A DNA stretch of 60,457 nucleotides from Xenococcus sp. PCC 7305. Lineage in GTDB: Bacteria > Cyanobacteriota > Cyanobacteriia > Cyanobacteriales > Xenococcaceae. The notes under the pieces are model-generated. The model was not told the DNA's origin. It did not search any database and was given only the letters and a program-made list of their open reading frames with translations. This document shows, piece after piece, positions 1 to 60,457 of this stretch. The stretch is from assembly GCF_000332055.1 (NCBI RefSeq), contig NZ_ALVZ01000215.1, positions 1 through 60,457 on the forward strand. The letters are read 5' to 3'. The first letter of the stretch is position 1. Every line of letters begins with the position of its first letter. The translations under genes and the position numbers were made by a program.

Positions 1-111
1 GGCGTTGCTGAATCCAGATATGAATTCGTTTCGCGCAAAGGCGCAAAGACGCAAAGAAAGAAGCAAAGAAGATTAGTCCAAAATTCTTTCATGTTTTAAA
101 TCAGCAACGCC
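1..111. mobile_element. MITE-like inverted-repeat element (may extend left of window)
   Basis: The 11-bp sequence GGCGTTGCTGA at 1-11 is repeated exactly, inverted, as TCAGCAACGCC at 101-111. The interior is non-coding and contains a GCGCAAAG-type direct repeat (about 33-57). Terminal inverted repeats around a short non-coding core are what a MITE or IS-derived remnant looks like. The left end coincides with the window edge, so a target-site duplication cannot be examined and the element could be longer. Confidence 0.45.
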
Positions 112-183
112 AAAATTGCTTGTCCTCGAATGGGGGAAAATTGAAAATTAAATATGCAAGTGTGTTGAGGATTAATTTTCCTC

Positions 184-232
184 TATTCCCGATTCCCGAT
201 TCCCGATTCCCGATTCCCAATTCCCAATTCCC
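184..232. repeat. Heptamer tandem repeat (GATTCCC/AATTCCC)
   Basis: Seven consecutive 7-mers (TATTCCC, four GATTCCC, two AATTCCC) lie downstream of the alpha-mannosidase gene. This matches the short tandemly repeated repetitive (STRR) heptanucleotides known from cyanobacterial intergenic DNA. Confidence 0.85.
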
Positions 233-284
233 TAAAGTGCAGATTTATTGTGTTCCAGGAGCAAAATGATTACTATATCCAATT

Positions 285-3200
285 TCAATTCAATTTAAAA
301 CTTTTCACCTTCCAAGGATCAATAGAAAGATTCACTGTTTGATTATTTTTCTCTTCCAGACAATTTACTTCACTGCTAATTGCCAATCCTAAATTACTTT
401 TCAAAGCCAAATTGGCTACTTCCCCATGACATTCATAATAGCGTAAAATAACATCGCTTCCAGCTTGTTTTTCCGTATTTTCTGCTCCCTTAAAAGCCAT
501 TAAAATTAAATTATCTGCTGACAAATTGAGAAAACTTAACCCAGAGTCAAGATAGGAATTTTCTTGATTTTCTTGACTTGCTGCTACTATTTGTAAATGA
601 ATATTGAGCTCATAAGCTTTGTGCACTGTTCGTGCCTGCTGCCAACTATCTCTGTGGGGATAGATAGCATAGGTAAACTGATGCTTTCCTCTGTCGGAAT
701 TGGGATCTGGCCACAGAGGAGAACGCAACAAGGTAATTCTAATTTGGCTAGGTTTAATGTCATAACCATATTTACAATCGTTGAGTAAACTTACGCCATA
801 TTTTTGGGTCTGATCTGTTAGATCTACCCATTTTAGGGCCGAGGTTTCCCATTTAGCCTTTTCTGCGACTGTTTGGGGTTTTGTGGGGCGTTCTATGGCA
901 CCACAGGCTATTTCATAGGTAGCATAATCACTTTCTATCGTCAGAGGAAAAGCCGCTTTGACGAGTACATGGGTTTCTTGCCAATCTACTGTGGTAGATA
1001 TTTTCAAGGCTGGAGAATTAGCCTCTAATATATAATCTTGAATGAATTCTGATTGCCCAATAATTCTGACTACTCTAATACTTTGTTGTATTATTCCTTG
1101 ATCTAACCATTGAATTGATTTTAGGCTTGCTTCTGGTAGTGCTTTTTGTTCATATTCTGGATCGATATTCCAAGCATCCCAATATTGTCCTTTATCGGTA
1201 AAAGACTGTAGTTGATTACCTTGTCCTGATAATATTTCCTGTCGATTAATCTTGTCATAAATACTATTTAAGTCTCCCGTTTCTGGATTGATCTCCACAC
1301 TTAAATATTTGTTTTCTAGGCTGTATTTTTTATGAGTTAGTTTTAGCTCTTTCTTTTGTTGAAATGTAATATATTCTGCTTCTAAGATTGGCGATAACCA
1401 ATATACAGAATAACCAACAGAAGGAATATCTTTGGCGGTAAATAGTAATTGATTATTATCTGTGATCTGGCATGGGATAGGATTCCGCTCTAGATCGTAA
1501 ACTTGATAGTATTCTTGTTGCATGGGAATAGAGACTATTTGTGATCGCATCCAGTTAAGAGCATTAAAGATAACTATCGCTTTAGCATCAGGAGTTGGTG
1601 GATCAGGGAGTTTGATAAAAGACGCGATCGCCTCTAAAGATTGCCGTAAAACTCTTTCCCCAATATTCACCGCCTCGTCCCATTCTTGATTAGCTTCAGT
1701 AAACACTTCGGGAATAGATGTTCCAGGCAGAATGTCATGAAATTGATTAAATAATACTTTTTTCCAAGCTTTTTCTATTTCATCTTGCCAAGATAGAAAT
1801 TTTGCTTCATGCTGCTCACTCCGATTAGTCAAACTTCCTAAAGTTGCGAACAACTCAGCCTGATAAAGTAAATTTTCACAATAGCGATTAAATCTTTTTT
1901 GTTCTGCATGGGTCGTATAACAACCACGATGCAATTCTAAATATAGTTCTGAATTATGAATTGGAAATACTGGATGTTGAATGCTATCAATTGTTGACTC
2001 AGTTGACTCATCAGGAATCTTATTATTGGGAGACTTTTTAGAAACCTTATCTAAGTATTCTGTTGCGGTGGTAAATTTTATATCAGGGAAAAAAGGCGAC
2101 TTTTGCCATAATGCGGCAACATCTAACATATCTCTTGTCGGCCCCCCTCCATGATCCCCCACCCCAGGTAACCATAAGATATCTTGCAATCCCGTTTGAC
2201 TTTCCCACTCCACAGCATGATTAGTCATGGTAATTGGGTTGGTATCCATAACACCTGCAACATTAGGAGGAGCCATCAGAGTCAAGAGCTTTGTCCCATC
2301 AGGAGATTCCCACCAGAAACAACCATGGGGAAATTTGGTTGTATCATTCCAATGGAGTTTACTCGTCACAAAATAATCAATACCGCATTGTTGTAATAGC
2401 TGAGGGAATTGCCAAGGAAAACCAAAACTGTCGGGCAGCCAAGCAATTTTTGTCCTACTACCAAATTTTTCTAGATGATATTTTTGCCCATATAATAACT
2501 GACGAATAATCGATTCTCCACTTATAATATTGACCTCTGGTTCGATCCACATTCCGCCAACAGCTTCCCATTTATTTTGTCGAATTGAATCTTGAATTGC
2601 GGTAAATATATCCGGACAATTTTCTTCAATCCATTGATACAATGCCGGGCTAGTGTGGCAAAAAGTAAGTGTAGGATAATCTTGTTGTAAATTTAGTACA
2701 GATTTAAAAGTACGTTGCGCAACTTCGTAAGCTTCTGCTGTTGTCCATAACCATGCCATATCGAGATGGGCATGTCCTAGTAGATTAAATTCTCTTTGTT
2801 TAATGTTTTTTGCTAGAGGTAGCAGATTTTGGCGAATACTATCTAAATGACGATCTGCCTCTGCCATATTATGAAAAATATTCCAGTCTATTTGTTTGAT
2901 TTCTACTAGAAAATCTGGTACTTTCTCTGGTTCAAATTTGGTAATATATTTGGCTAAGACACTAAGTTCATTAGCGACTAGGCCAGGATCTAGTTGAAGT
3001 TCCAGTTGGGAATTATCTTTTTCGTAAACTAAATGCGATCGCATCAAAGCCCCAATATCATGATTAGGACTTACTAAACGAATAGCGACTAAAAATTCTT
3101 CTCCAGCAATAGCATTATTTGTAATTAAAACTCTAGCCGAAGAATCAAATAAATCACCCTCTTGTAGCAGTTTGCCATTGACAAATATTCGAGTATCTTC

Positions 3201-3494
3201 TGCCCACCAAGTCAACACTAACCGTAAAATTAATCCAGGTAAAGGATAATCTTTTAAGCATTGAGGAACCTTTATTTTTTGGACTAGCCATCTGATTTGT
3301 CTGCCTTTGGGAAATACAATGTACTTGTTCTCATTAAGTTTTGCTTTTTGCTTATTTTCTAACTTAATTGCTTTTAAATCTTGTTGAGGATTAAATTCTG
3401 GATCATAATGCCAATTATCTTGGATATCTAATTGAGTCTGAGCCCTTAATTTTGCGATCGCATTTTCAATAATATTGAGATCACTATTAGTCAT
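285..3494 (-). CDS. Alpha-mannosidase, glycoside hydrolase family 38
   Basis: Probable class II alpha-mannosidase that cleaves terminal alpha-mannosides; no signal peptide is seen, so it is probably cytoplasmic. The 1069-residue product has the GH38 zinc and active-site region HAHLDMAWLW at residues 241-250 and the nucleophile motif WLPDSFGF with Asp355. After that come the alpha-mannosidase middle domain and a long C-terminal beta-sandwich region. The length is typical of bacterial GH38 enzymes. The start is an ATG directly next to a TAAGTAA heptamer array. The gene stands alone and is divergent from the PhzF-like gene. The role is inferred to be glycan or polysaccharide turnover; the precise linkage cannot be told. 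Confidence 0.9.
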   Translation of the reverse strand: MTNSDLNIIENAIAKLRAQTQLDIQDNWHYDPEFNPQQDLKAIKLENKQKAKLNENKYIVFPKGRQIRWLVQKIKVPQCLKDYPLPGLILRLVLTWWAEDTRIFVNGKLLQEGDLFDSSARVLITNNAIAGEEFLVAIRLVSPNHDIGALMRSHLVYEKDNSQLELQLDPGLVANELSVLAKYITKFEPEKVPDFLVEIKQIDWNIFHNMAEADRHLDSIRQNLLPLAKNIKQREFNLLGHAHLDMAWLWTTAEAYEVAQRTFKSVLNLQQDYPTLTFCHTSPALYQWIEENCPDIFTAIQDSIRQNKWEAVGGMWIEPEVNIISGESIIRQLLYGQKYHLEKFGSRTKIAWLPDSFGFPWQFPQLLQQCGIDYFVTSKLHWNDTTKFPHGCFWWESPDGTKLLTLMAPPNVAGVMDTNPITMTNHAVEWESQTGLQDILWLPGVGDHGGGPTRDMLDVAALWQKSPFFPDIKFTTATEYLDKVSKKSPNNKIPDESTESTIDSIQHPVFPIHNSELYLELHRGCYTTHAEQKRFNRYCENLLYQAELFATLGSLTNRSEQHEAKFLSWQDEIEKAWKKVLFNQFHDILPGTSIPEVFTEANQEWDEAVNIGERVLRQSLEAIASFIKLPDPPTPDAKAIVIFNALNWMRSQIVSIPMQQEYYQVYDLERNPIPCQITDNNQLLFTAKDIPSVGYSVYWLSPILEAEYITFQQKKELKLTHKKYSLENKYLSVEINPETGDLNSIYDKINRQEILSGQGNQLQSFTDKGQYWDAWNIDPEYEQKALPEASLKSIQWLDQGIIQQSIRVVRIIGQSEFIQDYILEANSPALKISTTVDWQETHVLVKAAFPLTIESDYATYEIACGAIERPTKPQTVAEKAKWETSALKWVDLTDQTQKYGVSLLNDCKYGYDIKPSQIRITLLRSPLWPDPNSDRGKHQFTYAIYPHRDSWQQARTVHKAYELNIHLQIVAASQENQENSYLDSGLSFLNLSADNLILMAFKGAENTEKQAGSDVILRYYECHGEVANLALKSNLGLAISSEVNCLEEKNNQTVNLSIDPWKVKSFKLN

Positions 3495-3525
3495 AAGTAA
3501 TAAATAATAAGTAATAAGTAATAAG
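3494..3525. repeat. Heptamer tandem repeat (TAAGTAA)
   Basis: Copies of TAAGTAA/TAAATAA in period 7 abut the alpha-mannosidase start codon. It is an STRR-type array, and the same motif recurs at 4424-4451. Confidence 0.75.
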
Positions 3526-3596
3526 TTTTACAATCAAATATAAATCATCAAATCAAAATTTTGCGACCTGACTTCTTGATTTTTCGTTAAATTTCT

Positions 3597-3620
3597 CCTA
3601 AAACCTAAAACCTAAAACCT
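3597..3620. repeat. Heptamer tandem repeat (CCTAAAA)
   Basis: Three exact CCTAAAA units plus a partial one end 5 bp before the PhzF-like ATG, so the array occupies the ribosome-binding region of that gene. Confidence 0.75.
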
Positions 3621-3625
3621 ATCAT

Positions 3626-4423
3626 ATGAATCAAAAAATAATTCAAGTAGACGCTTTTACCAATACTCCTTTTAAAGGGAACCCTGCTGCGGTATGTGTC
3701 CTAGAAAAACCTCAAAGTGCAGAATGGATGCAACTAATTGCCAGAGAAATGAACCTTTCGGAAACTGCATTTATTCTCAAGCAAGAATCTGGTTTCAATC
3801 TGCGTTGGTTTACTCCCACAACCGAAGTTCCCTTATGTGGTCATGCGACTTTAGCTAGCGCCCATACTTTATGGGCAGAGGGATATTTACAACCAGAAGA
3901 AATCGCGAATTTCCAGACCAAAAGTGGTTTATTAAAAGCTCGCTTACAAGGAGATTGGATCGAGTTGGACTTTCCAGCAAATTTTTCAGAAGTTACAACT
4001 CCACCACCAGAATTAGTAACTGCTTTAGGAGCAAATATTATAACAACAGTTAAAAACTCTCTCGGGTATTTGGTGGAAGTAGAATCAGCATCTATTGTCA
4101 GTAATTTACAACCAAATTTTTCCTTGCTAAAGAGTTTAGCTATGCCTGATGTAATTGTGACAAGTATAGGAGAAACTGATAGCGAATATGATTTTGTTTC
4201 TCGCTTTTTTGCTCCAGGATTGGGAATTGATGAAGATCCAGTGACAGGTGCTGCCCATTGTTGCCTGGCTCCTTTTTGGCACAGCAAATTACAGAAAAAT
4301 GAATTTACTGCTTATCAAGCTTCTGCTCGTGGGGGTGTGGTAAAAGTTAAATATGATGGAGGGGCTAGGGTTTTTCTACAGGGGCAAGCTGTTACGGTAA
4401 TGAAGGGAGAGCTTTGGGATTGA
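3626..4423 (+). CDS. PhzF family isomerase/epimerase
   Basis: A 265-residue PhzF-fold protein of the diaminopimelate-epimerase superfamily. Family hallmarks visible are the N-terminal DAFTNTPFKGNPAAVC segment with the NPA motif, the internal PLCGHATLASAH motif and the late DPVTGAAHC motif near residue 210. Length is normal for the family (about 260-300). No other phenazine genes are nearby, so a phenazine role is unlikely and the substrate is unknown. The ATG directly follows a CCTAAAA heptamer array, so the usual Shine-Dalgarno position is filled by repeat DNA. Confidence 0.88.
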   Translation: MNQKIIQVDAFTNTPFKGNPAAVCVLEKPQSAEWMQLIAREMNLSETAFILKQESGFNLRWFTPTTEVPLCGHATLASAHTLWAEGYLQPEEIANFQTKSGLLKARLQGDWIELDFPANFSEVTTPPPELVTALGANIITTVKNSLGYLVEVESASIVSNLQPNFSLLKSLAMPDVIVTSIGETDSEYDFVSRFFAPGLGIDEDPVTGAAHCCLAPFWHSKLQKNEFTAYQASARGGVVKVKYDGGARVFLQGQAVTVMKGELWD

Positions 4424-4451
4424 GTAATAAGTAATAAGTAATAAGTAGTAA
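4424..4451. repeat. Heptamer tandem repeat (GTAATAA)
   Basis: GTAATAA x3 plus GTAGTAA begins immediately after the PhzF stop codon and fills the gap to the Uma2 gene. It is the same heptamer, in another phase, as the array at 3494-3525. Confidence 0.8.
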
Positions 4452-4456
4452 ATATT

Positions 4457-5107
4457 ATGTTATTAGAAGTTAAGAAAATCGTTGTTCCTCCGGGACAAAC
4501 TGTCGTTTTACGGGATATCGCTTGGTCAGAGTTTGAAGCAATTCTCGAAGATTTGGGAGAAAGTCGCAGTTCTAGAATCGCCTATGATAACGGAATTTTA
4601 TCTATTATGACGCCATTGCCAGAACATGAAGTTAACAAGGTCTTGATTACCAACTTAGTTGAGATTCTGTTGGAAGAATCAGATATGGAATTTTGGTCTT
4701 TGGGGTCAACAACTTTTAAAAACAAAATTATGCTTCAAGGAATTGAGCCTGACAATTGTTTTTACATCCAAAATTCATTAGCCGTGAGAGGTAAAGATAG
4801 GATAGACCTGACAGTTGACCCACCTCCAGACTTGGCTATTGAAGTGGAAGTGACATCCCGAAGCAACCTTAGTATTTATGCGAAGTTGGGAGTTGCTGAA
4901 TTGTGGCGATTTGAAAAAGGCCAGTTAAAGATCGATATCTTACGAGATGGTGTTTATCTAAAATCTAAATTTAGCTCCATCTTTGCAGGTATTCCTTTAC
5001 TTGAGATTATCCCTGAATATTTAGCGAAGGCAAAAGCAAATGGCCGTAATAGAACAATTAAAGAATTCAGACAATTAGTTATTACCTTAATTGAACAAAA
5101 GCAATAA
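4457..5107 (+). CDS. Uma2 family endonuclease-like protein (DUF820)
   Basis: A 216-residue protein of the Uma2/DUF820 family, a PD-(D/E)XK-fold group found in many copies in cyanobacteria. The core reads TPLPEHEVNKVLITNLVEIL, then EPDNCFYI and PPDLAIEVEVTS, where the Asp and Glu-x-Glu residues form the putative nuclease active site. Cellular function is not established for the family; transposon association or DNA degradation has been suggested. The gene lies 33 bp after the PhzF-like gene on the same strand and may be cotranscribed. Confidence 0.85.
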   Translation: MLLEVKKIVVPPGQTVVLRDIAWSEFEAILEDLGESRSSRIAYDNGILSIMTPLPEHEVNKVLITNLVEILLEESDMEFWSLGSTTFKNKIMLQGIEPDNCFYIQNSLAVRGKDRIDLTVDPPPDLAIEVEVTSRSNLSIYAKLGVAELWRFEKGQLKIDILRDGVYLKSKFSSIFAGIPLLEIIPEYLAKAKANGRNRTIKEFRQLVITLIEQKQ

Positions 5108-5150
5108 CTAAATATGCCTGATAACTAACTTCGTAGTTATTAAATAATCA

Positions 5151-5178
5151 ATGATTAATGATTAATGGTCAATGATTA
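5151..5178. repeat. Heptamer tandem repeat (ATGATTA), reaching the gpx stop codon
   Basis: ATGATTA, ATGATTA, ATGGTCA, ATGATTA in period 7. The last unit contains the complement of the glutathione peroxidase TAA stop (5176-5178). Confidence 0.7.
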
Positions 5179-5661
5179 CTTGGCTAATTCAGCCTCAATA
5201 GCAGCAATTAAACTAGAGTCGCTAGGTGCAACGCCGCTTTTGAATCTAGCAACAACTTCTCCTTGTTTACTAATTAAAAACTTCTCAAAGTTCCAAGCGA
5301 CATCCCCTTGAGGCTCCACAGAACTGGTAAGAGTTGCATAGAGAGGATGTTTACTAGCACCAAGGGCTGCGACCTTATCAAACATCTCGAAAGTAACACC
5401 ATATTTTGTCTCACAAAACTGGGCAATTTCGTTGTTACTTCCTGGTTCTTGCGCTCCGAAATCATTACAAGGAAAACCTAGAACCTTCAGTCCTTGAGAT
5501 CCATATTTTTGGTTAAGTTCTTCTAAACCTGAATATTGAGGGGTATAGCCGCAATAGGAAGCTACATTGACGATTAGTAGTACGTTTCCCGAATATTCAG
5601 CTAATTTCTTTTCTAAACCGTTAATAGTTTTGACTTTGATGTCAGATACAGTAGCACTCAT
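5176..5661 (-). CDS. Glutathione peroxidase family protein (thioredoxin-type GPx)
   Basis: Reduces hydrogen peroxide or lipid hydroperoxides with thioredoxin, glutathione or NADPH-linked donors. The 161-residue protein has the peroxidatic cysteine in VASYCGYTPQ (Cys37), the FPCNDFGAQEPGS motif with a second cysteine, and WNFEKFL carrying the catalytic Trp and Asn. Length matches non-selenium bacterial and cyanobacterial GPx. No signal peptide is seen. The two cysteines favour a 2-Cys mechanism, as in other thioredoxin-dependent GPx proteins; this is inference. Confidence 0.93.
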   Translation of the reverse strand: MSATVSDIKVKTINGLEKKLAEYSGNVLLIVNVASYCGYTPQYSGLEELNQKYGSQGLKVLGFPCNDFGAQEPGSNNEIAQFCETKYGVTFEMFDKVAALGASKHPLYATLTSSVEPQGDVAWNFEKFLISKQGEVVARFKSGVAPSDSSLIAAIEAELAK

Positions 5662-5818
5662 GTTTTCTTGTTCTCAACCAAAAAGTTTATTCAATATATC
5701 AATGGTAACTTTATCACTGAAGCTACAAGAAAGAAATGCAATTTGGCTCACAACACCATGCCGCATTTTTCCCCTCATTTCTGTGCCAAGATAGAATTCC
5801 CAACTTGGGATAAGAGTT

Positions 5819-7159
5819 ATGAGTTACAAAACCCCCTATCATCTATTCCGATCGCTCCATAGGTTGAAGCAATGGCTCAACAGGAGATTTACAGTTCTGG
5901 GTAAGGGAATTATTATTTGTTTGCTGATCTCTGCCATTGTCGGAATTGATACCCGACTAACTATGGCATATCAAGTATTTGCCTTTTTGCTGGCAGCTTT
6001 GGCGATCGCAATCTTGTTTAGTCTGCGCTTTGCTGCTCGTCTTGTTGTAACTCGTACTCTTCCTCGATTCGGAACTGTGGGCGTGAAGTTGCAATATTCA
6101 GTTCTTGTTGAAAATCAAACGGACAAAATACAAAAGGGCTTAAGTTTAAAAGAAAATTTCGCTGATTCTTGCCCTAGTTATACAGAATTTAGCCATGCTG
6201 TTTCTACAAATAAATATCGTTTTACCTCTATTTCTTATTTATATTATCGTTGGCGGAAATTAGTTAATCGCAGAACCAAAGCTACGACCAAAGTCTTTGA
6301 TATTCCCACTATTCAAGCTCATGGCAAAACTAAGGTTGTGATGGAAATTGAACCTACCGCTAGGGGCATTATCGAATTAACTGGGATGACTATTGCACGC
6401 CCTGATCCTTTTGCTCTATTTAATGCTTGTAAAACTATTACGCTCAAACAATCTTTGTTGATTTTACCAAAACGCTATCAAGTGCCACGTTTGGAACTTC
6501 CTGGCATGAGAAAAGCTCAATCGGGAAGTACTTCTTTAGCTGCTGCTGTGGGTGATTCAGAAGAATTTGTTTCATTACGAGATTATCGCCCTGGTGATCC
6601 TTTGCGAAAAATTCATTGGCGAAGTTGGGCCAAAACCAATAAACCGATTGTCAGAGAAGAACGAGAACAGTTTTTTGTCCGTCATGCCTTGATTTTGGAT
6701 AATTTCGACTCGAATGAATATAGCGAAATTATGGAGGAAACTGTATCTGTTGCGGCTTCTTTTGCTTGTGATTTTCAGACTCAGGAATCCTTATTGGATT
6801 TGATGTTTGTCGCAGATCAAGCTTATTGTTTTACGGCAGGGAGAGGATTGGGGACAACAGAAAAAATGCTAGAAATCTTGGCAGCAGTTAAGACTTGTCA
6901 GGATACGTCTTTTGAAAGTTTGACTACGACGGTGATGAATCGAGTTTCTTTGTTGAGTGGCTGTATTTGTATCTTGATGCGTTGGGATGAAGCTCGGAAA
7001 AAATTAATTCGCAATCTTCAGGAGTTTAATATCCCTACCTTGGTTTTAGTGGTTACAGATCAACAAGAAAGCATCGATGATTTTGATTTGGGAAAAATAC
7101 ATTCATTACATTTGGGAAAAATACAAGAAGGCTTGATGAAATTAAAAATTGAAAATTAG
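5819..7159 (+). CDS. DUF58 domain membrane protein
   Basis: A 446-residue protein with two hydrophobic segments near residues 30-70, then a long domain ending in a DUF58 region. The family signature GDPLRKIHWRSWAKTNK occurs around residues 260-280 and is followed by a von Willebrand A-like fold (HALILDNFDS). DUF58 genes are commonly linked to MoxR ATPases and transglutaminase genes; neither is adjacent here, but a LemA gene follows. Function is unknown, with an envelope-related role inferred. The last codons (KLKIEN then stop) are read from ATTGAAAATT-type repeat DNA. Confidence 0.85.
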   Translation: MSYKTPYHLFRSLHRLKQWLNRRFTVLGKGIIICLLISAIVGIDTRLTMAYQVFAFLLAALAIAILFSLRFAARLVVTRTLPRFGTVGVKLQYSVLVENQTDKIQKGLSLKENFADSCPSYTEFSHAVSTNKYRFTSISYLYYRWRKLVNRRTKATTKVFDIPTIQAHGKTKVVMEIEPTARGIIELTGMTIARPDPFALFNACKTITLKQSLLILPKRYQVPRLELPGMRKAQSGSTSLAAAVGDSEEFVSLRDYRPGDPLRKIHWRSWAKTNKPIVREEREQFFVRHALILDNFDSNEYSEIMEETVSVAASFACDFQTQESLLDLMFVADQAYCFTAGRGLGTTEKMLEILAAVKTCQDTSFESLTTTVMNRVSLLSGCICILMRWDEARKKLIRNLQEFNIPTLVLVVTDQQESIDDFDLGKIHSLHLGKIQEGLMKLKIEN

Positions 7160-7303
7160 GGAATTATGAAAATTAGGGAATTATATTTAAGTACCTAAGC
7201 AGAATCGATGACACATTATTTGATTTCTGTTCCCCGTTCCCTATTCCCTATTCCCTCATAGAATTATTTTACACAACTACTCATCATACTTTTTAGGAAA
7301 CCG

Positions 7304-7876
7304 ATGTTAGGAATTACTTTAATCGTTTTATTATTTGTCATTGTTATTATTGGTATTACTGGAATCTCCATATATAACAGTTTAGTAATCAGGAAAAATC
7401 AAGTAAATCGTTCTTTTTCCAGCGTGGATGTTTTACTGAAAAAAAGATGTGATCTCATTCCCAATTTGGTTGCTGTTGTCAAACAACATATGCAATTTGA
7501 ACAAAAGACTTTGGCTGAAATCACCAGATTGCGATCGCAAGTAATGACGGGTAATCTTTCACAAGACCGCAGATTAGTTCTAGAAAATCAAATTTCTCGC
7601 ACCATGGGTAATATCTTGGCAATGATTGAAAATTATCCTGAATTAAAGTCTGATCAACATATCAGTCAGTTATTGGGGACTTTGACTGAAGTAGAAGAAC
7701 AAATTTCTGCGGCCCGAAGATTTTTTAATACCGCTGTCACCGAATATAACAATGCTCTGGAAATGTTTCCTAGTAATATCATTGCGAATATGATGGGATA
7801 TCGCATCAAGGATGTTTTTGTGGCGACAGCAGCAGAAAGACAAAATATTGATGTGGATCGGATTTTTATCAATTGA
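7304..7876 (+). CDS. lemA: LemA family protein
   Basis: A 190-residue LemA protein: one N-terminal membrane helix (residues about 3-25), then the conserved YNSLVIRKNQVNRSFSSVDV and KKRCDLIPNLVAVVKQH segments and a helical-bundle domain. Length is typical. LemA proteins are membrane-anchored with a helical soluble part. Their role is unsettled, and they often sit beside DUF3137-type or TPM-domain proteins; a DUF3137-like protein is encoded at 11043-12554. The ATG at 7304 is the only start that keeps the membrane helix. Confidence 0.92.
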   Translation: MLGITLIVLLFVIVIIGITGISIYNSLVIRKNQVNRSFSSVDVLLKKRCDLIPNLVAVVKQHMQFEQKTLAEITRLRSQVMTGNLSQDRRLVLENQISRTMGNILAMIENYPELKSDQHISQLLGTLTEVEEQISAARRFFNTAVTEYNNALEMFPSNIIANMMGYRIKDVFVATAAERQNIDVDRIFIN

Positions 7877-7998
7877 TAGAAGTGAGAGAAGTTAATATTT
7901 CTAATGCAAGATGCTTCTTTATAATAATTTATGAACATTTTCTTCGAGATATTCAGTATTATTTAAGTGTATTTTTGGCAATTGCTCAATTTAGACTC

Positions 7999-8313
7999 AT
8001 GACAGGATTAAACAAACAAACAATGCAGACTATTGATCACAACTTTTCTTTGGTGGTTGATTTTCTAAATCGCAAGTTACGTAAAACCAGCGTACATCTT
8101 GTGGAAGTGCCCTGCTATTTTTATCAAAGCAACAAGTCAAAACTAGAAATAACAGTGTTTTCTAATCCTAGAATTGCCACAATAGACGTAAGAATGATTG
8201 GATTAAAAAACCACGATAGAGAGCCTTATTTTGAATGCAGTTACGATTTAAATGGGCTGTCAATTCATTCTTTTCAAAGGGATATTGAGGATTTAATTTC
8301 AAACATGGACTAA
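7999..8313 (+). CDS. Hypothetical protein, short
   Basis: The open frame runs from a TTG at 7873 that overlaps the lemA end. The first ATG with a sensible soluble sequence is at 7999, giving 104 residues (MTGLNKQTMQ...). The product is soluble and mixed alpha/beta in appearance and I do not recognise a family. The frame following lemA closely suggests cotranscription, but coding status and start are both uncertain. The extension upstream of 7999 is hydrophobic and probably not translated. Confidence 0.4.
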   Translation: MTGLNKQTMQTIDHNFSLVVDFLNRKLRKTSVHLVEVPCYFYQSNKSKLEITVFSNPRIATIDVRMIGLKNHDREPYFECSYDLNGLSIHSFQRDIEDLISNMD

Positions 8314-8595
8314 GGAGTAAAGTAGTTCATCTGATCAATTTGTCCGACTGTTACATCATAATGCGCCGATAGATTCGGCAAAAGGAACTTTAGCAGCAAT
8401 TCTTATCTTGTATCCTCTCTTTTCTCCACTTAAGGTTTCAAAATGATAATTGCTGTCGATTTAGTAATGCAGGGAACTGCCCAATCATAGTACAGAATGT
8501 TTTAGTCTTCAAAGTTTGATCACCAATAATGTATCCATCGCCTTATCATTCTCTATTACAATAATCAAAAGAAAGCTCCAGATGATTAAAGTTTT

Positions 8596-9615
8596 ATGGC
8601 CGTTGCCGTTTCTATAGAAAAACTACAAAAAAACTACGGAGATGTTCAAGCATTAAAGGACATCTCGTTTACAGTTCCCCAAGGAGAGATCTTTGGTTTA
8701 CTCGGCCCCAATGGTGCTGGGAAAACGACGACAATTCGTTGTCTGTGTACTCTGACGAAACCAGATCAAGGCAAAATTGAAGTCGGGGGAGTTTCTGCGG
8801 TGAATAATCCCCGGGAAGCCCGGCGTAGATTGGGTTATATTGCCCAAGAAGTCGCGATCGACAAAATGCTCACAGGAAAGGAATTATTAGAATTGCAAGC
8901 CGCACTCTACCATATTCCCAAGGCCAGAAGTAAACAGCGGATTCCCCAACTAATAGAAACCCTGGGGTTGCAAGAATATGCCGATAAAAAAGCTGGTACC
9001 TATTCTGGGGGAATGCGGAAACGATTGGATTTAGCTGCGGGGTTGTTACATCAACCAGAAGTTCTGGTTTTAGATGAACCGACAGTGGGTTTAGATATAG
9101 AAAGTCGGATGGTGTTGTGGGACTTTTTGCGTCAACTTAAAGCAGCTGGTACAACTGTGTTAATTACCAGTCACTATTTAGAGGAAATTGATGCTTTAGC
9201 CGATCGCCTAGCAATCATCGATAAAGGAGTTGTGATCGCAGAAGGGACGCCTTCTGAGCTGAAAGACAAAGTTGGTGGCGATCGCGTGACCCTGAGAATC
9301 CGAGAATTTACTCCCAAAGAAGAAGCGACTCAAGCCAAATCTCTTTTAGAATCTTTGGGCTTTGTTAAAACTGTCATTGTTAATCCTTCCCGAGGCAATG
9401 CCTTAAATCTGATTGTTCAAGGAGAAAATAACGTTCTCAGTAAAATAGAACAAGCCTTGTCGGTCGTAGAATTGCCAACTTTTAGTCTTTCCCAATCTCG
9501 TCCTAGTTTGGATGATGTTTACCTTGCAGCGACAGGTCAAACGATTTTAGATGCAGAAATGGCGGCTGCGGGAACGAGGGATCTTAAGAAAGAGAAAAAA
9601 TTGCAGATGAAATGA
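8596..9615 (+). CDS. ABC transporter ATP-binding protein, DrrA type
   Basis: A 339-residue ATPase of the DrrA/ABC-2 exporter family that powers the permease encoded next. Visible motifs are Walker A GPNGAGKT (residues 37-44), signature YSGGMRKRLDLA, Walker B VLVLDEPTVGLD and the switch histidine in ITSHYLEE. A C-terminal extension after residue 230 corresponds to the DUF4162-like tail usual in this family. A period-7 GGGTAAT array separates it from the permease gene. The exported substrate (drug, lipid or polysaccharide) cannot be told. Confidence 0.93.
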   Translation: MAVAVSIEKLQKNYGDVQALKDISFTVPQGEIFGLLGPNGAGKTTTIRCLCTLTKPDQGKIEVGGVSAVNNPREARRRLGYIAQEVAIDKMLTGKELLELQAALYHIPKARSKQRIPQLIETLGLQEYADKKAGTYSGGMRKRLDLAAGLLHQPEVLVLDEPTVGLDIESRMVLWDFLRQLKAAGTTVLITSHYLEEIDALADRLAIIDKGVVIAEGTPSELKDKVGGDRVTLRIREFTPKEEATQAKSLLESLGFVKTVIVNPSRGNALNLIVQGENNVLSKIEQALSVVELPTFSLSQSRPSLDDVYLAATGQTILDAEMAAAGTRDLKKEKKLQMK

Positions 9616-9620
9616 GCAAT

Positions 9621-9648
9621 GGGTAATGGGTAATGGGTAATGGGTAAA
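9621..9648. repeat. Heptamer tandem repeat (GGGTAAT)
   Basis: GGGTAAT x3 plus GGGTAAA between the ATPase and permease genes of an ABC exporter, so the STRR array lies inside a presumed operon. Confidence 0.85.
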
Positions 9649-9731
9649 TACTTTATTATTAGTGATTTCCAATCACGAGAACAATATTACAATGATTGAA
9701 GAGCTCACAGCAGGTTAGAGAAGAAACAAAT

Positions 9732-10619
9732 ATGGTAACAACTAAAGAGTTAAATTCTGTTTTAGCCCCAGATTCCAACGTTAGTCAAGAGCCTGAATTT
9801 GTTAGTAGTCCTGTTGGGGACTTTATTCAGGAAACATTAGCCCAAACCAAACGTCTCTTTATTCAACTACAACGTCGTCCTTCGACTTTGATTGCAGGAG
9901 TTATTCAACCTTTTATGTGGTTGATTCTTTTTGGGGCTTTGTTTAGCAACGCTCCTCAAGGTTTATTTGGAGATGATCTTAGTTATGCAAAATTCCTGGC
10001 CCCAGGAGTGATTGTGTTTACTGCTTTTTCGGGAGCTTTGAATGCTGGATTGCCTGTAATGTTTGATCGCGAATTTGGTTTTCTCAATCGCTTATTAGTT
10101 GCGCCTTTGGCCTCACGCTACTCGATTGTGGCCGCTTCTACAATCTATATTATTGCCCTGAGTTTTATCCAAACGGCAGTAATTATTGTTGCTAGTGCTT
10201 TTTTGGGTGCGGGATTCCCTAATCTGGCGGGATTAAGCGCGATCGCTTTAATTGTCTTTCTGGTGGTCTTGGGAGTCACAGCTTTAAGTTTGGGCTTAGC
10301 CTTTGCCCTTCCTGGTCACATTGAACTGATTGCGGTGATTTTTGTCACTAACTTACCGCTTTTGTTTGCTAGTACAGCTCTCGCACCATTAGATTTTATG
10401 GCAGGTTGGCTACAGGTCGTAGCGAGTCTCAATCCTTTAACCTACGCGATCGAACCAATTCGTTATCTCTACTCCCACGGAGATTGGGCAATTAGCAGTA
10501 TCGTAATGGATACTCCTTGGACATCGGTTAGTTTTGCAGGTGTTATCCTAGTGTTACTAGCTTTTGATGCTTTAGTCTTATTAACTATTCAACCTTTGTT
10601 ACGTCGTCGTTTTGCCTAA
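9732..10619 (+). CDS. ABC-2 type transporter permease, DrrB type
   Basis: Integral membrane partner of the preceding ATPase. About 295 residues with six predicted hydrophobic segments and an ABC-2 core (PSTLIAGVIQPFMWLILFGA, then LNRLLVAPLASRYSIV and NPLTYAIEPIRYL). I place the start at the ATG 9732, preceded by AGAGAAGAA. The frame stays open to a TTG at 9696, but that start would add twelve residues without a ribosome site. The pair is a complete exporter module of one ATPase and one permease. Confidence 0.92.
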   Translation: MVTTKELNSVLAPDSNVSQEPEFVSSPVGDFIQETLAQTKRLFIQLQRRPSTLIAGVIQPFMWLILFGALFSNAPQGLFGDDLSYAKFLAPGVIVFTAFSGALNAGLPVMFDREFGFLNRLLVAPLASRYSIVAASTIYIIALSFIQTAVIIVASAFLGAGFPNLAGLSAIALIVFLVVLGVTALSLGLAFALPGHIELIAVIFVTNLPLLFASTALAPLDFMAGWLQVVASLNPLTYAIEPIRYLYSHGDWAISSIVMDTPWTSVSFAGVILVLLAFDALVLLTIQPLLRRRFA

Positions 10620-10646
10620 AAAAAATCTTTTAACTTTTTATTTATT

Positions 10647-10988
10647 ATGAAAAATCCACTCTCTCAAATAGCGATCGCTTTAGGTTTAGGTGTTGCTGTT
10701 GCTTTCAGCTTAGCTTCAACCGCTAGATCTCAATATGTAGATCCCAATGATCAAGGCTATCAATCTGGGGAAAAAGATGCTCTGTATGGTGATGGAATCA
10801 CAGGTATCAATCCTATGGATCTAATTCACAGAGCCAACCTTAGTGGTGGCCTAAGTGCCGAAGAATTTAACGAACAATCCCAAGGACAAATCCAAAATTC
10901 GGCAGCAGAATATAGGCGTTTACAACAGGAAAGAATTCTACAGCAATATCGCAATCAAAATGAAGTTGAAGGGGCTATTGTTGAATAG
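10647..10988 (+). CDS. Small exported hypothetical protein
   Basis: A 113-residue product with an N-terminal signal peptide (hydrophobic GLGVAVAFSLASTARS, cleavage probably near residue 28). A short mature part rich in Gln, Asn and Tyr follows, ending in a charged helix (AAEYRRLQQERILQQYRNQ). I do not recognise the family. It lies 27 bp after the permease gene and may be cotranscribed with the exporter, but any functional link is conjecture. Confidence 0.7.
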   Translation: MKNPLSQIAIALGLGVAVAFSLASTARSQYVDPNDQGYQSGEKDALYGDGITGINPMDLIHRANLSGGLSAEEFNEQSQGQIQNSAAEYRRLQQERILQQYRNQNEVEGAIVE

Positions 10989-11013
10989 AAATAGTTTTTT
11001 CATACATGTATGT

Positions 11014-11037
11014 AGAGACGTAGCATACTACGTCTCT
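11014..11037. repeat. Perfect 10-bp hairpin AGAGACGTAG/CTACGTCTCT
   Basis: AGAGACGTAG, loop CATA, CTACGTCTCT. It lies between two convergent genes. There is no T-run on either side, so it is not a classical intrinsic terminator, although an RNA hairpin here could still protect or end transcripts. It looks like a dispersed palindromic repeat. Confidence 0.65.
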
Positions 11038-11042
11038 GCCCA

Positions 11043-12554
11043 TTACCCATTTTCTGTTTGCCATATTTTTTGATTGAGATTTAAATCTTGCACGATCCCA
11101 ATCATCAATTGTAGACTTTCAAAATATTCTCGCAGAGGTGCAAAAGATAACATGCTAGTGAAAATCTTTGGTTCAAAAAGATTGTGGTGGTAGCGAATGG
11201 CAATGCATACATGACCGTCAACAAAGGATATATGTACTTTTCTGTTAGCTTTTTTCTGAAAGTTCACTAGTCTATTCATTAAACTAGTAGATAAAATAAA
11301 ACGAGATTCCAGTTGAGAGTCTCCATAAATATCAAACATCTGATTGAGTTCTGGATCTTCTAACCTTATTGTTTGTCCTCGCCACGATTGTTTATATATT
11401 TTATTTGTAAAGGTTTTAGGCAAAATAAAAATTCTACTTTCAAATTTCTTGGGGAATTTAGCAACAAAGAAAAGTCCTCTGAAAATTTTGGTCTTGGATG
11501 GTTTATAAGTTAGTTCTGAAGGATATGGTTTTTTTTGTCTTATACTTTCTGTTTGCTCTAACTTAATTACCAAAACTATCAGATAAAGTATTGTATTGAG
11601 AATCAGGGAAAATGTTTGCCAGCAGGTTCTGATTACTGGATTATTAGAGCCTATTTTTGGTGATAAATCACTAAGATTAGCGGTGAATCTCTCTTTTAGA
11701 CTAGATGTTCTCTCTACTAAAATCTCGGCAAAAAAAATATCTGTGTCACCAACTTTTCCGTAAATACAATCTTCTTGTTCTAAAAAATTGGGGATTTCTG
11801 TATTTTTGTTAAAAAGTTGACTATGACGAAAACATGCTTCAGTATGATGTTGATCTAAAAGGAATAGATGGGAAGCGTAGTCTAAAGTATTATTGCTATC
11901 AATGAAATTTACTATTTTTTCAATTATTTTTCTTTTGAAACCTAGTCCATATACTTGGATACAAGAACGACAAAAAATTAACCAAACAGGAAATAAACAA
12001 ACTAATCCCATAAGAAAAAAGATCGAAAAAGAATCTTTGGGTATTAGAAAAAAAGTTAACCAGTAGGAGATTGCACCTGATAATAATATACAGATAATTC
12101 CTGAGATGATAATGCTAATCAGTGCTTGGATTCTTTTGTGTTCTAATTCTTTGAGCTGCGGTAATAAATTAGCTCGACAATAGTTTTTAAATTCCGTCAG
12201 GCTTTTTAGTTTTATCGGTTTAGACGCCTGTTTTTTGTTGGGGTCTGATTCTGTATCTGTTATCTTTTCAGCTATTGATTCTCCTGTGATGGTTGCTAAC
12301 AATTGTTCACCCCAGAGACGATTACCGGATGAAGAGTTAGCAATTATCTCTGTACATAATGCGATCGCTTTATCTATGGCTTGGTTTTGATAATAAGCTT
12401 TAGCTAATCCTCTTTGAATATGAAAATAATGAGGAGAACTAACATCTATTTCTCGGGATAGTTGCTCGAAAAGTTCAATAGCCTGCGCATAATCACCGGT
12501 TTGCAAAGCGCGATCGCCTTTAATAAATAATCCTTGGATTTCTTGCTGATTCAC
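11043..12554 (-). CDS. TPR and DUF3137-like membrane protein
   Basis: A 503-residue protein. Residues about 1-100 form a tetratricopeptide-like region (GDRALQTGDYAQAIELFEQL and AKAYYQNQAIDKAIALCTEI). Two hydrophobic segments follow at about 145-200. The C-terminal part resembles DUF3137: the YGKVGDTDIFFAEI segment, FRGLFFVAKFPKKF, and a terminal block with the SFVDGHVCIAIRYHH segment. DUF3137 proteins are often encoded with LemA, and lemA lies about 3 kb away. Function is unknown. It looks like a membrane-anchored protein whose N-terminal TPR may bind partners. Confidence 0.72.
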   Translation of the reverse strand: MNQQEIQGLFIKGDRALQTGDYAQAIELFEQLSREIDVSSPHYFHIQRGLAKAYYQNQAIDKAIALCTEIIANSSSGNRLWGEQLLATITGESIAEKITDTESDPNKKQASKPIKLKSLTEFKNYCRANLLPQLKELEHKRIQALISIIISGIICILLSGAISYWLTFFLIPKDSFSIFFLMGLVCLFPVWLIFCRSCIQVYGLGFKRKIIEKIVNFIDSNNTLDYASHLFLLDQHHTEACFRHSQLFNKNTEIPNFLEQEDCIYGKVGDTDIFFAEILVERTSSLKERFTANLSDLSPKIGSNNPVIRTCWQTFSLILNTILYLIVLVIKLEQTESIRQKKPYPSELTYKPSKTKIFRGLFFVAKFPKKFESRIFILPKTFTNKIYKQSWRGQTIRLEDPELNQMFDIYGDSQLESRFILSTSLMNRLVNFQKKANRKVHISFVDGHVCIAIRYHHNLFEPKIFTSMLSFAPLREYFESLQLMIGIVQDLNLNQKIWQTENG

Positions 12555-12959
12555 AATGATATTTGCTGAGCTTTTTTGCTGAGCGTTACTATTTTTCAGC
12601 CAACTGTAAGCATAGTCTTCCCAAATAGTATTTGTAATTCACAGGACCTCGAATGCAAAAAGGAGAGAGCTCGATATTTATCCCATACTTAAAACCTTTC
12701 CCTCACAATCACCTTAAGTTTCGTCGAGTTCTACAGCTAAGCTTAAAATAGGAATTTTTAGGTCGTAGTAAAACTAATAATATGAGAGTTTTTCCCGCAC
12801 ATAAGAATTTATAAGTTTGAGGCAATAATAATTTATAGCAGTTCTTGTTGCTGGTGAGAAATTTAAAATCGCCAAACACTAAGCTGTAAGCCAGAGACAT
12901 TTTCCTAAATTTTTACCCTTTAATTTTTGCTTTCCCTTCACATCCTACTGCTTAAAAAA
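12555..12959. other. Intergenic region between divergent genes
   Basis: About 400 bp between the TPR-DUF3137 gene and chrA. It holds only a 63-codon leftward frame of low-complexity, Lys/Leu-rich sequence, which I do not regard as a gene. No RNA gene or clear repeat is seen; promoters for the two divergent genes are expected here. Confidence 0.5.
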
Positions 12960-14201
12960 ATGATTGATAATGCAAATCTCAACCCTCAAGAGTATTCAAA
13001 GCCCGAGAAAGTATCTTTAGTTTATTTATTTGGAAATTTTCTCAAAATAGGTAGTACTGCTTTTGGCGGTTTTATGGCTTTGGTTTCCGTGATCGAAAAT
13101 ATTATTGTGGAACGACGTAAATTGCTGAATCACGAAGATATGTTGGACGGAATTTCCCTCGCTAGTGTGTTACCTGGCCCCGTAGCCGCTAATGTGGTGG
13201 CTTATGTTGGCTATCGTTTGCGTGGTGGTTTGGGTGCTTTGGCCGCGACAACCGCTGTTTTATTACCTTCTTTTTTATTAGTCGTTGGTTTGACAATTGT
13301 TTATTTACAAGCAGGAGACATTCCCGCAGTTAATAGAATTTTGGCCGGATTTATTCCCGCAGTTGTCGCAATTATTATTAGTGCTGCCTATCGCATGAGC
13401 AAAAAAGCGGTAAAAGGATGGCGAGAAGTTGCGATCGCGGGAGTGTCAGCCATCTTGCTACAGACCATTGGTGGTATTTATATTACTTTTATTGTCATTG
13501 GTGGTTCCGGGATTATTGGTTGGTTACTCTATCGTCGCCGAGTAGCGAAAGAGCTAGCGAAACAAGACATTGCCGAAAAAGGGCCATTAGCTCTTAAACC
13601 AATTATTATTCCTCTGATTATACTTGCTGTATTTTTGTCATTTTCTTTCCTTCCTTTACCTGTGGGTCAAGATAGCTTAGCCAAGTTGTTTACGACTTTT
13701 TCTGGAATGAGCCTGATGCTATTTGGTGGCGGTTATGTGATTATTCCTATGATTCAAGAGATTGTAGTTAATAATTTTGGTTGGTTAAATCAGCAGGAAT
13801 TTGCTAGTGCGATCTCGATGGGACAAATTACTCCTGGCCCAATTCTTATTAGTGCAGCGTTTATTGGCTACAAAGTTCAGGGTATTTGGGGGGCAATTGT
13901 TTCTACGGTTGGGATCTTTTTTCCGCCTGCTTTGTTGATGGTTACCATGTCCCATTTATTGGAACATATTAAGGGGTCTGTGATTATTCAGGCTGCACTC
14001 AAGGGGATTCGACCTGCGGTAATTGGCATGATTGTGATCGCAGGATTTATTGTTGCCAAAGATGCGCCGATGGATCTATTGCAAGAACAAATAGTTAGTT
14101 TGGGGATTTTTGTGGTGTCCTTAGCTGCTATTTGGAAATTTAACATCGAAGTAGTGTTTATAATTCCTGTTGCCGGAGTTATTGGTTTATTGCTTTATTA
14201 A
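12960..14201 (+). CDS. chrA: Chromate transporter, ChrA family
   Basis: A membrane protein of about 413 residues in the CHR superfamily, which couples chromate (or sulfate-like anion) efflux to the proton gradient. It has the duplicated architecture: an N-half with STAFGGFMALVSVIE and LPGPVAANVVAYVGYRLRGG, and a C-half with MLFGGGYVIIPMIQEIV and ISMGQITPGPILISAAFIGY. Ten or more hydrophobic segments are visible. I chose the ATG at 12960; the frame is open to a TTG at 12927 without a convincing ribosome site. Confidence 0.93.
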   Translation: MIDNANLNPQEYSKPEKVSLVYLFGNFLKIGSTAFGGFMALVSVIENIIVERRKLLNHEDMLDGISLASVLPGPVAANVVAYVGYRLRGGLGALAATTAVLLPSFLLVVGLTIVYLQAGDIPAVNRILAGFIPAVVAIIISAAYRMSKKAVKGWREVAIAGVSAILLQTIGGIYITFIVIGGSGIIGWLLYRRRVAKELAKQDIAEKGPLALKPIIIPLIILAVFLSFSFLPLPVGQDSLAKLFTTFSGMSLMLFGGGYVIIPMIQEIVVNNFGWLNQQEFASAISMGQITPGPILISAAFIGYKVQGIWGAIVSTVGIFFPPALLMVTMSHLLEHIKGSVIIQAALKGIRPAVIGMIVIAGFIVAKDAPMDLLQEQIVSLGIFVVSLAAIWKFNIEVVFIIPVAGVIGLLLY

Positions 14202-14210
14202 TCCTGTTTA

Positions 14211-14236
14211 AAGGGCGAATATTCGTCCTTCTTTTA
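14211..14236 (+). terminator. Probable intrinsic terminator of chrA
   Basis: AAGGGCGAAT and ATTCGTCCTT can pair over ten positions with one G-T wobble and are followed by CTTTTAT. The site starts about ten bases after the chrA stop codon. Confidence 0.5.
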
Positions 14237-14340
14237 TCTTTATATATTCTTACATAGACAGGAGGAAACTCAACAGGGAAAAACCAAACAGGAAAATCAT
14301 ATATATAATGTATATGAAAATGTGTTTTATGTGCATAAGT

Positions 14341-14553
14341 ATGAAAACTAATATAGATCTAGATGATCAACTAGTGGAGCAAGCATTTGTTATTACAGGA
14401 TTAAGAACTAAAAAGGAATTGGTTAATTTTGCTTTAGCAGAATTAATTAAGAAAAATAGCAAAAAAGACCTTTTCGATTTAGCAGGAGAAATTGAGTTCA
14501 TCGAAGATTTTAGTACGGATACCTTGAGAAACAATCGTTATGTTATTGATTGA
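14341..14553 (+). CDS. vapB: VapB-type antitoxin
   Basis: About 70 residues beginning MKTNIDLDDQLVEQAF, the ribbon-helix-helix start typical of VapB antitoxins (VapB/DUF2191 group), followed by GLRTKKELVNFALAELIKK and an acidic C-terminal tail that would neutralise the toxin. The frame is open to an upstream ATG at 14308, but homologous antitoxins begin at the MKTNI sequence. The last 14 bases overlap vapC, giving translational coupling. By analogy with the family, the complex should repress its own promoter. Confidence 0.87.
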   Translation: MKTNIDLDDQLVEQAFVITGLRTKKELVNFALAELIKKNSKKDLFDLAGEIEFIEDFSTDTLRNNRYVID

Positions 14554-14947
14554 TACTTCGATCTGGATTGAGGTATTGCGGGATAAATCTAGAGTTAAAG
14601 CAACCAAGCTGAAAAAGATAATTGCTGTACGAGATTACTATCTACCTATATTTACCAAGATGGAACTATTGCAGGGATGTAAAAATGAAGTTGAATGGGT
14701 AAAAATGAGTTCTTATCTAGCCAGTCAAAACTATCTAATGCCAAATTACGACTCAATTTGGGAAAATTCAGCCCGACTTTATTTTGAACTGCGCCGTAAA
14801 GGAATTACTATTCGCAGCAATATCGATTGTGCAATCTCTATTCTTGCCATAGAAAATCATTTAACACTCTATCATTGCGATAGAGATTTTGAAGCGATTT
14901 CAAAGCATACAGTTCTTAAACAGAAAAAATTATGTCTTAGCGACTAG
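14540..14947 (+). CDS. vapC: VapC toxin, PIN-domain ribonuclease
   Basis: A 135-residue PIN-domain protein. The acidic catalytic residues are present: Asp in LLIDTSIWIEVLRD, Glu in FTKMELLQGC, Asp in SNIDCAISILA, and the late Asp in YHCDRDFEAI. VapC toxins cut RNA, commonly tRNA or rRNA, when released from VapB. The overlap with vapB is the classical arrangement, and the active site looks intact. Confidence 0.92.
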   Translation: MLLIDTSIWIEVLRDKSRVKATKLKKIIAVRDYYLPIFTKMELLQGCKNEVEWVKMSSYLASQNYLMPNYDSIWENSARLYFELRRKGITIRSNIDCAISILAIENHLTLYHCDRDFEAISKHTVLKQKKLCLSD

Positions 14948-15075
14948 ATATATAATAGTCGCAATCACGTAGTATTTAGTCTTAGAAATAAATACTAAGA
15001 TCAGCCAAAGCAGGCACTGCGTGGTCTGCTTTGCAGGCACTACGTGATCGCAAGTTCAATACTTATTTAATACTT

Positions 15076-16287
15076 TTATCTTTTCAGGGCAAAAATTTTC
15101 TCGATCGCATCAGCGACAACCTTATCCGGGGTTGAAGCTCCAGAAGTCACGCCTACGGTAATTTTGCCGCTCGGGAGCCAATTCTCTTGGACTTCTATAT
15201 CTTTTTCCAGTGGTTTATGTTCAATAGTATTGTCAGGTTTAATGCGATCGCTACTATCAATGTGATAAGACGTGAAATTTTTCGCGATCGCGATTTCCTG
15301 TAAATGAGTAGTGTTAGAAGAGTTGAAACCACCAATAACTAGCATCAAAGACAGATCTTCTTCCACTAGATCTAACATGGCATCTTGTCTTTCTTGCGTT
15401 GCATCACAAATAGTATTGAAACTCATAAAATGGTTGTTCAACTCTAAGGGGCCATATTTTTTAAGCATGGTTTGTTCAAATAATTTACCAATTTGCTCGG
15501 TTTCACTTTTGAGCATGGTAGTTTGATTGGCGACTCCCACTTTTTCCAAATCGCGATCGGGATCAAATCCTTCTGAATGAGCATGAACAAATTTAGCTAA
15601 AAACTCTGTTTTATCTCCACCGTTTAGTATATAGTCGGCCACATAGTTCGCTTGTTCGAGATTTAAGACTACTAAATAGGTTCCGGCAAATGAGCTGGTA
15701 GCAACCGTTTCTTCATGTTTATACTTACCGTGAATAATGGAGGTGCAATCACGTTTTTTATGTTTCTCTACCGAATTCCATACTTTGGATACCCAAGGAC
15801 AAGTCGTATCGACAATTGTGCAACCTTTATCATTCAGCAATTGCATCTCAGTTACACTAGCGCCAAAAGCTGGTAGGATTACCACTTCTCCAGAGCTCAC
15901 CACCGAAAAATCTTTAACCCCATCAATAACAGGGATAAAACCCACATTCATTTCTTTGAGACGTTCATTTACCGAAGGATTATGGATAATCTCATTGGTA
16001 ATCCAAATAGTTTCTGTGGGAAAATGCTGACGGGTTTCATAGGCCATGGCCACGGCTCTTTCGACTCCCCAACAAAAACCAAAGGCTTCGGCTAAACGGA
16101 TTGTGACATTGCCTCGTTGCAGACGGTAGTTGTTGTCGCGAATGGTTTGAATTAAATTGCTCTGATATTCAGCGTTCAGTACGCCAGTAACTTCTGCCTC
16201 ATGACCAAAACCTTTGCGATGGTAGTTGTCCGATTGATTTAAGGAGCGTTTAAAAGCTTTGGTATCCATCATGTTATTGCTTATCAA
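15076..16287 (-). CDS. ispH: 4-hydroxy-3-methylbut-2-enyl diphosphate reductase (IspH/LytB)
   Basis: Last enzyme of the MEP isoprenoid pathway, converting HMBPP to IPP and DMAPP, precursors of carotenoids, phytol and quinones. The 403-residue protein has the three cluster-binding cysteines ([35 protein letters not shown]). It is the long cyanobacterial/plastid form, with an N-terminal extension and the [10 protein letters not shown] motif near the end. Electrons presumably come from ferredoxin. It is convergent with vapC. Confidence 0.96.
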
Positions 16288-16759
16288 TATCTAAAACCCG
16301 TCAGGTAAACTCTCAAAGAATCATTGTACTAAAATCTGGACTGGCAGAGGAAATCTTGGCTTATTGTTAGCGTCATTCTTAAAATTACCCTTATGAGTTA
16401 ACATGCACTGCGCAGTTGATTTCCTTAGCTTGATCCCTCAGTAATTTCACTTTAGTCACCCGATTTTCTTTGATTATTGACTGTGTAATTCACTGATGAC
16501 AATAAGTATAGATTGACACTAAATTTATATAGTTCAATTTTACACATAAGTAACCTGCAACTAGGTTTTAAGCATTGTCCTAGAAAGTAGTTACATATTT
16601 ATATCAGAAGTATCAAGTATTTATATTTTTAAGTTGATTGTTCAGTATATTTAGCGGAAACCACGCATTCTCATAGTTTATCAGCTTTGTTGGGGTCACT
16701 CTACAAGTTTATCTTATCAATAAAACAAGAACACATAGTTTATTCAGGGGCTTAGAAAG
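16288..16759. other. Long leader region upstream of the giant surface-protein gene
   Basis: About 470 bp, AT-rich and without open frames of note, between the divergent ispH and the 3314-codon gene. Promoters for both are expected. AGGGG lies about nine bases before the TTG start of the giant gene. No RNA gene or repeat is recognised. Confidence 0.5.
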
Positions 16760-19700
16760 TTGGATAACTTGCTTGATTCTTTAGCAAAGGGTCGTTTTAA
16801 CTTAAATTTTGATTTTTCTGGGGAGAATAGTAGTAAACAAGATTCCCTCCTTCAATGGGTTAAAACTTTGGATCGTGGTCGAATTAGGTCTTCTCGATTT
16901 GGCAGAAAGAATCAAACTTTTGAATCATCTACCAACTTTTTATTAGCACAAGAGAATACGACTATACAAGAAGCCACGGTCACTACTGACAAAGGAGATT
17001 ACTCTCCTGGGGAAACAGCATTTATTGTGGGCTCTGGTTTCGCCTTAGGAGAAACGGTTCAGCTCCAAGTTTTACATACGGACGGACGAGATAATACCAG
17101 ACCGGAACATCAACCTTGGCAAATTACAGATGGGATTAGCTCTTTCGACGATGCTGGAAATTTAGTAGGGGATCTAGACGGCATTGTCGATGGTAATATT
17201 GAGACTAGCTGGTTTGTTGATCCTTTTGACTCGCTAAATTCTCAATTTGAGCTCACAGCATTGGGGTTAGATTCTGGCGCGATCGCAACTACTAATTTTA
17301 CTGATAGTTATGTCATCTCAGGGACAGTCTTTAATGACTATGACAGCGACGGAGTAAATGATGGGACAGCCAGAGGAGTGGGGTTTGCCTCAGAATCGGG
17401 AGTCGAAGGCATTACAATCACGGCCTATAATGCTTCAGAAGTTGTGGTGGGTACTGCTACTACAGGAGCAGATGGGACTTATACTCTCAATATCAATACT
17501 GATGATCCAGTAAGAGTAGAATTTACCTTGCCTAGTGGCTTTGTTTCTACTTCTTTAAATACAGCCCCTAGTAGTACAGTCTCCGATATTGCCTTTGCAA
17601 GCGTTGCGGCGACGATGGACTTGGGCATTCACCGTCCCCATGAAGTTACTAGTGGAGATGCTAGTAGTATCCAACTGATTACTGTTTGTTATGTTGAAGG
17701 GGTCGGTACTGGTTCAGGTATTGTCATCCACGGTTATAACGATTTTGATGACCAAAATCAAAATGCTTATACTCAGAAAGCAACAGTCCAAGAAGTTGGA
17801 ACAGTCAATGGTCTGGCCTATCATCGCGAAAGTGAAACTCTGTTTGCAGGAAGTTTCTATAAGCGGCATTCGGCTCTATTGGGAACAATTGACTTTACTA
17901 ATGATAATAATGCTAATGCAGACACTAATGATGCGACAGGTGCAGCATATACAAGCATTATTTATACCGTTGATAATAGCAATGCTAATACGACGGGGAA
18001 TGTCAGTATTTTTGCCAGATTAGATGATGTAGTAGATCCTCGGGGTGCGATCGATTCTGATGCTATCGGTTATAGCTGGGAGAGCGATCAAGGAACTGGA
18101 CAAGATACAGCTGGGGGCAACGCTGTTTTTGATGCTGTTGGAAAATATGGTTTAGGAGATTTAGAATTATCTGCTGATGGAACAACTCTTTGGGCAGTAA
18201 ATCTTAACGATCGCAAATTATATAAAGTCCCTGTTGGTGACAGTGCTGACCCTTTAACTCCGGCTACCCCTGCTAGTGCAGATATCGATAGCTATGATCT
18301 GATCACAGATATTATCAATAATGGTGATGATTTAGGTGTTAATCCCGAAGAAAATATTCGACCCTTTGCACTATCGATAAGAGAAGGTTTAGTCTATTTT
18401 GGAATGGTTAATACAGCACAATATGATGCTGATGGTAATGAAGGTACACCCAATGGAGTAGGTGGGGTTGATGATACAACTTCTGCTAGTGATCTACGAG
18501 CGTTTGTCTATACTTTTGATCCTGAAAACCCAACCGCAGCACCAGTTCAGGTTTTAGATATTCCTTTGGATTACGAAAGAGATCTCGCATCAAGTTCTGC
18601 TCAATTAGGTGCTGAAGAACCTAGTGCTAATTGGCATCCTTGGGTGGCCTCATTTCCTACCGATACGATCGCAGGAACTGGAGAAGAAGCTTATACACAA
18701 CCAATTCTCAGTGATATTGACTTTGATATTAATGGTAATATGCTCCTCGGTTTTCGCGATCGCTGGGGAGATCAGATTGGAAGACAAGTAAACAGGCCTG
18801 ATGGGACTGGAGGTTCTGGGTTTACAGGTAATTCGGGAGGAGATCTTCTAGTTGCTATTTTAGATCCCGATACTGACACCTGGACGATTGAAACCCATGT
18901 CACTACAGACAATATCAATGGAAATAATGACCCTGATGGAGAATTATTCGGTAACGAATTTTTTGAAAACGGCGGAGCTAATGACAGTAATGAATTGCAC
19001 AGTGAATCTGCGCAGGGTGGTCTAACAGTAGTTCCTGGTTTCACCGAAGTTGTGACTACGGCAGAAGATCCGATTGATGCATTTGCTGGAGGATTTGAAT
19101 GGTTCAATACTGTTGATGGTAGTTTTGCTGGTCACTTTGCTGCCAACGGAGATAGCGGATTAGATATTTTTGATGGTACCGTGGCTGACTCTCTCGGTAA
19201 ATCTAATGGCTTAGGTGACCTCGAATTTATCTTCGCTGCCTCAGATATCGAAATTGGCAATCGAATTTGGGATGATGCTAACCAGGATGGCATTCAAAAT
19301 GCTGACGAAACTAATTTTGACACTAACAACTCAATTGAGGTTGAACTTTACGATAGCAGTGGTACTGAAATAGCTACTACTACCACTACTAATGGAGAGT
19401 ATTATTTCTCAGGACTCGCTCCTTTTACCGATTACGAAATACGATTAGCTGCGAGTAACTTCACTTCTGGAGCTGTTCTCGATGGCTATTTAGCAACCAT
19501 TCAAAATGCCAATAGTGATGGTAGTGACAGAATAGACTCTGATGCAACTAATAATAGTGGTCTGCCTAGCATTACTTTTACGACAGGTGCCTCGGGAACC
19601 AATGATTATAGTTTTGATTTTGGTTTAACTAATGCCACTACTACTGATTACGGTGATGCGCCAGATACAACTAGTGGGATAGGAGAAGGGGATTATCAAA

Positions 19701-22700
19701 CAACTGCTGCTAATACAGGAGCAAGTCATACAATTGTTAGTGGCATAACCATTGGTAGTGGAATTTCTGCTGATGATGGAACGTTGCAAAATGGCGATGC
19801 GACGGCTGATAGTGATGACGGGGTTACTTTCACTTCTACTTTGCAAACGACAGATACAAGTTTCAGCGTTGATGTTGATGTAAATGTTACTGGCAGCACA
19901 ACTCTCGTTGGTTGGATAGATTTTGATCAATCAGGAACTTTTGATAGCGATGAAGCAGTTAGTACCACTGTTTCTAGTAATAGCACTCAAACTCTAACTT
20001 GGAATTCTTTTCCTGGCATCATCGATGGTGCAACCTATGCTCGTTTCCGTCTTAGTACTGATGGTAATTTAGATACTAGCTATGCCACTGGTGCTGCTTC
20101 CGATGGAGAAGTGGAAGATTATCTGATTACTGTTGGTCTCGATTATGGTGATGCTCCTGATGCAAGTTCTGGCACAGGGACAGGTAATTATCAAACGACC
20201 TCAGCAGATACAGGTGCTAGTCATGGAATTACCACTGGTTTAAATATTGGTAGTATTGTTGATCCTGATAACGGCACTTTACAGAATACCGATGCCGATA
20301 ATGATAATACTGATGGTAGCGATGATGAAGAGGGAGTAACCTTTGCGACGAATCTTTCCCTGACAGATACGACCTACAGTGTCGATGTAGATCTTACTAA
20401 CTCTACTGGAGAAGATGCCATCATCACTGGTTGGATAGATTTTGATCAAGATGGAGTTTTTGAAACTAGTGAAGCAGTTGTTGCTAGTATTCCCAATGGC
20501 AATACAGATGCCAATGTAACCCTAACTTGGGATGATGATACAGACAATAATGCCATTAATGATTTAAGTGGCAACGGCGATTTACCTGCCACTATCCTAT
20601 CTGGAACTACATACGCTCGATTTAGGCTTAGTACAAACTTTACCACTACAACTGAAAGTACGACTTCGCCTGTAACCACTACAATTTATTCTGAAGACTT
20701 TGAAGGAATTACTGACTGGAGAAATGATGGTTCGTTAAACACAGGCAATACTGCATCTGGTGGTGACTGGGCAATCGGAGACCCAACACAAAGTACTCTT
20801 GGTGGAACTATCATGCAACCAGGAGATGCTAATGGTGGGACTAATGCCTTAATTAGTGATCTAAGTACAGCAGATATAGATGGAGGTGCGATTACCTCTC
20901 GCTCAGATACTTTTACTTTAGATAGTGGTTCTGGAAGTCATAGTGTTAACTTCTTCTATTTCTTTTCTTCTTTTACCTCTAACGTCACTGATGAAATTAC
21001 CGTTGATATTGTTAATTCTGCTAATACCAGCGATCGCGCTAATCTCTTCACCGATACAGTAGCTTCTGACGCTACTCAAGCAGCCGTTTGGACAGAAATT
21101 ACTCAGGCGATCGATAGTAGTTTCAATGGCAAAACTGTTTATCTAGAATTTACAGCTCAAGATGGTGGTAGTGACGATAGAGTAGAAGCAGGTGTTGATG
21201 ACATTACGGTAACTTACACTGAAGATGTTACGGTTAATGTAGATGTACCCGATCCTCTACCATCTACAGGATTACTAAACGATGGAGAAGTCGAAGACTA
21301 TAAAATTAATGTTGCTGTAGACTATGGTGATGCACCCGATACATCTAGTGGAAATGGAACTGGGGATTACCAAACTACTCGTGAGAATGACGGGGCAAGT
21401 CACACTATTGATAGCGATTTAAGTCTTGGGAATAACATTGATGCTGATGATGGCACATTACAAAACACTGATGCAACTGCTGATGATATAGATAATACCG
21501 ATGATGAAGATGGGGTTACCTTTGCTTCTAACCTAGAGATTGATGACACTAGCTATAGTGTTACTTTGCAAGTCACGAATGATAAAACTGTAGGAAGCAG
21601 TGCAACTGTAGTTGGTTGGATAGATTTTGATCAAGATGGCATTTTTGAATCGAGTGAAGCAGTTGTTGCCACTGTTCCGGATAACAGCACCGATGCAACT
21701 GTAACTCTAACTTGGGATGATAATACAGGCAATAATGCTACAAGTGATCTAAGTGGCAACGGTGACTTACCTGCCACTATTTTATCTGGTACAACCTATG
21801 CTCGTTTCCGTCTTAGTACAGATGGTAATTTAGATAGTGATTTTGCCAATGGAGCATTGAGTGATGGTGAAGTTGAAGATTATAAACTAACTGTTGGTCT
21901 AGATTATGGTGATGCTCGGGATACTGGAGTTGGAACCGCCACAGGAGATTACAGCACTACAGCCAATGATAATGGTCCATCTCATATTATTGATTCTGAT
22001 TTGAGTATTGGTAGTAGCGTTGATGCCGATGATGGCACCTTACAAAATACAGGAGCAACAGCTGATGATGATGCCCTCAATGACGGTTCTACTGATGATG
22101 AAAATGGTGTAACTTTTAGCAATACGTTAAGAACTGATAGCACTAGCTATAGCGTTAGTGTAGATATTCGTAATACGACTGGAGATGATGCAGAATTAAT
22201 TGCTTGGATAGATTTTGACCAGTCAGGGACTTTTGACAGCGATGAAGCAGTTACTGCAACTTTCCCTAGTAACGGTGGCACTTTGCAGAATCAAACCTTG
22301 ACCTGGAGCTCTAGCTCTATTCCTGAAGATATTACCGATGGTGATACTTATGTGCGTTTCCGTTTGAGTACTGATGATACTTTAGATATTAATTACTCCA
22401 CAGGCCAACTGAGTGATGGAGAAGTTGAAGATTACGAGATTAATATTGTTGGTATCGATTATGCTGATGCGCCCGATGTAACTGTTGGAGAAACTAATCC
22501 CAGTCCAGGAGAATATGCTACTACTTTAGCTGATGGCGGAGCGAGCCATATAATTACTGATGGCTTAAAACTTGGCGCTACAGTAGATGCGGAAAATGGG
22601 ACTTTGCAAAATACGGCGGCAACTGCTGATGATCTTGATAATAATAACGATGATGATGATGAAGATGGAGTTACCTTCAGTTCCACTCTCGATGTTTCTG

Positions 22701-25700
22701 CCACAACCTACAACGTTACTGTGGATTACACAAACGATACTGGTAGTAATGCTGCGATTATTGGGTGGATAGATTTTGATCAATCTGGAAGTTTTGATTC
22801 AGATGAACAAGTTAATGCCATTGTCTTCGATAGCATTTTAGATCAAAATACTACTTTAACTTGGGATTCTTTCCCTGGAATTATTAGCGGTACGACTTAT
22901 GCCCGCTTTCGTCTCAGTACGGATTATGCCAGCACTATTTTTTCTGAAGATTTTGATGATAGTGCTACTGGTTGGACTGTTAATCCCAATGGTACTGATA
23001 CTGCAACAGCTGATGCTCAGGGCCAATGGATTATTGCTGAGCCCGTCGCCCATGATCGATTTGGAGACGGGAATAATGAACAACTCGAAGCTAATAGTTC
23101 TCCTAATGCATTAGTTACTGGTTCTGGAGGCACTAACACAGATGTTGATGTTAGTGGTAGTGGTACTGATGGGGTGACAACCGTTGATTCTCCTGACTTC
23201 ACTTTACCTAGCACTGCTGGTTCAATTGAGTTAGAACTTGAGTATTATTTATCGGTTAGTGCGGCAAATGACGACAACTTTACTATCGAACTTCGTCAGA
23301 CTTCAGATGATACTCTTTTGTCAACTCTTTTAGATGAAACTCCTTCTGCTCAGCAAACTGGAACTTGGACTACATTTAACTCTTCTTTAAATGCTTTTGC
23401 AGGATCTACTGTTTATTTACGATTTATTGCTACAGATGTTGCCAACAATAGTGTTATTGAGGTTGGTGTTGATGATGTCAATGTAATATTACTGCCAGAC
23501 GCAACTATAGATTCAGTAGGTTCAGCTAGCGATGGTGAAGTAGAAGATTATTTAATCTTTATTGAAGGTGGCACTGATTTTGGTGATGCTACTAATTCTG
23601 GTGCTAATGATAGTTATGCATCGACCACAACTAGTCATAATATTGTTAGTGGACTAAACCTAGGAAGTATCATTGATAATGATACTTCTCCAACTGCTAA
23701 TGCAACTGCTGATGCAGATGATAACAATGGAACAGATGATGAAGATGGCGTCACCTTTAGCTCCAATCTTCAAACTACCGATACAACCTATAATGTTACC
23801 GTCGATGCAGTGAATACCACTGGTAGTGATGCCGAGTTGATTGGCTGGATTGATTTTGATCAAAATGGAGTATTTGACGCTGACGAAGCATCGGAAGTGC
23901 TTACTATTTCTGCTAGTGGGCAAGTAACTCTTAATTGGACGAATATTCCGGCTGGTACTCAAGTCGGTGATACCTACGCTCGTTTCCGACTTAATGACAA
24001 CCCAGGAAATCTTGATACTAATACTCCTACTGAAGCCTTAGATGGCGGGGAAGTCGAAGATTATTTGATTACTATAACCGCTACAGATTACGGTGATGCG
24101 CCTGATACAGGAACAGGAACAGGAACTGGTAACTACCAAACCACAGAAAATGATGATGGAGCGGCTCATATTATTGTTGCTGATTTGAGTATTGGTAGCA
24201 CTGCGGCAGATGCCGACGATGGAACATTACAAAATAATGCGGCAACTGCCGATAATAACGATGGCACAGATGATGAAGATGGGGTTGATTTCTCTGCTGT
24301 TGATAATCTCAGAGTAGTTGATAGTGCTTACAGTATAGATGTTGATGTCATCAATACCACAGGCAATGATGCAGTTTTGCTTGGTTGGATCGATTTCGAC
24401 CAATCTGGAACCTTTGATAGTGACGAAGCTGTTACCGCAACCTATTCTAGTAATGGCGGTGCTTTACAAACTCAAACCTTAACCTGGAACACTATTCCCT
24501 CCGATATCCTTCCGGGTACAACTTATGCTCGCTTCCGCATTAGTAATGACACCACAACTTTAACCACTAGCTATTCTACTGGTCTGCTCAGTAGTGGAGA
24601 AGTAGAAGATTATCAAATTACCATTGATGCAGCCGATTATGGCGATGCCCCGGATATTGCTTCGGGAACTAGTGCGGGAGACTATGCGACCACTGCTACT
24701 GATGATGGTGCAGCTCACGGAATTGATAACAATTTACGTCTCGGCGCTAATTTGGATGCCGATAGCGGAACCTTACAAAATGATGATGCCGATGCTGATG
24801 ATACCGATGGCAGTCCTGATGATGAGGATGGTGTCACCTCAACCTTAACTGATATTGCCACGGGAGATACTAGTTACAGCATTACCTTGGATGTATTTAA
24901 CGATACTGGCAGCGACGCAAAATTAATCGGCTGGATTGACTTCGATCGCTCGGGGACTTTTGATAGCGACGAAGCTGTGATTAGAACAATTCCTACCAGT
25001 GGGACTTCCAGTAGCCAAGCCCTGAGATGGGATACTAACGGTAACGGATTTACCTCTTCCGATATTAGTGAAGGCATAACCTACGCTCGTTTCCGCCTGA
25101 GCACAGATACGACCACTCTCACTACAAGTTATTCCACAGGAGCCTTAACCGATGGCGAAGTTGAAGACTATCAATTAAATATTATTGGGGTAGATTATGG
25201 GGATGCTCCTGATGACGGTTTTGTGGGGAATAGTGCTGGTGACTATCAAACTACAGAGGGAAACACTGGAGCAAGTCATATCATAGTTGATGATTTGTAT
25301 CTTGGTGGTTTAGTTGATGCGGATAATGGTACTTTAGAAGATCGAGATGCGATCGCAGATGACAATGACAATACCGACGATGAGGATGGAGTCACCTTTA
25401 ACAATATTCTCAATAAAAATGACACTAGCTATAGTGTTAATCTAGTCGTCACCAACGAAACTGGGAGTGATGCCAAATTAGTTGGCTGGATAGATTTCGA
25501 TCAAGATGGTGATTTTGAAGCTACCGAAGCTGTTACCCAAACCATATCTCATGCCATTGGCGGTCAAAATACGACCCTGGACTGGACTGGACTTTCAGGA
25601 ATTGTCGGCGGGACAACCTATGCGCGCTTCCGTCTCACAGCAGATGCGAGTCTTGATCTGGGAAATATTCAAAATAGTGACTCGATAGGTCAATTTGATA

Positions 25701-26704
25701 GTGGCGAAGTTGAAGACTATCAACTTCCTGTTCAAGGAGGAGTCGATTATGGTGATGCGCCGGATACGGTAGTTGGGGCCGTTGGTGTGGGCACTGGCAC
25801 AGGAGAATACAAAACAACTTTAGCTGATGGGGGAGCGAGTCATACTATTGTCAGTGATTTGTTTATTGGTGATCTAGTAGATGAAGATGATGGCATTTTG
25901 GAAGGAGTTGGCGCTGTTGCAGATGATAATAATGGCACCAACGACGAAGATGGGGTAAATTTCCTGGCGACTCTCGAAGCAGGAGACACTAGCTATAGTG
26001 TTACGGTTGATATCACCAATGATACGGGTAGCAATGCCACCTTGGTCGGTTGGATCGATTTTGATCAAGATGGTAATTTTGAAGCCACAGAAGTTGCAAC
26101 GGCAACAGTTGCTAGTAACAGCTCTGAGCAAACAGCAACTATTACCTGGAATAGTATTACTCCCACAGCCGGCGAAACCTATGCCCGCTTCCGTCTCAGC
26201 ACAGATTCGGCCCTCGATACTATTGAAGACTCTGACTCAATTGGTTTGCTCAGTGATGGCGAAGTGGAAGATTATCATGTCTGTGTGGTCAGTAGTGGCA
26301 AGGGAGGAACCGATGGAGCAGATCTCATCGTTGCTGATCCTGGTGGTAGTGTAATTGCTGGTTATAAAGGGCAAGATACTCTAACTGGTGGAGCTGGGGT
26401 TGATTCTTTCTGCTATAGCGAAACTAGTGATGGAGTTGACATTGTTAACGGATTTACTGTTGGGAGTGGTGGGGACCAGATTATTTTGACTCAAATATTA
26501 CGGGATGAGGTTGGCTACACAGGAACTGATGCGATCTCAGATGGTTATGTTGTACTGGTTGATTACGGCACTACGGGGACAATGGTACAAATTGATTTTG
26601 ATGGGACGGGTGATTTGTTCCCTAAAGATGTCGCTCTAGTGGTGGATACAGCCAATGCTGATATCAATGAAACGACCCTGGGAGCTAATAATCTAATTTT
26701 TTAG
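16760..26704 (+). CDS. Giant secreted surface protein: SdrD-like B domains, ten GEVED repeats, type I secretion-like C-terminus
   Basis: A 3314-residue predicted extracellular protein. Order: an N-terminal part without a Sec signal; an Ig-like segment (TVTTDKGDYSPGETAFIVGS, about 73-92); an SdrD-like B domain (SGTVFNDYDSDGVNDG); a central region of about 600 residues that may be a propeller; a second B domain (GNRIWDDANQDGIQ); ten GEVED repeats from residue 963 to about 3174; and a C-terminal domain with GGAGVDSFCYSETSDG like the targeting domain of type I-secreted proteins. Asp-rich DxDxDG stretches suggest calcium binding. The start is a TTG, since an in-frame TAG lies eight codons upstream and no early ATG exists. 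No type I secretion genes are in the window. An adhesive or structural role is inferred. Confidence 0.88.
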   Translation: MDNLLDSLAKGRFNLNFDFSGENSSKQDSLLQWVKTLDRGRIRSSRFGRKNQTFESSTNFLLAQENTTIQEATVTTDKGDYSPGETAFIVGSGFALGETVQLQVLHTDGRDNTRPEHQPWQITDGISSFDDAGNLVGDLDGIVDGNIETSWFVDPFDSLNSQFELTALGLDSGAIATTNFTDSYVISGTVFNDYDSDGVNDGTARGVGFASESGVEGITITAYNASEVVVGTATTGADGTYTLNINTDDPVRVEFTLPSGFVSTSLNTAPSSTVSDIAFASVAATMDLGIHRPHEVTSGDASSIQLITVCYVEGVGTGSGIVIHGYNDFDDQNQNAYTQKATVQEVGTVNGLAYHRESETLFAGSFYKRHSALLGTIDFTNDNNANADTNDATGAAYTSIIYTVDNSNANTTGNVSIFARLDDVVDPRGAIDSDAIGYSWESDQGTGQDTAGGNAVFDAVGKYGLGDLELSADGTTLWAVNLNDRKLYKVPVGDSADPLTPATPASADIDSYDLITDIINNGDDLGVNPEENIRPFALSIREGLVYFGMVNTAQYDADGNEGTPNGVGGVDDTTSASDLRAFVYTFDPENPTAAPVQVLDIPLDYERDLASSSAQLGAEEPSANWHPWVASFPTDTIAGTGEEAYTQPILSDIDFDINGNMLLGFRDRWGDQIGRQVNRPDGTGGSGFTGNSGGDLLVAILDPDTDTWTIETHVTTDNINGNNDPDGELFGNEFFENGGANDSNELHSESAQGGLTVVPGFTEVVTTAEDPIDAFAGGFEWFNTVDGSFAGHFAANGDSGLDIFDGTVADSLGKSNGLGDLEFIFAASDIEIGNRIWDDANQDGIQNADETNFDTNNSIEVELYDSSGTEIATTTTTNGEYYFSGLAPFTDYEIRLAASNFTSGAVLDGYLATIQNANSDGSDRIDSDATNNSGLPSITFTTGASGTNDYSFDFGLTNATTTDYGDAPDTTSGIGEGDYQTTAANTGASHTIVSGITIGSGISADDGTLQNGDATADSDDGVTFTSTLQTTDTSFSVDVDVNVTGSTTLVGWIDFDQSGTFDSDEAVSTTVSSNSTQTLTWNSFPGIIDGATYARFRLSTDGNLDTSYATGAASDGEVEDYLITVGLDYGDAPDASSGTGTGNYQTTSADTGASHGITTGLNIGSIVDPDNGTLQNTDADNDNTDGSDDEEGVTFATNLSLTDTTYSVDVDLTNSTGEDAIITGWIDFDQDGVFETSEAVVASIPNGNTDANVTLTWDDDTDNNAINDLSGNGDLPATILSGTTYARFRLSTNFTTTTESTTSPVTTTIYSEDFEGITDWRNDGSLNTGNTASGGDWAIGDPTQSTLGGTIMQPGDANGGTNALISDLSTADIDGGAITSRSDTFTLDSGSGSHSVNFFYFFSSFTSNVTDEITVDIVNSANTSDRANLFTDTVASDATQAAVWTEITQAIDSSFNGKTVYLEFTAQDGGSDDRVEAGVDDITVTYTEDVTVNVDVPDPLPSTGLLNDGEVEDYKINVAVDYGDAPDTSSGNGTGDYQTTRENDGASHTIDSDLSLGNNIDADDGTLQNTDATADDIDNTDDEDGVTFASNLEIDDTSYSVTLQVTNDKTVGSSATVVGWIDFDQDGIFESSEAVVATVPDNSTDATVTLTWDDNTGNNATSDLSGNGDLPATILSGTTYARFRLSTDGNLDSDFANGALSDGEVEDYKLTVGLDYGDARDTGVGTATGDYSTTANDNGPSHIIDSDLSIGSSVDADDGTLQNTGATADDDALNDGSTDDENGVTFSNTLRTDSTSYSVSVDIRNTTGDDAELIAWIDFDQSGTFDSDEAVTATFPSNGGTLQNQTLTWSSSSIPEDITDGDTYVRFRLSTDDTLDINYSTGQLSDGEVEDYEINIVGIDYADAPDVTVGETNPSPGEYATTLADGGASHIITDGLKLGATVDAENGTLQNTAATADDLDNNNDDDDEDGVTFSSTLDVSATTYNVTVDYTNDTGSNAAIIGWIDFDQSGSFDSDEQVNAIVFDSILDQNTTLTWDSFPGIISGTTYARFRLSTDYASTIFSEDFDDSATGWTVNPNGTDTATADAQGQWIIAEPVAHDRFGDGNNEQLEANSSPNALVTGSGGTNTDVDVSGSGTDGVTTVDSPDFTLPSTAGSIELELEYYLSVSAANDDNFTIELRQTSDDTLLSTLLDETPSAQQTGTWTTFNSSLNAFAGSTVYLRFIATDVANNSVIEVGVDDVNVILLPDATIDSVGSASDGEVEDYLIFIEGGTDFGDATNSGANDSYASTTTSHNIVSGLNLGSIIDNDTSPTANATADADDNNGTDDEDGVTFSSNLQTTDTTYNVTVDAVNTTGSDAELIGWIDFDQNGVFDADEASEVLTISASGQVTLNWTNIPAGTQVGDTYARFRLNDNPGNLDTNTPTEALDGGEVEDYLITITATDYGDAPDTGTGTGTGNYQTTENDDGAAHIIVADLSIGSTAADADDGTLQNNAATADNNDGTDDEDGVDFSAVDNLRVVDSAYSIDVDVINTTGNDAVLLGWIDFDQSGTFDSDEAVTATYSSNGGALQTQTLTWNTIPSDILPGTTYARFRISNDTTTLTTSYSTGLLSSGEVEDYQITIDAADYGDAPDIASGTSAGDYATTATDDGAAHGIDNNLRLGANLDADSGTLQNDDADADDTDGSPDDEDGVTSTLTDIATGDTSYSITLDVFNDTGSDAKLIGWIDFDRSGTFDSDEAVIRTIPTSGTSSSQALRWDTNGNGFTSSDISEGITYARFRLSTDTTTLTTSYSTGALTDGEVEDYQLNIIGVDYGDAPDDGFVGNSAGDYQTTEGNTGASHIIVDDLYLGGLVDADNGTLEDRDAIADDNDNTDDEDGVTFNNILNKNDTSYSVNLVVTNETGSDAKLVGWIDFDQDGDFEATEAVTQTISHAIGGQNTTLDWTGLSGIVGGTTYARFRLTADASLDLGNIQNSDSIGQFDSGEVEDYQLPVQGGVDYGDAPDTVVGAVGVGTGTGEYKTTLADGGASHTIVSDLFIGDLVDEDDGILEGVGAVADDNNGTNDEDGVNFLATLEAGDTSYSVTVDITNDTGSNATLVGWIDFDQDGNFEATEVATATVASNSSEQTATITWNSITPTAGETYARFRLSTDSALDTIEDSDSIGLLSDGEVEDYHVCVVSSGKGGTDGADLIVADPGGSVIAGYKGQDTLTGGAGVDSFCYSETSDGVDIVNGFTVGSGGDQIILTQILRDEVGYTGTDAISDGYVVLVDYGTTGTMVQIDFDGTGDLFPKDVALVVDTANADINETTLGANNLIF
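19646..26281 (+). repeat. Ten tandem GEVED-domain coding repeats
   Basis: Units start at 19646, 20141, 21320, 21902, 22457, 23576, 24086, 24635, 25193 and 25745, each opening with a DYGDAPD-like motif. They run through GASHxI, DDEDGVTF and WIDFDQxGxF to TYARFRLS and GEVEDY. Ordinary spacing is 495-582 bp. The second and fifth units are about 1.1-1.2 kb because each carries an extra beta-sandwich-like insert. Nucleotide similarity is high in the GWIDFDQ and DDEDGV blocks, so short-read assembly could collapse or expand this region. Confidence 0.92.
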
Positions 26705-26796
26705 TTCCCAGAAGAAAAATACCCAGTCTCATATTGGTTCGTGAGTATCTTGTTTTAATTAATATCTTGCTCGATAATTTCTCTCTATCTCTATCT

Positions 26797-27810
26797 ATGA
26801 TTAATCAATATCCGATACTTATTTACTCTAAAAAAATTACCCCTTTCATGGGTTTGCTGACCTTAGTTGGTCTGAGTAGCTTGCTCTCAATCAGTCCGGT
26901 TCAGGCTTTTTCTGTGACATTTGAAAATACTGATTTTGAAAATGACTTTGATAGCTGGACAACAACGGGAGATACTAGCATCCAGCAAAATTTTGATTCG
27001 CTACTTCAGTATGACAACAAACAAGGTTTTATCACTACAGGTTGTCCTGATACTGCCTTTCCTGCTGGAGAATGTTTTGACCAACAAGATGAAACTAGGA
27101 CTACGGTACGAAATGACGATGCCACTAGTTTTGATGGTGTTGAAAGTTCGGGTAGTAATCACTTTAATTTTTCAGGCAATGATCAAGTCAGTGCTGATGG
27201 TCAGGACGCTACGGGCATTTTTTCCCCAAATAATTTACAAGACTTTTTAGGTCTAGATAAAAATACTTTAAATATAGCTCGCGAAAATGGGGCTTTAAGT
27301 GGCACTCGGACTCCGAAAGAAGGCTCGGCTATTCGACAAACAATTACTGTCGATAATTACTTTACCCTAAGCTTTAATTGGCATTTTGTAACCAATGATT
27401 CTAATGATGCGACCTTTGGCGATCAAGATTATGCATTATTCACGATTTACGATACTACTTCTAATGTCAACAGTCGTACGATAGAAGTTTTAGCTGATGC
27501 TAGTAATGATTTAGTTCTCAGTAATACTGATTTTACCAGTGGCACAGATTTTGCCAATCCATTAGGTTCTGGTGGCAATGGAATAAGCGACTACGACCTT
27601 TATACTTCTGCGACCTTGCCTGCGGGTACCTATGTCGTAGGATTAGGTGTTGTTGATGTTGATGGCGTGGGCGATACCTCTGGTTTATTTGTTGATAATT
27701 TTCAAGTGCAAGAAGTCCCTTTTGAGTTTTCTCCTGCTGCGGGTCTTGCTTTAGTGCTCGGCTTATTTGGCTGCGATCGCCTGCGCCGAAAAATAAAAAA
27801 TCCGAGATAA
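26797..27810 (+). CDS. Exported protein with cyanobacterial exosortase-type (PFEFSP) C-terminal anchor
   Basis: A product of about 337 residues. The signal peptide is FMGLLTLVGLSSLLSISPVQAF and the mature part looks like a beta-sandwich (SVTFENTDFENDFDSW...). The C-terminal sorting signal is PFEFSPAAG, then a hydrophobic stretch and basic RLRRK, the cyanobacterial PEP-CTERM variant. It is therefore a likely substrate of the cyanoexosortase encoded at 51468-52352. I prefer the ATG at 26797; the frame extends to a TTG at 26734. It lies about 90 bp after the giant gene and may share its transcript. Function beyond surface anchoring is unknown. Confidence 0.82.
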   Translation: MINQYPILIYSKKITPFMGLLTLVGLSSLLSISPVQAFSVTFENTDFENDFDSWTTTGDTSIQQNFDSLLQYDNKQGFITTGCPDTAFPAGECFDQQDETRTTVRNDDATSFDGVESSGSNHFNFSGNDQVSADGQDATGIFSPNNLQDFLGLDKNTLNIARENGALSGTRTPKEGSAIRQTITVDNYFTLSFNWHFVTNDSNDATFGDQDYALFTIYDTTSNVNSRTIEVLADASNDLVLSNTDFTSGTDFANPLGSGGNGISDYDLYTSATLPAGTYVVGLGVVDVDGVGDTSGLFVDNFQVQEVPFEFSPAAGLALVLGLFGCDRLRRKIKNPR

Positions 27811-27839
27811 GATTAATATAAATAATCTTATCTGCCATT

Positions 27840-29168
27840 GTGAAACTATCAAGAAGAAATTTTTTGGGGCTAGTGGGTCTCAGCAGTGCTACAACGGCAA
27901 TAGTCGCTTCACCACTGAAGAATCTATATTCTCAATCGGCCAGGGGACAATCCCTTAGAATTAGTAAATTTGGGGCTTTAAAGGCTGACCCTAGAAAAAT
28001 CTTGGATTTACCCGAAGGCTTTGAATACCGCATCATCTCTGGTGTTGGAGAAGAGATGAATGATGGGTTACCTGTTCCCAATAATCATGATGGCATGGCT
28101 GCTTTTCCCGGCCAGAATGGCTCTACTATTTTGGTGAGAAACCATGAACTTAATCCTGCATATACGAAAAATAAGCTAGCTGCTGAGATTCCCCAATATG
28201 ATCCCGTTTGTCCAGGAGGAACAACTACTTTAGTGATAGATCGCGATCGCAATTTAGAGCAACATTATCTTTCTCTAGCAGGAACTAATCGCAACTGCTC
28301 AGGAGGCACAACCACTTGGGGTTCTTGGATTAGTTGCGAAGAAGAAATTGCCACACCCTACGCTCCACCAGGATATAGCCTAGAAGAACTATTCCCTTAT
28401 TGGGGTAAAGTCACCAAAAAACATGGTTATAACTTTGAAGTTCCCGCCACAGGAGGATTAGCCGCACCAATTCCCCTGACCGCAATGGGTCGATTTCGTC
28501 ATGAGGCGATCGCGATCGATCCTCAAACAGGTTATATTTACCAAACTGAAGACCAGACAGATAGCTGTTTTTATCGCTTCCTACCCCAAGAGCCAGGAAA
28601 TCTCCAAGCAGGGGGCATCTTAGAAACGATGGTGATTAAAAACAAACCCAAAATCGATACAGGAATCGATCTAAACGTGGGAGAACCCCAAACTGTCGAA
28701 TGGGTCAGACTTGAGGATGTAGATCCCGAGCATGATACTTTGCGTTACGAAGCCCAAGCTAAAGGCGCTGCCATCTTTAGAAGAGGGGAAGGTATTTGTT
28801 ATGCCGATGGAGAATTATATTGGACTTGTACTAGTGGGGGACAAGCTAAAGTTGGTCAGATCTTTCGCTATAACCTAGCCAAATCAACATTAGAGTTATT
28901 TGTCGAATCTCCTGGTCGGGAAGTGCTAGATTATCCTGACAATTTAATAGTTGCTCCTTTTGGCGATCTGATAGTTTGTGAAGATGGCAGGGGAGAACAG
29001 TTTTTGGTTGGGATTACCCCTGAAGGGGAATATTATCATTTTGCCCGCAATGCCTTGAATAATAGTGAATTTGCAGGAGTGTGCTTTGCTCCAGACGGTC
29101 AGACGATGTTTGTCAATATTTTTCGGCCAGGGATGACCCTAGCTATTTGGGGGGATTTTAAGGGATGA
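27840..29168 (+). CDS. Tat-exported PhoX-like protein (DUF839)
   Basis: A 442-residue protein of the PhoX/DUF839 family. The N-terminus SRRNFLGLVGLS is a twin-arginine signal, so it is exported folded. Family motifs include the ILVRNHEL segment and NCSGGTTTWGSWISCEEE, containing the cysteine known in PhoX to bind the iron-calcium cofactor. A propeller-like body ends with GVCFAPDGQTMFVNIFRPG. PhoX enzymes are phosphatases used under phosphate starvation, but this is a shorter member and activity is not assured. The start is GTG at 27840. The stop codon lies in a GGGATGA heptamer array. Confidence 0.85.
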   Translation: MKLSRRNFLGLVGLSSATTAIVASPLKNLYSQSARGQSLRISKFGALKADPRKILDLPEGFEYRIISGVGEEMNDGLPVPNNHDGMAAFPGQNGSTILVRNHELNPAYTKNKLAAEIPQYDPVCPGGTTTLVIDRDRNLEQHYLSLAGTNRNCSGGTTTWGSWISCEEEIATPYAPPGYSLEELFPYWGKVTKKHGYNFEVPATGGLAAPIPLTAMGRFRHEAIAIDPQTGYIYQTEDQTDSCFYRFLPQEPGNLQAGGILETMVIKNKPKIDTGIDLNVGEPQTVEWVRLEDVDPEHDTLRYEAQAKGAAIFRRGEGICYADGELYWTCTSGGQAKVGQIFRYNLAKSTLELFVESPGREVLDYPDNLIVAPFGDLIVCEDGRGEQFLVGITPEGEYYHFARNALNNSEFAGVCFAPDGQTMFVNIFRPGMTLAIWGDFKG

Positions 29169-29203
29169 GGGATAAAGGATGAGGGATGAGGGATAAGGGA
29201 TGA
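29162..29203. repeat. Heptamer tandem repeat (GGGATGA)
   Basis: Six 7-mers of GGGATGA/GGGATAA/AGGATGA type. The first unit supplies the stop codon of the PhoX-like gene. Confidence 0.85.
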
Positions 29204-29228
29204 GGAAAAACTAAAGGCTCATTCCCTA

Positions 29229-30194
29229 TTATTGACAAAGTTTGGAACTTGCAGCTTCAGCTTGCATTGTGGCAATTAATTCTTCTGGATTGGTCTCGGT
29301 TTCGTCAATAGTTACCGATGACCAGGTTTTATCCGTCGTAAAAATTGAGCTATTCGGCAGTGCTTGCCAAGCAACTTCTGGTGTTGCATTAGTAACCTTT
29401 TTTAGGGGAATTGCCAAGCTCGAACGGATAATCAATTCCTGTAGCGGCTCGCAAGGCTGAGACTGGTCTTCATAGTAATCTGGAGCTTCCCACAAAGGGT
29501 AGGCATGTTTGCCATTAACTCCCACGAGCAATCCTTGAATAGTTAGTAAAGCACCACCACTCATGCCCTTTTGAACTTCGTTGGTGTAGCCAATTTGATA
29601 ACCTTCTTCTAAAGCTTGATCCAAAATTACCGACACTCGACCTTTCGTAAATTTTATGCCGGTCGGACTATCATCAGATAATTCTTTTAATTCTTTAGGC
29701 GTAGCAGAAGAAGAATCCGTTTCCTGATATTGATAGGGAAATCCCACGGCAAAAACGGGCTCTCCCACTTGGAGTTCTGAAGAATTGCCCATGGTTGCTA
29801 TTCGATAATTATCTTGACGGGCGACAAATTCTAATACTGCAATATCATAGCGGGAAGATGCTCGGGTCGGAATCACGGTCGCAGCATGAATCTTACCATC
29901 AAAGGTCTCAATTTGATAGGGTTTCTCCCCGGCCCTAAGAACATGCTGATTGGTGATGACAATATATCGATTACCTTTTTTTTGCATAAGAATACCCGAA
30001 CCGAGCAATTCTTGATTCGATATTTTGACTGTAATCTCAGTGGCAATCTCACGAACTTGCTCTATTCTCAGCTCTGAAGGTTGGGATGCTAGGGTTTTGC
30101 TTTTTCTTTGGGCAATATCTCTTGAAACTATTCCCGTTACAGCAAGAAGACAAATTAGAATTAGCAATTTTGACTGTTGCACCCATTTCATCAT
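29229..30194 (-). CDS. Trypsin-like serine protease with N-terminal signal/anchor
   Basis: A 321-residue S1-type protease-like protein. A hydrophobic segment at residues 9-24 targets it to the membrane or periplasm. The catalytic triad is visible: His in ITNQHVLRAG, Asp in RYDIAVLEF, and Ser in KGMSGGALL. No PDZ domain is present, so it is not a full HhoA/DegP protein; it resembles the stand-alone trypsin-like proteins common in cyanobacteria. Substrate is unknown. The ATG is followed upstream by a GGTTTTA heptamer array. Confidence 0.88.
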   Translation of the reverse strand: MMKWVQQSKLLILICLLAVTGIVSRDIAQRKSKTLASQPSELRIEQVREIATEITVKISNQELLGSGILMQKKGNRYIVITNQHVLRAGEKPYQIETFDGKIHAATVIPTRASSRYDIAVLEFVARQDNYRIATMGNSSELQVGEPVFAVGFPYQYQETDSSSATPKELKELSDDSPTGIKFTKGRVSVILDQALEEGYQIGYTNEVQKGMSGGALLTIQGLLVGVNGKHAYPLWEAPDYYEDQSQPCEPLQELIIRSSLAIPLKKVTNATPEVAWQALPNSSIFTTDKTWSSVTIDETETNPEELIATMQAEAASSKLCQ

Positions 30195-30201
30195 TAAATC
30201 A

Positions 30202-30253
30202 GGTTTTAGGTTTTAGGTTTTAGGTTTTGGGTTTTAGGTTTTGGGTTTTAGGT
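30202..30253. repeat. Heptamer tandem repeat (GGTTTTA)
   Basis: Seven units of GGTTTTA/GGTTTTG plus a degenerate eighth, upstream of the leftward protease gene in its presumed promoter region. Confidence 0.85.
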
Positions 30254-30430
30254 TCAACTTATTAGCTAATACCTAAGAGTATCGAAAACATAGCTATGAT
30301 AAGTTAGAACATGCGATCGCGTCTAATTCCCCCATCAATAATCCTACAATCTTATAGCAATCTCTCCAAAATGCCTCAATTCCAACCTTTCTCCCCTCGA
30401 TACTTATGAAAGAAGGTTAAGGTTAGTAGA

Positions 30431-30483
30431 ATTCCTCATCCCTCATCCTTTATCCCTCATCCTTTTTTATCCCTCATTCCTCA
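30431..30483. repeat. Heptamer repeat (ATCCCTC) extending into the rimM 3' end
   Basis: Period-7 ATCCCTC/ATCCTTT units. Read on the minus strand, the array encodes the last residues (RNEG) and stop of rimM. It is the reverse complement of the GGGATGA class seen at 29162 and 58893. Confidence 0.75.
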
Positions 30484-31126
30484 AAAGACCTTCTGGCGGC
30501 ATGATTTCCAGTCGATTATGCTCCAGGTCGACGATGGGAACAATTTCTTTTACGAAAGGAATCAAAATAGTAGGGGCTTGCGTTTTCTTCTTTTTGAATT
30601 TTTTCCTTTTAGATTTGCGACTAATTGCTGATAAATCTTTATCTTGCTGCTCTATATTCTTTTGATCGTCTACTTGCTTATAAAGTTGCACTTTTAGTAA
30701 ATCATTTCCCGCATAGAAAATATCGACTACGATGCCAATGTTTTCTCCTGTTTTTTGATTAAATACTTCGAGGTTCATTAGATCCGCAACATGGTATTCA
30801 TCTTCAGATAAATCGAGGCGATCTTGATCTGAGACTAATAATGTATGGCCTTTTAGAGCTTCTGCTTGATCGCGAAATTCTATACCTTCGAGCATGACAA
30901 CATATAGGTTTTTTCCAGGAAGATAGCGACCGCCTAATAATTCTATTTCTTGAATATTTCCTGTCTCGGGATGTTGCAACCAACGAGTTCCAGCCTCTAA
31001 AAAACGTTCAGGAAAATCGGAAGAAGGATAAACTCTAACCTCACCACGCAATCCCTGGGCCGCAACTATAGTACCAATCTCCAGCCATTTTTCTTGCTCT
31101 AATTTTTCTTGATTTTGAATAGTCAT
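30467..31126 (-). CDS. rimM: Ribosome maturation factor RimM
   Basis: Assists 30S subunit maturation by binding the S19/16S head. The 219-residue protein has the N-terminal RimM domain (LEIGTIVAAQGLRGEVRVYP) and a C-terminal PRC barrel (EDEYHVADLMNLEVF, then VPIVDLEHNRLEIMPPEGLL). A Lys-rich insertion (KSKRKKFKKKK) near residue 175 is longer than in model RimM proteins, though such inserts occur in cyanobacteria. It starts five bases after the universal stress gene and looks like the last gene of a SulP-USP-rimM transcript. Its C-terminal codons come from heptamer repeat DNA. Confidence 0.95.
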   Translation of the reverse strand: MTIQNQEKLEQEKWLEIGTIVAAQGLRGEVRVYPSSDFPERFLEAGTRWLQHPETGNIQEIELLGGRYLPGKNLYVVMLEGIEFRDQAEALKGHTLLVSDQDRLDLSEDEYHVADLMNLEVFNQKTGENIGIVVDIFYAGNDLLKVQLYKQVDDQKNIEQQDKDLSAISRKSKRKKFKKKKTQAPTILIPFVKEIVPIVDLEHNRLEIMPPEGLLRNEG

Positions 31127-31131
31127 GATTT

Positions 31132-32013
31132 TTAAGGATGGGGATTGTCTCGAAATAATAAAACTGGAATATGACTGCTACGAAGCATCTGAGCCGTCGT
31201 ACTCCCAATTACTAGATGACGAATTCGGCTATGTCCATAAGCTCCCATAAGCAATAAACTGATGTCTTGCTCGGTAACATAGTTCGAGATCACTTTTTCA
31301 GAATGTCCTTCTCTCACCGAACAAACTGGTTCAAATCCTGTCTCTTGCAATAGCTGCTTGGCTGATTCGAGACGCGCGATCGCCGTCTGATCTGTGGCAT
31401 TTTTGGCAACGGTCACAATATGTAATTCTAAACCGGCAAAAACAGACGAATCCGCGATAAATTGCAGAATTTTTTGGCAACTGGGACTACCATCATAGGC
31501 AATCAACACTCGTTCAATCGGTTTGAACTGACGAGAAGTTACGAGGCATGGTTTATGGCTACTACGAACAACTCTTTCTAGATTAGCCCCCAAATGTCCC
31601 GAGGCAAACTCGGCAGCTTCCCCTCGCTTTCCTAAGACAATCAGATCGCAACTGCCTTCAAATTCCGACAAACAATCTACGAGAAAACCCGTTTCGTGGA
31701 GCAGATTAATCCGTTCTACTCCTTCTGCTTTAAGGGTTTGGGCTGCCGCTTTTAACACTAATTTCGTCCGCTGGTGATTAATCTTCGCTTTCTCATGTTC
31801 TAATTCCACCAGGCGATCGAGCAAATTTTCCGAAGCATCAATCCCAATACTTCCGCTTAAATTTTGTGAAGACATTGTTTGTTGACCCCGAATATCAGTC
31901 ACACATAAAACATCTACTTCTTCTGCTTTTAATTTATTGGCAAACCATGCACCATAGCGGTAAGTATTTTCCGCAAAAGCCGAGCCATCACTACAAAGTA
32001 AAATTTTTTTCAT
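31132..32013 (-). CDS. Tandem universal stress protein (two Usp domains)
   Basis: A 293-residue cytoplasmic protein with two UspA folds. The first begins KKILLCSDGSAFAENTYRYG and the second RVLIAYDGSPSCQKILQF; the second ends with the nucleotide-binding GAYGHSRIRHLVIGSTT motif. ATP binding is therefore likely, at least in the C-terminal half. The gene starts 11 bases after the SulP transporter gene. A regulatory or sensing role for transport is a reasonable inference but not shown. Confidence 0.93.
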   Translation of the reverse strand: MKKILLCSDGSAFAENTYRYGAWFANKLKAEEVDVLCVTDIRGQQTMSSQNLSGSIGIDASENLLDRLVELEHEKAKINHQRTKLVLKAAAQTLKAEGVERINLLHETGFLVDCLSEFEGSCDLIVLGKRGEAAEFASGHLGANLERVVRSSHKPCLVTSRQFKPIERVLIAYDGSPSCQKILQFIADSSVFAGLELHIVTVAKNATDQTAIARLESAKQLLQETGFEPVCSVREGHSEKVISNYVTEQDISLLLMGAYGHSRIRHLVIGSTTAQMLRSSHIPVLLFRDNPHP

Positions 32014-32024
32014 GGTTCCAAGTC

Positions 32025-33494
32025 TTAATTTTCAATAACTGCGGATTCCTTATTATCTGCCAATCGATTGAATAGAGTTGCACTAGCTTCATTTAAACCG
32101 ACTACCTCGACTTCTGCCCCATTACGGCGGAATTTACTGACTACTTTGTCGACTGTTTCTACTGCTCCTTGATCCCAAAGATGAGCCTGGGTTAGATCGA
32201 TTGTGACACATTCCACTAGTTCTCTAAAATCAAAAGACCTTAAAAACTCTTCTTTCGACAAAAAGAAAATTTGACCAGCTACTTGATAAATACGGCGAGC
32301 ACCATCATCACTCAAAGTCTTATTGACAAATACCAACAGGGCAATCTTACGGGAAAAGAACACTGTACTCATCACAATTCCTGTTGCCACACCCAAGGCA
32401 AAATTGCGAGTGAAGATAATAACAAACATCGTAGTTAGCATCACCGCGGTTTCCGTACGAGGAGTACGGGACATATTTTTAAAAGACGACCAACTGAATG
32501 TCCCAATAGAAACCATAATCATCACTGCCACCAATGCTGCCATGGGCATTTCTTTGACCCAATCTTGCAATCCCAAAATAGCAAACAAGAGAAAAACTCC
32601 CGCCGCAAGAGTGGATAATCTACCTCGACCACCCGATTGCACGTTGATGACCGATTGTCCGATCATGCCACAACCTGCCATGCCGCCAAAGAAAGCTGTA
32701 ACTATATTGGCAATACCTTGTCCTTTGGCTTCTTGATTTTTATCGCTGGGAGTATCGGTCAGATCATCTACTAAAGCCGCAGTCAGAAAAGAAGCTAATA
32801 AACCCACGATCGCCATGGTCAAAGAGTAAGGCAAGATAATCTGTAGGGTTTCTAGATTAAATGGTACGCTCGGCAAGGCAAATATTGGTAGGGCGGTGGG
32901 CAATTCCCCCATATCTCCTACGGTGGGAACTTCCAGCTTCAAGGCGATCGCCGCTATGGTCATTACAGCTAAGGCGACTAAAGGAGAAGGAACAGCTTGG
33001 GTAAAGCGAGGCAAAATATAAATAATTGCCAAAGAAAGGATGGTTAAGATATAAACCGTAACTGGGACGTTAGTCAGTTGGGGCAACTGGGCCAGGAAAA
33101 TTAGCACGGCTAAGGCATTGATATAACCAATCATTACCGCTCTAGGTACATACTTCATTTGACGCCCTAGCTTCAGTATGCCAAATATGACCTGGATTAC
33201 TCCTGTTAAAACAGTAGCTGCCAAGAGATACTGCAAGCCGTGGTCTTTAACTAAGTCGATCATCAGCAAAGCCATTGCCCCCGTCGCAGCCGAAATCGAT
33301 CCTGGCCTACCCCCAAAAAAAGCTGTCAAAACAGCAATAATAAATGAGGTATAAAGTCCTACTTTCGGATCTACTCCGGCAATAATCGAAAAGGCGATCG
33401 CTTCTGGTATCAATGCCAGCCCGACTACGGCCCCGGCTAAAAGATCTTGTCTAGTATTAAAAAACCACTCTCTTTGGACAAATTTTAGGTTCAA
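32025..33494 (-). CDS. SulP family anion transporter with STAS domain
   Basis: A 489-residue permease of the SulP family (sulfate, bicarbonate or other anions). The N-terminal motif [21 protein letters not shown] and following transmembrane segments form the transport core. A short STAS domain at about 390-480 carries the [18 protein letters not shown] segment. It is shorter than BicA-type bicarbonate transporters (about 560) and more like the YbaR-type SulP proteins. Bicarbonate uptake is possible but not established. It is the first gene of a SulP-USP-rimM run with 11- and 5-base gaps. Confidence 0.92.
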
Positions 33495-33614
33495 TTTAGC
33501 TCCTCAACTAATCAGGTCTAGTGCAAACACAGTTCTTGTTCAAACTACTGTGTTTTTAACAAGATATATTGTCTCATATTAAGTGAATGGCCTGTCGATG
33601 AGCCCAATTGCGCT

Positions 33615-34997
33615 CTATTCGGTTTCTAATTCAGCTTCTAGTTCATTAGCAACAGATAAATAATAATTCCGAGCCGGTGCATTAACCTGTTGTTCGGCCA
33701 GTGCTCGTAAGGCTTGTATCTTTAACTTTTTGGCTTCTACTGCAGATGCCCCACCAAGACGAATACTATGGTCAGCTAGTTGCAACACCCATTGATAATC
33801 TTCCTGATCCAGAGAGGTTTTGATCTCTGCCAAAAATAGTTCAGAACCACCCGCCAATTCAACCATCCGTTGCGCCTCTGCTTCTGGTGGCAGAGCAAAT
33901 AAATTAGCAGGATTGCCATCAAACCACCCTAAATAGCCAGTAAAGATTGAGCGTACAGCCCAAGGTACTGCACCATAGAATTCTATTAGATAAGGTTGAC
34001 TAGCCAGTTCTGGGGGCAGTTGCACTTCCTGAACCAACTCATCGGGGGTCAAGCCACGGTTGATTCCAGCGATCGTTTGCTCATAAACGGTTTGAATTGC
34101 AGCACTATAGTTTGCAAGCGCTTCTTGAATTTCTGGTTCGCCGGTAATCGGTCGAGTATGTCCTGGAACTAGATAATCAGCTCCCAATTGACTCATTTGT
34201 GCCACACTATTGGCCCATTGTTGTACATCCCGGTAGGGCGTACCTCGAATAGCATAAAGATTAGGAAATGCTCGGTAAAAGTTATCGCCAGAAAATAGTA
34301 CTTCTAGCTCTGGCAGCCATACATAGAGTTGATCATCAGTTTCTCCTGGGGCAGCCACCATCTCCACTTGAATACCTGCGATCGTCACCGCTAATTTTTC
34401 ATCCCCAAAGGTTTCAGTGGGTGGGAGAAAACCCTCACCTACCCCAACTGTGGGCGTTCTAGCAGGTGCAATCCCTCGGTTAATGATTTCATCGTCCGAC
34501 AAATTACGGCCAAATTGTCTAGCACCTCGTACTCTCCGAGCTTTAATTACGCTTGATTCTCGGATCTCTGGGGCAAAGTTGGAGCGAGCATAAATTACTG
34601 GGTTAAAATCCTGGGCAAAAACTTTCGCGCCACCAATATGATCTCCATGACTATGGGTATAAATAATAGCCTCAATTGGCTTATCTGTGATTTTCTTAAA
34701 CTCGGCTAAAACAACTTCGGCAGCGGATGTTGCCCGTAGGGTATCCACAATAAATGACCCTGTTTCCCCTACGATTAGGCTTGCATTCGAGCCATCATAT
34801 CCCACCGCAGTATAGATATTTTCTGTGATTTGAATAATTTCCGGCTTAAACTGCTCAGAATGTTGCTCTAACAACTCTGTAGGAGTCAGGTCGTCTGTGC
34901 CACTTTCAAATTGTGCGACAGCTGAGGGCGTTATAAAAGCAACACAACCACTAATAGCACCAACAAAAATTGTTTTGATGATTGAACGTTTTTTCAT
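33615..34997 (-). CDS. Exported alkylsulfatase-like metallo-beta-lactamase-fold hydrolase
   Basis: A 460-residue protein. A signal peptide (IFVGAISGCVAFITPSAVAQ) directs export. The metallo-hydrolase domain has THSHGDHIGG (HxHxDH), then PGETDDQ and LFSGDNFYRAFPNL. The following helical region (YLGWFDGNPANLFALPPEAE) is the alkylsulfatase dimerisation domain. The SCP2-like C-terminal domain of full alkylsulfatases such as SdsA1 (about 650 residues) is missing, so the protein stops after the dimerisation domain. Substrate is unknown; sulfate ester hydrolysis is inferred from the family. Confidence 0.87.
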   Translation of the reverse strand: MKKRSIIKTIFVGAISGCVAFITPSAVAQFESGTDDLTPTELLEQHSEQFKPEIIQITENIYTAVGYDGSNASLIVGETGSFIVDTLRATSAAEVVLAEFKKITDKPIEAIIYTHSHGDHIGGAKVFAQDFNPVIYARSNFAPEIRESSVIKARRVRGARQFGRNLSDDEIINRGIAPARTPTVGVGEGFLPPTETFGDEKLAVTIAGIQVEMVAAPGETDDQLYVWLPELEVLFSGDNFYRAFPNLYAIRGTPYRDVQQWANSVAQMSQLGADYLVPGHTRPITGEPEIQEALANYSAAIQTVYEQTIAGINRGLTPDELVQEVQLPPELASQPYLIEFYGAVPWAVRSIFTGYLGWFDGNPANLFALPPEAEAQRMVELAGGSELFLAEIKTSLDQEDYQWVLQLADHSIRLGGASAVEAKKLKIQALRALAEQQVNAPARNYYLSVANELEAELETE

Positions 34998-35150
34998 TGA
35001 GCAATTCAGACAGAGATAAAGACATTACAGCTTATTCATAAATGATTAACGCAGGGGACAATGCTCGACATACTCCACTGATTTAAGGAAACTGGCCCCC
35101 TAGATTCCTTACCGAATTCGGTAGACTGAAACCTTTGGTATAACTGGAAA

Positions 35151-35221
35151 AGCGGATGAGGGGAATCGAACCCCTAGCTTTAGCTTGGAAGGCTAAGGTA
35201 TTACCACTATACGACATCCGC
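35151..35221 (-). tRNA. trnG: tRNA-Gly(UCC)
   Basis: The minus strand folds as a cloverleaf: acceptor GCGGATG pairs with CATCCGC, a D-arm follows, the anticodon stem is TTAGC/GCTAA with loop CTTCCAA (anticodon UCC), and the T-arm is GGGGT-TCGATTC-CCCTC. The discriminator is U, as in bacterial glycine tRNAs. CCA is not encoded. It reads GGA and wobble glycine codons. Confidence 0.96.
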
Positions 35222-35451
35222 GCTTATTGATTTATTATTTATCGGCCTAGCCATAGTAACGAGATTTGCCACTTTGGTCAAGCTTTTTTGATTAAAAGTT
35301 TGGTAGTTTTGAATATTTCAGAAGGTAAGTAGTTACTATTTCCCCAAATGGTTGAATACGAGCTAGATATTGAGTCTTATTTTCTTATACTCCCTCGATT
35401 TACAGCAATTTTCTCTTATTTTTCAAACCTTAATAATTTTGCCAAAGAAAA

Positions 35452-36633
35452 TTATGAATTCATCAGTAGGTTGATTTTGCAGGCTGCATCAGAAATTATT
35501 GTGGCTGATATATCGATTTCTTGGTTAGTAGTAAATTTTCCTAATCCTATCCTTAGCGATCCTTCGATTAACTCATCTGGTAAATTTATCGCTCGCAAGA
35601 CATGAGAGGGAGCAGCAACTCCAGAAGAACATGCTGAGCCAGTGGAAATAGCTAAGCGATCGCGAATCCTAGCAATGATGGCACTATTAGGAATTGTGGG
35701 AATGGCAAGATGAAGGTTTCCAGCTAATCTAGAAGTTACATCACCATTAACAACTAGATTAGATATTTTTTCTTGGAGCAAATTTTGTAACTTGTCTCGT
35801 AGTATAGCGATCGCTGGTTCATCTTTTTCCATTTCTAACTGTCTTAATCGACAGGCTTCTCCCAAACCAACAATCCCAGGAACATTAAGTGTTCCCGATC
35901 TCAATCCTTTTTGATGCCCACCACCAAAAATAATTGGTTCTAAATGATGCCCTTTTCTCACAATTAACGCTCCTATTCCTTTGGGTGCATAGAATTTATG
36001 ACCAGAGATTGCTAGATAAGTAATTCCCCATTGTTCAAAATCGATTGGTATTTTGCCTGCTGCTTGGGAGGCATCACAAAGAAAAGGGATATTGTGTTTT
36101 TGAGCTATTTCACCAATTTCTTTAACTGGATAAATATTACCTATTTCGTTGTTGGCTGCCATAACGCATAATAGTGAAAGCCCTTGTTGGCAGACTTGTT
36201 CGAGATATTCTAAGTCTAATCTGCCTTTTGAATCGACCTGAAGACTAATAAGATCGGCTGATCCTTTCTTCGCGATCTCCTGACAAGTATCTAATACTGC
36301 TTTATGTTCGAGTGGGGAAAAAGCAATGCGAGGTTTATTAGGGTTATCAAGATGCTTGATTATAGTTCCTTGGATAGCCAAGTTAATGCTTTCTGTTGCC
36401 CCAGAGGTAAAAATTACTTCTCTTGCGGATGCACCAACTAACTTAGCAACTTGATTGCGTGCTTGAGAGACAGCATTTGCTGCTTCATCGCCGTAGATAT
36501 GGTCTGTACTGCTAGCATTGCCAAATGCGGTTGTCATATAATACAGCATTAGATCGGCAACTCTTGGATCGATGGGAGTAGTAGCATGATAATCGAGATA
36601 AATTGGAGAATTATTGGAAGACTTGGAATTCAT
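35452..36633 (-). CDS. Cysteine desulfurase (IscS/NifS/DndA class)
   Basis: PLP enzyme that takes sulfur from cysteine and passes it on as a persulfide. The 393-residue protein has HATTPIDPRVADLM at the N-terminus, the PLP lysine in ISGHKFYAPKGIGAL and the catalytic loop cysteine in STGSACSSGVAAPSHVL. It lies 35 bases after the broken PLD gene, at the 3' end of the phosphorothioation-like cluster on the same strand. It could thus be the SspA/DndA-type sulfur donor, though it could equally serve Fe-S clusters or tRNA thiolation; sequence alone does not decide. Confidence 0.93.
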   Translation of the reverse strand: MNSKSSNNSPIYLDYHATTPIDPRVADLMLYYMTTAFGNASSTDHIYGDEAANAVSQARNQVAKLVGASAREVIFTSGATESINLAIQGTIIKHLDNPNKPRIAFSPLEHKAVLDTCQEIAKKGSADLISLQVDSKGRLDLEYLEQVCQQGLSLLCVMAANNEIGNIYPVKEIGEIAQKHNIPFLCDASQAAGKIPIDFEQWGITYLAISGHKFYAPKGIGALIVRKGHHLEPIIFGGGHQKGLRSGTLNVPGIVGLGEACRLRQLEMEKDEPAIAILRDKLQNLLQEKISNLVVNGDVTSRLAGNLHLAIPTIPNSAIIARIRDRLAISTGSACSSGVAAPSHVLRAINLPDELIEGSLRIGLGKFTTNQEIDISATIISDAACKINLLMNS

Positions 36634-36668
36634 ACTTTATGGGTTCTATCTTTTGCTAAATAACAAGT

Positions 36669-37621
36669 TTATGTTTTGATTCGATAGAAAACTTCTGAAT
36701 AGTTGGGTACAGATAAAGCATAACGATTGGGAAGAAAATAAAGTAACCAGCGCATCAAGGTTTGCCAGGCTCGTTCGGCATCGAAATAGAGAATAGTAGC
36801 GCAAGGTAGAGAATTTAAGAAATCTCTTACTGCACCAAATCTTTGTGGAAATTTAACAAAACTGTCAACTTTCTGGATAATTGGCTTCTGGAGTAAAAGA
36901 GTCCCGATGTAAGCCTTGAATACCTTTTGAGATAAGTTAGGAATAATTGAGAGCGATCGCAAGTCAGTTGAAGCAGCTATTTTTGAAGCAGAAGTTAATT
37001 TTTCTGTCTGTCCGCAATAAGCCAAATACAAATCTTCTGGATTGCGGAGAGTTGGCAACCAAGTATTTACGTTAATTAAATCCTGAGTAGTTAAGTTACT
37101 TTCTAAAAATTCTAATTTTGATGAATTACTGGCTACTAAATTAGAAGTTTGTTCCGCTAATAGTTTCACAGCAAGAGACATTTGCTCGAATAAATCTTCA
37201 GTTACTGGGATACAAGCTTTTAATAACTCAATCTCAAAACTCTTGATCGTTGGTTCATTGGCTGATAAAGCTACTAAAAGCTCTAAATTAGCGCAATCTG
37301 ACCAACCCAAAGCTTTACCTGTTAAATTAGCCGAACCTACCAAACAGCAATCATCTGCTCGATAATATTTAGCGTGTAGATCGGGTCTTAACCATAGAGA
37401 TGAATTAGGACGCTTTTTAATCAAAGACCATACTTCTAGATCGCTGACACCTGTTATTATTTCATCGGGAAACCAACGGGTAATACACTACACTTTAGAG
37501 AAACATCAAGAGATATTTCTGTCAGTAGTCTCTCAAGCACAGGAGCTTTGATAAAAGGAGCAACAAGTAATATTTCATTGCGGGCTTCTGCACAAAGCTT
37601 GGATAATTCTGTTCCTAACAT
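36669..37621 (-). pseudogene. PLD-family (HKD) nuclease gene, frameshifted by a 5-bp duplication
   Basis: The minus-strand frame starts MLGTELSKLCAEARNEILLV at 37621 and stops after about 54 codons. The rest continues in another frame as ITRWFPDEIITGVSDLEVWS and then IKKRPNSSLWLRPDLHAKYY to 36669. The break is a tandem GTGTA GTGTA (plus strand TACACTACAC at 37484-37493); removing one copy restores one frame of about 315 codons. The HKD motif (HAKYYRADDCCLVGSANLT) is intact. Proteins of this size usually act as dimeric PLD nucleases. It lies 15 bases after the GHKL ATPase gene, in the same operon. A downstream start could still make a 251-residue fragment containing the HKD motif. Confidence 0.85.
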
Positions 37622-37636
37622 TAAAGACAATTTTAG

Positions 37637-39412
37637 CTATTCTTCACGCTCTAAAAATTGTCGCGCAATTCTGCCCCAGTCAACACGAGCATCTTGAGTA
37701 TCTTGTCGTCTTTTACCTTTAGGTTGCTCGTCCTCATAACGTGCCCAAGCCGCAAGTAAGAGTTTTAGCCCCTTAAGAGAATTAGTTAAACGAGATCGCA
37801 ATGTTTCTGTATCTACGTTGTCTACTTCATCTTCTAGAATCTCTACTAAATTCTCATAGGCTGGATGTTTGGTATTGAAAGTAATAACAATTGCTCCACC
37901 TTTTGGTTTAACTGAGAAAAAAGCGGGATTATCTAAATCGGCATCGACAAATACGTATTTTAGATTATCAGAAATAGTGGTTGCAGCTAATTCCTTGGCC
38001 TGATTTTCGGTTACTCCTGCCTCAGTTAAGGTTTTTTCGATAGTTGTTTGTCTTTCCAAAGCGGGAAGGTATTCATCTTTATCGCTTGTACCTTTGTACC
38101 CATCTTGTTTGCGATTTTCGGTGACTCTGGTAGCCTGCTTTTCGGGGCTAGAACCTGGGCAGCGATTATTTTTGGTTCGAGTTCCTTTTCTTTGAGCTTT
38201 AATTAATTTACGAAGAGTGCTTAATTGAGTATTTATTTTGATGGCAATTTCCAACAAAGGTTCTCTGGGATCTTCGTCCTCTTTTAACTCCTCTTTAAAC
38301 TGAACGATGCTTTTGCCACCTTGAAGCATGGATTCAATATCAATGTTAATCAACTCTGCAAAGTTACGAGCGGATTGTTTGTTGTTGGTTACGCCAAAGA
38401 GATCGTCAAGAGAAGGAGGGAATTCGACTTCAATACCCCACCAGCGTTCGGTAGGATCGTATTTAATGACTAACGACTGGTCTAAATCTAATTCTCTACC
38501 AGCACGTACCACCGATACCCCAATGTTTTTTGCTGCGTGTTTACCATGAGGTAAATCGCCAGGATTTTTGTTACCAGATGCTTGACGAGCTTCTTCTTTG
38601 GCATAGGAAAAACGGACTTTGACTTCGTGTTGGCGATCACGAAAATCAATAGTAAAAACGGCTTCATATTGACCTGCTTCTTCCCAAGGTTGAAACATTG
38701 ATTGTTTACCAAAGGGTGCAGGGCAAGAAGTGTTTGCCATTAAATAGCCAGGGTCATTAGGTTTAGCAGATTTTTCTTCAATAACTGTGTTTGGATTTTC
38801 TAAATCAAAAGCCAACATTCGGATCGCGACTTCTCCTGCGTCGAGAAATTTGCGGTACATTCTGCCGATGAGGAGTTCGGAATTATCAATAATAGTTTTG
38901 CCCGTCTTCCACATACAGCGATCAATATCTGACCAAACCACTAATGTTCCACTGTGATCGAAATTTTTGCCTACCTGTTGCCAGATACTAGGAATTGGTT
39001 TTGGCTGGGGTTCGGGAACTTCGTTAATGTGTTGCGTTTTAATTTCATTGAGGTCTAGATAGCTATAGAAAGCATTTTCTACTCCATACTGCCAAGTCCA
39101 AACTTCGACTCTTTGACATTGGGAAACAGATGAAGAGGGCAAACCCATACCAAAGCGTCCAATTCCCGTATGTTTTTCTTCTTGCAAATGCGTTCCATTG
39201 CCAAACTGGAGAGCTAGACGCAACACTGTCGCATCCATTCCACTACCGTTATCGAGGACTGCTATTTGATGAATACGCGATCGCATTCTCGATCCTACTT
39301 GCTGTTTTTTCTCTCCGCACAATAATTCAACAGTTTTAGCACCAGCTTGTATAGAATTATCCATTAGTTCGGCAAGTGCATAAGCTGCATTTTTATAGCC
39401 GTTGTCTCGCAT
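37637..39412 (-). CDS. MORC-like GHKL ATPase of the defence cluster
   Basis: A 591-residue ATPase counted from the ATG. The Bergerat fold shows ELMDNSIQAGA (Glu15, Asn19), VLDNGSGMD (Asp54) and GIGRFGMGLPSSS (83-95), as in Hsp90, MutL and MORC proteins. A middle domain and a long charged C-terminal part follow. Prokaryotic MORC-type GHKL ATPases are known from restriction-like operons, where they are thought to act as ATP-driven DNA clamps. The codons before the ATG read IPAHLAVQA back to a stop at 39442-39440, and this looks like conserved protein, so translation may start at the ATT at 39439. It lies between the DisA-N gene and the PLD gene. Confidence 0.85.
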   Translation of the reverse strand: MRDNGYKNAAYALAELMDNSIQAGAKTVELLCGEKKQQVGSRMRSRIHQIAVLDNGSGMDATVLRLALQFGNGTHLQEEKHTGIGRFGMGLPSSSVSQCQRVEVWTWQYGVENAFYSYLDLNEIKTQHINEVPEPQPKPIPSIWQQVGKNFDHSGTLVVWSDIDRCMWKTGKTIIDNSELLIGRMYRKFLDAGEVAIRMLAFDLENPNTVIEEKSAKPNDPGYLMANTSCPAPFGKQSMFQPWEEAGQYEAVFTIDFRDRQHEVKVRFSYAKEEARQASGNKNPGDLPHGKHAAKNIGVSVVRAGRELDLDQSLVIKYDPTERWWGIEVEFPPSLDDLFGVTNNKQSARNFAELINIDIESMLQGGKSIVQFKEELKEDEDPREPLLEIAIKINTQLSTLRKLIKAQRKGTRTKNNRCPGSSPEKQATRVTENRKQDGYKGTSDKDEYLPALERQTTIEKTLTEAGVTENQAKELAATTISDNLKYVFVDADLDNPAFFSVKPKGGAIVITFNTKHPAYENLVEILEDEVDNVDTETLRSRLTNSLKGLKLLLAAWARYEDEQPKGKRRQDTQDARVDWGRIARQFLEREE

Positions 39413-39458
39413 CGCTTGAACTGCCAGATGTGCTGGAATTTAGTTGATTCGTTGAAGT

Positions 39459-40619
39459 TCAAATTTTTTTCACTAAATGCGCAATTAGCTGATAGCATTT
39501 ACTGGCAGCAATTTGCGTATTACAAAGAGGACATTCCTCTGTTTCACGCTCTCTCCAACCATATATAAAAATTTCATTAACGATAGAAGTTTTTCCACAC
39601 TTGGGACAAATAACTTCCCATGAATCCTCAACAACAACGTTTCTGTCAGATGACAATGAGCGGTAACTCTCCGCAATGATATTAGTATCAATATATAACT
39701 CAGTTACCTTTAATCCATCAGAAAAAATTGATACGGGTCCGTCGCTAGATACCGTAAAAATTATTGATTCGGCACAATCGTAAGAAAATCGTCGAGCAGA
39801 AGTATGGCGAGTGCCAGAATAAGGTTGAATTAGCTGTATACTTTTTTCTGATTGTTGAAGATGCGCACCAACACCAAACACTTCCCCATCTGGTGACATT
39901 AATGCTGCACCGTCGTTTCTCTCAAGAATGGATTGAAGTGCATAAAGATTTTGAGAGGCTAGCAAATTCATTTGTAGAGACTGAGTGTCTATTTGTGGTT
40001 TTGCTGCTGCCAAAATAGTTGCATTCGGTTCGCGAAGAAACCAGACTATCGTTGCTCCAGTTTTATTAGCACTAAGTGAATAAAAACAGAATTCCAAAAT
40101 TTTACAAAGATCTTGGTAATTAATCATTGATGCCGAACGTTGAATTATCCTGGCAGTGCTAGAAATATTAGGTTTAGTTCTCCAGTTTCTTAGTTCGTGG
40201 ATTGCAATACCATTTTTAGAGAAGAATCGGGTAATGCCATTAGAATCGGTAATCCCAACAATTCCACTAAGACTTTTTTGAAAGCTTACTAGAGAATATT
40301 CTGTTTCTAGAGGTTGCGACAGTATCAAGAGTCCCGAATACTGATTGGCTTCAACAACAACAAATATGTTTTTACCATCAGCAAGACTACGTGCTTTATC
40401 AATCGCAATCTCTTCAGAAGAAACTAGTGTGAAATTCTGCACATTTTTTAAATTTTCGACTGATACAAAACCATAAGTTATCACTTGCCCTTCGTGTTGA
40501 TGTGGGCGCAATAAATAGTCTGCTTCGCAAAGAAATTGATTGTCATTTTGGTATTCTCCTACTGGCACTCTTGCTTTATTTAATTCTTCGTGCAAGTGCT
40601 TGAATTTTAGATCAACCAT
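39459..40619 (-). CDS. DisA-N (diadenylate cyclase-like) protein with C-terminal zinc ribbon
   Basis: A 386-residue protein. Residues about 215-310 carry diadenylate cyclase hallmarks: NDGAALMSPDGEVFGVGAHL with the DGA motif at 236-238, and GTRHTSARR (269-277) matching the GTRHRxA motif of DisA/CdaA, followed by IIFTVSSDGPVSIFSDG. The N-terminal part (1-210) is not recognised. The C-terminus has a zinc ribbon (CPKC 338-341, CPLC 363-366). It may make c-di-AMP or a related nucleotide on activation. It is encoded between the SspD-like and MORC-like genes. The third residue of the usual RHR is Thr, so activity is not certain. Confidence 0.8.
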   Translation of the reverse strand: MVDLKFKHLHEELNKARVPVGEYQNDNQFLCEADYLLRPHQHEGQVITYGFVSVENLKNVQNFTLVSSEEIAIDKARSLADGKNIFVVVEANQYSGLLILSQPLETEYSLVSFQKSLSGIVGITDSNGITRFFSKNGIAIHELRNWRTKPNISSTARIIQRSASMINYQDLCKILEFCFYSLSANKTGATIVWFLREPNATILAAAKPQIDTQSLQMNLLASQNLYALQSILERNDGAALMSPDGEVFGVGAHLQQSEKSIQLIQPYSGTRHTSARRFSYDCAESIIFTVSSDGPVSIFSDGLKVTELYIDTNIIAESYRSLSSDRNVVVEDSWEVICPKCGKTSIVNEIFIYGWRERETEECPLCNTQIAASKCYQLIAHLVKKI

Positions 40620-40712
40620 AATTTATTTTTTACAAATGAATTAAAGCCGATCCAAACTAACTCAGTAATTATAAAATTGCTTTAAATTGTATTTTTTCAG
40701 TTTGAATTAAAT

Positions 40713-41519
40713 CTATAAATGACAAGCTAAACAGGGCAAACCATCATCCTCGTCATCTAAGACTGCCTCTAAAGCTTCTGCTAAAGGACGATTAGGAGCA
40801 GCTTTTTTAGTCCTGTTCATTGCTTTTTCATGATTGGCAATAATTTCATCTTTTCGTGCTAAAAGTTCTTGTAATGTTTCTCCTTGTGTCCAGGTATAAG
40901 TTCGACCATCAGCATGATTTTGCTCGTATTCAATTGCTTTAGCAAATAAATCGGGATGTTCTTGTGCCAGCATCACCCATTCGTACTTACGCTGGAAGAA
41001 GCAGAAGAAACAGCCAGAACGACTCCGCCAGCGATAGTAGTCTGGTAGCCCAATGCCACTATCCTCTAGCAAGCGGATAATATCGGCTTTGACTAATCCT
41101 CTTTCCTTAAAGGGAAATACGGGTTTGATGTTGGGTTTGGTGGACATATAGCCATCACGATTTTCATCAGCACGAATGCCAATATAACTAATTGCTTCGT
41201 CATTGCCCACAAATTCTTCAAAAGGCTTTATTTTCATTTTGATAGTACACCACCGCATTTGAGGTGAAGGTAGCAGACCATCATGAAGAGCTAACCAATG
41301 ATCGAAGCCTCTTTTTTCACTTAAATAGTTTATTTTGATGCCCAAACGAGCCTTGATACGGTCTAAGTATTCGTAGGTTTCGGGTAATTCTTTATGGGTG
41401 TCGCAAAAAAAGTATTCCATGTCGGGAATTTCCTTATGCAGCAAAATTGCCAAGGCGGTAGAATCTTTCCCTCCTGAAATACCTAAAACTTTTCTTACTT
41501 TATTATTAACTTTAGCCAT
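40713..41519 (-). CDS. sspD: SspD/DndC-like PP-loop sulfurtransferase (PAPS-reductase family)
   Basis: A 268-residue protein with the PP-loop SGGKDS (15-20) of ATP pyrophosphatases and the PAPS-reductase-like segments FFCDTHKELPETYEYL, MRWCTIKMKIKPFE and IGIRADENRDGY. It also has cysteine pairs (SGCFFCF and LPCLACHL) suitable for an Fe-S cluster, as in DndC. In Ssp/Dnd systems this subunit activates DNA for sulfur insertion into the backbone. It is shorter than DndC, which fits SspD. It lies ten bases after the HNH gene and in the cluster with DUF4007 and ATPase genes, which supports phosphorothioation rather than sulfate assimilation. Confidence 0.82.
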   Translation of the reverse strand: MAKVNNKVRKVLGISGGKDSTALAILLHKEIPDMEYFFCDTHKELPETYEYLDRIKARLGIKINYLSEKRGFDHWLALHDGLLPSPQMRWCTIKMKIKPFEEFVGNDEAISYIGIRADENRDGYMSTKPNIKPVFPFKERGLVKADIIRLLEDSGIGLPDYYRWRSRSGCFFCFFQRKYEWVMLAQEHPDLFAKAIEYEQNHADGRTYTWTQGETLQELLARKDEIIANHEKAMNRTKKAAPNRPLAEALEAVLDDEDDGLPCLACHL

Positions 41520-41529
41520 TAGAATATTT

Positions 41530-42903
41530 TTACTTGTAAACCCAATTTTGATTAAAACCTTGAATTTGGGCCAGAGAAGTCAAAGGCTTAATTGTTTTAA
41601 TATAAGCATTACTAATAATATTCAAGTCGAGTAAATCATCTGGTTGAGATACTTTCAATTCTGCGACATAATCTTCTACACAGTTAAGCCATTTTTTTCT
41701 TGAATTATTCTGAGCATAAATTACTAAGCCTTGATGCTGTAATTTGACAAAATCTTGAAAATACTTTTCGGCAGGAATATTATTGGACTTAGAAGAATTT
41801 ACAGATTGAGTTGTAGGAATTAAATTCCATAATTGATCGTGGGCTACAAAAGACCAAGGTAAGTAATGATCTAATGAAATTTTATCCTTGTCTAATTCGA
41901 CTTGAGAATAAATACATTTTAGTTTTTGGTGATTTAAAATTAGCTTCCAGTATTTACTTTGCTTACTTAAGGAATCTCTATTATGTGGAATAAATAATTT
42001 GCTGACTATATTAGGAATATTAATGTTTTTTGCTTGCATATAATTCAACCATTCCCAAGACACCCAGCCTCTAACAATAGAATAATTTTCAGCAATATAC
42101 TCTATCCAGTCTTGATGCAAGATAATCGCTGTACAGTCTTTATATGAATCCGAATCAAAATAATATAATGGTTTGATTTCTTCAAAATTATTATTAGATA
42201 ACTTACATATACTTGGATTTACATGATAATCTTTGATTCCTTTAATTTCGCGAGCAAAAAACGGTCTTATCAAACGAAATGGGACATACCTACCAATATC
42301 TTTCACAATATCATCAAGGCTTTGGCTTTGAATTGTTTTTCGTAACTGCTTTTTATCTGAATCTCGAAATTGTAATATTGGTTCGCTAATTACTAATTCA
42401 AGAGAATCTAGTTTATTTGCAATCTGGTCTTGTATCCCAAAAGACAATTTAAAATAGTTATGCGGATACCAAGCATTAGCTAGCATCTCGATAACAATTT
42501 CCTGAAACGTAATGGGTGATAAAGTATCAAAGTTTCTTCTTCTGAGAATATCTAAAAGCGAAAAAAAGAAAAGATATTTATAAGAATTAGTTGTTTTATC
42601 AAAGATTTGAGACAAAACCGAAACGTTAACTCGATCTGATGGCGGTAAATCTTGACTGAACGTTGTATTAACTGTTCGTGCCAAATCGCCTAAATAAGCT
42701 TGTACAAAATCTTGGGCAGCAGATTTATTGATTACTTGTAAGGCTTGGACAATTTGCACCACTGTTTCCGCTGTTGGATCTGTCTGTTCATGATACCAAC
42801 GGAAAACAATTGGGCGTTCTACACCCAAGCCTGTTGCTAATGTACTTTGGTTTATTTTGTAGCTTTCTAATACCGATCTCAGTGCTTGACCTGCTTTACC
42901 CAT
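41530..42903 (-). CDS. HTH (XRE-like)-HNH endonuclease fusion protein
   Basis: A 457-residue protein. The N-terminal 60 residues form a Cro/XRE-type helix-turn-helix (INQSTLATGLGVERPIVFRW). A middle region of about 250 residues is unknown. The C-terminal HNH nuclease motif is visible: Cys330 in KCIYSQVELDKDKISLDHYL, Asp345-His346, and LWNLIPTTQSVNSSKS with Asn369 and Lys372. A role as effector nuclease, autoregulator, or both is inferred. It heads the downstream run of genes. It lacks the DUF262 domain of SspE, so it is not SspE. Confidence 0.8.
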   Translation of the reverse strand: MGKAGQALRSVLESYKINQSTLATGLGVERPIVFRWYHEQTDPTAETVVQIVQALQVINKSAAQDFVQAYLGDLARTVNTTFSQDLPPSDRVNVSVLSQIFDKTTNSYKYLFFFSLLDILRRRNFDTLSPITFQEIVIEMLANAWYPHNYFKLSFGIQDQIANKLDSLELVISEPILQFRDSDKKQLRKTIQSQSLDDIVKDIGRYVPFRLIRPFFAREIKGIKDYHVNPSICKLSNNNFEEIKPLYYFDSDSYKDCTAIILHQDWIEYIAENYSIVRGWVSWEWLNYMQAKNINIPNIVSKLFIPHNRDSLSKQSKYWKLILNHQKLKCIYSQVELDKDKISLDHYLPWSFVAHDQLWNLIPTTQSVNSSKSNNIPAEKYFQDFVKLQHQGLVIYAQNNSRKKWLNCVEDYVAELKVSQPDDLLDLNIISNAYIKTIKPLTSLAQIQGFNQNWVYK

Positions 42904-42936
42904 ACTTCAGGCTTAATAACTTTTGTTTACTTTAGA

Positions 42937-42980
42937 GATAACAATATTTTAACTTAAAGTTAGCATTTATGATAACAATA
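42937..42980. promoter_or_regulatory. Candidate operator: 10-bp direct repeat with palindrome
   Basis: GATAACAATA occurs at 42937-42946 and exactly again at 42971-42980. The 13-bp palindrome TAACTTAAAGTTA lies between them at 42950-42962. The site is in the 99-bp divergent gap between the HTH-HNH gene and the homing endonuclease gene. It would suit a helix-turn-helix dimer, for example the adjacent HTH-HNH protein. Confidence 0.4.
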
Positions 42981-43002
42981 GATTTAATAAGTTCGAGTAA
43001 TT

Positions 43003-43959
43003 ATGACGCAATCATTCCACTGCCTAGTTTGTTCTAAAAAAGTAGAGCCTAATTCAGTACATCATGCTTGTCATCGTACTTGTGGAAGTCCAGAATGTCA
43101 GGCCATCTACAAAAAGCGTTCTATTGCCAAAGCGGATCTCCGTCGCCAACGCAACCGAATCGAACAACTAAAAGAGCAAGGTTTTGATTTGGTAACTTGT
43201 GCTGTGTGCGAACAACAATTTGAGATGATTGGTTACAACCACCTAAAAACACATGGGCTGACGACTAAAGAATACAAACAACTTTATCCCGACCTCCCCG
43301 TAATTAATTCGCGGATAAAAGCACAAAGAGGAAAAGAGGCAATAAAGCGATCTCGCTATTTGAACTACAATGGGAAGAAGCCAGACAAAAAGCTATACGA
43401 ATTTTTAACTGGTTGTCTAATAGGCGATGGTCATCTTGAAAAACGTTCTAGTCGGCGAAATGCTAGATATGCGGAGGGTGGTAGCAATCAGAAATATTTG
43501 GAATGGAAATATAAGTTTATTAGTCAATATTTTTCTTGTTCTTTTGAAGAGCGTACATCTTCGCCTCACACAAAAACAGGTAAACAATATCAAGCTTGGT
43601 GGTTGCGAACTAAAGTACATCCATTCCTTACAGAACTACATTCACAATGGTATTCAGATAGAAAAATCATTGCTAGAAAAATGACAACTGAATACCTAAC
43701 AGAATTTGCTCTAATTGTTTGGTTTTGCGATGATGGTTGCTCTAGTGGTGCAGTTAGTTTTTATACTCATGCCTATTCCTATAACGAAGTAGAATTTCTA
43801 GCTCAATTGCTTGAATCTCGATTCGATCTACACGGAAGTATTTTAAAAAATAACAAGAATCATTTTTTTATCCGACTCAATGCTGATTCAAAACGGAAAT
43901 TTAGTGAAATAGTGGCTAAATTTTCAATTCCTGGGATGGAATATAAATTAGATTTTTGA
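43003..43959 (+). CDS. LAGLIDADG homing endonuclease with zinc-finger and ROS/MucR-like segment
   Basis: A 318-residue protein. N-terminal cysteine/histidine motifs (CLVCSKK, HHACHRTCGSPEC) and a C2H2-like segment (CAVCEQQF with HLKTH, residues 66-84) resemble ROS/MucR zinc-binding proteins. The nuclease core has two LAGLIDADG-type motifs: FLTGCLIGDGHL around 134-145 and EFALIVWFCDDGC near 240. It is free-standing with its own ATG and stop, on the strand opposite to the cluster. It looks like a mobile homing endonuclease gene inserted between the SspC-like region and the HNH gene. Confidence 0.87.
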   Translation: MTQSFHCLVCSKKVEPNSVHHACHRTCGSPECQAIYKKRSIAKADLRRQRNRIEQLKEQGFDLVTCAVCEQQFEMIGYNHLKTHGLTTKEYKQLYPDLPVINSRIKAQRGKEAIKRSRYLNYNGKKPDKKLYEFLTGCLIGDGHLEKRSSRRNARYAEGGSNQKYLEWKYKFISQYFSCSFEERTSSPHTKTGKQYQAWWLRTKVHPFLTELHSQWYSDRKIIARKMTTEYLTEFALIVWFCDDGCSSGAVSFYTHAYSYNEVEFLAQLLESRFDLHGSILKNNKNHFFIRLNADSKRKFSEIVAKFSIPGMEYKLDF

Positions 43960-43989
43960 GCAGATTAAAAAAAACTGCAACTAAACTTT

Positions 43990-44275
43990 TTACTCATCTT
44001 CACTCCAAGATGAAGGCATGGGGATGTCATCCCAATCTATTTCTTGACTGATATCGGGCATAAGCTCATCAGCTCCAAGAACTTTGTTGATGATTGCTTG
44101 AGCCTCTTTAGGTGGCAAGGAGTTTAACTTTCTTCTGGCTTCAATTTTGGCTTGTTCTAATGAATTGTCCAAGTTATTTTTTAGCGATTTTAATATGGCA
44201 TTTCTCTCTATTTTATCTTTAACTGTGGCGATCGCTTGACAACTTAAATTATGAACTAGATTTTTTAATTCTCTC
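43990..44275 (-). pseudogene. Possible C-terminal remnant of the SspC-like ATPase
   Basis: After the SspC-like frame stops at 44276, a different minus frame reads REILV-type sequence (VKRELKNLVHNLSCQAIATV onward) to a tidy acidic C-terminus DDIPMPSSWSEDE at 43990. Upstream of the stop the same frame is only a shadow of the ATPase, so this segment has no start of its own. It may be the true end of the ATPase after a frameshift or deletion, or the tail of a lost gene. Homologue comparison would settle which. Confidence 0.45.
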
Positions 44276-46672
44276 TTAACTAGGATTTGCCGGGGTTTGA
44301 CAAAGTCGATCCAAAGTTTGGGGCTTATCTTTAGCAGCCAAACAGAACTCATCAATAGCTTGCCATAGCGTCCATACTCCCGATTTTTCCTTTGGAGGAT
44401 AAATATCCCAGAATTCATCTTCCTCTCTGTGAATTTTAGTTTCTCCAAGAAGAGAATGATACATGGTAACTTCGGGACCATATCCTTCTAATCCTAGTTT
44501 TTCTAGGTCGGAATGTTCGATTATGGCTTCAATCAACTCCCGTCTGGCTTTAGCTCCTTGGGAGGTAAGCTGACGACGATTAATTAGTTCGTTCCAAATT
44601 TTTGGACTCTTATGATAGATGCGATCGCATACTGCTGAAAGCTGGGAATTAAATTCAGTAATATTTTTGATTTTTATCTGTTTTCCTTCAATCCAGCAAT
44701 CGTTTTTGTCATTTGTCAGTTCAAAAGAATCTTGAAGGGACTCATATAGTAATTGCTCCGCTTCAGCAACTCGGTAACGTACTTCTCTTCTAGCAACACC
44801 ATCAGTTTGCAATTCAGAAGCGTTTTGCTGAATTTTTTTTAAGGCTGCATATTCTCTAGCCTGCATCCGCAAAGATTCTAGTTCAGCAGCACATAGGATT
44901 ATTAAAGGCTTATTATCAGCAGTTAAATTTGGGACTAATTTTGGTTTTTCATCGTCAACCCAGTAACCAATAAGTCCATCACTTTCGGCAGCAGAACACA
45001 ATAAATTCTTCAAACTAGCAGAACTATCGAGATAACAACGTTCAAAATAACGCAATGTACCTGTTTGATAGCTGTGACGTTGAGCTACTAATGGTTTCAA
45101 AGGTCTAATCGATGACAATAATTTGAATAATGGATCACGATTCTCCTCTCGATATCGGATTAACTCGTTATCTACATTGAAGTCAGAACCTTGCCAAATA
45201 CGAAGTTCGTTTAATTGACGACGGTGGGTGATTAAGCCTTTTTCTAGTAACTCGCCAATTACTCGATCCCAAGATTCAATTTCTTTGGTATCGCCAGGGC
45301 GATCGCACATTGCAAACTTAACTAATTCGCGGGAAGCTCTGGTTAAACCAGTAAAAGTTACTAAATTTAAAATACCAATAGTTTTTAGGACTCTCAGAAT
45401 ATCTAGATCGAGATATTTGGCATCAGCAATCAAATCCTGAATTTCCACCCATCTTTGCATATTAGAACGAGATACTAACCCCATTCCTGCTGCTTCAATA
45501 AAATAGTCATATACTCGATCTAGCTTGAGAGAGGGTAATTTATCTGCTTCAACCGAAACTTCTTTTAGATAATTATTAAAAGAATATGGTTCGGAGCTAG
45601 TGAGAAAAGTAAACAAAGAGCGATCGTTTTGCGCAAATCGTTGACATAAAGTTGGTAGAACCAGGGCTGTAAGGGGATGTAGGGGATATACTTGCTCTAA
45701 AACTTCGACATCCAATTCTTCTCGCTTAAAAATATTATCTAAACGAGTAAACCATTCTTGAGCTTGATTCTGCAAGGCACAGGCATGAGAATCCGTACTG
45801 GTGTGCTTGATCGCCCGACCGATTAACCGCATCATTTGTCCTGCGGATTCGGTAAAGGGAATATCTTCAAATCGCCCCTGGACTTTCGACCATTCATTAC
45901 GCTGAATAGAAGCTAATCTCTGACTATAATCAGCAAAAGCCTGGTGCAGAATTCCCAGAATATAAATAGGATGTTTGTCGTCTCTGGGAAGTTCTGCTAG
46001 TTGTTGTAAGAGATATAAATCTTCAGCACCGCGATCGCTAGCAGCATATTCTAAGTTTTTGCCTAATTCATCAATAATTAGGAAAATTCCTGTTTTAGAA
46101 GCTTTGGCTAGTTCTTTCACTAAGGTGGGAATTTCCTTACCATCAATTTTGTTGCCTTGCTCTATTCCTGCTGCTAGCTGCTGTAATTTAGATACTGCGT
46201 CAATCTTCTTCCGTTGTGTAGTAGTCCAAAATGTTTCTGTACCCCGAAGTAAAGCCCGAATAATAGTGTTGCTAATTGGCTCTCTTTGCGCTACTGCAAC
46301 TGCTCGAAAATAACCTTGTTTGGGAATGGATGATTCTAAAGCCTGATACTCATCACTTTCAACACCTAAAGCTGTTTGAGTCATTTCCCAGGAAAGCGAT
46401 CTCATTTTACTTTTGGGAGGAGCAGATAAAGAAGCTAAGTAATGAGCAAAGGCAGATTTACCCGTTCCATAAACACTAGTTAGAGTCCAAGAATTACTCG
46501 TTCCCTCTTTGATTCCAGATAAAACTCGTCTGAGGGCATCCACTGATCTTTCTGTCAGAATATAACCTTCTAAAGCATTAGGTTGTTCTAAATCCCTTTC
46601 CAAATTGACAGAACGAGAATAGCGACGTTTGACACTAAAAACATCAGCAAGTGTATTAGCCATATTTGCCAT
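44276..46672 (-). CDS. sspC: SspC-like P-loop ATPase, possibly truncated
   Basis: A 798-residue ATPase with Walker A GTGKS (69-73, in SVYGTGKSAFAHYL) and Walker B-like GIFLIIDELGKNLEYA near 210. Long helical regions follow, with no transmembrane segments. It is the large NTPase always encoded next to DUF4007 genes in SspBCD-type loci; SspC couples ATP use to PT modification. The ATG follows the SspB stop by two bases, with AGGAGA inside the SspB end, so the two are translationally coupled. The end (QTLDRLCQTPANPS then stop) is abrupt. See the remnant at 43990-44275. Confidence 0.75.
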   Translation of the reverse strand: MANMANTLADVFSVKRRYSRSVNLERDLEQPNALEGYILTERSVDALRRVLSGIKEGTSNSWTLTSVYGTGKSAFAHYLASLSAPPKSKMRSLSWEMTQTALGVESDEYQALESSIPKQGYFRAVAVAQREPISNTIIRALLRGTETFWTTTQRKKIDAVSKLQQLAAGIEQGNKIDGKEIPTLVKELAKASKTGIFLIIDELGKNLEYAASDRGAEDLYLLQQLAELPRDDKHPIYILGILHQAFADYSQRLASIQRNEWSKVQGRFEDIPFTESAGQMMRLIGRAIKHTSTDSHACALQNQAQEWFTRLDNIFKREELDVEVLEQVYPLHPLTALVLPTLCQRFAQNDRSLFTFLTSSEPYSFNNYLKEVSVEADKLPSLKLDRVYDYFIEAAGMGLVSRSNMQRWVEIQDLIADAKYLDLDILRVLKTIGILNLVTFTGLTRASRELVKFAMCDRPGDTKEIESWDRVIGELLEKGLITHRRQLNELRIWQGSDFNVDNELIRYREENRDPLFKLLSSIRPLKPLVAQRHSYQTGTLRYFERCYLDSSASLKNLLCSAAESDGLIGYWVDDEKPKLVPNLTADNKPLIILCAAELESLRMQAREYAALKKIQQNASELQTDGVARREVRYRVAEAEQLLYESLQDSFELTNDKNDCWIEGKQIKIKNITEFNSQLSAVCDRIYHKSPKIWNELINRRQLTSQGAKARRELIEAIIEHSDLEKLGLEGYGPEVTMYHSLLGETKIHREEDEFWDIYPPKEKSGVWTLWQAIDEFCLAAKDKPQTLDRLCQTPANPS

Positions 46673-46674
46673 TA

Positions 46675-47604
46675 TTATTCTCCTGTGCGTCTGAACTGAT
46701 AATACTCATTTAGAATATCTTCTGCTAACTGTTTTGGATCGCTTTTAAAAGAAAATTGAATCAATCCAGCCGTATCAGAAAGATCTAATTCATTGTGACT
46801 GCGAACTACTTTTTCAATCGCCTCACAAAGAACGTTCTCCGAAAGCTTGAAAGCCATACCGGGACTGCCAGAATCGTAAACCAGACGAGATATAGCGATC
46901 GTTTTAGCAGTTCCACTCATCCAACTTGCATATTCCAAACAAGCAGCCACCACAATTGCCGCAGGTAAATTGGCTTTTGCTCCAGTTTTAAAACTATATT
47001 TACCTCCCAAATTTTGAATAAGTCCTAACTGCTGAAAAGGACTGTCAATTGAATCCTCTAAGAAACTAGTATTTCTTTCTTCCGAACCATACATCCGCAA
47101 AATACAGGAAATATCTTTTTTTAGGGAAGATTCAACTACTTGCTTTTTGAAAGTATGTTGCCACTCATTCAATTCATGGAGTAATTCATCGGTAGTGAAC
47201 TCAACTTTCTTAAATTCAAAGAACGTAAAATACCAAGCAGCGGCTTTACAAGTAGGTTTCAGCAGATTCCAATGCAATAACCACAGAGAGGCTGGATCTT
47301 CAAGAAACGAATCCCAACCACCATCGGCAAAAAGCTGATGTCCAAACTCACTAGAACGATCTTCTCCCAAAACTTTGAAAGTTTTACACCAGTATCGAAT
47401 AGAGCGTACCATATTTTTCCCGACTCCTAAACGAATCGGCGCATCTTCACTCTGAAAAATACCTGAGTCTTTGGCTACAAGGTCAAACCCTTTCTTTAGC
47501 CAGCCAAATCTTAGATGAAAAGTTTCATGGCGAGCAAAAATAGGTTCTACTAGATTAGTCTGAATAAAATCTTGTTTTGTACCAGAAATGGTTAGCTGTT
47601 TCAT
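46675..47604 (-). CDS. sspB: DUF4007 protein, SspB-like
   Basis: A 309-residue protein with the DUF4007 start ARHETFHLRFGWLKKGFDLV and GVGKNMVRSIRYWC. Later it has AAIVVAACLEYASWMSG and LAEDILNEYYQFRRTGE. DUF4007 is the domain of SspB, described as a DNA nicking enzyme of SspABCD phosphorothioation. It is the first gene of the cluster (leftward), so a promoter is expected in 47605-47904. With the SspC- and SspD-like genes it gives the minimal SspBCD set. Confidence 0.85.
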   Translation of the reverse strand: MKQLTISGTKQDFIQTNLVEPIFARHETFHLRFGWLKKGFDLVAKDSGIFQSEDAPIRLGVGKNMVRSIRYWCKTFKVLGEDRSSEFGHQLFADGGWDSFLEDPASLWLLHWNLLKPTCKAAAWYFTFFEFKKVEFTTDELLHELNEWQHTFKKQVVESSLKKDISCILRMYGSEERNTSFLEDSIDSPFQQLGLIQNLGGKYSFKTGAKANLPAAIVVAACLEYASWMSGTAKTIAISRLVYDSGSPGMAFKLSENVLCEAIEKVVRSHNELDLSDTAGLIQFSFKSDPKQLAEDILNEYYQFRRTGE

Positions 47605-47904
47605 GAATAATATATAGAAGGCCCAAAGTGTAATATATACGATGATGAAGTTTTAAAACCCAAATTACATACTTAATTAACAGACTGTAAGTAATGCCAA
47701 ATTAAATTACGGTCACTACAAATCACGGTGAGAAAGCAATTGGGCAATAACTTTTGTAGAATCAAGTGTCGTATTCTGATTTTAAATTGGTATAAGATGC
47801 TGATTATAAAATATAAACCAGCAGGCAAAAATGTGGCAGAAAAGAAAATAAAAGTTCAAGCCTGCGTTGGAGAAATAATAATTTCCAGTTGAAATATAAC
47901 TTGT
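47605..47904. other. Intergenic region upstream of the cluster
   Basis: About 300 bp between the SspB-like gene and the cyanobacteriochrome gene, both leftward. The SspB-like gene's promoter should lie here. I see no gene, RNA or repeat. Confidence 0.45.
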
Positions 47905-48402
47905 TTAGGAGACGGTCATGATGGATTCTGCTTCAGCTAATTTTCTGGCCCCTTGTTGCATCTGTTCAATATCCTCTTGTGACCAACTGCGAGCCTGCTC
48001 ACAGTGATGGGCAACTAAAAGTCCCCACAGTCCGCGGGGGGGCAAAACAGGAACTACTAAGTTGGCTCTTACTCTAAGTTTGCGTAAGAAATCGCGATGA
48101 CATTCTGCAATTTCTGCGGTCTCAATATCTTCTATTGCAGAAACTCTTCCTGCTTGGTACAAAGCGGCATATTCCCCATTGAAGCAATCATCTGGGCCTT
48201 TAGAGCCAAAAAGTGAATACTCAGGAGCACTCAGGGCTTCAAAAGTTACTTGTCCTTCCCATTGTTGATAAAAATAGTAAAGAACCACACGATCTACTCC
48301 TAGATAATTTCTGAGAGAGCGGCTAACTTCTTGAACAATGTTATCTCGAACAAGGTTTTGAGAAAGACGGCTTAAAACTTGCTTGAGACCAGTATCTGAC
48401 AT
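47905..48402 (-). CDS. Stand-alone DXCF-type cyanobacteriochrome GAF protein
   Basis: A 165-residue GAF-domain protein and nothing else. It has both bilin-linking cysteines of DXCF cyanobacteriochromes: DDCF (Cys73) and the canonical CH (Cys101-His102). The spacing is 28 residues, as in TePixJ (Cys494 and Cys522). RVRANLVVPVL and LWGLLVAHHCEQARSW are typical CBCR GAF sequence. Such domains bind phycocyanobilin or phycoviolobilin and sense violet/blue to green light. No output domain is present, so it must act through a partner or be a reporter-like single-domain photoreceptor. Confidence 0.82.
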   Translation of the reverse strand: MSDTGLKQVLSRLSQNLVRDNIVQEVSRSLRNYLGVDRVVLYYFYQQWEGQVTFEALSAPEYSLFGSKGPDDCFNGEYAALYQAGRVSAIEDIETAEIAECHRDFLRKLRVRANLVVPVLPPRGLWGLLVAHHCEQARSWSQEDIEQMQQGARKLAEAESIMTVS

Positions 48403-48518
48403 AACAAGGTATAACTAGCGATTATCTGAGCAATAGTGAGTAATTCAATTCTATATGTTTACCAGACAAGTGTATTTACTTAGGACTATTTTGTAATGTT
48501 TTAAGATTAGCTCTGAAT

Positions 48519-48550
48519 TTGACGAGCAAAATCCTAAAATCAGGTAGAAT
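48519..48550 (+). promoter_or_regulatory. Possible sigma-70-type promoter for petL
   Basis: TTGACG at 48519-48524 and TAGAAT at 48545-48550, separated by 20 bases, which is longer than the optimum. It lies upstream of petL. Confidence 0.35.
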
Positions 48551-48597
48551 GACTTCTAGTAAAAAAAATTTTAATATTCATTGGGGAGAACTCTAAA

Positions 48598-48693
48598 ATG
48601 GGTGGCGTTATTGCTTTCGTAGCCATAATTGGCGGATTTACTGGACTTGCTCTTGGCTTATACTTTGGTTTCCGTGCTATCAAATTAATTTAG
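48598..48693 (+). CDS. petL: Cytochrome b6f complex subunit PetL
   Basis: A 31-residue single-membrane-helix protein (MGGVIAFVAIIGG..., ending LYFGFRAIKLI). The C-terminal IKLI ending resembles the conserved end of cyanobacterial and plastid PetL (IRLI in plants), the small subunit that stabilises the b6f dimer between the photosystems. ATG at 48598 is preceded by GGGGAGA, a clear ribosome site. It is too short for many gene finders. An intrinsic terminator follows, so it is a single-gene transcript. Confidence 0.82.
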   Translation: MGGVIAFVAIIGGFTGLALGLYFGFRAIKLI

Positions 48694-48712
48694 TGTTTTT
48701 ATCGGTTTGACA

Positions 48713-48745
48713 GGTTAGATTTTCTGGTCTAACCATTTTTGTTTT
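48713..48745 (+). terminator. Intrinsic terminator after petL
   Basis: GGTTAGA and TCTAACC form a seven-base stem with an eight-base loop, followed by ATTTTTGTTTT. It sits 20 bases after the petL stop. Confidence 0.75.
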
Positions 48746-48791
48746 ATCTTGAATATATTAAGCTTTTAATAAAATATCAACACAACATTTA

Positions 48792-49508
48792 GTGGACTAT
48801 TTATATCAATATCCCCCACTCCTATCTGGCAAATTAGTTAAGCGATACAAAAGATTTTTTGCCGATATTGAACTTGAGAATGGAGAGATCGTAACAGCCC
48901 ATTGTCCGAATACGGGCCCGATGAAGGAAATCTACATTCCAGGTAATCTGGTGCAAATTTCTCCTAGCAATAATCCTAAACGAAAACTTGCTTATACCTG
49001 GGAGATGATCAAGATAAATGATGTGTGGGTGGGAGTAAATACAGGGTTACCGAATAAAGTTATTAAGACCGCTTTGGAGCGAAAAATATTTCCCGAGTTA
49101 GCATCTCACTATAAAAAAGTGCGATCAGAAGTTCCCTATGGTCAGGACAAGAAAAGCCGCATAGATTTTTTGTTGACAGGGGAAGATGATCAATTACCAA
49201 TTTACCTAGAAGTCAAAAATGTTACTCTTACTGCCGGGAAAAGGGCTCTATTCCCTGATACTGTAACCACTCGCGGGCAAAAACATCTCAGGGAATTAAC
49301 CGCATTAATCCCCAAAGCTCAAGCCGTGATGCTTTATTTTATTAATCGTAGTGACTGTTCTAGCTTTGCCCCTGGGGACAATTTTGACCCGGAATATGGC
49401 ATCTTATTGCGAAAAGCTGTAGCTGCTGGGGTAAAAGTCCTACCCTATAGTTTCGAAACTACACCTGTTGGCATCAAATATTTGGGGCCAATGGATTGTG
49501 TCTTATAA
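48792..49508 (+). CDS. sfsA: DNA/RNA nuclease SfsA
   Basis: A 238-residue SfsA protein, a family with an OB-like N-terminus and a nuclease-like fold. The start is GTG at 48792. The conserved CPNTGPMKEIYIPG, YTWEMIKINDVWVGVNTGLPNK and SRIDFLL are visible, followed by YLEVKNVTL with the acidic residues of the PD-(D/E)XK-like fold, and FPDTVTTRGQKHLREL. Named for sugar fermentation stimulation in E. coli; its cellular role in cyanobacteria is unknown. Confidence 0.93.
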   Translation: MDYLYQYPPLLSGKLVKRYKRFFADIELENGEIVTAHCPNTGPMKEIYIPGNLVQISPSNNPKRKLAYTWEMIKINDVWVGVNTGLPNKVIKTALERKIFPELASHYKKVRSEVPYGQDKKSRIDFLLTGEDDQLPIYLEVKNVTLTAGKRALFPDTVTTRGQKHLRELTALIPKAQAVMLYFINRSDCSSFAPGDNFDPEYGILLRKAVAAGVKVLPYSFETTPVGIKYLGPMDCVL

Positions 49509-49533
49509 GTTTAAGATCAAACCTCAATGATTT

Positions 49534-50478
49534 TCAATTTTCAATTAGTTTCGAGTAGGCAACTGAGCTTAACACGTTAAGAGGAGTTTGTTCTTTTAAC
49601 AATTCTAGACCGGTTTGATCTCTGACAAATAAAGAGCCCGCAAATCCTAAAGAATTAATGGCAATTGAGTCAAAAGAATCTCGCGATCGAGGAATAACCA
49701 TCATCCATTTTCTTGTAGCCAAAAAATTATAAGCTGCGGGCTGTTGCGGACTATTATCAAGTAAATTAAGACCGACTTTTTCCAATAAAGAATAATAACA
49801 GTCCAACATTAATTTTCCTACTGTGAAAGGATTATCAATCTTGGTAAAATCATAGGATGCGATCGCATTAATAAAGGGAAAACTGGGTATTATGCCCAAA
49901 GAATTTTGGAATCTCACTTGATCAATCGCAGGTTGAATCGGCAGACAAGCCAAGTCTGGGATCAGCGGTAGAGGAAGTAATTGCAAATGCTTATGTCTTT
50001 GAGATGAGCCGGCAGCAGGGCCTCCATTATAAAATGCCAGGCCATCAATCTCTTTCATGCATGACCATAAAGCAGCAAAATCATGAATATTCAAGAGATT
50101 TTCTTGTTCTTCAAAGTCGCGAGTTACGATCAGTAAATGACCGTCTACGATATTAAATTTATTTAGCAAACATAAATGACTAGCAGAAATATCACAAACA
50201 AATAAATTTGGATTGTAGGGCAGAAAAGGATCAATATATTTTCCGGTTTTTACTTCCTGAAGTTTTTGTTGAGCTTTAGCTTCTTCTTTACGGGTGATAT
50301 TTGATAAACTGCGAATGACAAAAGAGATGTTATCTTGTTCAATGAGTTGATATTCAGTTTCTATTGATTTGAGGTCCCCAGTTTGACGAGCATACTCAGT
50401 CTTTGCGATCGCTTGATTCCATAATCTTCCTGGTTTCAGTAGCAATGTTTCTGATTTCTGACTGAGTTCTCTCACCAT
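49534..50478 (-). CDS. ATP adenylyltransferase (Ap4A phosphorylase family)
   Basis: A 314-residue protein of the HIT-like Ap4A phosphorylase group, which splits diadenosine tetraphosphate with phosphate. Catalytic segment: QRHKHLQLLPLPL (HxHxQ). It also has FLPYNPNLFVCDISASHLCL and FYNGGPAAGSSQRHKHLQ. It may control alarmone-like dinucleotides, which is of interest beside a diadenylate-cyclase-like gene 9 kb away, but that link is speculative. Its last codons (LIEN then stop) come from ATTGAAA heptamer DNA. Confidence 0.9.
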   Translation of the reverse strand: MVRELSQKSETLLLKPGRLWNQAIAKTEYARQTGDLKSIETEYQLIEQDNISFVIRSLSNITRKEEAKAQQKLQEVKTGKYIDPFLPYNPNLFVCDISASHLCLLNKFNIVDGHLLIVTRDFEEQENLLNIHDFAALWSCMKEIDGLAFYNGGPAAGSSQRHKHLQLLPLPLIPDLACLPIQPAIDQVRFQNSLGIIPSFPFINAIASYDFTKIDNPFTVGKLMLDCYYSLLEKVGLNLLDNSPQQPAAYNFLATRKWMMVIPRSRDSFDSIAINSLGFAGSLFVRDQTGLELLKEQTPLNVLSSVAYSKLIEN

Positions 50479-50536
50479 AAATATCCTTTAAAAATACACT
50501 CCAAATAATAATCCTATCAAAGGAACGACAATAAAC

Positions 50537-50700
50537 GAAGGCAGAAGAATGAAGGCAGAAGGCAGAAGTTCTTTTGTTTAGAAGAGGTTTTGCTCCCTCC
50601 TGAACCCCGTTTTTTCCTAAAGGAAGAGGTCTTAACCCAAAGCAGGAAGGAAGAAGTAGATTTAAACCTTCTGCCGTCTGCCGTCTGCCGTCTGCCTTCA
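50537..50700. repeat. Heptamer arrays (GGCAGAA and CTGCCGT) in inverted arrangement
   Basis: GAAGGCAG-type units begin near 50537, and CTGCCGT x3 plus CTGCCTT runs 50671-50698. The two arrays are partly complementary, so transcripts could fold back. Short open frames across this stretch derive from the repeats and I do not call them genes. Confidence 0.7.
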
Positions 50701-50742
50701 AGGGCGAAGCCCGATAATTCGATTCGGGCTATCCTTATGGAC

Positions 50743-51450
50743 TTAGCCTTTTGAAAGTTTGGGGAAATTAAGTTTTCCCCAGCGATGTAACTCAAGCCAA
50801 ACCTGTTGCAAATCCCCATTACTATCTGATTTATTTTTGTGATTTGTAAGAGAAAGATGAATCCATAAACAACGACGGTCTCTAAGGCTGTCCTGGCCCC
50901 ACAACCAATCCCAAAATAATTCAGGAGTCAGCTGAACCTGATTTAGCAATAGGGAAAACTCTTTTTGCTCAGCAATACTATAGCCCAAAGAAGTGAGGCA
51001 ACTGCTCAAATGATTGATATTTCCTAACTGCTGATCGCTGGTGTTTTCTTGAACTAATAAATAAGAACCAACTTGAGAAATTTTTTTGACCTTTTGAGTT
51101 GTCATTATTGCGGGATCAAACTCTAAATATTCGGGTAATAAGCCTGGGATATTACCCCTAGTGCCCACAAGATAGCGAATTTCCAACACCAGATTTAAAT
51201 CATCTTGCTGATAAAAATATCGTTTTGCCGCCTTGATAACTTCGCCATTTTCATCTGGTTGCGCTGTTATCGCCAAAGACTCGCTAGATAGGGCTTGCCA
51301 ATTCGTGAGGGGAATCTCCTCAGGAAAAACAAAATCGGCAACTCGACGATTGCCAACATGGGGATTCGCGATCGCATAAACTGTTACCAACGCAAAACCT
51401 ATACTGATAGTTGAGAGAAAGCCACGACGCAACCTGCTGTTATTAGACAT
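50743..51450 (-). CDS. Cyanoexosortase system-associated protein
   Basis: A 235-residue protein with an N-terminal membrane anchor (RRGFLSTISIGFALVTVYAI) and a periplasm-facing domain. The C-terminal part has LSSCLTSLGYS and WGQDSLRDRRCLWIHLSL, resembling the protein encoded beside cyanoexosortase A. The gene begins 17 bases after the exosortase gene. Its role is unknown but it is presumed to aid sorting. Confidence 0.75.
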   Translation of the reverse strand: MSNNSRLRRGFLSTISIGFALVTVYAIANPHVGNRRVADFVFPEEIPLTNWQALSSESLAITAQPDENGEVIKAAKRYFYQQDDLNLVLEIRYLVGTRGNIPGLLPEYLEFDPAIMTTQKVKKISQVGSYLLVQENTSDQQLGNINHLSSCLTSLGYSIAEQKEFSLLLNQVQLTPELFWDWLWGQDSLRDRRCLWIHLSLTNHKNKSDSNGDLQQVWLELHRWGKLNFPKLSKG

Positions 51451-51467
51451 AATTCCAGATATTCACA

Positions 51468-52352
51468 TCATGTTGCATGAGACGAATCTAACAAACCATC
51501 TCGATTTAACATCCAATAGGCAAAAGCCGCAAAAATCATAATTGCCGCAGTAGAAAAAATCTGGGAACCTTCCGTACCATGCCAATAATCAAAGGTCGCT
51601 TGTTCTGGAATTGCCAAAGTCAAAATACAAACTCGAACAACCCCCAAGACAAAACCAATAACAATAGAAACCATAGGAATAGAAAAACATTGAGATTTCG
51701 CCACAGGAAAAAAACTAACGAGCAATAAAGACAACTTCAACATCAAAAGTATCATCGGCATCCCAGCACAGGAATAATCGACGATCGCCTTATAGTTACC
51801 AAGACTCGGAAGTGATAATATTACTTCGTTTCCTCGATTAATAACATTAAAACCCAAATAGTAAAGACAATAGGTGGCGAACTTGGCATTAAGAACTGTA
51901 ATTTTTACTATATTGTCAATAAAATTGCCAATAAGACCTGTCGGAAAAAATAAAAACCAAGCGAAAAATAATTCTTGACCATATTGCCTCAACCCTCTCA
52001 AGCCAGAAGCAATTAATGCAACACCAAGACCTGCACAAAAAGGAACCAAAGATAATAAATTAGACTCAAAACTAAACAAAGATAAGGTTTTAATAACAAT
52101 AACAACCAGTAAACTCAAGCCAAGAAAACTAGCAAAAAAATTACTGTTGAGATTGATTCTGTCCCTACGTCGCCAGATTAGTCCTAAAACAGCTCCATAA
52201 AACAAAATATTAGTAATTAAATCATCTATGTTGCCCAGGGCTTTCCAAACTAAATTAAGATAAAAAACACCTAGGAAAAGTAATATTGTCCACAACCAAA
52301 AGCCATTTTTTTTGGCAATTTCTCTGTAAAATACTAGGTTATTATTTATCAT
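51468..52352 (-). CDS. Cyanoexosortase (probably A-type)
   Basis: A 294-residue polytopic membrane protein of the exosortase/archaeosortase family. The catalytic triad is present: Cys195 in YSCAGMPMI, Arg240 in LGVVRVC and His258 in YWHGTEGS. It should cleave PFExSP-type C-terminal signals and attach the proteins to a membrane or surface carrier. The preceding gene (52362-52928) encodes such a substrate and the following gene an associated protein. Type A rather than B is judged from the partner; this is not certain. Confidence 0.87.
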   Translation of the reverse strand: MINNNLVFYREIAKKNGFWLWTILLFLGVFYLNLVWKALGNIDDLITNILFYGAVLGLIWRRRDRINLNSNFFASFLGLSLLVVIVIKTLSLFSFESNLLSLVPFCAGLGVALIASGLRGLRQYGQELFFAWFLFFPTGLIGNFIDNIVKITVLNAKFATYCLYYLGFNVINRGNEVILSLPSLGNYKAIVDYSCAGMPMILLMLKLSLLLVSFFPVAKSQCFSIPMVSIVIGFVLGVVRVCILTLAIPEQATFDYWHGTEGSQIFSTAAIMIFAAFAYWMLNRDGLLDSSHAT

Positions 52353-52361
52353 GGCAAATAC

Positions 52362-52928
52362 CTAAGAGGATTTATTTATTCTTTTCTTTAAAAGATTCGA
52401 TTCCAGAAAACCACTAACTATGATCATGCTTAATCCAGGACTAAATTTAAAAGGAATGGTTTGTGAAGTCTGCAAAAGGTCAAACGTAAAATCATCACCT
52501 ACATTTTCATCTGAAGTATAAAAGAGGATGTAATCAACATTGGCAAGGTTTATATCCCCACCAGCATCACTAGTCGATTCAACTCGATCCCGGTAGGCAA
52601 AAAAAAGTGATTTGGGAGAATCTATATTGGCCGTCAGCATTTGAGTAATAGTCGCCACATTATCATTTGTGTCTTTAAACTCAAAATTAAATTCTATATC
52701 GCCATCTCCTGTTCCTAGATTCAACGCCAAGACATTTAATTGAATTGATCTTTGCACATCTGCTCCATCTATTGTTATTGGATCAAACCTTTGGGTTGCC
52801 GCGAATTGAAAGGTATTACTGCCCTCAAAATCGGCGAAAGCTTTGAGGGGAAAGCCTTTGGCAGGAGCTTGTAATAACTCTAGAAGCAATAGGCTTAACG
52901 CCAAACTGCCATTCGCTAAGAGTTTCAT
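52362..52928 (-). CDS. Exported cyanoexosortase substrate with PFKFSP tail
   Basis: A 188-residue protein. The signal peptide is ANGSLALSLLLLELLQAP. The mature domain is beta-rich (LKAFADFEGSNTFQFAATQR...). The C-terminal tail is IPFKFSPGLSMIIVSGF, then a hydrophobic part and basic KKRINKSS, a PEP-CTERM-like sorting signal. It lies nine bases before the exosortase gene and is the likely dedicated substrate. I do not recognise the mature domain. Confidence 0.82.
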   Translation of the reverse strand: MKLLANGSLALSLLLLELLQAPAKGFPLKAFADFEGSNTFQFAATQRFDPITIDGADVQRSIQLNVLALNLGTGDGDIEFNFEFKDTNDNVATITQMLTANIDSPKSLFFAYRDRVESTSDAGGDINLANVDYILFYTSDENVGDDFTFDLLQTSQTIPFKFSPGLSMIIVSGFLESNLLKKRINKSS

Positions 52929-53368
52929 TTTTTTACTACAGTTGGCGACAGAATAAATGCATTAATTGATTTCTTGAACCAAGATATCTTATACATTAGA
53001 AATTAGCTTTAATCTATTTAAAAAATTGATTATCCGTAATAACCTCCCTAAAAATGAGTATAAGGGTTAAAAAAATCATCCTTTATGCCAAAAATACTAA
53101 TTTCAAGTAAGTAAAAGCACTACAAAAATCTTGTAAATTCATGAGAGATAACAGATAGACAAGTATTTTTATCCGTATAAATAACGAAATTAGCTACTAG
53201 TAGTTGAGGCTGAAAGTGATTGGGAGTATAACAGCAAAAGTAATATAAACTTGCAAATGCTAATTCATAAAAATCTGAATTTAAATAAAACCTAAATATA
53301 AGCCCAAATAACCTATCTTTATCGCAAAAAGTGGCAATCACGAAGTAAGACAATATCTAAATAAACTT
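52929..53368. other. Intergenic region between divergent genes
   Basis: About 440 bp, very AT-rich. It contains only a 77-codon leftward frame rich in Phe/Tyr/Cys, judged spurious. Promoters for the exosortase operon (left) and the three-gene run of exported proteins (right) are expected. Confidence 0.45.
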
Positions 53369-54346
53369 ATGCGCATACTAACATCAATATGCTGCACTGC
53401 TATTCTTCTGCCGCTGACAAGTTTGGCTGCAACAGCTTTAGAAGATCCAATGGTCAAAAATACTGAATTTTTCTCCATTTCCCGAAAGGCAGATTTGTTA
53501 TTTCAACAGCAGTGGATAACAGAAGCAGCAAAGCTCAAAACGATTATTGCTCAAGTAGAAGATCCAAGTCCTATCAAAGAAGCTAATCTGGCTGATAATT
53601 CTTGGAGCGAATCCGACTCTATTGATACCGAAAAAGCCCAAGACGTAATCTTTCAATTACAAAATCTTGAAAGCACCAACTTTTCCCCTAATAGAGGGGC
53701 GCCAGGAATGACTATTGGCAATCCCTATGGTTTTGGTGCAGATGGAGGTGCTTTCTTTGCTGGGTTTGGGTACCAATCAGACACTCGATTTGGCAATGAT
53801 GATGATGAAGATGGAGTCGCAAATTTCGGTGTTGGTTTAGGCAATGCCAAGAAGGCTGTGGGACTGGAACTATCTTATACAATGGGGAGTTTCGGGAATA
53901 ATCGGGATTTTGGGACGGGTGGTTTCAATGCCAAAATGCATCGGCAATTTCCTGGGGCCTGGGGTGTAGCTGCTGGCTGGAATGGATTTCTCAATCTTGG
54001 AGATGAGAATGACTTCGAGAATTCTTTTTATCTTGTAACTTCTAAAATTTTTCGTACCAGAGAAAAGCTTAATTCTCCTTTTAGCCGAATAGCTGCCACT
54101 GTAGGATTCAGTAATAGCGAATTTAACAATGATAGCGATCGCGAGTTTGATGTCTTAGGTAGTTTAGCCTTTAGAGTTGCTCGACCCCTGAGCACTGTTG
54201 TCGAATGGACAGGCAGCGATTTGGCTATGGGTGTTTCTGCCTCACCGTTTAGAAGAGTTCCTCTGACTTTGAACATTGCAGTCAGAGATATTGCGGGGGA
54301 AGGAGATGGCGCACGCTTAGTTTTTGGGGCGGGAATGGGATTTTAA
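53369..54346 (+). CDS. Exported probable outer-membrane beta-barrel protein
   Basis: A 325-residue protein with a signal peptide (CCTAILLPLTSLAATALE). The body is Gly- and aromatic-rich (GADGGAFFAGFGYQ, GFNAKMHRQF, AAGWNGFLNLG) and the last residue is Phe (GAGMGF), like outer-membrane beta-barrel proteins. I do not recognise a family. It opens a run of three exported proteins with short gaps, so the three probably act together. Confidence 0.65.
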   Translation: MRILTSICCTAILLPLTSLAATALEDPMVKNTEFFSISRKADLLFQQQWITEAAKLKTIIAQVEDPSPIKEANLADNSWSESDSIDTEKAQDVIFQLQNLESTNFSPNRGAPGMTIGNPYGFGADGGAFFAGFGYQSDTRFGNDDDEDGVANFGVGLGNAKKAVGLELSYTMGSFGNNRDFGTGGFNAKMHRQFPGAWGVAAGWNGFLNLGDENDFENSFYLVTSKIFRTREKLNSPFSRIAATVGFSNSEFNNDSDREFDVLGSLAFRVARPLSTVVEWTGSDLAMGVSASPFRRVPLTLNIAVRDIAGEGDGARLVFGAGMGF

Positions 54347-54390
54347 ATATTCACAAACTCAAAAAATATCAAGTTATAAGGAGGAACTTA

Positions 54391-55074
54391 GTGTCCAACA
54401 AAACACCACTTCTCGTAAGTATTGGCTTGGGATTAGCGATCCTATCCTTTGGCGAAGTAACCCTCGCCCAGGAGAATAAAAGTACTTTAACAACTGGGAT
54501 TTCAGCAACAGGGAGTATTTCTAATACTGTTACAAACATTAATTTTGGTGGCCTTGCCCGAAGAGGAACCGGATTTCAATTTGAGGTAATCGATGGGACG
54601 ACCATCTCAATTCCTCAAGATGTCTTTGAATCGGTAACTACCACAGATGCTGATGCCGTCACAGGAAAATCACCGGAAGAGATTATAGTTTGCCTGACGG
54701 ATGCATGTAGCCCTAGTAATAATTTTGATGGTGAGACAATCACTGTTAACGAGCTCGCCAACTTGATTGAAAGCGATCTTAACCAAGCCTTGAATGATTT
54801 GGTCGCGGCTGAAAAAGCGGCATCGGATGGCATAGTTGCCTCGGACGACTCTCGCCGGATTGTCAGAAAAGAATCTGATGCTCAGGCCCATTGTGATTGT
54901 ATTCCAGGGGAGATCAATATTGTCAGAGAAACCTCTAACTCTGATAGCTATGCTACTCGTCGGAATGTCATGACAGTGACAGAGGCCAGCCAAATAGTAG
55001 AAACAAAACTAGAAGAATCCAGCATTTTTATCGAACAAATTAATCAACTAAAACCCGAAAATAGTCTTTGGTAA
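54391..55074 (+). CDS. Exported hypothetical protein
   Basis: A 227-residue protein starting at GTG 54391, preceded by AAGGAGG. The signal is LLVSIGLGLAILSFGEVTLAQ. The mature part is Thr/Ser/Asp-rich with a cysteine cluster (IVCLTDACSPS, AHCDCIPGE) and ends with a helical segment. No family is recognised. It lies 44 bases after the barrel gene and overlaps the next open frame, implying cotranscription. Confidence 0.7.
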   Translation: MSNKTPLLVSIGLGLAILSFGEVTLAQENKSTLTTGISATGSISNTVTNINFGGLARRGTGFQFEVIDGTTISIPQDVFESVTTTDADAVTGKSPEEIIVCLTDACSPSNNFDGETITVNELANLIESDLNQALNDLVAAEKAASDGIVASDDSRRIVRKESDAQAHCDCIPGEINIVRETSNSDSYATRRNVMTVTEASQIVETKLEESSIFIEQINQLKPENSLW

Positions 55075-55091
55075 ATTTAGGAGAATTACCC

Positions 55092-55859
55092 ATGAAGCGA
55101 CAGAAACAATTAGCTAATTTTTTGATTAAGTCCGTTAAGAAATCTCACATCACATTAATGGGTGTGACTCTCGGAACTCTAGGATTGCTCCATAGTATGA
55201 CCCCATCTGCGATCGCAGAAAATTATTTTGGCAACAATAATATTCAGTTTGACCAAGATACAATTATTGAATTTGAATTTATCGAATCCCATGGCGCCTA
55301 TCAATCAACTTTTGGAGTGCTCGATATCGATTCTTGCCAGACTCAACCAGGAGGCGAAATCATTCTCAGCTCTTGCGACAAGACCGCTTTACTAGTAGAA
55401 GCCAAAGCATCTGACGCTCACGACACAGTGGCTCGCAGCTCAACCTATGAAGATTCTTTGGTCAATCAGTCCCGAGAAACAGACTTTGTGGGAACCCCAG
55501 GAAATACAGTGCCTCGCCCCATGAGTGAGTTTAAGTTTGAAGCGGGGAAAAGGTATGCTTTTTACCTAGAATCTTCCTTCAATGGCGGATTTGCGGGGAT
55601 CGTCTATTCCTCAACGGACTTAAATAGCCAAGGGAATGTCCAGGCTATTTTTGAGGAAGGTTCTGTCGCCACCGCTCAACTAGTTTCCCGCCAAAATGTT
55701 CCTGACAGCAATGTCAACCAATATGAAGCGCTGATTAATGGGGGGGTTCTGATTCGTTTTGACGATACTGGCTCTCAACTCGTTAAAACAGACTATCAAG
55801 ATGTTGACTTTGATGATTTTGTCGTGGGCATTGGGGGCTACCAAGTGGATTGTAATTAG
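55092..55859 (+). CDS. Exported hypothetical protein, DUF4114-like ending
   Basis: About 255 residues. The start is the ATG at 55092 with TAGGAGAA upstream; the open frame reaches 55068. The signal is LMGVTLGTLGLLHSMTPSAIAE. The body is beta-rich and ends DDFVVGIGGYQVDC, reminiscent of DUF4114-like proteins. The 3' end overlaps the leftward gene at 55783-56661 by 77 bases. Family and function are not established. Confidence 0.65.
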   Translation: MKRQKQLANFLIKSVKKSHITLMGVTLGTLGLLHSMTPSAIAENYFGNNNIQFDQDTIIEFEFIESHGAYQSTFGVLDIDSCQTQPGGEIILSSCDKTALLVEAKASDAHDTVARSSTYEDSLVNQSRETDFVGTPGNTVPRPMSEFKFEAGKRYAFYLESSFNGGFAGIVYSSTDLNSQGNVQAIFEEGSVATAQLVSRQNVPDSNVNQYEALINGGVLIRFDDTGSQLVKTDYQDVDFDDFVVGIGGYQVDCN

Positions 55860-56661
55860 TATTACGAGCAACTTGAAACTCTGAACGGATCATCCCACCA
55901 TCTATTTGCATCTGACTCATTAATGATGGAGGTAGATTATGAGGATTAATGTCAAAGCTAACTAAAGATACCTGCCCTTTTCCAGAAGCCAAATTTGTTA
56001 GTTTCCAGCGAAAAGTTGTTAATACCTCCCATTCGGCTTTTTTCTGAGCTTGATTATAGCTTTTGACACCGACTAAATGGGTTATAAAATCAATTGATTC
56101 TTGATCTTTTAGTCTATAGTCAGAAGGCATATCCTCAAAGATTAACTCAAACTGATTCTTAACCTGATGATGTTGGTAATTATGCCGGGAACGACAATTT
56201 TCACAGGATTCTATATCCCAATAGAAAGGAAAATTATCAGCTCCATCATATTGATAACCGCCAAATGGTGGATCATTATAAGGAGTTACCAATTTATCCC
56301 CTTTATTATTAGCTATGCCATGGGGATCCTTTTCTACGTAATTCACCCAGTTAAAGTTTTTGTAACCCAAAGTTGCCGCTAAAGACTTTAAGGAAATTTT
56401 TTGTCCTCGATTATCTTGAGGAGAGAATTTAGCTAATATTCTTGAATTTTCTAGGGAAACAGAAATTTGCTCTGCGAAAGGAAAATTCTTCAGAGATATA
56501 GTATTTTTACTGATTTTGTCAGCAGCAAATTCTGGGATAGTAGAGCATGAAGATTGACCAATTGTGTTTTCTGGATTAGCAATATTGGCATCTGCCTTTA
56601 CTGTCATTGTTAGTAAATTACCAACAGCGAGTAAAGCAACTATAGGAGATAAAAACTTCAT
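55783..56661 (-). CDS. Exported hypothetical protein
   Basis: About 292 residues from the ATG at 56661 (MKFLSPIVALLAVGNLLTMT), a signal peptide. The frame is also open to 56697. The mature part has a CENCRSRHNYQHH motif that could bind metal, and NINP/DIN-rich segments. No family is recognised. The last 77 bases overlap the 3' end of the rightward exported gene; the C-terminus (NHQSQHLDSLF) may thus be read-through of the neighbour's antisense strand. Confidence 0.55.
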   Translation of the reverse strand: MKFLSPIVALLAVGNLLTMTVKADANIANPENTIGQSSCSTIPEFAADKISKNTISLKNFPFAEQISVSLENSRILAKFSPQDNRGQKISLKSLAATLGYKNFNWVNYVEKDPHGIANNKGDKLVTPYNDPPFGGYQYDGADNFPFYWDIESCENCRSRHNYQHHQVKNQFELIFEDMPSDYRLKDQESIDFITHLVGVKSYNQAQKKAEWEVLTTFRWKLTNLASGKGQVSLVSFDINPHNLPPSLMSQMQIDGGMIRSEFQVARNTNYNPLGSPQCPRQNHQSQHLDSLF

Positions 56662-56939
56662 TTGATTCTTATATAAAAAATTAAATATAAGAATCATCTT
56701 ATTGCATATATTTACTTACGTGGTAATACTTACAATGCTTAGTCGTTAATCTTTAGTTTTACTTTAGCTAAAAGATAAGATTTGCCAGAATGTAAAGCTC
56801 TCTACACTTTGGTTACTGAATAAAACAAGACTGAAAACTTTAGATAATTATTGGATAAATATGCGTAGAAATTCTGAGAATTGGGAATAATCTGGACTAG
56901 GGCTTGTAATCTGAATCTCTCTATCGGTTTCTTAAAAAG

Positions 56940-58283
56940 ATGGCAATAATAATGCTCAATTTATTGGTAGCATGGAATAAAAAATCAAAATTAAATCTTC
57001 TAAATAGATTGCGCAAAAGGAAGAACAGAGTTCGGCCCAAGCAGCAAAAGTTCTGTTTATCAATAATCACTCAATTTTACCCTCCTGACTACGCTGCAAC
57101 AGGCCAGTTAATTCAAGAGCTGGCAACTCAGTTAGGAGATGAGAATGTGCGAGTAAGTGTCTTTACGGGACAACCTGGCTATGCTTTTAGTAACAGTAGA
57201 GCACCGAGAATAGAGGAAAATCAGCGAGTAAAAGTCAAGAGAACTCGTGCTACTCAGTTATTATCTAAAAAAATTCTGGGAAAAGCCTTGAATGGCATTA
57301 TTTTTAGTGTTCGAGCTGGGTTACATATCATCAGACATCGCAAGAACCAGGATGTTCTCCTTTTAACAACTGCCCCACCATTTCTCTTTACGGTAGGTTA
57401 TTTGGCCAATATATTTTTTAAGACGCCGTATGTTTGTTTAGTTTACGATTTATATCCGGATGTCGTGACAGAATTTGGGTTGATTTCTTCCCAAAATGCG
57501 ATCGCAAAACTATGGAATTGGTGTAACAATCGCATTTGGTCGAGAGCTCAAGGAATTATTGTCCTCAGCGATACAATGAAGGACCGTATTGTCGCCAAGC
57601 ATCCTCGAACCAGTTCAAAAATAGCAGTGATTCATAATTGGGCAAATGCCGACTGGATTAAACCGATCTCCAAAGAACAAAACTGGTTTGCCTATGAGCA
57701 TGGCACCCATCATAAATTTACGGTTCTTTATTCTGGTAATTTGGGGCGTTGTCATGATTTGGAGACGATGCTTGGCACCATCAAACTACTCAAAGATGAA
57801 GAGATAAGATTTGTGTTTATTGGCGCGGGAGTCAAACATGAATTATGCCGTCAGACTGTCAAAGAATGGGGTTTGCGAAATTGCACTTTTTTACCTTATC
57901 AGGATCGCTCATATCTTCCTTATTCGTTAACCTCTTGTGATTTAGCTTTAGTGAGTATTGCTCCCGGTATGGAAGGAGTGGTTGTGCCCAGCAAATTATA
58001 TGGTGTTATGGCTGCAGGCAGGGCGATCGCAGCTATTTGTGAACCCCATTCCTATTTACGGTCATTAATTGATGATGCCAATTGCGGTGCTTGCTTTAAT
58101 AATGGGGATAGTGAAGGTTTAGCTGAATTTATCCGTTTTCTTGCTAAAGATCCCCAAACTGCGAGTAAAATGGGGCAATCTGGACGCAAGCATTTAGAAG
58201 CAAACTTTACCCCTCAAATTATTGCTCAACAATATCAAGAAATTTTGAATCCTCAGACTCAGTCAATAACTATTTCACGATGA
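56940..58283 (+). CDS. Glycosyltransferase family 4 (WbuB-like)
   Basis: A 447-residue GT-B fold enzyme that transfers sugars from nucleotide donors, probably in surface polysaccharide synthesis. Acceptor domain: FYPPDYAATGQLIQELATQL near residue 45. Donor domain: FTVLYSGNLGRCHDLETML, and the GT4 motif EGVVVPSKLYGVMAAGRAI (the E-x7-E-like region). No signal peptide. Donor and acceptor are unknown. Confidence 0.9.
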   Translation: MAIIMLNLLVAWNKKSKLNLLNRLRKRKNRVRPKQQKFCLSIITQFYPPDYAATGQLIQELATQLGDENVRVSVFTGQPGYAFSNSRAPRIEENQRVKVKRTRATQLLSKKILGKALNGIIFSVRAGLHIIRHRKNQDVLLLTTAPPFLFTVGYLANIFFKTPYVCLVYDLYPDVVTEFGLISSQNAIAKLWNWCNNRIWSRAQGIIVLSDTMKDRIVAKHPRTSSKIAVIHNWANADWIKPISKEQNWFAYEHGTHHKFTVLYSGNLGRCHDLETMLGTIKLLKDEEIRFVFIGAGVKHELCRQTVKEWGLRNCTFLPYQDRSYLPYSLTSCDLALVSIAPGMEGVVVPSKLYGVMAAGRAIAAICEPHSYLRSLIDDANCGACFNNGDSEGLAEFIRFLAKDPQTASKMGQSGRKHLEANFTPQIIAQQYQEILNPQTQSITISR

Positions 58284-58298
58284 TCATTCGACAATGGA

Positions 58299-58568
58299 TT
58301 ATTCCTCAATAGGTGGTTCGCTACTTTGAGTATTGATTAATTTAGATGCCGGGCGATCGCTGCTCCAAGACCACCAAGCAGTACCACATTGACAAAGATA
58401 AAATTCTTGCCATTTCCGACGCTGATCATATCCGACAACCGGAGCCCGACGATTGAGCCAAACATGAGTCGCACTTTCAGTATTCTCTCTACAGGCAGGG
58501 CAACAAAATCTCACAGCATGAACTGCTTTTTCTGTCCAGGTTGGAGGAATGGGGTTAAAGGCGTCCAT
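58299..58568 (-). CDS. Small zinc-ribbon-like hypothetical protein
   Basis: An 89-residue product with CCPACRE and YLCQCGTAWW, a Cys4 pair typical of zinc ribbons, and Trp-rich sequence. It resembles small conserved cyanobacterial proteins of unknown function. It is convergent with the glycosyltransferase gene. An ATTAAAA heptamer run precedes it (upstream on the minus strand). Confidence 0.6.
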   Translation of the reverse strand: MDAFNPIPPTWTEKAVHAVRFCCPACRENTESATHVWLNRRAPVVGYDQRRKWQEFYLCQCGTAWWSWSSDRPASKLINTQSSEPPIEE

Positions 58569-58573
58569 AGGGA

Positions 58574-58601
58574 ATTGAAAATTAAAAATTAAAAATGGAA
58601 A
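58574..58601. repeat. Heptamer tandem repeat (ATTAAAA)
   Basis: ATTGAAA, ATTAAAA, ATTAAAA, ATGGAAA in period 7, directly upstream of the small leftward zinc-ribbon gene. Confidence 0.65.
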
Positions 58602-58689
58602 ATGGGTTTTGGGCTTAAAGTTGTAGCAGTTTGAATTTTATCGTCTAAAATCTTAAGTACAAATAACATAACATAGCTATATTTAGAAG

Positions 58690-58881
58690 ATGATCTTACC
58701 TGGTGCAACGGTTAAAGTTAAGAATCCCGACGATATCTACTTCAATTTTGAAGGGCTTGTACAGCGCATCGATGATGATCGAGTTGCCGTATTATTTGAG
58801 GGTGGCAACTGGGATAAACTAGTCACATTTGGCCTTTCGGAGCTTGAATCAGTACAACTCAAAGTAGGCAAAAAAAAGTAA
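58690..58881 (+). CDS. ndhS: NAD(P)H-quinone oxidoreductase subunit NdhS
   Basis: A 63-residue SH3-like protein, the ferredoxin-binding subunit of photosynthetic NDH-1. Visible conserved sequence: [20 protein letters not shown] and [19 protein letters not shown]. Length fits cyanobacterial NdhS (about 60-70). It acts in cyclic electron flow around photosystem I, taking electrons from ferredoxin. A GGGATGA heptamer array follows. Confidence 0.92.
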
Positions 58882-58892
58882 CTTTATGAAAA

Positions 58893-58936
58893 GGGATGAG
58901 ATGTGAGGGATGAGGGATGAAGGATGAAGGATGAGG
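58893..58936. repeat. Heptamer tandem repeat (GGGATGA)
   Basis: GGGATGA/AGGATGA units in period 7 between ndhS and the HAS-barrel-like gene; same class as at 29162. Confidence 0.8.
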
Positions 58937-58990
58937 AAAAGCCAGTTTTTTCCCTTTTACTGATAACTAAATCACTGAATAACTGAAAAG

Positions 58991-59662
58991 ATGCGTTTAC
59001 CTTTACCTCAGTTTGCGACGGAAGATCGACAGGCCAGTCATATTGGAGAAGTTATTGAAACTGCAACGACTCAATATACGGCTCAATGTTTAGAGCCAGA
59101 AGATTTGAAATTTCCTCAGATGCCGCCTTTTGGTAGTTGGGTAAAATCTTTTGATGAGGAATCGGGAAATAAGATTTTGTCAGTTGTCACCTATGTGACA
59201 ACCACCCCGATCGATTCTGTGCATCGTGCTAGGGCCTTGGGTCTATCCCTAAGCGAATTGCGAGAACAACAACCCCAGATTTTCGCGATGTTGAAAACTG
59301 AATTTAAAGCTGCGATCGTGGGGTACGAAATTCCTGAAAATTCTCTAAGCATTAATGCCCCTAGCAATTTTGGCAAGGTTTATCAGTATTTGCCGCCTCG
59401 TCCACCGCAAATTCACCAAGGAGTTTATCAATGTGAGCCGGCTGAAGTAATTAACTTCACCGAAAAACTCGATTTTCTCCGAACTCTATTACAAGCCAAA
59501 GATATTCCCGTGGAGTCCTTAGTTGCTGCTGCTATTCGTGATGTTTACCGCCTCAGAAGGGCTAATCGCCAATGGTTAGTTCAAGTAGGCCGAACACTTA
59601 GTACTTTACTTAAGGATGATTATGACCGCTTACGTTACATTTTAAGTCAAATCCATATTTAG
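58991..59662 (+). CDS. HAS-barrel-like conserved cyanobacterial protein
   Basis: A 223-residue soluble protein. The N-terminal half (IGEVIETATTQYTAQCLE, FGSWVKSFDEESGNKILSVV) resembles the HAS barrel found at the start of HerA-type ATPases, but no ATPase domain follows. The C-terminal half is helical (RLRRANRQWLVQVGRTL). Well conserved in cyanobacteria as far as I recall, with no known function. Confidence 0.7.
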   Translation: MRLPLPQFATEDRQASHIGEVIETATTQYTAQCLEPEDLKFPQMPPFGSWVKSFDEESGNKILSVVTYVTTTPIDSVHRARALGLSLSELREQQPQIFAMLKTEFKAAIVGYEIPENSLSINAPSNFGKVYQYLPPRPPQIHQGVYQCEPAEVINFTEKLDFLRTLLQAKDIPVESLVAAAIRDVYRLRRANRQWLVQVGRTLSTLLKDDYDRLRYILSQIHI

Positions 59663-59699
59663 AAATATCGCAATTGACATAAATGCGATCGCCATACCA

Positions 59700-59719
59700 T
59701 CGTATTTATACGGTTTTTT
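59700..59719 (+). terminator. Possible terminator of the HAS-barrel gene
   Basis: CGTA-TTTA-TACG followed by GTTTTTTG; the stem is short, but the T-run and position fit. Confidence 0.35.
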
Positions 59720-59742
59720 GTTTGAAGTCAGGGAATTCTGTT

Positions 59743-59773
59743 AAAAAAAATCCCTCAATTGTCGGATGAGGGA
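59743..59773 (-). terminator. Leftward terminator-like hairpin 1
   Basis: TCCCTCA and TGAGGGA pair with a nine-base loop, and eight A residues precede it on the plus strand, so leftward RNA would end in U8. Confidence 0.55.
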
Positions 59774-59881
59774 CTCGTTTGTTTCTTATATATAGTTGTA
59801 TCTACCATTGTACTATGTAATCATTCTATTATTCTCAATTTGATGAGAAATTCAAGAAACTTTTACTCATGAAATTCCAGT

Positions 59882-59913
59882 AAAAAAAATCTCCCAATTG
59901 TTAAATGGAAGAT
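59882..59913 (-). terminator. Leftward terminator-like hairpin 2
   Basis: Eight A residues on the plus strand (U8 leftward), then an imperfect stem between ATCTCCC and GGAAGAT around AATTGTTAAAT. It resembles hairpin 1 about 140 bases away (both have A8-TC...CAATTGT). Confidence 0.5.
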
Positions 59914-60074
59914 CGATTTTACCTTATAGTGTCGTGGAGAACACTTACAAAAGTTACTCCCCAATAGTATTTACTATTGGAGATTGCACTTAGGAAGAAA
60001 CCCCAGACAAGACATAAATTTGTAGTTATCTAAAGCCTGGAGTTGTTATGAATTGAATTATAAATTGTAATTTC

Positions 60075-60455
60075 CTATGCAGCTTTGCGAGCTTGGATTT
60101 CGTCTAGCAAATTAGCTTGGATACTTCTTCTTTCACGATCTTCGGGGTCCATTTGTTCGCTGATTTCTGATTTTCTAGCTTGGTTAATCTCATTGAATTT
60201 TTCAATATCAGCGGGAGTGAACGGAATCTCTGCCCCTTGAGCAATTCTGACTCTTTCATAACCAAGAGCATCTAAGACATCTCCAGCTACAGACTCAAAG
60301 ATTTCAATTTCTTCATCAGTCATCGATTTGAGAAACTTCTTAGTATTTTGTTTCATAATCGGTTGAGTGACATTGCCCCATAGAGAACTAGAAGAAGCGG
60401 CATTAGTTGCTTCATTAGACTTATGGAAATTTAGCATTTTGTCCGTATACTCCAC
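60075..60455 (-). CDS. 3' end of a probable sulfotransferase gene (cut by window edge)
   Basis: At least 126 residues. The sequence SLWGNVTQPIMKQNTKKFLK, then MTDEEIEIFESVAGDVLDALGY, is like the C-terminal region of PAPS-dependent sulfotransferase-family proteins, where a tail like this follows the core domain. The frame is open to the right edge, and the GTG at 60455 is unlikely to be the true start, so most of the gene lies outside the window. Confidence 0.6.
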   Translation of the reverse strand: MEYTDKMLNFHKSNEATNAASSSSLWGNVTQPIMKQNTKKFLKSMTDEEIEIFESVAGDVLDALGYERVRIAQGAEIPFTPADIEKFNEINQARKSEISEQMDPEDRERRSIQANLLDEIQARKAA

Positions 60456-60457
60456 GC

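Follow-up and report, generated by a model that had tools for sequence, protein, structure and literature searches.

Does a gene for a probable diadenylate cyclase that lies among DNA phosphorothioation genes belong to them, as the source of a nucleotide signal, or is it a stranger in their midst? The question is raised by a gene at 39459-40619, on the minus strand of the window, that is, the whole 60,457-nucleotide stretch of Xenococcus sp. PCC 7305 DNA that was analysed. A preliminary description, made from the letters of this DNA, had proposed a DisA-N-type cyclase domain with a zinc ribbon inside a phosphorothioation cluster, and signalling by c-di-AMP or another dinucleotide as the trigger of the DNA-modification locus. 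Literature searches joining phosphorothioation with diadenylate cyclase, and DACNK with diadenylate cyclase, found no paper in the collection searched. Reference 54 of PMC13092281, from 2023, deals with the domain architectures of DAC proteins and may already describe the neighbourhoods of the DACNK family. For the Dnd systems, which are not Ssp, passages of a 2024 survey state that none encodes an enzyme that generates signalling nucleotides (PMC10853773).

The open reading frame is intact, starts with ATG, spans exactly 39459-40619 and encodes a protein of 386 amino acids (P0001), which Pfam and a three-protein alignment describe as a DACNK-DAC-zinc ribbon protein and probable diadenylate cyclase. 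Residues 180-302 match Pfam DAC (PF02457; E 5.7e-11, 42.5 bits against a cut-off of 27) over profile positions 5-117 of 119, effectively the full length, and are preceded at residues 8-150 by a match to Pfam DACNK (PF21753; E 1.3e-50, 171.4 bits against a cut-off of 27) that covers profile positions 1-146 of 146. With both domains well over their cut-offs, the DAC call of the preliminary description was borne out. Its view that the N-terminal 210 residues are unknown needs one correction: most of the region, residues 8-150, is DACNK, labelled by Pfam as a 'probable sensor domain', hence it is not wholly unknown. The motifs had been placed correctly, D236-G237-A238 and G269-T-R-H-T-S-A275, and the C-terminal ribbon does comprise four cysteines (C338/C341/C363/C366); because zinc-ribbon-like Pfam matches at the C-terminus fall below cut-off, the ribbon call rests on the cysteines themselves. 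By domain and motif content P0001 is confirmed as a real DACNK-type DAC-family protein, like the DACNK-type diadenylate cyclases (PF21753 plus PF02457) in its full-length DACNK and DAC domains, its DGA and its GTRHTSA, and it differs from its two homologues in location, with nothing else found to set it apart.

Those two homologues are found in a genome of the same order (G1416, 66% identity) and in a second genome (G551, 34% identity). In the three-protein alignment NDGA, GTRHTSARRFSYD, DGPVSIFSDG and all four ribbon cysteines are invariant, and the suggested check on conservation of DGA and RHxSA in homologues was passed by both. The RHR motif itself is kept in P0001 as R271-H272 with Thr273 in third place, and Thr occupies that place in all three proteins. 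This rules out the Arg-to-Thr change as a mutation of the window copy and makes RHT in place of RHR a trait of the family, as far as it has been seen. Against G1416 the window gene has a dN/dS of about 0.13, a value that is rough because dS is high (1.9), which on the codon comparison shows the gene to be under purifying selection and suggests that the protein has been kept functional; for the comparison with G551, saturation of the synonymous sites leaves no usable ratio.

P0001 shares with CdaA and DisA a DAC domain, DGA and the GTRH motif, whereas the third residue of RHR, present in those enzymes, is here Thr, followed by Ser. The architectures also differ, CdaA being a membrane protein and DisA having an HhH domain according to passages of PMC8573169 and PMC3328451, while P0001 has an N-terminal DACNK domain and a C-terminal zinc ribbon. 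The other DAC of the same genome is a canonical CdaA with GTRHRAA. A profile comparison of the P0001 family with this CdaA aligned DGA with DGA and GTRHTSA with GTRHRAA at E 0.002, with a probability of only 13.8%. Profile searches of the PDB pointed the same way: diadenylate cyclases made up five of the six sequences listed at E up to 10 with a three-sequence profile (best E 0.045) and six of six with two homologous proteins (E 0.045 or worse). These matches are not significant one by one, and the predicted DAC fold rests on Pfam. An AlphaFold2 model of P0001 from single-sequence input had a mean pLDDT of 33.3, too low for any use in judging the fold. For M. tuberculosis DacA, passages of PMC3328451 report that changing the whole of RHR to AAA abolishes ATP binding and activity and that G73A in DGA retains activity; passages of a paper on H. 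volcanii DacZ stress DGA, and the term RHR is absent from those passages (PMC6741144). Formation of c-di-AMP requires two DAC domains head to head (PMC8573169, in part). With Thr as the third residue of RHR, what we claim for P0001 is a DAC-family protein; an active c-di-AMP synthase, with its catalysis, product and sensing, we only infer. Two DAC domains brought head to head would most likely join two ATP molecules to form c-di-AMP, and the DACNK domain and C-terminal zinc ribbon probably sense a ligand or hold the oligomer.

DACNK is a rare family, as judged from overlapping genome samples. It was found in one of 60 relatives and in one of 386 genomes of the window's phylum (its own genome in both cases), in two of 152 genomes of its order, its own included, and in one of 247 genomes in the phylum of a Pontibacter genome and one of 195 in the class of that match, the same genome. 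There were no matches among 17 genomes with a related GHKL locus or among 299 in the phylum of a Ramlibacter genome, and none over cut-off among 249 in the phylum of a Planococcus genome. Fourteen control genomes gave no match, and because these controls never matched, and the searches of 17 and 299 genomes were positive nowhere, the zeros do not prove absence. A Bacillota match (L095) was dropped as a DACNK candidate: it scored 19.2 bits, under the cut-off, over profile positions 18-59 of 146, in an open frame of 202 amino acids. Searched with P0001 itself, the 386 genomes of the phylum returned its own genome only. In plasmids and phages, tblastn of P0001 gave no useful match (with E up to 10, four weak plasmid matches only) and tblastn of the Bacteroidota homologue P0002 gave nothing useful; the same was true of viral contigs searched with P0001 and with A2, and of genome contigs scanned with a single protein. 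When viral contigs were scanned for DNA motifs, a single match came up (L096), whose frame on our own reading is antisense to a putative terminase gene, and which led no further.

The neighbourhoods of the two homologues are of a different kind. In G1416 a phage-type integrase gene is found one gene away from the DAC, and more distant parts of the contig hold DUF3987 and UvrD-helicase genes; in G551 its neighbours are histidine kinase and amine oxidase genes. By tblastn with an ssp reference set, ssp genes stand beside neither of the two homologue DACs, and in one homologue neighbourhood (L098) the sole match to that set is a generic helicase. The DAC side of this linkage test is thin, because there are only two outside homologues and the contig of one, G1416, breaks off 1.1 kb past the DAC on the side opposite the integrase gene.

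It is clear that the window gene, by comparison, does stand in a phosphorothioation cluster, as the preliminary description had held: PADLOC names SspB, SspC, SspD and SspA/DndA. The minus-strand order is SspB, SspC, a protein with HNH and HTH domains, SspD, the DAC, a GHKL ATPase, a PLD protein and SspA. SspB (46675-47604, minus strand) is an intact DUF4007 protein (DUF4007 E 6.6e-101; PADLOC SspB E 8.4e-123), and SspC (44276-46672, minus strand; named by PADLOC) is truncated. SspD (40713-41519, minus strand; PADLOC SspD E 2.5e-114), like a PP-loop sulfurtransferase, is intact and has a dN/dS of 0.04 against the related locus L014 over 203 codons. The DAC gene follows 93 bases after sspD, and 46 bases separate it from the first Met of the GHKL open reading frame (37637-39412, minus strand), which encodes an MzaB-like ATPase (HATPase_c_3 E 6.2e-23; MzaB E 1.2e-16) with 70% identity to a Trichormus protein and has lost its usual start. 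Beyond it are a PLD-family gene (36672-37621, minus strand), split by a frameshift near 37490 into two tblastn pieces in two frames, and the intact SspA/DndA cysteine desulfurase (35452-36633, minus strand; PADLOC DndA E 2.8e-141, SspA E 7.9e-140). The HTH and HNH_4 protein (41530-42903, minus strand; HNH_4 E 1.6e-10) is 57-58% identical to HNH proteins of Geminocystis and HL-69; its HNH_4 domain is Cas9-like and it has relatives in other cyanobacterial ssp loci. A LAGLIDADG homing endonuclease gene (43003-43959, plus strand; LAGLIDADG_2 E 1.9e-36) lies on the opposite strand between the SspC and HNH genes, beside the cut end of sspC. The G+C content of the DAC gene, 0.371, is like that of its neighbours (0.32-0.41); it does not mark the gene as a newcomer, and to a slight degree it speaks against recent acquisition from a foreign source. 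Scans for repeats and promoters in the surrounding DNA gave nothing informative. Elsewhere in the window, 16760-26704 encodes a protein of 3314 amino acids in which eight stretches match GEVED and two match SdrD_B.

Several parts of the phosphorothioation locus are damaged. SspC matches residues 1-793 of the 1170 of a Planktothrix protein and ends there, so that sspA, B, C and D are not all intact; of 53 SspC relatives that have the N-terminus, 48 extend beyond residue 1000 and the other five reach 865-936. Within the window there is no convincing remnant of the C-terminal third (Planktothrix SspC beyond about residue 793), and a 163-amino-acid open reading frame at 43990-44481 was rejected as such a remnant for lack of a convincing match to Planktothrix SspC past that point. 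SspC is also broken into two open reading frames in the plasmid loci of Geminocystis and Cyanobacterium HL-69, where both parts are present. The PLD gene has five extra bases relative to L014 and is split over two frames. The remnant of the GHKL start lies directly 3' of the DAC stop codon, where the ATG of the relatives is lost and five bases are missing relative to L014; the open reading frame now opens at an internal conserved Met, with only nine codons between a stop and that Met, while among all 76 motif hits in the related loci, which are pattern hits and not one per locus, none has fewer than 12 open codons there. A helicase is absent from the window, and the only helicase match in its genome has 29% identity over residues 258-499 of 539. 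GHKL dN/dS is 0.067 between the window and the related locus L013 and 0.078 between L013 and L014, no higher in the window, which implies that the decay is recent or that the gene still works, and with SspB, SspD, SspA and the DAC intact and collinear a working remnant system is possible. At L013:9950-12607 GHKL and PLD are fused in one frame of 885 amino acids in which the GHKL part is cut short at its end, so that decay is not confined to the window.

Whether the cyclase recurs in such company was examined in 86 related loci (L006-L011 and L013-L092), comprising six plasmid loci and 80 genome-contig loci (the best 80 of 205 GHKL relatives), many of them cut by contig ends. SspB, SspC or SspD is present in 70 of the 86. 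No DAC was found in any of them by tblastn of P0001 at E 1e-3, some loci being cut by contig ends. A small DAC profile, made from one CdaA and two DACNK proteins and so liable to miss a very divergent DAC, gave none at E 1 either. What stands directly before GHKL in 84 of 86 (a match within 300 bp of the GHKL match) is a helicase; the window has the DAC there. Of the two exceptions, the L016 contig ends 0.6 kb before GHKL, and in L013 the helicase is 6.3 kb upstream, with a TPR-CHAT protein and two other genes between helicase and GHKL at L013:3831-9930. The helicase of the related loci has partial similarity to PbeA (E 2.7e-27). In 42 of the 86 loci sspD and the helicase share a strand, with sspD in the upstream position and a gap of 300 bp or less in 17 and of 0.9-8.9 kb in 25, and the interval can hold, for example, a DndB-like gene, an ORC-CDC6-like ATPase, GmrSD_N or toxin-antitoxin genes. 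SspABCD genes are often accompanied, across several phyla, by a ResIII/DEAD helicase, a GHKL ATPase and a PLD protein. This helicase-GHKL-PLD set may be a further phosphorothioation partner module, different from both SspE and SspFGH as passages of PMC8092258 describe them, SspFGH consisting there of a Walker A protein, a protein of unknown function and an FtsK-like protein. Among the ten locus proteins scanned PADLOC named no SspE, SspF, SspG or SspH. The window locus thus resembles SspABCD with SspE or SspFGH (PMC8092258, in part) in its SspA, B, C and D genes and differs in its truncated SspC, its GHKL and PLD partners and its lost helicase.

These comparisons weigh against the cyclase as trigger of the DNA-modification locus: there is no DAC in the 86 loci, both homologues have other neighbours, and the DAC junction is damaged. 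As a main explanation the trigger reading is rejected: the sample holds no second case of the linkage, and the locus itself carries lesions. A specific form of it, in which the DAC took over the helicase's role in a remodelled Ssp-GHKL module, such that unmodified or damaged DNA is sensed and a c-di-AMP (or other dinucleotide) alarm is raised, would account for a gene that is collinear and closely spaced (93 bases after sspD, 46 before the first GHKL Met), is under purifying selection and is flanked by intact sspB, sspD and sspA; yet it is a single case, with a DAC in none of the 86 related loci, and with sspC truncated, the PLD gene split and the usual GHKL start lost we regard it as very improbable. 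That the arrangement is an artefact of assembly or sequencing seems to us extremely improbable: the draft genome is in 234 contigs and the PLD gene is thrown out of frame by a short, five-base insertion, but the DAC-flanking genes are close to their relatives (SspD 93%, GHKL 85-91% amino-acid identity) and in the same order and strand.

Another possibility is that the DAC functions in defence, alone or with host factors and independently of phosphorothioation, and that the ssp locus serves it as a hot spot for accessory defence genes. The stretch between sspD and helicase is variable (25 of 42 gaps of 0.9-8.9 kb) and is often filled with other genes, which makes such a role plausible, and in DS-2, which combines CBASS with a DAC and so shares with the window a DAC in a defence-gene setting, the DAC beside CBASS is needed for defence according to passages of PMC13092281. 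In DS-2, however, there are a cGAS-like enzyme and a phospholipase effector, neither of which was recognised beside the window DAC; among the window genes scanned, which are a subset, no cGAS-like enzyme with an effector beside the DAC and no cyclic-dinucleotide effector gene was recognised. Moreover P0001 and both homologues lack a PADLOC match, and P0001 scores negligibly against the model of the DS-2 cyclase (E 0.063, 11.6 bits). On balance a hot-spot role is rather unlikely.

The reading that we prefer is that a DACNK-type cyclase gene is lodged in a decaying ssp locus as a passenger, and is not part of an alarm triggered through phosphorothioation; with the DAC in the helicase's place and several other lesions in the locus, this is probably the case. 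A rare DAC gene, probably moving horizontally on its own, would have taken the place of the helicase gene between sspD and GHKL; we infer both that it is mobile and the sequence in which insertion and decay took place.

If true, a link between DAC and ssp genes would tie nucleotide second messengers to DNA phosphorothioation. The comparison shows instead how one eye-catching neighbourhood can come about when a gene lands in a locus that is decaying. What usefully remains is a DACNK family with GTRHTSARRFSYD replacing RHR in P0001 and both homologues, present beside a canonical CdaA in one genome, the product and trigger of which are directly testable.
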